This document shows, piece after piece, positions 1 to 44,850 of a stretch of DNA of 44,850 bases; position 1 is the first letter of the stretch; each line of letters opens with the position of its first letter. Made by a program: the position numbers and the translations under genes. The stretch spans positions 1 to 44,850 of the forward strand of contig CAIKZJ010000322.1 of the NCBI GenBank assembly GCA_903831845.1, written 5' to 3'. The notes under the pieces are model-generated. The model searched no databases and was not told the DNA's origin. It saw nothing but the letters and a program-made list of their open reading frames with translations. The stretch comes from an uncultured Ignavibacteriota bacterium. GTDB lineage: Bacteria; Bacteroidota; Ignavibacteria; Tepidaquicellales; Tepidaquicellaceae.

Positions 1-1653
1 CGAATCCCGTGAAATGTTATCGAGGTGTTCCTTTGAATTGTAGAACACGGCGTTCCAGGTCTTGTCGGAAATGCCGTCGCTGACCTTGAACACGTGCGAT
101 TCGACCTTTGTGAACTTCACGTCGTCGATTATTTTCACGTTCCTTGTCATGAAAATCGGCTGTGGATTTCCGGGGCCGAACGGCTCGAAGAATGATATTA
201 TCTTTATGAACGTCGGGTTTATATCCTCGAAATTAATCTCAAGGTCGACGTCTATTTCGGGTTTAAGGTCGTCTCTTATGAGTTCTGTTTTAGCAATGTC
301 ATTAAACCTTTTCCTGAACTCGTCGATTTTATCTACATCAATCTCCAGACCCGCCGCGTGCGCGTGTCCGCCGTACTGAACAAGCATATCCTCGCAGTTC
401 TTCAGCGCTTCATAAACGTTGAAGCCGTTAATGCTTCGGGCGCTTCCCTTTGCGGTGCCTTTGATTGTTGTAAGTACGATAGTCGGGCGGTTGTATTTCT
501 CAACCATTCTTGCCGCGACGATGCTGATAACTCCGGGATGCCAGTCGGCATTATGGAGCACGATGCAATAATCATCACTACCCTTGTATTCGTCCTCGTA
601 AAGTTGATAAGCTTTTTCTGTTATATTTTTGTCAATTTCCCTTCTATTCGCGGTCTCTTCGTCGAGAATATTCACGAGGTCGTCAAGTTCTTTGGCGTTG
701 TCGCTTATGAGCATATCCACAGCCCGGTCGGCGTCGCCGAGACGGCCGACGGCGTTGATACGCGGGGCGAGAGAGAAGACGATGTTGGTTGTGTTAACCC
801 TGTTTTCCTTCAGTCCGATTTTCTCAATAAGCGCCTTAATCGAAGGACGCGGGTTTGAGTTTATTTTCGCGAAACCTTCGTTTACGAGAATCCTGTTCTC
901 GTCGGTAATAGGAACTATATCGGATGAAGTCGCTATGGCGACGAAATCGAGAAGCGTGAACGCGAAATCCTTATCGCCGAGTTTGCTGCATACTGACTGA
1001 ATCAGCTTGAAAGCCACTCCGGTTCCGCAGAGATGTTTAAACGGATATCCGCATCCCGGCTGAATCGGGTCCATAATGGCATAAGCGTTCGGCAGAATTT
1101 CCGGCGGCTGGTGATGGTCGCAGACAATCACGTCGATGCCTTTCTCGTTCGAGTAATTGACGGTATTGATTGCAGTGATGCCGCAGTCAATAGCGACGAG
1201 CAGTTTGATGTTATCCTGTTTCGCTTCGTCTATAGCGTTCTTCGAAAGGCCGTACTCCTGGCTGATCCTGTTGGGTATGAAAATCGATACATCCACGCCG
1301 TAGTGTCTCAGAAAGAGCGAGAACATCGAGGCGCCGATAATTCCGTCGACGTCGTAGTCGCCGAGAATCATCACCTTTTCCTTGTTTTGAATCGCTTCAA
1401 GAACCCTGCGGGTTGCAAGGTCGCAGCCCTTCATCAGCATGGGGTCATGCAGCTTGTCGAGTGTCGGTTTGAAGAATCTGATTACTTTGTCGTAATCGGT
1501 AACGCCTCTCATATAGAGAAGCTTGGCTACAGAATCGGGAATTTTGATTCTGCCTTTAAGGCCGCGTACTTCATTGATAAAAGTATCAAATCGGACGTAC
1601 CCGTCCCCCCCGTCTTGCGGGAATAAATTTTTTAACTTCCAAGTTTTTTCCAA
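1..1653 (-). CDS. recJ: Single-stranded-DNA-specific exonuclease RecJ (3' end truncated by window edge)
   Basis: Manual minus-strand translation: (M)EKTWKLKN..., GDYDVDGIIGASM, VIVCDHHQPPEILPNAYAIMDP, CGTGVAFKL, YGGHAHAAGLEID. TTG at 1653-1651 is in frame with the DHH motif (1119-1111). Not in the ORF track because the stop lies outside the window. Confidence 0.93.
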   Translation of the reverse strand, partial: MEKTWKLKNLFPQDGGDGYVRFDTFINEVRGLKGRIKIPDSVAKLLYMRGVTDYDKVIRFFKPTLDKLHDPMLMKGCDLATRRVLEAIQNKEKVMILGDYDVDGIIGASMFSLFLRHYGVDVSIFIPNRISQEYGLSKNAIDEAKQDNIKLLVAIDCGITAINTVNYSNEKGIDVIVCDHHQPPEILPNAYAIMDPIQPGCGYPFKHLCGTGVAFKLIQSVCSKLGDKDFAFTLLDFVAIATSSDIVPITDENRILVNEGFAKINSNPRPSIKALIEKIGLKENRVNTTNIVFSLAPRINAVGRLGDADRAVDMLISDNAKELDDLVNILDEETANRREIDKNITEKAYQLYEDEYKGSDDYCIVLHNADWHPGVISIVAARMVEKYNRPTIVLTTIKGTAKGSARSINGFNVYEALKNCEDMLVQYGGHAHAAGLEIDVDKIDEFRKRFNDIAKTELIRDDLKPEIDVDLEINFEDINPTFIKIISFFEPFGPGNPQPIFMTRNVKIIDDVKFTKVESHVFKVSDGISDKTWNAVFYNSKEHLDNISRDS

Positions 1654-1677
1654 TTTCTCTCATATTTATTTTTTTTG

Positions 1678-1761
1678 TGCTCAAAGGGGGACTCGAACCC
1701 CCACCCAAGTACATGGACTGCACCCTGAATGCAGCGCGTCTACCAGTTCCGCCATTTGAGC
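1678..1761 (-). tRNA. tRNA-Leu (anticodon CAG)
   Basis: Minus strand gctcaaatggcggaactggtagacgcgctgcaTTCAGGGtgcagtccatgtacttgggtgggggttcgagtccccctttgagc; acceptor GCTCAAA/TTTGAGC, T-loop GGTTCGAGTCC, anticodon loop TTCAGGG, class II variable arm. No CCA encoded. Confidence 0.93.
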
Positions 1762-1909
1762 AAAACTTGCACGAGAGATTTTGAAGATACTAAATCAGCC
1801 CTGTAAATTCAATTTCAAAAAAACGGCCTAAATTGAACAAACACGGCTTTAAAATCAGAATAAGTATATGTTATTGCTTATATTATTCTTTTAATCCCGA
1901 ATCTTTCCG

Positions 1910-1940
1910 GAAAATAAAAAAGGCGGGCAAAAGCCCGCCT
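1910..1940 (-). terminator. Rho-independent terminator for the gene at 1956-2885
   Basis: Minus strand AGGCGGGC-TTTT-GCCCGCCT followed by TTTTTATTTT. Confidence 0.8.
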
Positions 1941-1955
1941 GAAAAGATAGAGAAC

Positions 1956-2885
1956 TTATTTTACGAGAATCATTTTCTTTGTTTCAACATAGTCGGGAGT
2001 TGTCAGTCTGTAGAAATACATACCGCTCGAGAGCGAGCCGGCGTTAAAGTCTGTTTCATAGTAACCGGCGTTTGTATAGGCGTCATGCAAGACTTTCATC
2101 TGCTGACCGATACTGTTATAAATCTCAAGTTTTACATGCGTATTTCTCGGAATATCGAATTTAATTTTTGTAGTCGGATTAAACGGATTCGGATAGTTCT
2201 GATAAAGCGAAAATGTTTTTGGCATGTTTGTACCGATCTGATTAATACCAATATACGAACGGTTGCCTATAAACACGTCGTCGATATTACACCAGAATCC
2301 GTCTACTGAAGTGTTCATATAATATCTGAAGGCAACATAAACTTTTTGACCGTTAAACGCTGACAAAGGGAATTTATAAATTTTCCAGGTATTGTTAGCT
2401 AACGGCACACCCGCGCTGTCATTGCTTTTAAGAGTTGCAAGCTTCTGTAAAGTGAATGTCGGAATCTGTTCAGACATCACCCAGACCTGCATAGTATCCA
2501 GAAAACCCGATGAATAAAGGCTGTCAGGTCCTATAAGCATCCAGAAAATAAGGCTGTCGCCCGTTTTGACTGTAAAACTGTCCGTGAACACCCAGTCATC
2601 AGCGATAGGGTCTCCCGCAGTCCATGGACAGGTGAGGGCTCTAACACTGTTATGAGCCCTTGTTTTCAGGACTGTACTTCCAACATAGAACTTTCCTGTA
2701 TCCCTGACGGCCCATTCGCGTCCGGGACCAGAGATCGGGTCTTCGCTGAATTTAGCCCAGTTCGGAGGAAGGCTGTCCGGACCGAATCCAGTGTTTTCAA
2801 AATTCTGGTTTATAAGTATTCTTTGCGCAAATACAGTGGGAATAAAAAAGGCAAATAATAAAAGAGTAAATATAACTTTTTTCAT
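1956..2885 (-). CDS. Secreted protein with adhesin/choice-of-anchor-like domain and T9SS type A sorting domain
   Basis: Signal peptide MKKVIFTLLLFAFFIPTVFAQ; C-terminal YQNYPNPFNPTTKIKFDIP...GMYFYRLTTPDYVETKKMILVK. Confidence 0.85.
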   Translation of the reverse strand: MKKVIFTLLLFAFFIPTVFAQRILINQNFENTGFGPDSLPPNWAKFSEDPISGPGREWAVRDTGKFYVGSTVLKTRAHNSVRALTCPWTAGDPIADDWVFTDSFTVKTGDSLIFWMLIGPDSLYSSGFLDTMQVWVMSEQIPTFTLQKLATLKSNDSAGVPLANNTWKIYKFPLSAFNGQKVYVAFRYYMNTSVDGFWCNIDDVFIGNRSYIGINQIGTNMPKTFSLYQNYPNPFNPTTKIKFDIPRNTHVKLEIYNSIGQQMKVLHDAYTNAGYYETDFNAGSLSSGMYFYRLTTPDYVETKKMILVK

Positions 2886-2995
2886 ATTTCTCCTTTCAGG
2901 TTAGGTTTCCTTTAATTTAGTAATTTTTTCGGAATAAAAAAGCAATAATCTTATCGAAAAATAAATTTTGACAGGAACCAGAATAACTAGTATTG

Positions 2996-3478
2996 CTACT
3001 TTATACTCTTAACTTTGCTCGCGAGTATCTTTTCCTGAAGAGTCATCAGGGCATTAAGAAGGTTATCGGGTCTCGGCGGACAGCCGGCAACGTATACGTC
3101 GACGGGCAGGAACAGATCGATTCCCTGCACGACCGAATAGCTGCGGTACATGCCGCCGGATGAAGTGCAGGCGCCCATGGCGATTACCCATTTGGGGTCG
3201 GGCATCTGGTCGTAAATTTTTCTGACGACCTGCGCCATTTTATAAGTAGTAGTACCGGCGACTATCATAACGTCGCTCTGGCGCGGTGAGAAACGGAAAA
3301 CTTCGGAACCGAAACGGGATATATCGAATCTGGATGCCGCCGCCGCCATCATTTCGATAGCGCAGCATGAAATGCCCATAGGCATGGGCCATAAAGAATT
3401 CTTGCGCGACCATTCTATAAGGTCGTTGAGTTTGGATGTTATAAATCCGTCTTTGCTTAGTTTTTCTTCTAATCCCAT
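2996..3478 (-). CDS. nuoB: NADH-quinone oxidoreductase subunit B
   Basis: [16 protein letters not shown]...[46 protein letters not shown]...[13 protein letters not shown]: NuoB cluster N2 motifs. Confidence 0.96.
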
Positions 3479-3837
3479 TTGAGCACCCCTTTCTTGTATT
3501 CGTAAACCAGTCCGGCTATGAGTATCACTATGAAAATCATCGCAATGGCCAGTGAGTAGAGCATTTCCGGTCTCGGCAGACTAAGGAACGATACGGCCCA
3601 CGGATAAAGGAATACGATTTCAATGTCGAAGACAATGAAACTGACAGCGACCATATAATATTTCACGGAGAACCGCTCACGGGCGGACTGGATCGGCTCC
3701 ATACCGCTTTCGTAAGTGGATTCCTTTTCCTTGTTCGGATTCCTCGGCCCGAAAAACACGGTGAACTTTATCATCACCACCGCGAAAATCAGCGCGAATC
3801 CCGCTATGACCAGTATTGGTATGTACGATGAAAGCAT
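3469..3837 (-). CDS. nuoA: NADH-quinone oxidoreductase subunit A
   Basis: [48 protein letters not shown]; overlaps nuoB by 10 nt. Confidence 0.95.
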
Positions 3838-3895
3838 AGAATAATATAAAATATATAACAGTGAGATTAAACGGAAAATTCATTCCTTCTTCTGA

Positions 3896-3923
3896 GAATC
3901 TAGAATTTAGAATCTAGAATTTA
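3896..3923. repeat. Heptanucleotide tandem array, 4 units (GAATCTA/GAATTTA; reverse complement TARATTC)
   Basis: gaatcta gaattta gaatcta gaattta read directly. Confidence 0.9.
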
Positions 3924-3947
3924 GCAGAGATTTGGCAGATAGAATCA

Positions 3948-3967
3948 ATCCCGACAAGTCGGGACGC
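3948..3967 (-). repeat. Palindrome-core repeat GCGTCCCGACTTGTCGGGAT, left copy, inverted
   Basis: atCCCGACaaGTCGGGacgc; exact 20-nt reverse complement of 5309-5328. Confidence 0.9.
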
Positions 3968-4052
3968 AAAGAACGCGGAAGCAAGAATCAAGAGGAGCAA
4001 AAAAAATAAAATTTATTATAGACTTCATATTCCAGATATAAGCTCTTAGTAC

Positions 4053-4101
4053 TAGATTCTAGATTCTAGATTCTAAATTCTAAATTCTAAATTCTTGATT
4101 C
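4053..4101. repeat. Heptanucleotide tandem array, 7 units (TAGATTC x3, TAAATTC x3, TTGATTC)
   Basis: Seven contiguous 7-nt units read directly. Confidence 0.93.
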
Positions 4102-4117
4102 TGTTCTGAAAAAAGAA

Positions 4118-4142
4118 AACCCGGCTCGCTACCGGGTTTTTC
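4118..4142. terminator. Terminator-like hairpin AACCCGG-ctcgcta-CCGGGTT with flanking A/T runs
   Basis: 7-bp stem preceded by an A-rich run and followed by TTTTCC; could act on either strand. Confidence 0.6.
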
Positions 4143-4304
4143 CTAAACATTCTGGAGACCGAAAGTGGAAAAATGTTGTTTACTTCTTACTGCTCTCAAT
4201 TACTGTTACGTATCGGGTTTCGATAAGTTTCAGATGTAAAAACAGTGTTTATTTCCGCAACTGTATCTTTATTAAAACGTATAATAATCAACAAACCATA
4301 GCTT

Positions 4305-5189
4305 ATGAAAAAACAAGCATTTACCGCATTTATTTTTCTTATTATACTAATCTCTGTAAACTTATTCGCGCAGGATTCCACTAAAGCCCCCAGGCGAAAG
4401 ATAGCGCAGTTGTCGCCAGGTCTGTGGGAAATCACGCTTGTTCCGGTCAATATTCTGGCTTCGATAGGACCAGACGGGATATTCATTGTTGATGCAAATT
4501 ACTATGAATACGGAAAATTTCTTAAAAATATTCTTGACAGCATAAGCGGAGGGAAGAAACTCGAGTATATCGCCGACACCCACTGGCATTTCGACCATGC
4601 GGGAGGGCAAAAGTATTTCGGAAACGGAGTAAAAATAATCGCGCACGATAACGTGAGGAAACTCCTTTCTGAAGACGGGACGCTTCTCGGAGAAGTTCAG
4701 AAAGCGTATCCCGGTTCCGCTCTGCCGAATATTACGTTCACGGATTCTTACGAACTTAAGTTCAACGGCGACAGCATAAAAATCATTTCGATGTCGGGCA
4801 GTCATTCTGACGGCGACGCCGTTGTTTATTTCAGGAACGCGAATGTCATACATATCGGAGATATTATTTTCGCGGACGAATTTCCTTTCATCGACACCGA
4901 ACACGGCGGAAACGCGCTGACGATGCTTGAAAGCATAAGAAAGATCATTCAGATGACGCCTTCCGATATTAAGATTATCCCCGGCCACGGCAGGGTTTAC
5001 AGCAGGTCTGAACTCGGGGAATACGCGGATATAATCGGCAAGACTATTGAAATAGTAAGAAATGAAAAGAACAGCGGAAAATCGCTGAATGAAATACAGG
5101 ATAAAGATGTCCTGAAAGAATACAAGGATTTAGCCAATTCGTTCTCCTGCAGCGACTGGATTGAGTTTGTGTACAAAAGCCTCAACTGA
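4305..5189 (+). CDS. Exported metallo-beta-lactamase-fold hydrolase
   Basis: Signal peptide MKKQAFTAFIFLIILISVNLFAQ; ADTHWHFDHAGG (HxHxDH), SGSHSDGDAVVYF, IIPGHG. Confidence 0.9.
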   Translation: MKKQAFTAFIFLIILISVNLFAQDSTKAPRRKIAQLSPGLWEITLVPVNILASIGPDGIFIVDANYYEYGKFLKNILDSISGGKKLEYIADTHWHFDHAGGQKYFGNGVKIIAHDNVRKLLSEDGTLLGEVQKAYPGSALPNITFTDSYELKFNGDSIKIISMSGSHSDGDAVVYFRNANVIHIGDIIFADEFPFIDTEHGGNALTMLESIRKIIQMTPSDIKIIPGHGRVYSRSELGEYADIIGKTIEIVRNEKNSGKSLNEIQDKDVLKEYKDLANSFSCSDWIEFVYKSLN

Positions 5190-5219
5190 TTGAGAGAATT
5201 AAAAATCCGTTTCACAAAA

Positions 5220-5251
5220 ACTCGTGACTACGCCGGAGCGTAGTCACGAGT
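5220..5251. repeat. Perfect 14-bp hairpin ACTCGTGACTACGC-CGGA-GCGTAGTCACGAGT
   Basis: Exact inverted repeat 31 nt after the MBL-fold gene stop; no T-run directly after it. Confidence 0.9.
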
Positions 5252-5292
5252 GAAAAATAATCTTCGCTTCTAAAATCCGCGTTCGGCGTCTA

Positions 5293-5328
5293 CCCCGAGT
5301 TACTCGGGGCGTCCCGACTTGTCGGGAT
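5293..5328 (+). repeat. Tandem palindromes CCCCGAG-tta-CTCGGGG and CCCGAC-tt-GTCGGG; right copy of the composite repeat
   Basis: Read directly; 5309-5328 is identical to the reverse complement of 3948-3967. Confidence 0.9.
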
Positions 5329-5431
5329 AAATTCTAGATTCTGATGTTCTCGCTCTTCTTGATTCTTGATTCTTGATTCTTGATTCTCGTAAGCAATTCC
5401 AGCTAGATTCTAGATTCTAAATTCTAGATTC
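5328..5431. repeat. Heptanucleotide arrays: TAAATTC,TAGATTC (5328-5341), TTGATTC x4 (5359-5386), TAGATTC/TAAATTC x4 (5404-5431)
   Basis: Contiguous 7-nt units read directly, separated by 17-nt spacers. Confidence 0.9.
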
Positions 5432-5488
5432 TCAATAATTCCTTATCAATTGTTTCACGAAATGATTAATTTCTACAAAATTACAGAG

Positions 5489-6433
5489 ATGGCACAAAAG
5501 AGAGTATTAATCACAGGCGCGGCAGGATTTATCGGTTCGCATTTATGCGACAGGTTCATAAAGGAAGGATTCCAGGTTATCGGAATGGACAACCTAAGCA
5601 CAGGTTCGATGAAGAACATAGAGCATCTTTTTCCGAAGAAGGAATTCGAATTTTATTTTCACGACGTCACAAAATTCGTGCACGTGCCCGGCAGCCTGGA
5701 TTACATACTCCATTTCGCATCTCCCGCAAGCCCGATCGATTATCTTAAAATCCCGATACAGACATTGAAAGTCGGCTCTCTCGGAACCCATAATCTGCTT
5801 GGACTCGCGAAAGAAAAGAAGTCGCGTTTTCTTATCGCTTCGACATCCGAAATTTACGGCGACCCGAACGTTCATCCGCAGACGGAAGAATACTGGGGCA
5901 ACGTCAATCCCATAGGTCCGCGCGGAGTTTACGACGAGGCGAAGAGATTCATGGAAGCGATAACGATGGCATATCACACATATCACGGACTCGATACTCG
6001 CATAGTGAGAATATTCAACACGTACGGCCCGAGAATGAGGTTAAACGACGGCCGCGCTCTGCCCGCTTTCATTGGTCAGGCGATACGAGGCGAAGACATC
6101 ACGGTTTTCGGCGACGGAAGCCAGACGCGCTCGTTCTGTTTCATAGACGACATGGTGGAAGGAATTTTCAGGCTGCTTATGAGCGATTACTCGATGCCCG
6201 TGAACATCGGCAATCCGGACGAAATTACAATCAAAGAGTTCGCCGAAGAAATAATAAAGCTTACTGGCACGAAGCAGAAAATTGTTTACGAGGAACTGCC
6301 GACAGACGACCCGAAACAGCGCCAGCCCGACATTACAAAGGCGAAGAAGATTCTCGGCTGGGAGCCGAAAGTTTCCCGCGCAGAAGGGCTTAAGATCACT
6401 TACGAATACTTTAAAAAGATTATTGAGAAATAA
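5489..6433 (+). CDS. UDP-glucuronate decarboxylase (UDP-xylose synthase-type extended SDR)
   Basis: [24 protein letters not shown]...[37 protein letters not shown]...[40 protein letters not shown]. The ORF starts at 5450 but the conserved start is the ATG at 5489. Confidence 0.93.
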
Positions 6434-6436
6434 TTA

Positions 6437-7765
6437 TTACGGCTTTACCGTTTTTCTTCCTATGCTGTAATAAGTATATCCGAGTTCTTTCATTTTATCC
6501 AGCGAATATATATTCCTTCCGTCGAATATTATTTTATTCTTCAGAAGCGAAGTCACTTTATCGAAATCCGGATTCCTGAATTCGTTCCACTCCGTGAAAA
6601 CAAGAAGAGCTTCTGCGCCTTTTATTGCCTCATACTCGTCTTTCGCGTAAGTAATTGTATCTTTCAGATAGAACTTTGACGTCTCAACGGCAGCGGGATC
6701 ATATGCGGTTACCTTCGCGCCTGCTTTGAGCAGTTCGTTTATGATAACAACAGACGGAGCTTCCCTCATATCGTCAGTGTTCGGTTTGAAAGCGAGTCCC
6801 CATACGCCGAAATGTTTTCCCTTTATATCGTTGTTGAAATGTTTCAGGACTTTATTGAATAGTACTTTCTTCTGGGCTTTGTTTATTTTATCGACAACCG
6901 TAAGAAGGCTCATTTCGGAGCCTTTGTCTATTGAAGTTTTAATAAGCGCGTTGACGTCTTTGGGGAAACATGAGCCGCCGTAACCGATTCCGGCGAAAAG
7001 GAATCTCTTTCCGATTCTCGTGTCCGTTCCCATACCTCTTCTGACGTTGTCGATATCCGCGCCCGCCGCTTCGCAGAAGTTGGCGAGTTCGTTCATGTAA
7101 GTGATTCTCATAGCGAGGTAAGAGTTCGCGGCATACTTCGTGACTTCGGAACTTGCCGTATTCATTTCGACAATCGGATTTCCCTGCCTGACGAACGGTT
7201 CGTAAAGCAGGCGCATTTTATCGAGCGCGGTTTTGCTTTCGGAACCGATGACAATTCTGTCGGGTTTCATGAAATCGTCTACGGCGAATCCTTCCCGCAG
7301 AAACTCGGGGTTTGAAACTATATCGAAATTGTCGCCGCCTTCTTTTCTGATTTCCTTTTCGACAAGCTGCGCCGTTCCGACAGGAACGGTGCTCTTGTTG
7401 ACTATAATCTTATAATTTTTATTTCCATCGTTATTCAGAATCTTTCCGATTTCCTTAGCGACGCCGAGCACGTACTGAAGGTCGGCGGAACCGTCCTCGC
7501 CCTGCGGAGTGGGAAGGCAGAGAAAAACAACTTCCGTATTCAGCACTGCATGCTTCAGATCGCCTGTGAAACTCAGTCTGCCCTTTTCTATGTTCCTGCT
7601 GAATATTATTTCAAGGCCGGGCTCATAGATAGTGACTTCAGCGTTCTGGAGTTTTTTTAGTTTTTCGGGACTGTTATCGACGCATATTACATTGTTGCCC
7701 ATTTCAGCGAAGCAGGTTCCTGAAACAAGTCCCACATATCCTGTACCGATTACGGAAATATCCAT
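6437..7765 (-). CDS. ugd: UDP-glucose 6-dehydrogenase
   Basis: MDISVIGTGYVGLVSGTCFAEMGNNVICVD...SNPEFLREGFAVDDFMKPDRIVIG...GYGGSCFPKDVNALI...GLAFKPNTDDMREAPS. Confidence 0.96.
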   Translation of the reverse strand: MDISVIGTGYVGLVSGTCFAEMGNNVICVDNSPEKLKKLQNAEVTIYEPGLEIIFSRNIEKGRLSFTGDLKHAVLNTEVVFLCLPTPQGEDGSADLQYVLGVAKEIGKILNNDGNKNYKIIVNKSTVPVGTAQLVEKEIRKEGGDNFDIVSNPEFLREGFAVDDFMKPDRIVIGSESKTALDKMRLLYEPFVRQGNPIVEMNTASSEVTKYAANSYLAMRITYMNELANFCEAAGADIDNVRRGMGTDTRIGKRFLFAGIGYGGSCFPKDVNALIKTSIDKGSEMSLLTVVDKINKAQKKVLFNKVLKHFNNDIKGKHFGVWGLAFKPNTDDMREAPSVVIINELLKAGAKVTAYDPAAVETSKFYLKDTITYAKDEYEAIKGAEALLVFTEWNEFRNPDFDKVTSLLKNKIIFDGRNIYSLDKMKELGYTYYSIGRKTVKP

Positions 7766-7782
7766 ATATATAAATTTATTGA

Positions 7783-8757
7783 TTAATATTTTTGATTTTT
7801 ATGCCAGTTCCAGGCTGTTTCGATTATTCTTTTCAGACCGTATTCCGGTTTCCAGCCGAGAACTTTTTTTGCTTTCGCGTTATCCGCTATTAGCACCGCA
7901 GGATCCCCGGCGCGTCTGCCAGTAATTTCCGATATTATTTCTTTGCCTGTCACTTCCCTTGCGGCGTCGACGATTTCCTTCACGGAATAACCTTCGCCTG
8001 TTCCAACATTGATCGCAGCTGATGGATTTCCGTCATTCAGGTATTCGAGAGCAAGAACATGCGCGTCGGCAAGGTCGTTAACGTGAATGTAATCCCGAAG
8101 ACACGTGCCGTCTTTCGTCCCGTAATCGTCTCCGTAAATCTTTATGCTGTCTCTTTTTCCGAGAGCGGTATAGAGAACAAGAGGTATGAGATGCGGTTCC
8201 GGATCATGGCTCTCGCCAATCGAGCCGTCGTCGGAATCACCCGCAGCGTTGAAATACCTTAGAGCTGTGTATTTAAGTCCGTGCGATCCGTCGAAATCAG
8301 ATAGTATGTTTTCAATCATCAGTTTCGTTTTCGCGTAAGGATTTATCGGAGCAGGCACCTGCTCTTCCGAAATCGGAATTCTCTCGGGATTGCCGTACAC
8401 GGAACAGGTTGAAGAAAATACAAACTTTTTGACGCCGTATTCGTTGACGGTTTTTATGAGATTGAAACTTCCTGTTACATTATTTTCATAATATAGTCCG
8501 GGATTTTCGACTGACTCGCCGACATACGCGAAGGCCGCGAAGTGAACCACGGCATCGAATGAATGTTTCGAAAAAACATACTTCAGACTGTTAACATCCA
8601 GAAGGTCGGCCTTTTCAAAAACCGCATCTTTCGGAACGGATTCGATATGTCCGCGCGAAAGGTTGTCGAGAATGACTACCTCATGGCCTTTTTTCTGAAG
8701 TCTTCTGACAGTATGCGAACCTATGTAACCTGCACCGCCTGTAACGAGTACGCGCAT
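7783..8757 (-). CDS. galE: UDP-glucose 4-epimerase
   Basis: MRVLVTGGAGYIGSHTVRRLQ...FSSTCSVYGNPERIPISEEQ...NPYAKTKLMIE...ALRYFNAAGDSDDGSIGESHDPEPHLIPLVL. Confidence 0.95.
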   Translation of the reverse strand: MRVLVTGGAGYIGSHTVRRLQKKGHEVVILDNLSRGHIESVPKDAVFEKADLLDVNSLKYVFSKHSFDAVVHFAAFAYVGESVENPGLYYENNVTGSFNLIKTVNEYGVKKFVFSSTCSVYGNPERIPISEEQVPAPINPYAKTKLMIENILSDFDGSHGLKYTALRYFNAAGDSDDGSIGESHDPEPHLIPLVLYTALGKRDSIKIYGDDYGTKDGTCLRDYIHVNDLADAHVLALEYLNDGNPSAAINVGTGEGYSVKEIVDAAREVTGKEIISEITGRRAGDPAVLIADNAKAKKVLGWKPEYGLKRIIETAWNWHKNQKY

Positions 8758-8822
8758 TTTTTATTTTTGATTAAATATTTATGAAAGTAGTAATTTAAAA
8801 GGGCTTAATAAATGGAGAAAAA

Positions 8823-8885
8823 TATCAAAAAATATAAAATATCAAAAATATAAAATCAAAAATACATATTAAAAATCAAATATGA
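8823..8885. repeat. A-rich degenerate tandem (ATCAAAAATATAAA-like units)
   Basis: aatatcaaaaaatataaaatatcaaaaatataaaatcaaaaatacatattaaaaatcaaatatg. Confidence 0.6.
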
Positions 8886-8907
8886 ATATAGTATTAGTTT
8901 TCCGACT

Positions 8908-8993
8908 CGTCACGAAGCCCTAGCTTCGTGACGCGATTCGCGGTATGTTTCTGCAGGCCTTTGGCCTGCGCGTCAGGTGGAAACACCTGACGC
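8908..8993. repeat. Cluster of three strong hairpins: CGTCACGAAGC-CCTA-GCTTCGTGACG; GCAGGCC-TTT-GGCCTGC; GCGTCAGGTG-GAAA-CACCTGACGC
   Basis: Perfect inverted repeats at 8908-8933, 8953-8969 and 8970-8993. Confidence 0.9.
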
Positions 8994-9011
8994 CACAAAA
9001 CGCCGGCTTAA

Positions 9012-9037
9012 ATGAAAAACCCGCTTTGAAGCGGGTT
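9012..9037 (-). terminator. Terminator of the acyl-CoA synthetase gene
   Basis: Minus strand AACCCGCTT-CA-AAGCGGGTT followed by TTTCATT. Confidence 0.8.
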
Positions 9038-9064
9038 ATATTTGAATATTTATTTTTGTTATTT

Positions 9065-10852
9065 TCAGACCTTATGGTACATGTTGTCTATAATATGCTT
9101 GTACTTCTCTTCGACGAATTTCCTCTTTATCTTCAGCGAAGGAGTAAGTTCGCCGCCCTCTATGGTAAACGGAGTCTGAAGAAGGTTGAACTTTCTTATT
9201 TTCTCGTATGAAGCGAGATTTTTCTGCACTTCATTAATATCCTTTTCAATCTGCTTAAGTATTGCAGGATTTGTGAAGAGGTCCGATTCGAACTCTATGT
9301 TAACGGAAAGCTTCTTCGCGAGGAATTTCAGTTCGGATACTTCCGGAACGATTAGCGCAGTAACGTACATCCTTTCGTTACCGATAACGATAATCTGATC
9401 CACGTAAGGAAGCGACGAAACCAGCTCCTCTATATGAGTCGGCGCAATATATTTACCTCCGGACGATTTGAAAAGCGATTTTTTCCTGTCCGTTATTTTG
9501 AGCCTTCCTTCTGAATCGTGTTCGCCTATATCGCCTGTGTGGAACCATCCGTCGACTATCGCCTCGGCCGTATGCTCGGGCTGGTTGTAGTAGCCAAGCA
9601 TAACAATATCGCCTTTGACGAGTATTTCTCCGTCTTCGGCAATCCTGACTTTCACGCCTCTCATCGGATATCCGACTGTGCCGTATTTATTAGAGTCAAT
9701 TCTGTTTACTGCAACTACCGGAGAAGTTTCCGTGAGCCCGTAGCCTTCAAGCGTCATAATTCCGAGTCCTTCAAAGAATTCGCCTACAGTCTTGCTTAAA
9801 GCGCCGCCGCCCGAGACAAAAAGATGCAGGCTGCCGCCTGTCTTCTCCCTTATCTTAGAGAACACGAGCTTGTCGGCCAGTTTCCATTTGATAGTATCCT
9901 TGTTGTGCCAGTGCGACCTTGCAACGCCTATACCCCAGTTAAAGATTTTTTTCTTGTAACCTTCAGGCATTTCGTATGCGCTCTTCATAAGTTTATTGTA
10001 AATCTTGTCGAGAAGCCTGGGAACAGTGATAACGATCGTCGGTTTTACTTCAATCATCTGCGCGCCGATTGTATCTATGCTCTGCGCGTAATATATCCTG
10101 GAACCCCAGAAGAACGGAAGATAATACCCCGCTGTCCTCTCGTATATGTGCGAGTACGGAAGGTAAGACAGGAAAATTTCCCGCTCGTCGATATGAAGCA
10201 CTTCCGGAAATGAAACCAGGTTCGAATAGATGTTCTTGTGCGAAAGCATAACGCCCTTGGGCACGCCCGTCGTGCCGGACGTATATATTATAGTAAGCAG
10301 GTCGTCGTCATTTACGCTGTCGGAGATGATTTCTACCTTTTCAAGCAGTTCGCTCTTTGAAAGTTTCTTCTTGTCGGAAAATATATTCTGAAAAGAGATT
10401 ATCTTTTCCTTGATATTGGCTCTTTCAAAACTGTTGAATGATATTATATATTTCAGGTCAGGGCATTCGTCCCTAATTGAAAGTATCTTGTCGAGCTGCA
10501 TGCCGGTCGACACGAACACTATTTCAGCCTGACAGTCATTAAGTATATACTTTATTGATTCGGGCGTAAGAGAAGGATAAATCGGCACCGTCCTGTTCTG
10601 CGAGAGTATGCATGCCATGTCCGTTATTACCCATTCAAGACGGTTTTCGGATATAATGGCGAGATTGCTGTTCTTTCTTAGTCCCAGAGTTTCGAGGTAT
10701 TCCTTGATACACATCGAGTAATTTACGATCTCAAACCTGTTGACGCCCTCGTAACCATTGTCTTTTTTTGTAAAGATGATGTCCTGCATGACATCAAATT
10801 TTTTCATCGAATCAATAAGAAGCTGTACAAGTGTTTTTTTGTGAATGTTCAT
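9065..10852 (-). CDS. AMP-dependent long-chain fatty-acid-CoA ligase
   Basis: LTIIYTSGTTGVPKGVMLSHKNI...LPYSHIYERTAGYY...LEGYGLTETSPVVAVN...GDIVMLGYYNQPEHTAEAIVDGWFHTGDIGEHDSEGRLKITDRKKSLFKSSGGKYIAP. Confidence 0.94.
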   Translation of the reverse strand: MNIHKKTLVQLLIDSMKKFDVMQDIIFTKKDNGYEGVNRFEIVNYSMCIKEYLETLGLRKNSNLAIISENRLEWVITDMACILSQNRTVPIYPSLTPESIKYILNDCQAEIVFVSTGMQLDKILSIRDECPDLKYIISFNSFERANIKEKIISFQNIFSDKKKLSKSELLEKVEIISDSVNDDDLLTIIYTSGTTGVPKGVMLSHKNIYSNLVSFPEVLHIDEREIFLSYLPYSHIYERTAGYYLPFFWGSRIYYAQSIDTIGAQMIEVKPTIVITVPRLLDKIYNKLMKSAYEMPEGYKKKIFNWGIGVARSHWHNKDTIKWKLADKLVFSKIREKTGGSLHLFVSGGGALSKTVGEFFEGLGIMTLEGYGLTETSPVVAVNRIDSNKYGTVGYPMRGVKVRIAEDGEILVKGDIVMLGYYNQPEHTAEAIVDGWFHTGDIGEHDSEGRLKITDRKKSLFKSSGGKYIAPTHIEELVSSLPYVDQIIVIGNERMYVTALIVPEVSELKFLAKKLSVNIEFESDLFTNPAILKQIEKDINEVQKNLASYEKIRKFNLLQTPFTIEGGELTPSLKIKRKFVEEKYKHIIDNMYHKV

Positions 10853-11044
10853 TATTTTGATTTATAAATGAGACGAGTTGAATTTAATAAAAATGAATTT
10901 CAATTAAAACAATCATTATGAGAATAATAAATTATTATTTTGTTTAATATTTACCGTAATCATGACCCGGCATATTCTGAACGATGACTCATTTATTTTA
11001 TATACTGAACGTGAAAATTTGAGGAGGTTATTTTCGAATTTTAA

Positions 11045-11081
11045 GAATAAAAAAGGGGAGCAGATAAATACCCGCTCCCCT
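11045..11081 (-). terminator. Terminator of the C25 peptidase gene
   Basis: Minus strand AGGGGAGC...GCTCCCCTTTTTTATTC. Confidence 0.75.
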
Positions 11082-11102
11082 GGTGAGAAATCAATATAAA
11101 AA

Positions 11103-14100
11103 TTACTTGATCAGAATCATTCTCTTCACGTCGGTGAAGTCGTTCGATTCTATCCTGTAAAAATAAACGCCGCTTGAGAATTCGGCGCCGTTGAAATCGA
11201 CAGAGTAGTTTCCCGCCTGTTTGATTTCGTTCACGAGAGTCCTTACTTCCCTGCCGAGAACGTCGTATATCTTAAGTGTAACGAGTCCCTGTTTCGGCAA
11301 TGCGAAGTTAATCTTTGTTACGGGATTGAACGGATTCGGATAATTCTGCGCAAGGTTATACCTGTCGGGTATAACGTTGCCGTGATTTTCCGTTCCGTCG
11401 ATTGTAGTGACTGTGAAGCAGACGTTCGGTCTGTTCGACTGCGCTGCGCCGCTAGTCATAGTGCAGCCGGCGCTGTTGTCCGTGTAATATCCCCACGTCA
11501 TACCCGCCGCGGAAGTTGAATTGACCGTCGAGTATGATGTGTATGAAGTGTTATCGTAGCATACTTCAACAAGCAGGTTTGATGTTCCGTTGTACACAAA
11601 CGGCGTGTTAAGCTGTATATACTGCCAGCCCGTTCCCGGAACAGTATAGGTGCCCGAATAATTCGTTGTCCATCCGGAAGTAACCCAGCCCGTCAGACTC
11701 GTCTGTGATGTCAGCTGGAACTTAACGCTGAATCCGTTCATAAGCTGACTGGAAGCGGAGATTACATTGAATCCGAGTTTTGTGATCGCGCTGTTTATAC
11801 CCATACCTGCCGCTGTAAGTTCAGCGGAAGTGAACAGCATCTGCGTTCTTCCGTCCATCCAGTATGTTGTAAAAGGATAGTTCGACGAAGTTGTTCCTGT
11901 ACCGACGCACGCGTTAGTGAGATTTATTATCTTGAATTTATAGAGCGCGGTTGAATCCATATTATGCGCGCTCGAGTTGTCTTTTGCGAAAATCCTGTAG
12001 AATATCGAGTCGTTGTAATTTACCTGCGCCTGCGTGGAATTGAACGCGGCGCTGAAATTCGAGCCAGATGTGTTTATAAGCCTGAAATGATTCGTTCCGG
12101 TTGATGTATTGTTCTTGTACCATCTCACCCAGACTGAATCGATTCCGATATTATCCGTTGCGTTTGCCGTAACGGTTGCAGGCCATACTGATTTAGGTAC
12201 ATCCAGCAGAGCCGTGTGGGTTATAACCGGTTTAATGTTGTCTGGCGAAGCGACGAACGAGAAATAGTTCGCGGGTGCGCCGCCGGGCAGAGTCGAGACT
12301 CTTCCCATTCCGTCCACTGCTTTAATATAATACTTGTATGTCGCGGGAGAACCTGTTCCTGTAATGCTTGAAGTCCAGTTGGTTCCGCTCGAATTCGTCA
12401 TTGAAACGCTGTCGAAAGCAGTCGATGTGGTTTTAAACAGTTTTACGCTTGTTATCGGACTGCCTGTCGGGCTCACGACGCAATTGACAGTATAAGGTCC
12501 TGTGAGATTTTCCGTGTTCGGAAGCTGATTGTGTGAAATCGCAGGTCCGAGAGGAACGCCTCTGGTAAGTAGGAGCGAACAGTCTCCGAAGATATTATAC
12601 TGTTCCATGAGTTTAAGGCCTTCGCCCGTGCTGCCGCCGTTAATGTCCATAGCTGCCATAACGCCGAAGAAAGAAATCGCTCCAGCGGTTTTCTTCGTCT
12701 GGTTAGCGAGGTGTCTCATAGCCGCCATCTGCATATCGCAGGGCGGAACCCAGCTCGCGTTTGTGGATGACGCGTAAATCGTCACGCATCCTTTCGGGTT
12801 TGCAGTGTCTCCGGCCCTTAAAAGAGCTTCGGCCAAACATTCATTCAGAGTAAGGTTACCGTTGAGGCATGCAACGTCGCAAAGATAAGGTTCCCTCCAT
12901 CCGTTCGCCAGCTGATATGCATTTGTAACGGAGAATCCGGTGTTGCTCCAGGAGGTTCCCGAACCGTGTCCGATATAATTGAGGACGTATCTGCCTCCGT
13001 TCAGGCAGTTTATCAATGTCTGAGGTGTCGCTACGGGTCCGTTAACTTTATCGACCTGTGTAAATCCGTGCGCCATCAGAGTATCGCGCACCCAGTTCAT
13101 TCTGATAGAGTCGGCATACGGAGGCGAGCCGCCGACATCAGGACCGCCGATGCCCGTTCCCATGTTGTACCAGGGGGCGCCGTATTCTATGTCTCTTTCA
13201 AACTTTATGAATTTTTTTGCCACATAATCCACGCTTGCCGCGTTCTGGCAGGAAATTCTGGAAATGAAAGCGTCCGGATACGCGTCGGTTCCGGCGAGCT
13301 TCACATAGCAGGGATCGGACGGAGCGGATTCGTATACTCCGTTCAGAGTGGGAACGTCAGCGACGTCTCCTACTAATATAATATATGTAACAGAACCTGT
13401 CGAATTATACATGTTCTGTATGTAAGTTTTAATGGCTGTGTTTCCCGTGCCTGTTGTCGTCGGGTATTCTGCAACAGTTACGTTTAAACCGCGCGACTGT
13501 TTCCACGCCACGAGAGGCTGAATAGCGGTCATGTAAGCTGTCGGGCAGATGACGAGCATTTTACCGGGTTCCGGGATGGAATCGTACCTCATATCGCCTG
13601 TGCCGTAATTAATAAACAGGTCTCTGTAAATTCCGGCGAACTCGTTGGAAACCCTCGTGAGCGGGTTCTGCCTTACGAGAGGATTTACGGCCTTCACATT
13701 GTTGTCTGAATAAATTTCAACAACGAGTTTTCTTGTTATTATCAACTTTCCCTGCACAGGATTGTACTGCATGGGATTGAACTGAACCGTCATGCCCCTG
13801 AAATCCCTCACTATATAAGGAGTTTCAAATTCAATGTTGTTATGCGGATAATAACTGTCGGTTGAGTACACGCTGCTGAAAGTATAAGGTACGGAATTAG
13901 GGTCGATGTCTCTTGTGAAATGCCCCTTTGAAGGCATAACGGGAAGAGTCGAAACAGTCTCCGTTTCAGCGGACAGTATTCTGTAATTCATACCCGCGTT
14001 ATCGGGTATGAGAATACTGCGCTTGTAAGTGAGAAGCTCGGGATTACCTTTTTCCGAAAGCCATGACATTTCAGGAGCGGAAAAAGAAGTGTAAAGCGAG

Positions 14101-14294
14101 CCGTTAATTTTTATTTCTTTTGAATCAAATCCGCTGAACACGTATTCGAGTTTTGTGTAACCGCTTCTTGATTCAAGCAGATTGACTTTAATACCTGTTC
14201 CCTTGCTTTCTGTTGTAATCGCATTAGAAAAAACTGACTGGGAAAAAACGAATATCAACACCAGGGAAAATAAAGAGAGTAGATGTTTTTTCAT
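11103..14294 (-). CDS. Gingipain-like C25 family cysteine peptidase with T9SS sorting domain (1063 aa)
   Basis: MLVICPTAYMTAIQPLVAWKQSRGLNVTVAEYPTT...YIILVGDVADVPT...YVLNYIGHGSGTSWSNTGF...PYLCDVACLNGNLTLNECLAEALLRAG (His and Cys catalytic motifs); C-terminal YNLAQNYPNPFNPVTKINFALP...DVKRMILIK. Confidence 0.92.
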   Translation of the reverse strand: MKKHLLSLFSLVLIFVFSQSVFSNAITTESKGTGIKVNLLESRSGYTKLEYVFSGFDSKEIKINGSLYTSFSAPEMSWLSEKGNPELLTYKRSILIPDNAGMNYRILSAETETVSTLPVMPSKGHFTRDIDPNSVPYTFSSVYSTDSYYPHNNIEFETPYIVRDFRGMTVQFNPMQYNPVQGKLIITRKLVVEIYSDNNVKAVNPLVRQNPLTRVSNEFAGIYRDLFINYGTGDMRYDSIPEPGKMLVICPTAYMTAIQPLVAWKQSRGLNVTVAEYPTTTGTGNTAIKTYIQNMYNSTGSVTYIILVGDVADVPTLNGVYESAPSDPCYVKLAGTDAYPDAFISRISCQNAASVDYVAKKFIKFERDIEYGAPWYNMGTGIGGPDVGGSPPYADSIRMNWVRDTLMAHGFTQVDKVNGPVATPQTLINCLNGGRYVLNYIGHGSGTSWSNTGFSVTNAYQLANGWREPYLCDVACLNGNLTLNECLAEALLRAGDTANPKGCVTIYASSTNASWVPPCDMQMAAMRHLANQTKKTAGAISFFGVMAAMDINGGSTGEGLKLMEQYNIFGDCSLLLTRGVPLGPAISHNQLPNTENLTGPYTVNCVVSPTGSPITSVKLFKTTSTAFDSVSMTNSSGTNWTSSITGTGSPATYKYYIKAVDGMGRVSTLPGGAPANYFSFVASPDNIKPVITHTALLDVPKSVWPATVTANATDNIGIDSVWVRWYKNNTSTGTNHFRLINTSGSNFSAAFNSTQAQVNYNDSIFYRIFAKDNSSAHNMDSTALYKFKIINLTNACVGTGTTSSNYPFTTYWMDGRTQMLFTSAELTAAGMGINSAITKLGFNVISASSQLMNGFSVKFQLTSQTSLTGWVTSGWTTNYSGTYTVPGTGWQYIQLNTPFVYNGTSNLLVEVCYDNTSYTSYSTVNSTSAAGMTWGYYTDNSAGCTMTSGAAQSNRPNVCFTVTTIDGTENHGNVIPDRYNLAQNYPNPFNPVTKINFALPKQGLVTLKIYDVLGREVRTLVNEIKQAGNYSVDFNGAEFSSGVYFYRIESNDFTDVKRMILIK

Positions 14295-14514
14295 TCCAAT
14301 GAAATTTGTTTATTCTGCAAGTTAAAGAAGTTATTATTCTAATAAAAGTGTAAAACAATAAATTATTAAACTGCAATTTTATAGGGTCTTGAAAAAGAAA
14401 CAGTATTTAATCGGAAATAATATGTTAAAGACCTGAAATTGGAGAAAAATTGCATTATCGGACGCATTACATGTTGCAGCATTAAATTTGGAATGATAAC
14501 ATAATGGTTTATAT

Positions 14515-14553
14515 AAATAAAAAATCCGGTTATCGCCTCGCAACAACCGGATT
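14515..14553 (-). terminator. Terminator downstream of the glycan gene cluster
   Basis: Minus strand AATCCGGTT-gttgcgaggcgat-AACCGGATT followed by TTTTTATTT. Confidence 0.75.
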
Positions 14554-14657
14554 GGTTTTAAATAAGAAAGGGTAATTCTTATTTTATCTCATCCATCTAC
14601 TACAAACATAAGTACATTATTCTTAAATGTCAAGAGAAAAATCAATAAAGTTTTACT

Positions 14658-16124
14658 TTAGGTGCGTTTTATAAATATTGATTTTACAGTGGTTAATTTT
14701 ATCGTTTTTGTGAGGCTTAAAAAAATTATGAAGAAGGCTATGATGAAAAACGAAATTATTATTAAAATTACGTTATCGAAATATGAAGACGCCAGCGCGT
14801 AAAGAAAATACGAAATCGCCGCAAACCCGCTTATGACAAGTATTCCGGCGGTGTTGAATTCTATCCTGTAGATTTTAAGAGAACGTATGTAAAGATAAAC
14901 GAGCATGAAAAGATAAGTGACAAGCGTTGATACTGCGGCGCCCGTCATAATGTATTTCGGTATGAGTATGAAATTCATAACGGTATTCACAACGAATCCG
15001 AAAAACGTAACGAAAAACAATTCACCTGTCTTGTTGGCATAAAAAGGCGCGACGCTCATTGCGGAATACATCCCCGAAAAGAAATACGCGAGAAGAATCA
15101 GCGGCACTATCGTCAGCCCGCCCTGATAACGAGTATCAAGAAGAGAGAATTTCCCGAAAGATATTTTCACGAAGGGTGCGGTGAAAAAAGAGAAAATCAG
15201 GAATAACAGAAGTCCGGCAAACACAAGATATGTAAATATTTCCGATATCATTTTCTTGTTTTCGGGATTCTTCTCGAGGTTCAGGAAATAAGGCGTCCAG
15301 GAAAACCTGAACGCAGCGACAAGCAGCGACATTACGGACGCCAGCCTGTAGTTAGCGCTGTAAATTCCGACAACATCCTCGCTGAAGAAGTATTTAAGAA
15401 AGAACCTGTCGGACACGTCGATAAGCAGTATGAACAGGCCGATGTATATGAACTTGTTTCCGTAATGGACCAGCTTCTTCGCTTTATCGAATGAGAACGT
15501 GAATCCAAGATACCTGCCCGTAGCAAAAAGACCCGCAATAAAAGTTATTACACAGGATATGATGTAACTGTAGAAGATTCCTTCGACTCCGGTTTTCAGG
15601 TATACGATTAGAATGAAATTGGCGGCGATGTTCACTAAAACCGACAGCAGCGTGAGATACAGGTATGATGCGGCTTTCAGCTCGGCCCGTATCAGAAGCA
15701 GCGGAAAACGGAAAAGCGTATCTGTGAAAAGAAGCAGTCCGAGTATCTTTATTAGCTTAAGCCCGGTCTGCGGGTTTTCAAAACTGAACAAGCCGGATAA
15801 CGGGCCCGAAAGGAAATACAAAGCGGAAGAGAATGCAAGCGAAGTAAGTGCAAGCATTATCAGAGTTGTCGAATATATGTTTTTCTTTTCGCGCTCGTTT
15901 TCCGCATCTATAAAAAATTTAATAAAGGCGGTTTCCTGGCCGTAAAGGTAAATTAATATTATAAACAGCCAGACGGACTGCACTATGTTGTAAACACCGA
16001 GTTCCGAAGGCGCGAAATAATAAGTGTAAAGAGGCAGAAGAACGAACGATATTGCCTTATTGGCGAACAATCCGATTCCGTAAATCGTAGTCTGCGAGAA
16101 CAGGTCTTTTACATGCTTGCTCAA
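14658..16124 (-). CDS. Polysaccharide (Wzx-type) flippase
   Basis: Polytopic; MSKHVKDLFSQTTIYGIGLFANKAISFVLLPLYTYYFAPSELGVYNIVQSVWLFI. Confidence 0.88.
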   Translation of the reverse strand: MSKHVKDLFSQTTIYGIGLFANKAISFVLLPLYTYYFAPSELGVYNIVQSVWLFIILIYLYGQETAFIKFFIDAENEREKKNIYSTTLIMLALTSLAFSSALYFLSGPLSGLFSFENPQTGLKLIKILGLLLFTDTLFRFPLLLIRAELKAASYLYLTLLSVLVNIAANFILIVYLKTGVEGIFYSYIISCVITFIAGLFATGRYLGFTFSFDKAKKLVHYGNKFIYIGLFILLIDVSDRFFLKYFFSEDVVGIYSANYRLASVMSLLVAAFRFSWTPYFLNLEKNPENKKMISEIFTYLVFAGLLLFLIFSFFTAPFVKISFGKFSLLDTRYQGGLTIVPLILLAYFFSGMYSAMSVAPFYANKTGELFFVTFFGFVVNTVMNFILIPKYIMTGAAVSTLVTYLFMLVYLYIRSLKIYRIEFNTAGILVISGFAAISYFLYALASSYFDNVILIIISFFIIAFFIIFLSLTKTIKLTTVKSIFIKRT

Positions 16125-17167
16125 ATTCCGCTCTCCCTGTACAATTCTTCGAGTCTTCTGTTCACGCTTTCGAAAGAATGATACTTCTCAACCCACGCTC
16201 TCCCCTTTTCGGAATATTCTTTCAGTCTTTCCCTGTTCTTGAAGATATTAATAAGTGTTTCTTTCAGTGTGTCTATATTACAGCAAATAAAAGGATTTTC
16301 AGGAATGAATTCCATGTACTCGTCATAAAATTCCGTAATTGTCGGAAGCCCCATAGAAAGATTTTCTATCGAGTTCTTCCCGTAGCCGGAGCCGCCCATC
16401 ACGCCGCCTACCTGGTCTATGGAGAGGTCGCAGTTTCTTTTCATCTCAAGAAGTTTGTCGCGCGAGACGTTCTCGGCAAGTATGAATTCAAAATCGAAAT
16501 CATTTTTCAATTCTTCGATTACGGGCAGAATCCTGTCCGTGCCCTTGTAAAGACGGTTTGTGGGCGAGTGAATGATTTTCAGCTTTTCGTTTTTGCAGAA
16601 ATTATACTCCGTTCTCTTTACATCATACGGGAAAAACAGGTAATGAATATTCTTATGGAGACGCAGATGATCGAATTCCACTGTGAGGTTAAGCAAGCTC
16701 ATTTCGTCGAGTTCCCTGAATATCCCCCGGGTTCTGAGGTCGCTGCCGAAGTAACAGCAAACTATCTTCTTTCCCAGTTTCCTAAGTTCTTTGGCGAACC
16801 GCAGGTTTCTGTAAAAATCCATGCCGCCGTCGAAATGATAAACATCGTAGTCATACAGTTTATTATCGTCTATAAACTTCTCGATTACGCCGCTGTTTTT
16901 GAAATCGCGCAGTTTAAAGTATATGCTTTCGAGGGCATTCTTCGGTTTATAGTATTTCATACCGGTAATTTTCGAGTCGCGCCATTTTTTCGCGGCATTG
17001 CTAACCGGAAGATTGAAACCAAGCGTAAGATCTTCCTCGAAATTTATTGTATTCCTGAAAATCGTTACCAGACGGGCATTATAGCCGTTCTCGGACTGCA
17101 TCCTCGCGAAATCCAGCGGCATGCCCGCGAAATTCTGAGGAGCTATATGTAGGATTTTTTTATTCAA
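16121..17167 (-). CDS. Glycosyltransferase-like protein (GT-B fold likely)
   Basis: MNKKILHIAPQNFAGMPLDFARMQSENGYNARLVTIFRN...HSPTNRLYKGTDRILPVIEEL...DQVGGVMGGSGYGKNSIENLSMGLPTITEF; 4-nt overlap with the flippase gene. Confidence 0.75.
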   Translation of the reverse strand: MNKKILHIAPQNFAGMPLDFARMQSENGYNARLVTIFRNTINFEEDLTLGFNLPVSNAAKKWRDSKITGMKYYKPKNALESIYFKLRDFKNSGVIEKFIDDNKLYDYDVYHFDGGMDFYRNLRFAKELRKLGKKIVCCYFGSDLRTRGIFRELDEMSLLNLTVEFDHLRLHKNIHYLFFPYDVKRTEYNFCKNEKLKIIHSPTNRLYKGTDRILPVIEELKNDFDFEFILAENVSRDKLLEMKRNCDLSIDQVGGVMGGSGYGKNSIENLSMGLPTITEFYDEYMEFIPENPFICCNIDTLKETLINIFKNRERLKEYSEKGRAWVEKYHSFESVNRRLEELYRESGI

Positions 17168-17897
17168 TACTCAAAAGCCTTGATATATTGCGGAAAAATA
17201 TCAATTCTTTTTCTTCTTTGCTTATTTTCAGACTTTCGATTATCGGTATGTACATTTTCGGCAGGCCAAGGTTGTAATCGCTTCCGAATATCACCCTGTC
17301 CGCTCCGGCCGTCTTGACCACCTCGTTCACAAAATGAAATTCCCTTACAGATTCAGTTCCGAGATACACGTTTTTGAGTCCGCTTTCCTTTACCGCCGTG
17401 GCGCATCCGGTACACAGGGATGGCTGGTCGCCGCCGAGATGCGCGAGAATCACGTTGAGTTTCTTTCTTTTCTTCGCGACTTCCATCGGAAAAGTATAAC
17501 TCGCTATGTCCTGCCATCTTCCGCAATGAACGATGACGGGAATGTTCCTCTCTTCAGCTATGTCGAGATATTTTGAATACGGCTCGTCGGTTATTCTCAT
17601 TCTCTGAAACGACGGGTGGAACTTGAACACTTTAATGTCGTTCAGGTTGTTTTCAATGAACGAATCGAGTTTCGGGTCTTCAGGATTTATCCACGCCGCA
17701 AAATGAAATGTGAAATCGCTCTGCGATTTTATTTCGCCGAGAAGTTCGGCGTTCATGAAAGTATCGCAGGGCAGAGCCACAGCCGAATCTATCCCCGATT
17801 CCTTCATAACGCTGACCGCGTCGCTGACATTCGTTCCGTAATCGAGAAAAACGCTGCTCCATTTGCCTATGTGTATGTGCCCGTCGATTATTTTCAA
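17160..17897 (-). CDS. Amidohydrolase (amidohydrolase_2-type TIM-barrel metal-dependent hydrolase)
   Basis: MKIIDGHIHIGKW (HxH), VFKFHPSFQ, VIVHCGRW, VILAHLGGDQPS, VIFGSDYNLGLP. Confidence 0.85.
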   Translation of the reverse strand: MKIIDGHIHIGKWSSVFLDYGTNVSDAVSVMKESGIDSAVALPCDTFMNAELLGEIKSQSDFTFHFAAWINPEDPKLDSFIENNLNDIKVFKFHPSFQRMRITDEPYSKYLDIAEERNIPVIVHCGRWQDIASYTFPMEVAKKRKKLNVILAHLGGDQPSLCTGCATAVKESGLKNVYLGTESVREFHFVNEVVKTAGADRVIFGSDYNLGLPKMYIPIIESLKISKEEKELIFFRNISRLLSIE

Positions 17898-18808
17898 TTG
17901 AACCTGTCTCCTTTGTTAAATTCTTCAGTTAGGTTTATGCTTTCCATATTTTCGTCTCTTACGTCGTAATTCATTATGTAGCCGTCCCCGCATTTCACGA
18001 GTATAAAATCGTTGTTCACTTCCGTTATTTCACCGTTCACGCCGGGCTTATCGAGAGTGTAAAATGGTTTTGAGCGGAGAATATAGATACGCCGGCCGTT
18101 AAATTCAGTGTATGCTGCGGGATAAGGGAGAGTCAGAGCCCGAATTCTGTTGTAAATAGTCCTCACACCGGAATTCCAGTCTATTTTTCTCTCCTGCTCG
18201 TTAATTTTCTGATTCGGTTTCGGCTTTACCGACAGATCCTGCCTGGTAAATATGCCTGAACTTCCCGAAGTAAGTTTTTCGAATGCTTCCCTTAGAACAT
18301 GAGCGCAGTTGAAAGAGCATTTATAATAAAGCGTATTGACATCGTCTTCGTCGTCGACTATTATTTCCTTCTCAAGCAGTATATCGCCAGAGTCCAAGCC
18401 GCTGTCGACTTTATGGACCGTCAGGATAAGAGTATCGCTTCCTTCCATGATGGCTCTTGAAATCGGCGCTCTTCCCCTGAATTCCGGAAGCTTTCCGCAA
18501 TGGATATTAAGTATTCCGAATTCGGGAAGTCCGAAAACATCTTCCTTTATAATTTCCATGAATCCGGCGCTGACGCCCGCATCAAAGCCTTTGAGTTTTT
18601 CCTTTATCGATGATACATCATCGGTCTTTACGAGCTCAATACCCGCCGAAGCGCATATATCTCCAATTTTCTTATAGAAGTTGTCTTTCTGATTTTCGTA
18701 TTCGTATGTGCCGTGCGTCACAACGAGCGAAGGAGCAAAATCCATCGAGATAAGGTCATTAAGACACCTGAGGCTCATCTCGCCGTATGAAAGATAAAAA
18801 TATTTCAT
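17894..18808 (-). CDS. Formyltransferase family protein (Fmt/ArnA-N-like; likely sugar N-formyltransferase)
   Basis: GILNIHCGKLPEFRGRAPISRAIMEG...LTVHKVDSGLDSGDILLEKEI: N-H-D catalytic arrangement; C-terminal Fmt-like domain. Confidence 0.85.
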   Translation of the reverse strand: MKYFYLSYGEMSLRCLNDLISMDFAPSLVVTHGTYEYENQKDNFYKKIGDICASAGIELVKTDDVSSIKEKLKGFDAGVSAGFMEIIKEDVFGLPEFGILNIHCGKLPEFRGRAPISRAIMEGSDTLILTVHKVDSGLDSGDILLEKEIIVDDEDDVNTLYYKCSFNCAHVLREAFEKLTSGSSGIFTRQDLSVKPKPNQKINEQERKIDWNSGVRTIYNRIRALTLPYPAAYTEFNGRRIYILRSKPFYTLDKPGVNGEITEVNNDFILVKCGDGYIMNYDVRDENMESINLTEEFNKGDRFN

Positions 18809-19770
18809 TTGTTAAAATATTTTTTATACCACCTGTATGTTTTTAGTATGCCTTCGTTTAAATCGACCTTCGGCCTGAACCCGAGCATTTCCTGCGCTTT
18901 TTCTATGCTGGGTATTCTCAACTCAACATCCACATAATTCTTCGGTATGTATTTAACTGCCGATTTTGTTTTTGTGAGCGATATAATTTTTTCGGCGAGA
19001 GAAGATATCGTGATCGTACCTTTCGGGTTGCCGATGTTGAAAATTTCGCCTACGGCTTTTTTATTCGTAAGGCAGAGCATTGTTCCGTCGATCATATCGT
19101 CGATATAACACCACGACCTTATCTGATCGCCCTCGCCGTGTATCTGAATTTCCTTGTTCAGAACTGCGTTCTTTATGAAAATCTGTATCGCGCCCTCGCC
19201 TATCTGCCCCGGGCCGTATATATTAAAAGGCCTGATTGAAACCGCCGGATATCCTCTTGTCTTGTAATAGCTGTAAAGCAAATGCTCGCCTGAAACCTTG
19301 CTTATAGAGTAAGTCCACCTGCCCTCTCCGACGGGAGCAAGGTTGGTGTTTGACATTTCGCTTGACTTGTAGGCATATGCTCCGAGAACTTCGCTCGTGG
19401 AAAAGTTGACAACCCGTTCGAGTTTTCCGCTGTATTTTTCAAGCGCTTTAACGAAATTGAAAGTGCCGAGTATGTTAACATCCATAGTCTTGACGGGATT
19501 GTTTATGACCGTATCCACGCCGGCTATCGCCGCCAGATGAAGCGCTATCTGCGGTTTGAAATCCTCGGCTGCATTCTTAAGCATCGTGAAATCCGTGATA
19601 TCCCCTCTGACTATCTTTACGTTGCTCTTGTTTATTTTCTTGTATTTTAGCGAATCCCTCGCGAATATATCGTAAATCAGTATTTCATTGTCCTTGCTGA
19701 ATAACTCGGCCAGACGGCTTCCTATGAAACCGCCGCCTCCAGTAAGCAGAATTCTCTTGTTCTTTATCAT
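18805..19770 (-). CDS. NAD-dependent epimerase/dehydratase (extended SDR, ArnA-C/UXS-like)
   Basis: RILLTGGGGFIGSRLAELF...NFSTSEVLGAYAY...EGRWTYSISKVSGEHLLYSYYKTRGYPAVSIRPFNIYGPGQIGEGAIQIF. Confidence 0.9.
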   Translation of the reverse strand: MIKNKRILLTGGGGFIGSRLAELFSKDNEILIYDIFARDSLKYKKINKSNVKIVRGDITDFTMLKNAAEDFKPQIALHLAAIAGVDTVINNPVKTMDVNILGTFNFVKALEKYSGKLERVVNFSTSEVLGAYAYKSSEMSNTNLAPVGEGRWTYSISKVSGEHLLYSYYKTRGYPAVSIRPFNIYGPGQIGEGAIQIFIKNAVLNKEIQIHGEGDQIRSWCYIDDMIDGTMLCLTNKKAVGEIFNIGNPKGTITISSLAEKIISLTKTKSAVKYIPKNYVDVELRIPSIEKAQEMLGFRPKVDLNEGILKTYRWYKKYFNK

Positions 19771-19773
19771 TAT

Positions 19774-20739
19774 CTATAGATTTAGTGTAAAGCTTTTTCT
19801 TAAAAATCCGTCGGCCATAAACTTCTTTTTGAAGTCGAAAAGCCCCTGCAGAAGTTCGTTCCCGACGTTTGACGTTCCGATGTCGTAAAGGCGGAAATTG
19901 TTCAGTTTCGACCATTCAATCGTCTTATAGAGAAGGTAATCAGACACCCTGTCTTTTTTATGCTTCTCGTCAGCAGCAAGATAGAAATTAAGCACAACGT
20001 CGTCTTTCACAAGAAAGAGAGTGCATATGCCAGCCGTCTCGCCGTCGATCTTCGCGGTGAAAAGTTTTATCCTGTCTTTCATTACGTTCTTCAGGTACAC
20101 GAGCTCTTCCAGAGAATGCGTCGGCTTGACGTTCTTTAGCTCCCTGTTTGAATAAAGTATGTTGTAAAAATCGCCGAGTGTGTCTTTTGTTATGTTATCC
20201 TCTATCATATCTATGGCGATTATCTTAGCCGATTTCTGGATTGAACGCTTTTTGGGATTTTTCAGTTTTTCAAATTCAAAGCTCTTGAGGTCGACGATAT
20301 TCGTAATCGAATACCTTGTTACGTTGAATCCCGAAAGTATGAGCGCATATTCGTATTCCTCGTTCGCGTTCCTGTGGTAAATGTAAGGCGAATTGCGAAT
20401 AAGACATCTGGCGAAACCTCGGGAAGCAAGATATTCCCTGAATCCGGAAATGGCCTCGAGGAAATCTGTAATCTTCAGCTTGTCCCTCCAGAGAAAACCG
20501 CCGAAACTCACGCCGTCGCAGGATATGTAAGATTTAACGCCTTTATCCGTTACCTCATTTCCTGGAATTATCGCAACAACCTTGTTTTTTTCCCTGAAGA
20601 GAAGATGGTGCCATTTAATATTCTTCTCGAACACGTCGTTGTAGCAAAGGAACCTCTTGTCATAAAACATGTTATATTCGTGACTCAGGAAGTCATCCCA
20701 TTCTGCGCTTTTCGATATGTCTGTTTTTATTATTTCCAA
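19774..20739 (-). CDS. FemAB/GNAT-like acyltransferase
   Basis: MEIIKTDISKSAEWDDFLSHEYNMFYDKRFLCYNDVFEKNIKWHHLLFREKNKVVAIIPG...ETAGICTLFLVKDDVVLNFYLAADEKHKKDRVSDYLLYKTIEWSKLNNFRLYDIGTSN. Confidence 0.75.
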   Translation of the reverse strand: MEIIKTDISKSAEWDDFLSHEYNMFYDKRFLCYNDVFEKNIKWHHLLFREKNKVVAIIPGNEVTDKGVKSYISCDGVSFGGFLWRDKLKITDFLEAISGFREYLASRGFARCLIRNSPYIYHRNANEEYEYALILSGFNVTRYSITNIVDLKSFEFEKLKNPKKRSIQKSAKIIAIDMIEDNITKDTLGDFYNILYSNRELKNVKPTHSLEELVYLKNVMKDRIKLFTAKIDGETAGICTLFLVKDDVVLNFYLAADEKHKKDRVSDYLLYKTIEWSKLNNFRLYDIGTSNVGNELLQGLFDFKKKFMADGFLRKSFTLNL

Positions 20740-22406
20740 AAGTTGCTGTATAATTCGTACCCCGGAGACTTTTTCACAAGAATAAATCCTTCAGGAATAA
20801 ACAGGCCCGATTCCGGATAATCGCTTCTGTTAATCCTGTCTTTCTCGACTATAATGTTGCATGGCTCTTTTTTTCCCGTAAGCACCGCTTTTACGCTTTC
20901 GGTGCCGTTTTTAGTATCCAGAAATTCGAAATTGTATTTCCCTGTTTTCCATCCGAGATCAAGTCCGTCGAAATAAAAACTGAACTGGGGGTTAAACCTG
21001 TAATTGCTCGCGACATAAACAAGATTTCGGCCGCCGCTCTTTTCTATCTCATTCCTGATTCCGGTTATATTGAAGGAGTTCTCCCAGTACGGTATTCGCA
21101 GCGCGTACAAAGCGCTGATAAAAAATAAAAATACTAAAATAAAAGCATAGTATATACCCGGAATGCCCCGCCTCTTCTTCATCAAATAGAAAATGCTAAT
21201 AACAGAAAGCGCCGCCCAGACAGCCGTCAGAATGAGGAATACAGGCAGGTTGTCTTTCCGCAGAACATAACCTTCTTCAATCCTGAAGTAGTTCAGGACC
21301 GACCAGAAAATATTCAGAGCAGTGAATACGAGAAGCGATAATTTTTCCTTTAATTCGACCGCGTCGAGATTTCTGATATAATCTGCGGATATGAAGACCC
21401 CGGGAGTAAGTATAAGAAGTATGTATACTTCAAGCTTCGTACGGAAGAATGTGATTATCAGAAGGCCCGTAATGAACCAAACGAGGACGAATATTTCCTT
21501 TGCTCCGAGATTCCTGAAGTTAATGATCTTTTTGAACGCTCCGAAAAGCATAACGACTCCGTACGGAAGAATTGTGAGCAGATAGTTAATGTGGTATAAA
21601 TATCCGGAGCCTTTGGTGTTATGCTCCACTCCGAATAGCGCCCTTTCGTATATGTGATAGAAGAAGAAATAATTTACGAACTCTTTACCATAGGTAACGA
21701 ACATGTAAGCATGCCACGGCGCGGCTATTATTACGCCGATGATTGTCATTACAGAGAGATCGGCGAAACTGTATTTAAACCTTTTTCTTCCTGCGGCCAT
21801 CGCGAGGAAAAGCACCATGGGTATGAAAAATCCAACGAGTATTTTCACCATCAGGCAGAGGCCGAAAACGATTCCCGCGAAGTAATTATATTTCCTGTTT
21901 CCTGTGTCCAGGTATTTCAGGACCAGATAAAATGAAGAAACGATAAGAAGCGAGTACGGCATGTCGAACTGGAACCGGTTGCAGAAAATACTGAATATTA
22001 TATTGCTTGAAAAAATTACCGCGGCGATAATCCCCTCCCGCCCGCTGTAAATATTTTTCCCCATAAGCATCAGCATCCATAAAAGCGCCGCGCTTATGAT
22101 GAAAATAAAAATCTTGAAGCTTATATTATTCATCCCGAATACGGAAGTGAACAAATAGCCCGTCCAGATAAGAAGAGGAGGATGAGAGCCTGAATAGAAT
22201 TTACCCACTGAATGGCTGCTCTGGTCAAGAAAGTCTCCCGAATCCTTTATTGAAAGCACTCGCGTCGCGTACATGCCTTCATCCCAGGGCTGGATATCGG
22301 TGACAATAATCGTGTGAATTTTCGCGGCGAATAAAAATACGACGAGAAAAAAGAAAACGCGTTTCAGATTTTTCCCGTCGTCAAAATATTTTAAAATTCC
22401 TGTCAT
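20730..22406 (-). CDS. ArnT/PMT-like (GT39) membrane glycosyltransferase
   Basis: Polytopic; IIVTDIQPWDEGMYATRVLSI...SGSHPPLLIWTGYLFTSVFG: acidic residues in the first periplasmic loop typical of GT-C/ArnT. Confidence 0.85.
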   Translation of the reverse strand: MTGILKYFDDGKNLKRVFFFLVVFLFAAKIHTIIVTDIQPWDEGMYATRVLSIKDSGDFLDQSSHSVGKFYSGSHPPLLIWTGYLFTSVFGMNNISFKIFIFIISAALLWMLMLMGKNIYSGREGIIAAVIFSSNIIFSIFCNRFQFDMPYSLLIVSSFYLVLKYLDTGNRKYNYFAGIVFGLCLMVKILVGFFIPMVLFLAMAAGRKRFKYSFADLSVMTIIGVIIAAPWHAYMFVTYGKEFVNYFFFYHIYERALFGVEHNTKGSGYLYHINYLLTILPYGVVMLFGAFKKIINFRNLGAKEIFVLVWFITGLLIITFFRTKLEVYILLILTPGVFISADYIRNLDAVELKEKLSLLVFTALNIFWSVLNYFRIEEGYVLRKDNLPVFLILTAVWAALSVISIFYLMKKRRGIPGIYYAFILVFLFFISALYALRIPYWENSFNITGIRNEIEKSGGRNLVYVASNYRFNPQFSFYFDGLDLGWKTGKYNFEFLDTKNGTESVKAVLTGKKEPCNIIVEKDRINRSDYPESGLFIPEGFILVKKSPGYELYSNFWK

Positions 22407-22441
22407 TAACCGTTCTTAACAGCAAGAAATATGAGAGCAAA

Positions 22442-23359
22442 TCAGAAATTAAAACCCAGCGACATCGAGTTTCCTGAGCCGAAACCTATTGTGTAAGGCT
22501 GGAAAGCATAATCGATGTAAAGAGATTTATACTTCAGGCCGAGACCTGCCGAAAAACTCCTGTTCTCATACCCTGTCTGGTAACCGGCCCGGAGAAATAT
22601 AAAATCCTTGTATCCCGCTTCGGCTCCCATATGCGTGTGCAGCACGCCGCCGTCGAGGATCTTGTAACCGTCGAGCGCCCCTGTGAAAGTGAAATTATTC
22701 TTTCTCAAAACATAACTTCCTCCAAAACGCAGAGCGGTGGGAAGCTTAGTTTCGGCGTTATAAAGCGCGTTCATCGAGCCGATGTTCGAAAGCACTACGG
22801 CGAAAGAGACATCGTTAATCTTATAGTTTGCTCCGAAATCAAGTCCGTATCCCGAAGCTTCGTCTATATATATCTTTTCATAGAGCATCTTAACCGTTAT
22901 ACCCGCCGTGAAATTGCTCTGTATATCGTAGCAAAGGCTTATACCGCCTGCAAAATTGTCGGAATTGAAAGTTTCAATAGGCGCGCCGGGATTGTTCCTA
23001 ACCTCGATATCGCTGACAGTGGTTTTAAGAAGCCCGATGCCCAGGCCGAATTTATTCATCCTGAATTTCGCGCCGACAAAGTTTGTCGTCATATCCAGCA
23101 TCGTCTTGTTGAACATAGCTGTAACGTTGCCGTTTTCAGTGGAATTAATCCTTGCCGGGTTGTAAATAAACGCCGTGCCGTCATCCGCAAGCGACACGTA
23201 AGCGTCGCCCATGGCTATCGAACGCGCCCCTATACCGAGTTTAAGGAACGAAAGACCGGTATTGGCCGCGCCGTCATTCTGGCCGCGGGCTATACCCGCG
23301 AATAGGAGGATTAACACCGCTATTGAAAATTTCCGCATATATATATTCTTATTCTTCAA
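22442..23359 (-). CDS. PorV/PorQ family outer-membrane barrel, paralogue 1
   Basis: NTGLSFLKLGIGARSIAMGDAYVSLADDGTAFIYNPARINS...FLRAGYQTGYENRSFSAGLGLKYKSLYIDYAFQPYTIGFGSGNSMSLGFNF. Confidence 0.88.
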   Translation of the reverse strand: MKNKNIYMRKFSIAVLILLFAGIARGQNDGAANTGLSFLKLGIGARSIAMGDAYVSLADDGTAFIYNPARINSTENGNVTAMFNKTMLDMTTNFVGAKFRMNKFGLGIGLLKTTVSDIEVRNNPGAPIETFNSDNFAGGISLCYDIQSNFTAGITVKMLYEKIYIDEASGYGLDFGANYKINDVSFAVVLSNIGSMNALYNAETKLPTALRFGGSYVLRKNNFTFTGALDGYKILDGGVLHTHMGAEAGYKDFIFLRAGYQTGYENRSFSAGLGLKYKSLYIDYAFQPYTIGFGSGNSMSLGFNF

Positions 23360-23371
23360 GTTATGAATAAA

Positions 23372-24412
23372 TTATTTGAATTTAAAAGCAATTCCTATGT
23401 TCTGAACAGGTTTATGCGTATAAGGTTCTATCTGAAAGCTGTAATCGAGTCCGAGATTAATGTCTTTCGTAAAAGTTTTAGAAAGTCCGATACCAGCTCC
23501 CGGCTGTATATTGCCGAAGAAATCATCGGATTTGAGATCCATCCTGTCGATCCCCGCGCGTACTTTCACGTAATCGTTCAGATTAATTTCACATCCGACC
23601 TTAAGCGCGAAATTATAACTTCTCTTGCTTTCGGTTTTAATGCCGAGAGAATCTGTCGTTACAAACCTGGGATTTACGTAAGTATCGAATCCCGCCGAGA
23701 CAATTCCGAGTTTATTCGGCAGGTTGTATGTTCCTCCGAATCCTACGAGCACGGGAAATTTTTCCTCGGACGTAGTGCCGTTCGTTCCGTAAACCTTATT
23801 GTCTGTAGTTTCCCATTTGTATTTCACGCCGAGGTCTCTTGCCGAAATCCCGAATGTAAGGTCTTTAGAAGCCAGGTATGTAAGGCCGAGGTCGAAGCCG
23901 ACGCTCGTAGTATTCACTCCTTCATAGAGTTTGGAGTAATAGAGTTTGACGCCCACACCCAGAGCCATTTCCGGTGAAACAAGGAAACTCATACCCATAA
24001 GGAACTGATTTTCGTACGTGCTTAGCATCCCGAGAGAACGCGCGTCGTTATCCCTGCCGTCAATATCGGAGACTCCCGCGTTTATCCACGAAAGGCTTAT
24101 TCCCGCAGTCTGCTTCCCGCCTGAAAGAGAGAATTTTTTCGCGAACGAAACAAAATTCAGTTTTCTGTCAAGGCTCAGAAAAGTGTAGCCGAGGTTCACT
24201 ATGCCGTTTTCCTGAAAACAGCTTAGGGACGGGTTGTAGTATCCGGAAATATCCCCGTACCTGTCGGAAACAAGCGTGTTTCCCATCGAGAGGCCTCTTG
24301 CTCCGAAACCCATTCTTGCAAAACTCCCGGCGTAACTTCCCAGCTGAGCGTGTGCAGTCGTGAAAGCCGCGAGAATTAGTAATAGTGCAAAATATTTTTT
24401 CATATAATTCAA
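23372..24412 (-). CDS. PorV/PorQ family outer-membrane barrel, paralogue 2
   Basis: SYAGSFARMGFGARGLSMGNTLVSDRYGDISGYYNPSLSCFQENGIVNLGYTFLSLDRKLNFVSFAKKF...NIGIAFKFK. Confidence 0.88.
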   Translation of the reverse strand: MNYMKKYFALLLILAAFTTAHAQLGSYAGSFARMGFGARGLSMGNTLVSDRYGDISGYYNPSLSCFQENGIVNLGYTFLSLDRKLNFVSFAKKFSLSGGKQTAGISLSWINAGVSDIDGRDNDARSLGMLSTYENQFLMGMSFLVSPEMALGVGVKLYYSKLYEGVNTTSVGFDLGLTYLASKDLTFGISARDLGVKYKWETTDNKVYGTNGTTSEEKFPVLVGFGGTYNLPNKLGIVSAGFDTYVNPRFVTTDSLGIKTESKRSYNFALKVGCEINLNDYVKVRAGIDRMDLKSDDFFGNIQPGAGIGLSKTFTKDINLGLDYSFQIEPYTHKPVQNIGIAFKFK

Positions 24413-24424
24413 ACTCTTTGATTT

Positions 24425-26038
24425 TTATTTCATTAAAATAACTTTGCCCCAGAACGGAGTCTCGTCGTCGACTTCAATCCTGTAAAAATAAACTGCGTTA
24501 GCCACCACATAACCGTCATCGTTTTTACCGTCCCATATCACAAAATTCACGTCGTTGTTTGTGCGTGTCGCGTTCTGGATTACCGTTCTGACGTGATTCA
24601 TTCCGAAATCGAAAATCTTTATCGTTACTTTCGACGATGGTTTGCTTGTCTTAAAGAAGAATCTAGTGACTTCATTATTGGGCGAAAATGGATTCGGCGC
24701 CGCATAAGTTGTCGTGGTCGATGAAATATCGCCGCAGGCGCGGAAAATTTTCCAGGCCGCCGTCCAGGGCGCGCCTGTTTCCTTCGTTCTCAGAAGTCCG
24801 TCGGCGCTGCCGAAATACAAAGTGTCGTTAATGTAATTTCCCGAATAGAAATTATTCGATTTGCAGATATCTTTCGAGACCGGATCCGCTATCAGCGACG
24901 GTTTCGACCAGTCGAACTTTCCGAAATTCGCGCGCCATATCCCGCCGTCAGTGAATCCGTAAACTATCGAATCCCTTGAACTTATTCCGTTTGGCGAGTA
25001 TCCCTGAAGCGTGTAAGCCCAGGTCTGTCCTCTGTTCGAGGAAAAACTCAGAGCGTTGACTTCGTTGTTGTCTTCGGCTCTTCTTGTTGCCGCCCACCAT
25101 ATCTCTTTCGAGCCGTACTTCTGTACATGGAACTTAACGACGAAATTTCCCGAAACCCTGTTTGTGCCGCTGCCCGAGTTCTGAAAACTGCGTTTCTTCC
25201 AGCTAACGCCCCAGTCGGTCGATATGTTTATTCCGTTCGCGGTGCCTACCATGAGAGTTGAATCGTTTATTGACTCCACAGCGAACACCCTGTGATTAAG
25301 GTTTATTCTCGGATTAAGAGTGAAAGTGTAGGTTCCTCCGGTGTATATGCTGTCCAGATCATCCGGCGGAAGCACAACTCTCTGCCATGTCGCTCCGTAA
25401 TCAGTCGATTTTCTAAGTCCTCCCGCAAACGATGCGACCCAGATAGTGTAATTTAGAGTGTCGTTCTTCGTGCGGGTTATGCCTATGTCGTAAGTCAGAT
25501 TCTGCTGTCTTACTACTACCGGAAGCGCATAAAGCGTGTTGGCTCCGTAAGTGACGGAGGAATCCGCCTGTCCGTCTATAGGCTGCGGGTTGGAGTTCCA
25601 CGTGCGGCCGAAATCGGTCGAAACCTTTATACCTGTGCCCGTCGGAACGTTTTCTCCGCTTATTTCCTGGCTGATTGCCGTTGCTACAACGAGCATGTTA
25701 TTCTTAAGCGTAAACCCTGAAACATCGTCGTCTCCGAAGGGTTCCGTGCCGATGTAATACTCAAAACTGCCGAACCTGTCTACGGTTCTCATAATGCCGC
25801 TGCCTGTTCCGAACCATACTGTGTCGCCCGATTTGTAAATGTCGGTAATGAAATTGCTGATAGGACATTTCGAGCTTTTAGGCGCCGCGATTACGGAGGT
25901 TATTTTACCCGTCTTTTTTACGGCCGTTATCCCGTTATCCTTGAACCTGCCTATTGAGAAACTTTCGGGAATGACCTGTGAATACAGGTTTACTGCCGTA
26001 AAGATAATAATTACCGGAAATATTTTTCTTAGTATCAT
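24425..26038 (-). CDS. Secreted BNR/YCF48-like repeat protein with FlgD-like C-terminal domain
   Basis: IKVSTDFGRTWN, RKSTDYGATWQRV, INISTDWGVSWKKR repeats; C-terminus YAAPNPFSPNNEVTRFFFKTSKPSSKVTIKIFDFGMNHVRTVI...WDGKNDDGYVVANAVYFYRIEV...GKVILMK. Confidence 0.82.
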   Translation of the reverse strand: MILRKIFPVIIIFTAVNLYSQVIPESFSIGRFKDNGITAVKKTGKITSVIAAPKSSKCPISNFITDIYKSGDTVWFGTGSGIMRTVDRFGSFEYYIGTEPFGDDDVSGFTLKNNMLVVATAISQEISGENVPTGTGIKVSTDFGRTWNSNPQPIDGQADSSVTYGANTLYALPVVVRQQNLTYDIGITRTKNDTLNYTIWVASFAGGLRKSTDYGATWQRVVLPPDDLDSIYTGGTYTFTLNPRINLNHRVFAVESINDSTLMVGTANGINISTDWGVSWKKRSFQNSGSGTNRVSGNFVVKFHVQKYGSKEIWWAATRRAEDNNEVNALSFSSNRGQTWAYTLQGYSPNGISSRDSIVYGFTDGGIWRANFGKFDWSKPSLIADPVSKDICKSNNFYSGNYINDTLYFGSADGLLRTKETGAPWTAAWKIFRACGDISSTTTTYAAPNPFSPNNEVTRFFFKTSKPSSKVTIKIFDFGMNHVRTVIQNATRTNNDVNFVIWDGKNDDGYVVANAVYFYRIEVDDETPFWGKVILMK

Positions 26039-26055
26039 TTTAAATTCTTAATTCT

Positions 26056-26844
26056 TTAATTTGGCCTGACGAATTTGATGCTGTCTTTATAAACCGCGCT
26101 GCTAAGTTCCGAACGGTCTATCGCCGTGAAGAAATACTTATAAAAGCCGTAGGATGAATCAGGAACGGCATATGTCACAGTGTTTGTATAAGAATAAACG
26201 TTGTTACCGTCGTAATTCATCGCATAGCGGCCGATGAAATTCCCGCTCGGCCTGTATGCGTCCATATATACGAATGCTATATCGCAGTGTCCGTCAGGGT
26301 CGGTTGCAGTAAGCGACAGTGTCAGATTAAAAGAACCTGAAAGCGGCCTTACAACGCTGTCGGGTATACTTGGATTGGACAGGACAGGAGCATGATTCGA
26401 GGTATTCATCACGTGAAATTCCGAGCCTATCATATTGCTGTTGAGCCCCTTCTCGTTCGCGGCTATTACCTGAATCGTGTAATTGCCCACGAGCAGGCAG
26501 GAGACTGTTCCTGTGGTTATAGTCGCCGCGAATTTTTTTCCTGTCGCAGTGTCCTTGATATATGCGAGATTGTAAGTTCCAAGGCTCGCGCTGTTCGGGT
26601 CAAGGACGGTGCAGGTAACTCCGCTTAACGGAGCGCCGTTGTTTATATCAGCCTGCACCGAAACATAGAAGCTGATGACAGGCGATCCGGAGTTTGTTTT
26701 CACGGTGTCCGGAGTTCTGACAAGATTGGTAATGACAGGCGAATCGTATGACGGGTCGATCACGCTGTCGTTTTTCTTCTCGCATGAATACATAATAATA
26801 CCTGCAATAAGAAAAACCGCCATTATGCTTGCTCTTTTTAACAT
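26056..26844 (-). CDS. Lipoprotein with Ig-like domains
   Basis: Lipobox MAVFLIAGIIMYSCEKKNDS; beta-rich repeats. Confidence 0.7.
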   Translation of the reverse strand: MLKRASIMAVFLIAGIIMYSCEKKNDSVIDPSYDSPVITNLVRTPDTVKTNSGSPVISFYVSVQADINNGAPLSGVTCTVLDPNSASLGTYNLAYIKDTATGKKFAATITTGTVSCLLVGNYTIQVIAANEKGLNSNMIGSEFHVMNTSNHAPVLSNPSIPDSVVRPLSGSFNLTLSLTATDPDGHCDIAFVYMDAYRPSGNFIGRYAMNYDGNNVYSYTNTVTYAVPDSSYGFYKYFFTAIDRSELSSAVYKDSIKFVRPN

Positions 26845-27090
26845 TTGGTTATATTGAACTTAATTTAAATTAACCGGATGATGCCGGATAATTTATCAAA
26901 ATAATCATTAAATTAATACCTTTAAACACATTAATGAACTTAAAGGTCGTTTAAAAACTCGAAAATTTGTCTTGGGATTTCAGGTCTTATCTAAAACCTT
27001 ATTTTAATAGGAAGAAATATGCTATACGAATGATTTTTGTTGAGTAAATTTATTAATTATTTTATTTATAGTAAAGGGTAATGAGTAAAA

Positions 27091-27978
27091 TCAGATTTTA
27101 CGGTTTTTTATCGCCCTGTCGATGGAATCCGCAATATCGGGCTGTTTCAGGCCGTAACTTTCAAGTTTGTCTGTGTTCATAGACACATCGGGTACCTGCG
27201 GCAATCCTTCCGCTGTTTTACAGGATACGGGTTTAAGCAGGCTTTTGCTGAATCCCGCCGATTCGCAGATAAGTTCGCCTATTTCAAGTCTTGATATCCT
27301 GTCCCTCCCTCCGAAATTCAGTGTTTCGTTTTTAACAGTCATACCGCACAGGCTGTTTATAATATCTGCAGCATTTTCGAGTAAGAGCGGGCTTCTGTAC
27401 TGATCAAAAAACATTCTGACCTCTTTTCCCTGTTCAAGAGATTCATATGTATGATGAAAGTTGTTCCTCGAATGATTCAAACCAAACCCGATGAGCAAAG
27501 CGGTACGTAGGATTATATAATTATCAGAGTTTCTCTGAACCGCGATTTCCCCCATAAGTTTTGATTCCGCATAAAGCGTCAGCGGGTTCAGGTCGGCGTC
27601 TTCGTCCAGCAGGCCTTTTCCGGACCCGTCGTAAACAAGATCGGTTGAAGTGTATATCATCCTGGAATTATAATCAGTGCACATACGGGCAATATTCTCT
27701 GTCGCTTCAACGTTAAGACGGTAGACTTCGCTTCTTGGCAGGCCTGCGCAAATTTCAGGACGCGAGTAGCATGCCGTATGGATTACCACATCGGGTCTGA
27801 AATTAATAAACAAAAGCGACAATTTCGCCTTGTCGGTTATGTCGATCTTCATGGAATTGTATTTGTAGCAATTCCCCGGATTTACGTTATACAGAGTAAG
27901 CAGTTCTTTTTCGGAAGATAATCTGATATTCAGATATTGACCCAGCAATCCGCCTCCGCCTGTAAGCAATACTTTCAT
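27091..27978 (-). CDS. SDR sugar-nucleotide reductase, RmlD-like
   Basis: MKVLLTGGGGLLGQYLNIRLSSEKELLTLYN...FRPDVVIHTACYSRPEICAGLPRSEVYRLNVEATENIARMC...YTSTDLVYDGSGKGLLDEDADLNPLTLYAESKLMGE. Confidence 0.85.
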   Translation of the reverse strand: MKVLLTGGGGLLGQYLNIRLSSEKELLTLYNVNPGNCYKYNSMKIDITDKAKLSLLFINFRPDVVIHTACYSRPEICAGLPRSEVYRLNVEATENIARMCTDYNSRMIYTSTDLVYDGSGKGLLDEDADLNPLTLYAESKLMGEIAVQRNSDNYIILRTALLIGFGLNHSRNNFHHTYESLEQGKEVRMFFDQYRSPLLLENAADIINSLCGMTVKNETLNFGGRDRISRLEIGELICESAGFSKSLLKPVSCKTAEGLPQVPDVSMNTDKLESYGLKQPDIADSIDRAIKNRKI

Positions 27979-28074
27979 CTCATAACATTTAATGCGGAAT
28001 ATAACAATTATATGCCATTAAGGATAGAATTAAATATCGGCTTTTGTTATGTTTACGGATAATAAAAATCAACC

Positions 28075-28911
28075 ATGGAAAATACGACCGACACAGGAAA
28101 ATCATTTTTTCATTACGTTAAAGTATCGTTACCCTGGATTCTTGCATTTATTATCACAGCCGCTTCCGCCTATTACCAGAGAATAACCGGACCCACGTAT
28201 CCGGTCTCCGGAAAATCCGTTTTTCAGGGAAAAGAGATAAATTACAAATTCGAAAGAAGCCACAGCACGAGCGAAAACTGCCCCGTTCAGGTGAATGTCG
28301 CAGACAACAACCTGAAAGGCGTGCTTCTATGGAAAAGACACAAGACAAAAGACGAAGTCTCCAGAGTCGAGATGAAAAACGAGAACGGGATTCTTAAAGC
28401 CGAACTGCCCAAACAACCCGCGGCAGGCAAACTCGACTATTCTGTCAGGGTAATCGGACAGAACACTGAAACAGAAATCCCCGAAAAACCCGTTACGGTA
28501 AGGTATAAAGGAGACGTTCCGGGACCGGTTCTGATAATCCATATTATACTGATATTCGCCGCCATGCTGCTTTCTACGAGAGCTGGAATAGAAGTGTTCA
28601 AGAAAGAACCGCAGATGAAAAAATTCACTTTCTGGTCGCTCGGGCTTATGTTTGTAGGAGGAATGATACTCGGACCGATAGTGCAGAAATACGCGTTTGA
28701 CGCGTACTGGACAGGGGTTCCGTTCGGTTACGACCTCACGGACAACAAGACCCTGATTGCGTTCATCGCCTGGATAGTAGCCGCCGTGATGGTTTTCAAA
28801 TCGAAGAAACCGGCGTACTGGGTGCTCGGCGCTGCAGCTGTAACGCTTATTGTGTTCCTGATACCTCACAGCGTGCTCGGTTCGGAACTTGATTACTCAA
28901 AAATGAATTAA
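28075..28911 (+). CDS. Membrane protein of unknown function
   Basis: N-terminal TM, exported beta-rich segment, then about four TM helices; 16 nt upstream of the M28 peptidase ORF. Confidence 0.75.
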   Translation: MENTTDTGKSFFHYVKVSLPWILAFIITAASAYYQRITGPTYPVSGKSVFQGKEINYKFERSHSTSENCPVQVNVADNNLKGVLLWKRHKTKDEVSRVEMKNENGILKAELPKQPAAGKLDYSVRVIGQNTETEIPEKPVTVRYKGDVPGPVLIIHIILIFAAMLLSTRAGIEVFKKEPQMKKFTFWSLGLMFVGGMILGPIVQKYAFDAYWTGVPFGYDLTDNKTLIAFIAWIVAAVMVFKSKKPAYWVLGAAAVTLIVFLIPHSVLGSELDYSKMN

Positions 28912-28927
28912 ATTTTATAAATAACTG

Positions 28928-30760
28928 ATGAAGAAAATATTCATATTCATATCACTGCTTTTGCTGCAAAGCGGTTATCTGCTTTCACAATACGACATCG
29001 ACAAAGTAAGAAACAACGATATTACAAAAGAAGAAGTATATGAGCACGTTAAATATCTTGCTTCGGACAAACTCGAAGGCAGATATCCGGGAACAAACGG
29101 CGACATACTCGCGAGACAGTATTTAAGCCGGGAGTTTCAGAAATACGGCCTGAAACCGGAGGGAGACAGCGCTTATATACAGAGATTCGACATGAACAAC
29201 GGCGTTAAGGCCGGAAGCATGAACTCGGCGTCTTTTACAGGATTAAACGGAGTTATTAAAGTATCGGATAAGGATTTCACGCCTCTTGCAGTCTCGTCAA
29301 ACGGAAAAGCTGAAGGTAAACTAGTATTCGCGGGATACGGAATTAAAGCCGATAACCTGAATTACAACGACTTTAAAGACAAAAACGGAAACGAAATAAA
29401 CGTAGAAGGCAAGGTTATTGTAATTATGCGCTATTCGCCGACATACATGAATACATCAAACGACAAGTTCTCCGCATTCGAACCGTTGAGGGCAAAACTC
29501 TCTGTAATAAAGGACCTCAAGCCTGCGGGAATAATAATAATCACTCCGCCCGACAATAATTCAAATGACGACGATCTGATGGAAATCGGTAACGACATCG
29601 TAAGGAATAATACGGGCATACCCATAATAAACGTACGCAGGTCAATAATAGCGTCATTGATGAACGAGCGCGGATATTTTCTGAACCTCATAACGTCCGA
29701 TATTAATTCGAATTTCACTCCGAACTGCTTCGAGTTTCCGGACGTCACCGCCAGTTTTAACGTCGACCTTCAGGACGACATCTCAAAGACAGGCAATGTT
29801 ATCGGGCTGCTGGAAGGTTCCGACCCTGTTCTTAAGAATGAAGTGATAGTCGTCGGAGCACATTTCGACCATCTTGGTTACGGCGGCTCGAACTCGATGT
29901 ACAGCGGAAAGGAAAAGCTTATACATCACGGCGCGGACGACAACGCATCGGGCACGGCGGGAGTTCTTGAACTCGCGCAGAAATTTTCATCGGAAAAGAA
30001 GAACATAAAAAGAAGCATACTCTTTCTTTGTTTTACAGGCGAAGAGGAAGGACTTATCGGTTCATCATACTTCACGAAATCTGAAAAGTTCAAGGAGTTC
30101 AACATTGTTGCGATGATAAACATGGATATGATAGGAAGATTAAAGGACAACAAGCTTATTCTCAACGGCACTGGCACTTCTTCGTTCTGGGTCCCGGAAA
30201 TAGAGAAACTCAACAAGACTTACAATTTTTCAATATCAATGAGTCCGGACGGATTCGGTCCGTCGGATCATTCGTCGTTTTACGGGAAGAATCTTCCAGT
30301 ACTCATGTTTTTCACTGACCTTCACGGCGATTACCACAAACCGTCCGACACTTACGACAAGATAAACACGGAAGGCGAAGCTAAAGTACTTAAGATGGTT
30401 TACGACATGACGAACAATATAGCCAACGGGCAGACCAAGCCTGAATTCACGAAAGTCGTAAAGAAGGAAGAGGAAAACAAAGGCGAAAGAAAATCGGTGC
30501 GCGTTTACGTCGGCACCGTTCCGGATTTTTCTTACACGGGCGACGGGTTCAAGATTTCGGGCGTTCAGGCAGGAAGTCCGGCGGAAAAATACGGATTGCT
30601 TGCGGGTGACATAATGATAAAATTCGGCGAAAAGGAAATAAAAAACATATACGACTATACTGCCGCGCTTGGCGAATACAAGCCGGGGCAGGAAGTTGAC
30701 GTTACAGTGAAGAGAGACGACAAGGAAGTATGCCTTAAAGTCACTCTCGGCAAGAAATAA
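28928..30760 (+). CDS. M28 family metallopeptidase with PA-like insert and C-terminal PDZ domain
   Basis: VVGAHFDHLGYGG...HHGADDNASGTAGVLELAQKF...FTGEEEGLIGSSYF...MINMDMIGR...LHGDYHKPSDTYDKI; PDZ GFKISGVQAGSPAEKYGLLAGDIMIKFGEKEI. Confidence 0.93.
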   Translation: MKKIFIFISLLLLQSGYLLSQYDIDKVRNNDITKEEVYEHVKYLASDKLEGRYPGTNGDILARQYLSREFQKYGLKPEGDSAYIQRFDMNNGVKAGSMNSASFTGLNGVIKVSDKDFTPLAVSSNGKAEGKLVFAGYGIKADNLNYNDFKDKNGNEINVEGKVIVIMRYSPTYMNTSNDKFSAFEPLRAKLSVIKDLKPAGIIIITPPDNNSNDDDLMEIGNDIVRNNTGIPIINVRRSIIASLMNERGYFLNLITSDINSNFTPNCFEFPDVTASFNVDLQDDISKTGNVIGLLEGSDPVLKNEVIVVGAHFDHLGYGGSNSMYSGKEKLIHHGADDNASGTAGVLELAQKFSSEKKNIKRSILFLCFTGEEEGLIGSSYFTKSEKFKEFNIVAMINMDMIGRLKDNKLILNGTGTSSFWVPEIEKLNKTYNFSISMSPDGFGPSDHSSFYGKNLPVLMFFTDLHGDYHKPSDTYDKINTEGEAKVLKMVYDMTNNIANGQTKPEFTKVVKKEEENKGERKSVRVYVGTVPDFSYTGDGFKISGVQAGSPAEKYGLLAGDIMIKFGEKEIKNIYDYTAALGEYKPGQEVDVTVKRDDKEVCLKVTLGKK

Positions 30761-30796
30761 TTTCGATAATTTCAAAGTTAATTTACCGGAGGATAG

Positions 30797-31336
30797 ATGA
30801 AAAAGTATTTTGCTGCTGTTGTTCTGGCAATATTGTTCAGCGGTTGTATAACGGGCTCAATCGACTACTCAACCCAGGATATATACAACGAAGGCGCGGT
30901 CAGGACAATGTTATCCTGGAAAATTCAGTACGATACTGTTAACGGCAGAATAATGACGAGCGACATGCTGGGCGGCTCGACCGAAACGCGCTATACAGAC
31001 TCCACTCTGCCGGAAGAGCTTCTCGAAGAACCGCCAAGAATAGCTGAAACGAGAGGCCAGAAGCTTGCAGGAATGATTAACACAAGTATGACGACGAAGA
31101 TTTCTGAAAAAGGAGACGGCATCATCAAAGTATCAAGACCGTTCTTCAAGGATAAATTCATCATGCACGTGAAGATCACCCTTTACGACAACGCGAACTA
31201 TAAAATAGCGGAACTCGACGTATTCAACCGCTGCGACTTCGACGGACAGAAAACGACGATGGCCAACAACGCCATGCATGATTATGATTTCGCCAGATAC
31301 TGCGCGGCGAAGATTTACGAGGTTATAGGGAAATGA
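30797..31336 (+). CDS. Putative lipoprotein of unknown function
   Basis: Signal peptide with lipobox MKKYFAAVVLAILFSGCITG; AGGA-type RBS upstream (accggaggatag). Confidence 0.75.
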   Translation: MKKYFAAVVLAILFSGCITGSIDYSTQDIYNEGAVRTMLSWKIQYDTVNGRIMTSDMLGGSTETRYTDSTLPEELLEEPPRIAETRGQKLAGMINTSMTTKISEKGDGIIKVSRPFFKDKFIMHVKITLYDNANYKIAELDVFNRCDFDGQKTTMANNAMHDYDFARYCAAKIYEVIGK

Positions 31337-31346
31337 AGCCCTGAAC

Positions 31347-31374
31347 AAAAAAGCCCGCTGATGCGGGCTTTTTT
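31347..31374. terminator. Bidirectional terminator between the lipoprotein gene and nuoF
   Basis: AAAAAAGCCCGC-tgat-GCGGGCTTTTTT between convergent genes. Confidence 0.88.
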
Positions 31375-31393
31375 GTTATATAAAGATATAAGA

Positions 31394-32677
31394 TTATCTT
31401 AGCGAATGCACCTTGTTCCGGACCGGAACTTCTACGTCTTCTTTCGGGATTCTCTTTTCAAACTCCTGCCGGAATTTCTTCACAGTCCATTTAACGGGCC
31501 ATGCAGCAGCGTCGCCCAGGGCGCAGATTGTATTTCCTTCGATATTCTGCGCGACTGATGTAAGCAGATCGAGGTCGCTTATCCTACCCTGGCCGGAATC
31601 AATCCTCTTCAGGACTCTTAACAGCCAACCGGTTCCTTCCCTGCAGGGAGTGCACTGCCCGCAGGATTCGTGATAATAGAATTTTGAAATCCGGATCAGG
31701 ACCTTCAATATGTCTGTATCCTCATTCATCACCATTACGCCTGCCGTGCCGATTGACGAGCCGAATTCCTTGAGGCTTTCATTGTCCATGTTCGCTTTCA
31801 GGCATTCTTCCTTCGTTAGCGGCGGCATAGAAGAGCCGCCCGGAATTACCATCTTAATGTCTTTCCCGTCAAGCATTCCGCCGCACGTATCGTTTATTAT
31901 CGACATGAGCGGTGTACCGGTTGGAAGTTCGTACACGCCCGGTTTGTTAACGTGGCCGCTGACACCGAAAAGCAGCGTGCCCGGATGCTTCGGAGCGCCT
32001 ATTTTCGAGAACCATTCCGCGCCGTTCCTGATTATTTCGGGAACGTTCGCAAGAGTTTCAATATTATTGATTGTAGTCGGGCATCCCCAGAGTCCGAACG
32101 CAGCCGGGAACGGAGGTTTAACTCTAGGATATCCGCGTTTTCCTTCAACCGAATTCATCAGCGCGGATTCCTCTCCGCAGATATACGCGCCCGCTCCGCG
32201 GTGAATATAAATATCGGTCGAGAAACCTGTGCCGAGAATATTTTTTCCTATATATCCTTTTTTATATGCGTCGTCGATCGCAGCCTGCAGAAGATTTATC
32301 CACTTGTAGTATTCTCCCCTGATGTAAACGTATGCGGCTTTTATGCCCATCGCGTAGCAGGCAAGAAGAGTGCCTTCGATGAACTGATGTGGATTTCTTT
32401 CGAAAATTTCCCTGTCCTTGAAGCTGCCGGGTTCGGATTCATCGCCGTTGCAGCAGAGGTATTTCGGTTTGTCGCCGGTCTTCGGCATGAACGTCCATTT
32501 CAGACCCGTGGGAAAACAGGCGCCTCCCCTGCCTCTTAGATTCGAATTCTTCACTTCGTTCGTCACGTCTTCCGGGCTCATTTCCTTAAGGGCTTTTTTG
32601 AAAGCCGAATAGCCGCCGTTAGACTCGTAAACGTCTATCCTGTGAAAATCCTTTATATCCTTTAATATAATATTCAT
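31394..32677 (-). CDS. nuoF: NADH-quinone oxidoreductase subunit F
   Basis: LRGRGGACFPTGLKWTFMP...YLCCNGDESEPGSFKDREIFERNPHQFIEG...YICGEESALMNSVEGKRGYPRVKPPFPA...YHESCGQCTPCREGTGW. Confidence 0.97.
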   Translation of the reverse strand: MNIILKDIKDFHRIDVYESNGGYSAFKKALKEMSPEDVTNEVKNSNLRGRGGACFPTGLKWTFMPKTGDKPKYLCCNGDESEPGSFKDREIFERNPHQFIEGTLLACYAMGIKAAYVYIRGEYYKWINLLQAAIDDAYKKGYIGKNILGTGFSTDIYIHRGAGAYICGEESALMNSVEGKRGYPRVKPPFPAAFGLWGCPTTINNIETLANVPEIIRNGAEWFSKIGAPKHPGTLLFGVSGHVNKPGVYELPTGTPLMSIINDTCGGMLDGKDIKMVIPGGSSMPPLTKEECLKANMDNESLKEFGSSIGTAGVMVMNEDTDILKVLIRISKFYYHESCGQCTPCREGTGWLLRVLKRIDSGQGRISDLDLLTSVAQNIEGNTICALGDAAAWPVKWTVKKFRQEFEKRIPKEDVEVPVRNKVHSLR

Positions 32678-32721
32678 TTTACGATGTTATTTTCTTTCGT
32701 GTGTAGCTAATCCGATTTTAT

Positions 32722-33219
32722 TTACTTTACATGATTCCTGAATTCTTCGAGTAATTTCCCGACTTTTGATGTGTCGAGATTCTCGTAATATTCCTTGTTG
32801 TTTACCTGCATCATCGGAGCAGTTGCGCATGAGCCGAGGCATTCGACTTCCTCGATCGTGAACATGCCGTCTGCAGTTGTTTCGTTGTTCTTTATCCCGA
32901 GTTTCTCCGATACGTAATTGTAAAGTTCGTATCCGCCCCTTAGCATGCATGATACGTTCGTGCATATCTGCAGATGATATTTTCCTCTGGGCTGCTTGTT
33001 GAACATCGTATAGAACGTCACGACGCCCAGCACATGCTCGTAGGGCACGTTCAGCAGTTCGCCCGCATACTTCATCGAATCGGGAGATATCCAGCCTTCT
33101 TTTTCCTGCACCATCCATAGCATGGGCAGAAGCGCCGCTTGCGGCGAGGGATAATGCGATTTTATCTCTTCGACTTTCTTTAATTCTTCTTCGTTGAATA
33201 ATTGCATCTCTGTAATCAA
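32722..33219 (-). CDS. nuoE: NADH-quinone oxidoreductase subunit E
   Basis: LLPMLWMVQEKEGWISPDSMKYAGELLNVPYEHVLGVVTFYTMFNKQPRGKYHLQICTNVSCMLRGG...EEVECLGSCATAPMMQVN. Confidence 0.96.
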   Translation of the reverse strand: MITEMQLFNEEELKKVEEIKSHYPSPQAALLPMLWMVQEKEGWISPDSMKYAGELLNVPYEHVLGVVTFYTMFNKQPRGKYHLQICTNVSCMLRGGYELYNYVSEKLGIKNNETTADGMFTIEEVECLGSCATAPMMQVNNKEYYENLDTSKVGKLLEEFRNHVK

Positions 33220-33231
33220 AAATTTTTCAAA

Positions 33232-34509
33232 TTATTTGTCTGCCTCGCCCATTACAGGATCAAGACCGCCGATAATTACGACCGAATCCGAAATAAAAGC
33301 GTCCTTCAGCATCACCGGCAGAGACTGCAGGTTGCAGAAAGACGGCGAATGTATCTTCGTCCTGAACGGATGACCGGTCCCGTCGCTGATTATGTAAAAT
33401 CCGAGTTCGCCTTTCGAAGACTCAACCGCTCCGTAAGACTCTCCGACAGGAGGATTCTGCCCGAAATTAATGAGCATGAAATCATGAATGAGCTCTTCCA
33501 TTTTTGTATATATCTTTTCTTTCTTGGGAAGGGCCTTTTTCGGAGCGAGAGCGTTAACCGGACCTTTCGGCATTTTTTCAATGCACTGCCTGATTATTTT
33601 CACCGACTGATACATTTCCTCAAAACGCAGCCAGAATCTTGCAAGACTGTCGCTTTCTGTCGCCGTCGGAACATCGAAATCAACTTTATCATAAACGAGA
33701 TAAGGCTCGTCTTTCCTCAGATCGCTGTCGATGCCCGCGGCCCGGAGTATGGGTCCGGTAATACCGTAATTTATTACATCCTCTTTCGACATGTAACCGA
33801 TGCCTTCAAGCCTGTCAACGAACACCCTGTTTCGTTCGATTATGTTTCTCATCTCTTTCAGGTATCCGGGGAATTCGTCTATAAACTTTGTTATAGCTCT
33901 TAAAGCCTCGTCTGTGATATCCTGCGCAACGCCGCCGATCCTCGAATACGAAGTCGTGAACCTGACGCCGATATACATATCGTAAATATCGAGTATCTTT
34001 TCCCTTTCCCTCATTGCCCAGAGGAACGGCGTTAATCCGCCCGTATCCATAACGGTTGTACCGTAAGCTATCAGGTGCGACTGTATTCTTCCGAGTTCTG
34101 CAGAAATTGTTCTGACGTATTGTCCGCGTTCGGGAACTTCAAGATTAAGGAGTTTCTCAACCGCGAGCGTATATGCGATGTTGTTCGCGACGGGCTGAAG
34201 GTAATCGAGCCTGTCCGTGTGAGGAATGAACTCGTGATAAGACATATTCTCGGCGAGTTTCTCGTATCCTCTGTGAAGGTATCCGAGGTCGGGAACCGCT
34301 TTTTTAATCGTTTCTCCGTCAAGACTTATAAGAAGCCTTAGCACGCCGTGCGTAGCGGGATGCTGCGGCCCCATGTTAAGCACCATTTCATTTTCAAGAG
34401 CGTCGTCAAATTCAACGCTCAGGTCCTGAGATTCGAGAGCATCCAGAATTTTGGATTTTGGAATTTCAGGATCGTTTTCTTTAAGTTTTTCGTATACTGT
34501 TTTGGACAT
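33232..34509 (-). CDS. nuoD: NADH-quinone oxidoreductase subunit D
   Basis: MVLNMGPQHPATHGVLRLLISLDGE...DLGYLHRGYEKLAENMSYHEFIPHTDRLDYLQP...GTGHPFRTKIHSPSFCNLQSLPVMLKDAFISDSVVIIGGLDPVMGEADK. Confidence 0.97.
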   Translation of the reverse strand: MSKTVYEKLKENDPEIPKSKILDALESQDLSVEFDDALENEMVLNMGPQHPATHGVLRLLISLDGETIKKAVPDLGYLHRGYEKLAENMSYHEFIPHTDRLDYLQPVANNIAYTLAVEKLLNLEVPERGQYVRTISAELGRIQSHLIAYGTTVMDTGGLTPFLWAMREREKILDIYDMYIGVRFTTSYSRIGGVAQDITDEALRAITKFIDEFPGYLKEMRNIIERNRVFVDRLEGIGYMSKEDVINYGITGPILRAAGIDSDLRKDEPYLVYDKVDFDVPTATESDSLARFWLRFEEMYQSVKIIRQCIEKMPKGPVNALAPKKALPKKEKIYTKMEELIHDFMLINFGQNPPVGESYGAVESSKGELGFYIISDGTGHPFRTKIHSPSFCNLQSLPVMLKDAFISDSVVIIGGLDPVMGEADK

Positions 34510-34513
34510 AATT

Positions 34514-34999
34514 CTACTTTTTAGGCAAAGGCAGCGAGCCAGGAATACCCATTAACGGAAAATCTTTTCTAAGCGGATAATGTTCAAATTCTTCAGGCAT
34601 GTAAATCCTTCTCATATCGGGATGCCCCGTGAATACTATACCCATCATGTCGTACGCTTCCCTTTCATACCAGTTAACCGAATTCCATAAACCGGTCAGC
34701 GAAGGCGTAGCGGGATTTTTTACGTCGGGTATTAATACTTTAACAAATAATCTGTCCCTGTGCGCCAGCGAATAAAGGCTGTAAATAACTTCAAACCTGT
34801 TCTGCTTTTTAAACCTGTCGACGCTGACTGCGTCCCTGCACTGTTCGAAAGAAATCGTTGAGTCATTTTTAAGCGTTTCACATACTTTCACTACGTTTTC
34901 AGGTGTGGTAATAACGCCCGGGGTACCGTTGACGTCATAGAACTCTGCGCCGTATCCCGAAAGCTTTTCTTTTATTAAATTTAATCTGTCTTCGTTCAT
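34514..34999 (-). CDS. nuoC: NADH-quinone oxidoreductase subunit C
   Basis: YSLYSLAHRDRLFVKVLIPD...SLTGLWNSVNWYEREAYDMMGIVFTGHPDMRRIYMPEEFEHYPLRKDFPLMG. ORF opens at 35071; the likely start is MNEDRLN at 34999. Confidence 0.92.
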   Translation of the reverse strand: MNEDRLNLIKEKLSGYGAEFYDVNGTPGVITTPENVVKVCETLKNDSTISFEQCRDAVSVDRFKKQNRFEVIYSLYSLAHRDRLFVKVLIPDVKNPATPSLTGLWNSVNWYEREAYDMMGIVFTGHPDMRRIYMPEEFEHYPLRKDFPLMGIPGSLPLPKK

Positions 35000-35146
35000 A
35001 ACATAATTTCGTGAAAAATAGGATTTAAGCCGTATAATTGAAATAACAAAATATGGAAACTGAAAATTCAAAATCCGCTAATATTCGTGATTTTGGGCTG
35101 TTGCATTTTTATAACAGGGAATTTGTTGTTCTTTCAAAGGAGAAAA

Positions 35147-36607
35147 ATGAAAAACACAATTATTTTACTGGCATTTCTGATGCTTGCGGTTACCGCTTGC
35201 GCGCAGAATCCTAACGTTCAACTGGTTGACGCGTTCCCGAACCTTACTTTCAACAAGCCCCTGCACATGACCAATATGGGCGACAACAGGAATTTCGTTG
35301 TACAGCAGGACGGGAAAATCATATTATTCCAGAATGATTCTAACGTAACCGCTTCGAAAGTCTTTCTGAATATTTCGAATAAAATCTCGTCATCATCGGG
35401 CGAAGAAGGGCTTCTTGGACTTGCTTTTCATCCCAACTACTCATCCAACGGTTATTTTTACGTGAATTATACAGCGCCTTCGCCACTAAGGACAGTCATC
35501 GCCAGATACAAAGTGAGTACGTCCGACCCGGACAAGGCGGATTCATTAAGTGAATACAAGATACTCGAAATAAATCAGCCGTACACAAATCACAACGGCG
35601 GCACCGTAATGTTCGGTATGGACGGATATCTTTACATCGGCATGGGCGACGGCGGAAGCGCGGGAGACCCTAACAACAACGCGCAGAACCTGCAGGTACT
35701 GCTCGGCAAGATGCTCAGGATTAACGTAAACGATACAACGGCGACAAGAAGATATCTGATACCGCCGACTAATCCTTTTTACAACAACCCGGCGGCGGGC
35801 AAAGAGGAAATTTACGCCTGGGGTTTGAGAAATCCATGGAAGTTCACGCAGGACCCGGTAACCGGGCTGATATACGTGGGCGATGTAGGACAGAATCTCT
35901 GGGAGGAAATTGACATTCTGCAAAACGGGAAAAACTACGGATGGAGGGTGATGGAAGGGTTTGCATGCTATAATCCATCTACCGGCTGTGACACATCGGG
36001 CAAAACGCTTCCGATAAAAGCATACGGCCACACGTCAGGAAGCTGCTCTGTAACAGGAGGATATGTTTACAGAGGTTCGAGGAGGCCCGAACTACGCGGC
36101 GCGTATATTTACGGCGACTACTGTTCAGGTATTATCTGGATGTTAAGATACAACAACGGCGCAGTTACATCGGACTCGCTTCTAACGCAGAAGAATATTC
36201 TCTTGAGTTCGTTCGGCGTCGACAGGAACAACGAACTTTATTTCATACAGACATCATCTGCAGCGAAGATATACAGATTCAACAGAAGCCCTCTTGCAGG
36301 AATAATAAACAATCAGAACGCTGAAGCGGAGAATTATTCGCTCGGACAGAATTACCCGAATCCGTTCAACCCTGCCACAAGGATCGCGTTCACAGTTCCG
36401 CAGAGGAGCGAAGTGAAGTTAAGCATTTATGACGCTTCGGGCAGGAACGTAAGAACGCTCGTGAACACATTTTTGCAGAGAGGAAATTACGAACTTGAAT
36501 GGAACGGCACCGACGATTACAACAGGCAGTTATCGAGCGGGATATATTTTTATAAGATGACTTCCGGAGATTTTTCCGATACGAGGAAGATGATTCTGCT
36601 CAAATAA
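35147..36607 (+). CDS. PQQ-dependent (YliI-like) soluble sugar dehydrogenase with T9SS sorting domain
   Basis: MKNTIILLAFLMLAVTACAQNPNVQLVDAFPNLTFNKPLHM...GEEGLLGLAFHPNYSSNGYFYVNY...NHNGGTVMFGMDGYLYIGMGDGGSAGDPNNNAQ...WGLRNPWKFTQDPVTGLIYVGDVGQNLWEEID; C-terminal QNYPNPFNPATRIAFTVP...RKMILLK. RBS aaaggag upstream of 35147. Confidence 0.92.
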   Translation: MKNTIILLAFLMLAVTACAQNPNVQLVDAFPNLTFNKPLHMTNMGDNRNFVVQQDGKIILFQNDSNVTASKVFLNISNKISSSSGEEGLLGLAFHPNYSSNGYFYVNYTAPSPLRTVIARYKVSTSDPDKADSLSEYKILEINQPYTNHNGGTVMFGMDGYLYIGMGDGGSAGDPNNNAQNLQVLLGKMLRINVNDTTATRRYLIPPTNPFYNNPAAGKEEIYAWGLRNPWKFTQDPVTGLIYVGDVGQNLWEEIDILQNGKNYGWRVMEGFACYNPSTGCDTSGKTLPIKAYGHTSGSCSVTGGYVYRGSRRPELRGAYIYGDYCSGIIWMLRYNNGAVTSDSLLTQKNILLSSFGVDRNNELYFIQTSSAAKIYRFNRSPLAGIINNQNAEAENYSLGQNYPNPFNPATRIAFTVPQRSEVKLSIYDASGRNVRTLVNTFLQRGNYELEWNGTDDYNRQLSSGIYFYKMTSGDFSDTRKMILLK

Positions 36608-37867
36608 TTATTTCATGAAGAACATCATCCCGAAATATACGACTGTAAGAGCTATGAGAATAATAACGGTCGACCAGCCGATCAGGTTGTTATAGAACTT
36701 ATTCGTGTATTCGCCCATTACTTTTTTCTTGTTCACGATGATCATGATAGAAACGAGTACGACGGGGAGGAACATGCCGTTAAGTATCTGGGATATAAGA
36801 GTAATCTTGATAAGCGGCGCGTCAGGTATTAGAATAATGAGCATGGAAATCACGAGCATTCCCGTATAGAGCGTGTAGAATTCGGGCGCCTCTTTCCACT
36901 TCTTGTCTATTCCCGCTTCAAAGCCGAAAGCTTCGCAGATGTAGAATGCAGCGGCGATAGGCAGAATAGTGGCCGAGAATATCGACGCTATGAAAAGTCC
37001 GAACGAAAAAACAACCGCCGCGAGGTTTCCTGCAAGAGGTTTCAGAGCCAGAGCAGCATCCTTCGCTTCGTTTATGATGACTCCCTGCGGATAGAGAGTC
37101 GAAGCGCAGGCGACGATTATGAAGAACGCGACGACAACCGTCGCGAGACAGCCGATCAGAATATCAAGAAGTATGAACTTGTAACTTTCTTTCTGCAATC
37201 CTTTTTCAATAACAGACGACTGCATGTAAAAAAGCATCCAGGGCGCGATGGTTGTTCCGATAACGCCTATAACAATGCCGAAATAACCCGCGTCCATATT
37301 TGCTTTCGGGCTTATGATAGCGTTTCCAATCTCGCTCCAGTTCGGTTTTCCCATCAGAGCCGAAATAATATACATGAACAATGCAAGGCTGAACACTATG
37401 AACACGCGTTCGGCAATCTTGTAATTCCCTTTTACGACCAGCAGCCATACAGCCACTCCTGCCAAAGGAACGGATATGTACTTGCTGATTCCGAGCACTT
37501 CCATGCTGCCGGCTATACCGGCGAATTCGGTAGTGGAGTTTCCGATATCTGCTATTATTAGTCCGAGGAAAATGAAGAAAGTAATCTTAAGGCCTGAATT
37601 TTCCCTTATCAGGTCGGCAAGCCCTTTGCCGGTAACAACTCCCATACGCGCGTTCATTTCCTGCACGACAATGAGAACAATGAAAGCCGGAATAAGTGTC
37701 CAGATAAGATTATAGCCGTAAAGCGCTCCCGCGACGGAATAGGTAGTGATTCCGCCGGCGTCGTTATCTACGCTGCCCGTGATAAGACCGGGTCCGAGTA
37801 TCGCGAAAAATAACGCGATGTTCCGGAATATTGCGCGCCTCGAGGCTTTAATGTTTTTTCCGAGCAT
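36608..37867 (-). CDS. Nramp family divalent metal transporter
   Basis: FAILGPGLITGSVDNDAGGITTYSVAGALYGYNLIWTLIPAFIVLIVVQEMNARMGVVTGKGLADLIREN...GTTIAPWMLFYMQSSVIEKG. Confidence 0.93.
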   Translation of the reverse strand: MLGKNIKASRRAIFRNIALFFAILGPGLITGSVDNDAGGITTYSVAGALYGYNLIWTLIPAFIVLIVVQEMNARMGVVTGKGLADLIRENSGLKITFFIFLGLIIADIGNSTTEFAGIAGSMEVLGISKYISVPLAGVAVWLLVVKGNYKIAERVFIVFSLALFMYIISALMGKPNWSEIGNAIISPKANMDAGYFGIVIGVIGTTIAPWMLFYMQSSVIEKGLQKESYKFILLDILIGCLATVVVAFFIIVACASTLYPQGVIINEAKDAALALKPLAGNLAAVVFSFGLFIASIFSATILPIAAAFYICEAFGFEAGIDKKWKEAPEFYTLYTGMLVISMLIILIPDAPLIKITLISQILNGMFLPVVLVSIMIIVNKKKVMGEYTNKFYNNLIGWSTVIILIALTVVYFGMMFFMK

Positions 37868-37870
37868 TCT

Positions 37871-39130
37871 TTACTCCGTCTTCCTTTTATCCAGAAGGTC
37901 TTCGACGATGTCGTCTATGACGACTACGCCTTCCATTTTCTTCTCTTTGTTTATTACGGGTATTGCAAGAAGATTATATTTCGAAATTATTTCAGCCAGA
38001 GAATCAAGTCTGTCGTCGTCGTAAACATACGCCAGGGTTCTTTTCATTATGTCGTACAAAATCATGTTCGGGTCGGCGATGACAAGGTCCCTGAGCGATA
38101 CTGTTCCTTTAAGCCTGCCGTCATTATCTACAACGTACAGATAATATATTGTATCGGATTCGGGCTTCACAGACCGAAGGTACTCGATCGTTTCATCGAC
38201 AGTAATAGTTTCCTTGAATGAAATGAATTCGGTCATCATAAGACTTCCGACTTCCTCATCTTCATACTGCAGGATTTCCCTGATGTCGTCGGAAGATTCC
38301 TTTTCGATTTCGTTCAGGAGCTGTTCGGCTTTATCCTCTTCGAGTTCATCAATAAGGTCCGCCGCTTCGTCTGCCGGCATTTTCTCAAGAACGTCAGCCG
38401 CTTTTTCAATGGACAGGCTTTCTATCATTTCTATCTGCGCCTCGGGTTCGAGTTCTTCGAGAACGTCTGCGGCTTTTTCCTCGTCAAGCGATTCGAACAA
38501 TGCCTTTCTCGATTTCTGGTCGAGGTCCTCGATAACGTCTGCAAGGTCGGAAGGATGAAGCGTATGCAGTTTCGTGTATGGTTTTGACAACGTTATGCCG
38601 AATGTCGAATAATCCACCGCCTCTACGTCGTCGAAAAGAATATATTTTCCCGGAACCTTTACTCTGAACGGAGACAGCACAGACGATACGGGTCTTGAAA
38701 TGCCGAGACGGCGGAAAATGCCGTCCAGGCCTACATCGACGGCCACGGCATAAGAGCCCGAAGCAACCTTTACGAGACGGACGTCGTTAACCCTTACAAG
38801 TTTTCTTCCGTTTATATCGAGTATCTGCTTGTCGAGTATGTTTTCGGCCAGGTTGAGTATGTTGGTGTTTTCGGGAATTGTGTATTCTACCATTTCTTCG
38901 CAGTACACGACGCAGTCGAGCTGTATCTTCCTGACATCGAATCTGTCAAAATTCAGAATACGCTCTTCGCCTTTTACTTTAACCTTTACCGCAACTATGC
39001 GCGGTTTTTCCTGAGAAAAAATAACCAGAACGTCTTTAATCCGGCCCATCGGTTCACCCGAATTGTCGAAGAATTTCTTGTCAAGGATGTTGCTTAGATA
39101 GTATGTGACCAGAAAACTCATAAGGCACAA
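37871..39130 (-). CDS. MgtE N-domain plus CBS-pair protein with PRC-barrel-like N-terminus and no channel domain
   Basis: LHPSDLADVIEDLDQKSRKALFESLDEEKAADVLEELEPEAQIEMIESLSIEKAADVLEKMPADEAADLIDELEEDKAEQLLNEIEKESSDDIREILQYEDEEVGSLMMTEFISF then two CBS motifs; ends at KRKTE with no TM segment. Confidence 0.9.
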   Translation of the reverse strand: MCLMSFLVTYYLSNILDKKFFDNSGEPMGRIKDVLVIFSQEKPRIVAVKVKVKGEERILNFDRFDVRKIQLDCVVYCEEMVEYTIPENTNILNLAENILDKQILDINGRKLVRVNDVRLVKVASGSYAVAVDVGLDGIFRRLGISRPVSSVLSPFRVKVPGKYILFDDVEAVDYSTFGITLSKPYTKLHTLHPSDLADVIEDLDQKSRKALFESLDEEKAADVLEELEPEAQIEMIESLSIEKAADVLEKMPADEAADLIDELEEDKAEQLLNEIEKESSDDIREILQYEDEEVGSLMMTEFISFKETITVDETIEYLRSVKPESDTIYYLYVVDNDGRLKGTVSLRDLVIADPNMILYDIMKRTLAYVYDDDRLDSLAEIISKYNLLAIPVINKEKKMEGVVVIDDIVEDLLDKRKTE

Positions 39131-39380
39131 ATTAAAAGTTTTTAAAAAATGTTTAATGAATATTTTCAGATATTCATCACCATTCTGTCTTTAACTATCC
39201 GTAGTTGCTTATTATAGTACGCTGTATGCGGGCGAAAATTTAGATACGTAACGGTTTCGTTATATCTTCAGACTGTAGGACGTCATTTTTTCTACGACAG
39301 CGTAATCGTTTCAAAAATAAGATACCCAAATTTGGTTTTTTATTATATAGAAAATTTTTTCCCAATGATTCTAAATACAA

Positions 39381-39401
39381 AAGCCCGCTCATCGCGGGCT
39401 T
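39381..39401 (-). terminator. Terminator downstream of the hutH-like gene
   Basis: Minus strand AAGCCCGC-gatga-GCGGGCTTTTGTATTT. Confidence 0.75.
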
Positions 39402-39413
39402 AATATTTTTCTT

Positions 39414-39441
39414 CTAACTACTAACTTCCAACTACTAACTA
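39414..39441. repeat. Heptanucleotide tandem array, 4 units (CTAACTA/CTAACTT/CCAACTA/CTAACTA)
   Basis: Read directly; lies between the hutH-like stop codon and its terminator. Confidence 0.85.
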
Positions 39442-39447
39442 CTGCTC

Positions 39448-40974
39448 TTAATACGTCTTCAGTTCTCCGATTTCCTTTTCCACCGCTTCGAGTATCGCTC
39501 TGCTCTTAACGCAGGCCATCATATTGTTGTGGTCTCTGAAGAGCGGGCGGTCGATATCGAGATGTTCGACGACTTTCCTTACCGCGGTATGCGCGGCTTT
39601 CGTGCCCTTGCCTACGCTGTAATCCCTGAAATCAATCGCCTGAGCGGCTGCTATGAATTCGATTCCGAGTATTCCGTATGCGTTCTCGATAATCTGCCTT
39701 GTCTTCAATGCTGTGTTCATTCCCATGCTGACGAAGTCTTCCTGGTCTGCGGCAGCGGGTATCGACTGTATCGAAGCCGGAGCAGAAAGGATTTTCTGTT
39801 CAACAATCATCATGTCGGCAGTGTACTGGCTGAGCATGTGACCGGAGAACATTCCCGCGCCCTTTGTTAGGAACGCCGGAAGTCCGACGCTCAATGCCGG
39901 ATGAAGAAGCCTGTTGAGTCTTCTTTCGGAAAGAACGCAGACCATGGTTACGGCCGCTCCGAGCATATCGAGCGGAACGCTGATGGGCGAGCCCTGGAAG
40001 TTCGCGCCCGTGAGAACTATTTCATCGTCCGGAAGGAAAATCGGATTGTCACCGACGCCGTTGAGTTCGATTTCAACCTGTTCGCGCGTCCATCTCATCT
40101 GGTCCCTTGCCGCGCCAATAACCTGCGGTGTCGAGCGCATAGAGTAAGCGTCCTGAACTTTTACTTTCACCTTGCCTAGAAGATCGGAGCCTTCTATCAT
40201 TCTCTTTATATTTTCAGCCGAAGTAACCGCGCCCTTGAAACCCCTTAAGGCGTGAAGTCTCGTATCGTAAGGTTTCATGTTCGCCATTAACGCTTCGAGA
40301 GTCATTGCAGCGGCTATTTCCGCCTGCTTGAGAAGTCTTTCGATTTCGTATATCTGCAGGCATGCCATCGCGTTTATGACGTTGCTGCCGTTGATAGCGG
40401 CAAGACCGTCGCGAGCCTGAAGACCCGGAACGGGAATGCCGGCTTTCTTCAACGCTTCAGCCGTGGTCATTCTTTCGCCCTTATAGAACGATTCGCCTTC
40501 GCCCATCAGAGAAAGAGCTATCTGGCTCATCGGCGAAAGGTCGCCGCACGCGCCTACGCTGCCTTTCATGCAGGTTACCGGCGTTACGCCTTTGTTAATC
40601 ATATCGACGTACGTCTGTGTGATTTCCGGACGGCAGCCCGAGAATCCGTTGGCGTGAACGTTTATTCTGGCAAGCATAGCAGCTCTAACAACTTCAACCG
40701 GGAACGGGTCGCCGATACCGGCCGCGTGATTGTATATAAGATATTTCTGGAATTCCTTTACCTGCTTGTCGTTAAGCACGACGTTCGCGAGTTCGCCGAT
40801 TCCCGTATTAACGCCGTACATTATCTCCTTAGCGACTATTCTTTTTTCAAGAAATCCCCTGCATTTTATTATCCTCGCAAGCGCGTCAGGATGCAGCTCA
40901 ACTTTTTCTCCGTTTACGGCTACGTTGTAAACGTCCTCGATTTTCAGATTCTTACCTGTAATTACTACCGGCAT
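39448..40974 (-). CDS. hutH: Histidine/aromatic amino-acid ammonia-lyase family (HutH-like) with Ala-Cys-Gly MIO triad
   Basis: MYGVNTGIGELANVVLND...YNHAAGIGDPFPVEVVRAAMLARINVHANGFSG...TCMKGSVGACGDLSPMSQIALSLMGEGE...GLAAINGSNVINAMA...QDAYSMRSTPQVIGAARDQ. Symbol reflects family only. Confidence 0.9.
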   Translation of the reverse strand: MPVVITGKNLKIEDVYNVAVNGEKVELHPDALARIIKCRGFLEKRIVAKEIMYGVNTGIGELANVVLNDKQVKEFQKYLIYNHAAGIGDPFPVEVVRAAMLARINVHANGFSGCRPEITQTYVDMINKGVTPVTCMKGSVGACGDLSPMSQIALSLMGEGESFYKGERMTTAEALKKAGIPVPGLQARDGLAAINGSNVINAMACLQIYEIERLLKQAEIAAAMTLEALMANMKPYDTRLHALRGFKGAVTSAENIKRMIEGSDLLGKVKVKVQDAYSMRSTPQVIGAARDQMRWTREQVEIELNGVGDNPIFLPDDEIVLTGANFQGSPISVPLDMLGAAVTMVCVLSERRLNRLLHPALSVGLPAFLTKGAGMFSGHMLSQYTADMMIVEQKILSAPASIQSIPAAADQEDFVSMGMNTALKTRQIIENAYGILGIEFIAAAQAIDFRDYSVGKGTKAAHTAVRKVVEHLDIDRPLFRDHNNMMACVKSRAILEAVEKEIGELKTY

Positions 40975-41015
40975 ATATAACTCCTGAGTTTATTTGATTA
41001 ATAATTATTTTTGTT

Positions 41016-41921
41016 TTAATCGTTTTGTTTCAGATTCATTGCCCAGACTTTGTACTCTTCATCAAGGCCGTCTATTTTCATTCCCGTCACCTCTTCGAGA
41101 AACTTCTTTCCTGTCTTATCCTTTTCATAATTGTCGCGGAAATTTTTGTAGAATGTTCTCAGCAAATTCTTTTCCTGAAGGTACTGGCAAAGGTATCTTG
41201 CCTGCGCGTAATGAAATGAACTGTTGTCTCCATAGAAAGTATCGTCGTCGGTCTTTAATAATTTATCCAGCGAAGTATACGATTTATGTTTAAGCGCGTC
41301 CAGCAGTTCGGGTAGGCGCCAGTTTGTATGTCCGAGTATAATCCCGTTTTCCATCGAGCATCTTTCATAAAGCGAGCCGAGACCTTCGTTGAACCAGGAA
41401 GGAATATCGGGGAAGTCGTAACGGACAAAGGCATGCGTCATCTCGTGCACGAGCGTTCCCGAGCCCGTGTTAATGTTCATCAGCATCGCTTTCTTGGACG
41501 GCTTGTAATATCCGAACCTTGAAAGGTCCTCGGTGTCGCCGTAGAGTTTTGCAGCCCAGTTCCTGTAAGAAGAATCGTCCTTAAAAAGAAAAATAGTTAT
41601 GAGTTCGTCAGGTTTCGTAATGAAATAATCGTTGTAGAAACACTCCTCGGCATTTGAAATCGTATTCTTTATTATGTAGGTTGTTCTTTCCTTGTTCAGG
41701 TTGCTCGCGATAACAAAACAGGAATGGTGTGTAACTATGAAATCTTCGGAGAGCTGCGCCCTTAATTCTTTTTCCCTGCTGTCGTAATCGAAAGTCACTG
41801 AATCCTTACCTGCCGCGATTCTGACGACTGGTGTATCAGGAGACTGCACGCGGTTACTCTCAGGCTGCCTGGTTCCGCAGGATAACAGCTGAACAAATAT
41901 TAGCAGGAGTACTTTATGCAT
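41016..41921 (-). CDS. Putative lipoprotein zinc metallopeptidase (HExxH)
   Basis: Lipobox MHKVLLLIFVQLLSCGTRQ; GTLVHEMTHAFVRYDFPDIPSWFNEGLGSLYE (HEMTH plus downstream NEG). Confidence 0.75.
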   Translation of the reverse strand: MHKVLLLIFVQLLSCGTRQPESNRVQSPDTPVVRIAAGKDSVTFDYDSREKELRAQLSEDFIVTHHSCFVIASNLNKERTTYIIKNTISNAEECFYNDYFITKPDELITIFLFKDDSSYRNWAAKLYGDTEDLSRFGYYKPSKKAMLMNINTGSGTLVHEMTHAFVRYDFPDIPSWFNEGLGSLYERCSMENGIILGHTNWRLPELLDALKHKSYTSLDKLLKTDDDTFYGDNSSFHYAQARYLCQYLQEKNLLRTFYKNFRDNYEKDKTGKKFLEEVTGMKIDGLDEEYKVWAMNLKQND

Positions 41922-42200
41922 ACTTAAATGGATTTCCCGGGATATTGAAAGTGCTCAAAGGCATTCGTTCTCCGTAATTAAGGTAATTTCAATATATCAT
42001 ATTTATTCCATCCCTTAAATTCAATTTTTTCCTCCAAAATGCAAAATATTGACTGAAATTTCTTTTTGAATTTTAATATGTATTTTCTATTTTTAGTGTT
42101 TGATTTTTTATATGCTCCAAATGGAACCATATCAGTAAAAAGCAGTATAAAATTTGAAACTATTTTGCACGATTTTCGTCAAAACAATAAAAAACACATT

Positions 42201-43052
42201 ATGCGCAAAATATTACTGACACTCATCTTATTCATCTTTGCTACAGGTACATACGCCCAGGACAAAAAATACAGTCACTGGAACGACGAATGGTTGCACA
42301 TCAAGCATCCGACTATCGAGGTTTCATACGGAATCACTAAAACCAAACTCGACGGATTCTCGGCCAGGTTCGAGAATGTTTCGCTCGCCGATATCAAACT
42401 CGGATTCTCCAATGAAATTTACGAACACAGGAAAGAAGATTTTCTCAAATATGTATATCCGTATTTCAATTTCGGGAACGTTTCTTCCGACCTTGATTCA
42501 CGCGAAAAGACCGCAGGCAATCTGAAATCCAGCAGCTGGCGGTTCGGATTCGGAAGGAAAGAAGGATATCCGATTAATCTCGGCGGTCAGTTCTCGATTC
42601 TTCCGTACACTTCCAGCACAATGACGTGGACGAGGCTCGATATGAAATCACTTCCCGATTCGTCGAATCTTACCGACATGAACAGGCTGCTTCTCTACGA
42701 CAAGGCGTTCAGGTTCGGAAGCTCATGGGACGGCGGACTGAATATCAACTTCACTAAAAACTTCGCTATTAACGCCGGATACGAAAGAGCCAACACATAT
42801 CAGAGATATCTTTTCTGGAAACAGACAGGAAGCATGATAGTAGAGGAAGTCGGAGTCGGTTTGATAGACGAATTCGTGAAGAGCATTTTACACAGGGAGC
42901 CCGTTGCTGGTTCTATAGTCAACTTCCTGCTAAAGAACGCTTATTACTTCGGTGTATATCAATTAAGGTCGAAAGAAATGAACTGGCCTTTCGGCGGCGA
43001 AGCTGCGCTTAACTTCGATTCGTTCAAATTCGGATTTACCGTAACATTCTAA
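42201..43052 (+). CDS. Putative outer-membrane beta-barrel protein of unknown function
   Basis: Signal peptide MRKILLTLILFIFATGTYAQ at 42201 (ORF opens upstream at 42066); alternating hydrophobic strands, terminal Phe (FGFTVTF). Confidence 0.75.
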   Translation: MRKILLTLILFIFATGTYAQDKKYSHWNDEWLHIKHPTIEVSYGITKTKLDGFSARFENVSLADIKLGFSNEIYEHRKEDFLKYVYPYFNFGNVSSDLDSREKTAGNLKSSSWRFGFGRKEGYPINLGGQFSILPYTSSTMTWTRLDMKSLPDSSNLTDMNRLLLYDKAFRFGSSWDGGLNINFTKNFAINAGYERANTYQRYLFWKQTGSMIVEEVGVGLIDEFVKSILHREPVAGSIVNFLLKNAYYFGVYQLRSKEMNWPFGGEAALNFDSFKFGFTVTF

Positions 43053-43064
43053 AATATAATTTTC

Positions 43065-43094
43065 AGCCCGCCGGAAAACGGCGGGCTTTTTTTA
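43065..43094 (+). terminator. Terminator after 42201-43052
   Basis: AGCCCGCCG-gaaaa-CGGCGGGCT followed by TTTTTTATTTT. Confidence 0.88.
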
Positions 43095-44501
43095 TTTTAT
43101 CAGAACCATTTTCTTCACATCCGTAAAATCCCCCGCGGTCAGCCGGTAATAATAAACGCCGCTGGATAAACCGCTGCCGTCAAAATCTATTTCATATACA
43201 CCCGCGCGCTGTCTCTTGTTCAGGAGCGTTTTGATTTCATTTCCCGCAATACCGTACACCGACAACCTTATATCTGATGTTTTCCTGATTTCATATTTTA
43301 TTTTCGTTATGGGATTAAAAGGATTCGGATAATTCTGATACAGCAGGAAATCTCCCGGGGTCCCGGTTTCCGTTCCGCTGATTCCGGACGGTATCGGAGA
43401 GTACCATACTTTCCCCGAGCCCGCTCCGCAGTAAACGATAGCGTCGTTGTATGAATTCAGACAGTCGAACCATGTATTCGTTCCGTCTTCGACAACCCAG
43501 TTTGCACCACCGTTCGACGTGAAAAGTATCGTACCCGATGAAGGCGTTCCGTGTGCCGCATATCCCCAGTCCGGATCGGTAAACAGAATATCGTTTATCT
43601 GTGTATAACTGTACGCTGCAACGGGATTATTCTGAAAAACCCAGTTCAAACCGCCGTTTGTAGTCTTGTATATGTTTTGCTTATCGAGGTTGCTTCCTCC
43701 TATCCAGCCCGTAAGCTCATTCTGAAAATTAATACACAGAAGAGCATTAGCGCCGTTCGAAGTAGGAGGTATTCCGGCAAAATAATTTACGTATGTCAAG
43801 CCCTGATCCGTGGTTTTCCTTAAGAAATTCTTACCGCATATCCAGCCTGTCATACCGTTGAACCAGTACTGTCCGAACAGTTCGCAGCTGATCGACGCCG
43901 GAACGACAATTTCAGTCCATACCACACCTCCGTCTGTCGTTTTTATAGTGAACGCATTGAACTCCGATCCCTTCCGTCCGATGGCGATACCTGTATTTGC
44001 GTTGAAGAAATACACCGAATTGAGCACGCCCATTGACGACGGAGGCACCTGCTTTACCCAGTTCAGACCGCCGTTAGTGGTTTTTCTTATCTGGTATCCT
44101 CCTCCGACAGTCCAGCCGGTAAATTGATTAATAAAGTATACACTATTAAACACAGTAGTAAAGGTCGTGTCATTGAAGGAAACCGCGGTCCAGTTGACTC
44201 CGCTGTTGCTCGTCATTACAAGACCCATGCCGGTATGAGACGCCCATCCCATGTTCGAGATAAACTGTACGGATGTTATCTGACTCGTCGTCGGTGTCTG
44301 AAAATAGTTCCAGATGCCGTTGACGTCGTCCGTTATTGAACCGGTGCCGTCCGAAGAGTGAACAAAATAATTCGCATCGGGAATATACCTGTAATTGTAC
44401 TGCGGATAGGAAGATACAGTGAATAGCAGCAATGAGATTATTAGAATATAATATTTCATATTATGCTGTTTGTTTAACTGATATACAAATTTAATAAACA
44501 C
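43092..44501 (-). CDS. Secreted YCF48/BNR-like repeat protein with T9SS sorting domain
   Basis: GWTVGGGYQIRKTTNGGLNWVKQ, TIKTTDGGVVWTEI, LRKTTDQGLTYV, YKTTNGGLNWVFQ repeats; C-terminal YQNYPNPFNPITKIKYEIRKT...DVKKMVLIK. Confidence 0.88.
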   Translation of the reverse strand: MFIKFVYQLNKQHNMKYYILIISLLLFTVSSYPQYNYRYIPDANYFVHSSDGTGSITDDVNGIWNYFQTPTTSQITSVQFISNMGWASHTGMGLVMTSNSGVNWTAVSFNDTTFTTVFNSVYFINQFTGWTVGGGYQIRKTTNGGLNWVKQVPPSSMGVLNSVYFFNANTGIAIGRKGSEFNAFTIKTTDGGVVWTEIVVPASISCELFGQYWFNGMTGWICGKNFLRKTTDQGLTYVNYFAGIPPTSNGANALLCINFQNELTGWIGGSNLDKQNIYKTTNGGLNWVFQNNPVAAYSYTQINDILFTDPDWGYAAHGTPSSGTILFTSNGGANWVVEDGTNTWFDCLNSYNDAIVYCGAGSGKVWYSPIPSGISGTETGTPGDFLLYQNYPNPFNPITKIKYEIRKTSDIRLSVYGIAGNEIKTLLNKRQRAGVYEIDFDGSGLSSGVYYYRLTAGDFTDVKKMVLIK

Positions 44502-44516
44502 ATTTAATATATATTG

Positions 44517-44850
44517 TTACTTTATTATAACCATTCTTTTAATTTCGGAGAATTCCCCGGCGGTAAGCTTGTAAAAATATACTCCGCTGGCCATATCGCC
44601 CGCGTTGAACATCAGTATATAATCTCCCGCGTTCTGACGGCTGTTTACCAGAACCCTGACTTCCCTGCCGAGCAGATCGTATATCTTCAGGCCCACATCC
44701 CCGTCGTTCGGTATTGAATATGTAACTCTTGTCGAACTGTTGAACGGATTGGGATAATTCTGAGACAAACTGTACCGGACCGGAAGAATATTTTCGCCGT
44801 TCCTTATGCCTATAATCGTACTGACCTGTTTTAAAATTATTTTATTGTAC
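44517..44850 (-). CDS. C-terminal part of a T9SS-sorted secreted protein (5' end beyond window)
   Basis: Open minus frame to the window edge: ...STIIGIRNGENILPVRYSLSQNYPNPFNSSTRVTYSIPNDGDVGLKIYDLLGREVRVLV...EIKRMVIIK. Confidence 0.85.
   Translation of the reverse strand, partial: YNKIILKQVSTIIGIRNGENILPVRYSLSQNYPNPFNSSTRVTYSIPNDGDVGLKIYDLLGREVRVLVNSRQNAGDYILMFNAGDMASGVYFYKLTAGEFSEIKRMVIIK

What the first reader, a model, noticed from the sequence alone, without database searches (positions are those of the whole stretch)
14515..26844. One co-directional run joins a T9SS cargo/PorV-like module to a glycan-building module
Seen: eleven minus-strand genes with gaps of at most 35 nt, or short overlaps, run from a lipoprotein (26844) through a FlgD-tailed secreted protein, two PorV/PorQ-like barrels, GT39, FemAB-like, epimerase, formyltransferase, amidohydrolase and glycosyltransferase genes to a Wzx-like flippase, ending at a terminator (14515-14553). 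Known: in studied T9SS systems, PorV carries cargo to PorU, which can attach it to anionic LPS. Inference: the unit may couple one cargo set, its carriers and the glycan that anchors or decorates it, i.e. a dedicated surface-display locus.
Basis: partly seen in the sequence, partly recalled or inferred. Interest (0 to 1): 0.62.

Follow-up and report, generated by a model that had tools for sequence, protein, structure and literature searches.

The report
Secretion-surface genes fused to a sugar operon
Eleven genes sit in one tight run that joins a spare set of outer-membrane parts from the type IX protein-secretion machine to genes that build and flip an envelope sugar; relatives keep this arrangement while swapping the sugar enzymes, which suggests that the bacterium ties a surface protein device to a custom-made sugar.

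Summary
In detail: eleven co-directional genes (14658-26844) with gaps of at most 35 nt, no internal terminator at the key junction and a 3' terminator. The linkage is real and old. The full order recurs through the window's family (Ignavibacteria). In the sister family lipoprotein, propeller, both PorV-like barrels, FemAB, GT and flippase keep their order while the middle sugar genes are replaced. Across the class, FemAB lies within 5 kb of the PorV-like gene in 41 of 46 genomes that have both.

Lipoprotein-propeller-barrel-barrel is a phylum-wide cassette that often stands alone, so the halves are not obligate partners. The "cargo" looks like a fixed surface component: one copy, C-terminal domain closer to PorU's than to ordinary cargo. 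The genome keeps a canonical PorU/PorV/PorQ/PorZ set elsewhere, so this is a second, paralogous set.

The FemAB-like enzyme has a FemX fold and matches TIGR03019, as does P. gingivalis VimA (adds the amino acid of the T9SS linking sugar). Best guess: the operon makes an aminoacylated surface glycan handled by, or anchoring, this second surface device (about 40%). No such locus was found in the papers searched.

The parts
26056..26844 (-). predicted surface lipoprotein (lipobox-like IMYSC), first gene of the run
   Evidence: no NCBIfam match; same position in nearly all related loci
24425..26038 (-). secreted beta-propeller protein (Asp-box/BNR type) with a T9SS-type C-terminal domain (about residues 442-537)
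   Evidence: AlphaFold pLDDT 88; lowest Foldseek E-value is PorZ 5m11 (5e-13) but TM only 0.28; CTD matches PorU model 7.6e-8, cargo tail only 0.0054; invariant Q21 near the predicted signal-peptide cleavage site
23372..24412 (-). PorV/PorQ-family outer-membrane barrel b
   Evidence: NF033709 82 bits, below the cut-off of 90
22442..23359 (-). PorV/PorQ-family outer-membrane barrel a
   Evidence: NF033709 136 bits, over the cut-off; best solved relative PorV 6h3i E 0.0015
20730..22406 (-). PMT_2/ArnT-like GT-C glycosyltransferase; found in the window's family, replaced in the sister family
   Evidence: PF13231 1.1e-17; NF009784 (ArnT) 2.6e-16
19774..20739 (-). FemAB-like, probably aminoacyl-tRNA-dependent transferase (VimA-like candidate)
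   Evidence: TIGR03019 1.2e-6; AlphaFold pLDDT 94, Foldseek top hits FemX, E 7.5e-15, TM 0.76; profile hits aminoacyl-tRNA-dependent peptide synthase 9wqw 8.8e-7
18805..19770 (-). NDP-sugar 4,6-dehydratase/epimerase/decarboxylase-type SDR
   Evidence: PF01370 8.8e-50; TSE and YxxxK motifs kept in 23/23
17894..18808 (-). sugar N-formyltransferase-like enzyme; lost in several relatives
   Evidence: PF00551/PF02911; N-H-D residues invariant in 15/15
17160..17897 (-). amidohydrolase (Amidohydro_2), possible sugar N-deacylase
   Evidence: PF04909 7.4e-16; HxH, H, H and D metal residues invariant in 23/23
16121..17167 (-). glycosyltransferase-like protein without a Pfam/NCBIfam family; marker of the locus
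14658..16124 (-). Wzx-type lipid-linked glycan flippase
   Evidence: PF01943 4.5e-15
14523..14553 (-). terminator-like hairpin and T tail after the last gene

Best explanation
The run is one operon that couples a second, paralogous T9SS surface module to a glycan cassette. Shown by sequence: the surface module is a lipoprotein, a beta-propeller protein with a T9SS-type C-terminal domain and two PorV/PorQ-family barrels, and it is a conserved unit across much of the phylum. In the window's class the genes 3' of it are glycan genes (GTs, in most genomes a FemAB-type transferase, often a Wzx flippase) that are exchanged while the module stays. Inferred: in the cytoplasm the sugar enzymes and GTs build a lipid-linked glycan; FemAB adds an amino acid (from aminoacyl-tRNA) to an amino sugar, as VimA is proposed to do for the P. 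gingivalis T9SS linking sugar; Wzx flips it and it reaches the outer leaflet on LPS or a similar lipid. The propeller protein is exported by the genome's T9SS, keeps its C-terminal domain, stays on one of the two barrels (as PorZ does on PorQ) and binds or presents this glycan. The free amino group of the aminoacyl sugar could then serve as acceptor for sortase-type attachment of proteins by PorU; alternatively the device only holds the glycan.
For: Operon structure. Order kept over about 15 genera of the family and, with different middle genes (EpsG-like and AsnB in place of GT39, epimerase, formyltransferase and amidohydrolase), in the sister family. FemAB within 5 kb of PorVa in 41/46 class genomes with both, 39 of them downstream on the same strand, chance about 0.1. 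FemAB fold and family: FemX-like, TIGR03019, to which VimA also matches (PMC7468200). TIGR03108-type AsnB (3e-111; the family of WbpS) in the sister family and CE4 deacetylases (the VimE family) in other families of the class fit other Vim/Wbp-type roles. The FemAB slot was refilled or sharply changed: FemAB of the window's family is 27% identical to that of outgroups whereas the sister family's is 44%; f1+f2 as one FemAB clade is rejected (AU p 0.0066), while PorVa puts f1+f2 together (100/97). So FemAB changed along with the sugar genes. Propeller: single copy in nearly all genomes, 35-76% identity over the class, CTD matches the PorU model in 39/41 orthologs but the cargo tail in only 12/41. 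PorU and PorZ are held on the barrels PorV and PorQ and the PorZ CTD is not cleaved.
Against: The cassette stands alone in other groups of the phylum, so it does not need this glycan there. A canonical PorU/PorV/PorQ/PorZ set exists elsewhere, and another FemAB sugar cluster (contig C408, with WbpB-family and hexapeptide enzymes) may make the canonical linker. FemAB scores far below the TIGR03019 equivalog cut-off (27.8 vs 260 bits). Wbp-pathway genes are not in the run. The propeller is not PorZ by NCBIfam and has one propeller, not two; the Foldseek TM-score is low. VimA itself could not be compared directly. Five class genomes hold both genes unlinked. The FemAB incongruence could reflect fast evolution rather than replacement.
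Confidence: 0.4

Rival explanations
1. The genes are co-transcribed for envelope co-regulation only. The glycan genes make an ordinary O-antigen-like or exopolysaccharide chain, the FemAB protein is a generic sugar N-acyltransferase, and the PorV-like cassette is a functionally separate outer-membrane device.
For: The cassette and FemAB/GT genes occur apart in many genomes. The own genome has another FemAB polysaccharide-type cluster. The glycan genes turn over, as in O-antigen loci.
Against: 41/46 linkage and reuse of the same slot 3' of PorVa by different FemAB subfamilies and different GTs; a GT-flippase set also follows PorVa in family f37 of another class (L236). Repeated attachment at one place is more than expected of bystanders.
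Confidence: 0.3
2. Dedicated surface-display locus: the propeller protein is the cargo, the two barrels are its private shuttle, and the glycan decorates or covalently anchors it.
For: The T9SS-type CTD gene and PorV-family barrel genes are adjacent; type B cargo genes in F. johnsoniae often lie beside their own shuttle gene (PMC12618676).
Against: One conserved protein rather than a variable cargo; cargo-tail model below cut-off (16.7 vs 23 bits) while the PorU CTD region matches better; the cassette occurs without glycan genes; two barrels for one cargo.
Confidence: 0.17
3. The operon makes the linking sugar used by the canonical PorU/PorZ complex for all type A cargo, and the extra barrels only help.
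For: VimA-, VimE- and WbpS-family members occur at this locus across the class; PorU is present in all 59 relatives.
Against: Families f3, f8 and f13 have PorU and the cassette but no such FemAB; a more Wbp/Vim-like cluster lies elsewhere in the own genome.
Confidence: 0.13

Closest known systems
P. gingivalis T9SS attachment complex PorU-PorV-PorQ-PorZ (PMC5562754, PMC8545088)
   Same: Two PorV/PorQ-family barrels and a propeller protein with an Ig-like C-terminal domain; a surface glycan is involved
   Different: Single propeller, no sortase gene in the run, members fail the PorV, PorQ and PorZ models, and the canonical set is present elsewhere in the genome
Wbp/Vim linking-sugar pathway (VimA, VimE, VimF, WbpS; PMC7468200)
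   Same: FemAB-type transferase near a GT; CE4 deacetylase or TIGR03108-type AsnB at the locus in other families of the class
   Different: Wbp genes absent from the run; in the window's family formyltransferase, amidohydrolase and epimerase are there instead; here the genes share an operon with PorV-like barrels
Exosortase XrtA/PEP-CTERM EPS loci (TIGR03019, TIGR03108)
   Same: FemAB and amidotransferase families beside GT and flippase genes, tied to a protein-sorting system
   Different: No exosortase or PEP-CTERM protein among the genes; the sorting parts are T9SS-type
Type B CTD/PorP-SprF shuttle pairs of Flavobacterium (PMC12618676)
   Same: A CTD protein encoded next to an outer-membrane barrel
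   Different: PorV/PorQ-family rather than PorP/SprF barrels, two per locus, plus glycan genes

Membership tests
T9SS PorZ | NCBIfam NF052228 at or over 260 bits; two seven-bladed propellers plus CTD | tested here: not met
   Window protein has no NF052228 match at 0.01; 5 of 41 orthologs match weakly; one propeller in the model; canonical PorZ is on contig C184 with 362 bits
T9SS PorV (shuttle) | NF033710 at or over 250 bits | tested here: not met
   51 and 25 bits
T9SS PorQ | NF033711 at or over 220 bits | tested here: not met
   79 and 56 bits; canonical PorQ on C173 with 236 bits
PorV/PorQ family (broad) | NF033709 at or over 90 bits | tested here: inconclusive
   Barrel a 136 bits, met; barrel b 82 bits, just below
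T9SS type A cargo | Por_Secre_tail TIGR04183 at or over 23 bits | tested here: not met
   16.7 bits for the propeller protein; the neighbouring protein at 11103-14294 does meet it with 42.9 bits
FemAB/FemX aminoacyl-tRNA-dependent transferase fold | Double GNAT fold of the FemX type | tested here: met
   Foldseek FemX E 7.5e-15, TM 0.76; profile hits
VimA (linking-sugar aminoacyl transferase) | Match to TIGR03019, as reported for VimA | tested here: inconclusive
   E 1.2e-6 but 27.8 bits against an equivalog cut-off of 260; genes in the same slot in f2 and f18 reach 68-78 bits
VimA (linking-sugar aminoacyl transferase) | Transfers Ser or Gly to an amino sugar | not testable with these tools
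   Needs an enzyme assay or mass spectrometry
Wbp/Vim pathway locus | Wbp genes, CE4 VimE, VimA and VimF together | tested here: not met
   Only FemAB and a GT in the window run; CE4 appears at the locus in other families
XrtA/PEP-CTERM system | Exosortase present in the locus | tested here: not met
   None of the genes matches an exosortase family
Wzx-dependent glycan cluster | Wzx-type flippase with GTs | tested here: met
   PF01943 4.5e-15, GT genes adjacent; no polymerase recognised in the window run

The most novel reading that the evidence does not exclude
A second protein-to-glycan attachment system in Bacteroidota outside the classical PorU-PorZ route: an exchangeable sugar cassette with a FemAB aminoacyl transferase writes a lineage-specific acceptor sugar, and a paralogous propeller/barrel complex reads it, the two being kept together by one operon.
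Probability: 0.22. Interest if true: 0.78.

Novelty: new variant of a known kind. Interest (0 to 1): 0.56.

Why it matters
In P. gingivalis the T9SS surface parts and the linking-sugar genes do not form one operon, and the linking sugar stayed unidentified for more than two decades (PMC7468200). An operon that ties PorV-family barrels and a CTD propeller to a FemAB-type sugar enzyme, with the sugar part swapped between lineages, would give a natural experiment on which glycan features the surface complex reads. It also points to a widespread T9SS-paralogous cassette (170 of 393 sampled genomes of the phylum have the propeller) for which no description was found, in environmental bacteria in which it could be tested.

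Tried and rejected
Propeller as canonical PorZ: rejected, the genome has PorZ elsewhere and the NCBIfam test fails. Barrels as the canonical PorV/PorQ pair: rejected. ArnA/ArnT-like Ara4N pathway reading of epimerase + formyltransferase + GT-C enzyme: considered; no ArnB or ArnC in the run and the formyltransferase is lost in several relatives, so kept only as a hint of an N-formylated or N-acyl sugar. Large secreted protein at 11103-14294 as part of the unit: rejected, beyond the terminator and next to the run only in close relatives. M50 peptidase, radical SAM, DUF1207, GT2 and CE4 genes upstream of the lipoprotein in other families: M50 is present but unlinked in the window's family, so not part of this run. 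Literature: no paper in the held library has both 'type IX secretion' and 'FemAB', none has PorV with operon, flippase and polysaccharide biosynthesis terms. The library lacks most subscription journals and preprints.
Full report
Observation. Gaps are 35 nt at most and most junctions in the 3' half overlap or nearly touch. The scan finds no terminator-like or promoter-like site in 22406-22442 and a strong terminator-like hairpin after the last gene. In 23 related loci the PorVa-to-GT39 gap has a median of 19 nt. Upstream of the lipoprotein there is a gap of about 246 nt in which blocks are conserved among genus members, consistent with a promoter there; no Bacteroidota-type promoter motif was recognised.

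Gene identities. Pfam and NCBIfam give PorV/PorQ-family barrels, a propeller protein with an Ig-like C-terminal domain, a PMT_2/ArnT-like enzyme, a FemAB-like protein, an SDR sugar enzyme, a formyltransferase, an amidohydrolase and a Wzx-type flippase. The GT at 16121-17167 matches nothing but is strongly conserved (25-row alignment, 60% mean column identity). Catalytic residues of formyltransferase, amidohydrolase and SDR are invariant among orthologs, so the enzymes look intact.

Conservation inside the class. Loci around the PorVa ortholog were fetched from 40 related genomes. The full order recurs through the window's family; the formyltransferase is sometimes missing. The sister family keeps lipoprotein, propeller, barrels, FemAB, GT and flippase but has an EpsG-like protein and an asparagine-synthase-type amidotransferase in the middle. 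More distant families keep propeller-barrel-barrel, usually followed by FemAB and a GT or by a GT alone. Starting instead from the GT in named genomes, the neighbours are again the barrels, propeller and FemAB, and the records are mostly Ignavibacteria MAGs. In one genus of the window's family the GT and flippase are separated from the rest.

Linkage count. In 393 genomes sampled from the phylum, 46 class genomes have both FemAB and PorVa; 41 have them within 5 kb, 39 of these co-directional with FemAB downstream; about 0.1 expected by chance. The genomes are related, so this is not a p-value. In families f44/f56 of another class both genes exist and are unlinked in 8 of 8. Other families have only one of the two.

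The cassette outside the class. The propeller ortholog is found in 170 of 393 genomes, and the PorVa-type barrel lies beside it in most genomes whose coordinates are listed. In twenty further loci lipoprotein-propeller-barrel-barrel recurs as a unit, often preceded by an M50 peptidase gene. In several families PorVa is the last gene of the run, while in L236 (f37) and L239 (f16) a GT, a Wzx-type flippase, a further gene (deacetylase-like in L236) and a GT follow. So the protein module is older and can act alone, and glycan genes have been attached 3' of PorVa more than once or lost repeatedly.

FemAB. The model (pLDDT 94) matches FemX with E 7.5e-15 and TM 0.76; the family profile matches aminoacyl-tRNA-dependent enzymes. 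TIGR03019 is matched weakly in the window and better by the genes in the same slot elsewhere. Veith and colleagues report that P. gingivalis VimA matches TIGR03019, that VimE is a putative CE4 enzyme and that WbpS relatives belong to TIGR03108 (PMC7468200). CE4 and TIGR03108-type genes occur at this locus in other families. Pairwise identities show FemAB as the outlier of the run; its tree does not join the window's family to the sister family (AU p 0.0066), whereas PorVa does. The full tree was seen before the AU test was run on a thinned set, and long branches are in play, so replacement versus rapid change is open; either way FemAB changed along with the sugar genes.

Propeller protein. The model (pLDDT 88) shows one propeller plus a C-terminal beta-sandwich. 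PorZ is the best PDB match by E-value but the superposition is poor (TM 0.28) and other propellers follow closely. The C-terminal domain matches PorU's in 39 of 41 orthologs and the cargo-tail model in 12. In P. gingivalis PorU and PorZ are held on the barrels PorV and PorQ and the C-terminal domain of PorZ is not cleaved. This favours a resident component over a cargo, by inference.

Own genome. PorU (split over contigs C362 and C204) beside PorV on C204, PorQ on C173 and PorZ on C184 make a canonical set. A second FemAB lies on C408 with GT4s, a hexapeptide acyltransferase and a GFO/IDH/MocA oxidoreductase, a candidate Wbp/Vim-like cluster. The locus under study is therefore an additional set.

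Conclusion. The most economical reading is a second T9SS-type surface module operonically coupled to an exchangeable, probably aminoacylated glycan. The chemical step and the physical partnership remain untested.

Noticed in passing
window 11103-14294 (-): Large secreted protein with a proper T9SS type A sorting domain (TIGR04183 3.6e-11), C25-peptidase-like by eye, just downstream of the terminator; an ordinary T9SS cargo next to the operon, not conserved beside it except in close relatives.
   Followed up: partly
L211 (G000 contig C408, about 250-12568): Second FemAB gene (TIGR03019 96 bits) in a cluster with a hexapeptide acyltransferase, a GFO/IDH/MocA oxidoreductase and several GTs: a Wbp/Vim-like cluster elsewhere in the same genome.
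   Followed up: partly
L173, L175, L202, L204 next to the lipoprotein gene: In other families of the class the operon is longer: CE4 deacetylase, GT2, radical SAM, DUF1207, M50 peptidase, then lipoprotein-propeller-barrels-FemAB-GT. The role of the radical SAM enzyme and DUF1207 is unexplained.
   Followed up: partly
L236 (9611-14580) and L239 (8962-13923): A similar four-gene glycan set (GT4, Wzx, a 515-522 aa protein that is deacetylase-like in L236, GT) follows PorVa in families f37 and f16 of different classes.
   Followed up: partly
window 24425-26038 residue 21 and 22442-23359 residue 27 (alignments): An invariant glutamine sits right after the predicted signal-peptide cleavage site in both the propeller and barrel a, like the Q-rule described for Bacteroidetes (PMC5837995), here in Ignavibacteria.
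   Followed up: no
window 27091-27978 (-): RmlD-like sugar reductase gene on the same strand about 246 nt upstream of the run, kept there only in close relatives.
   Followed up: partly
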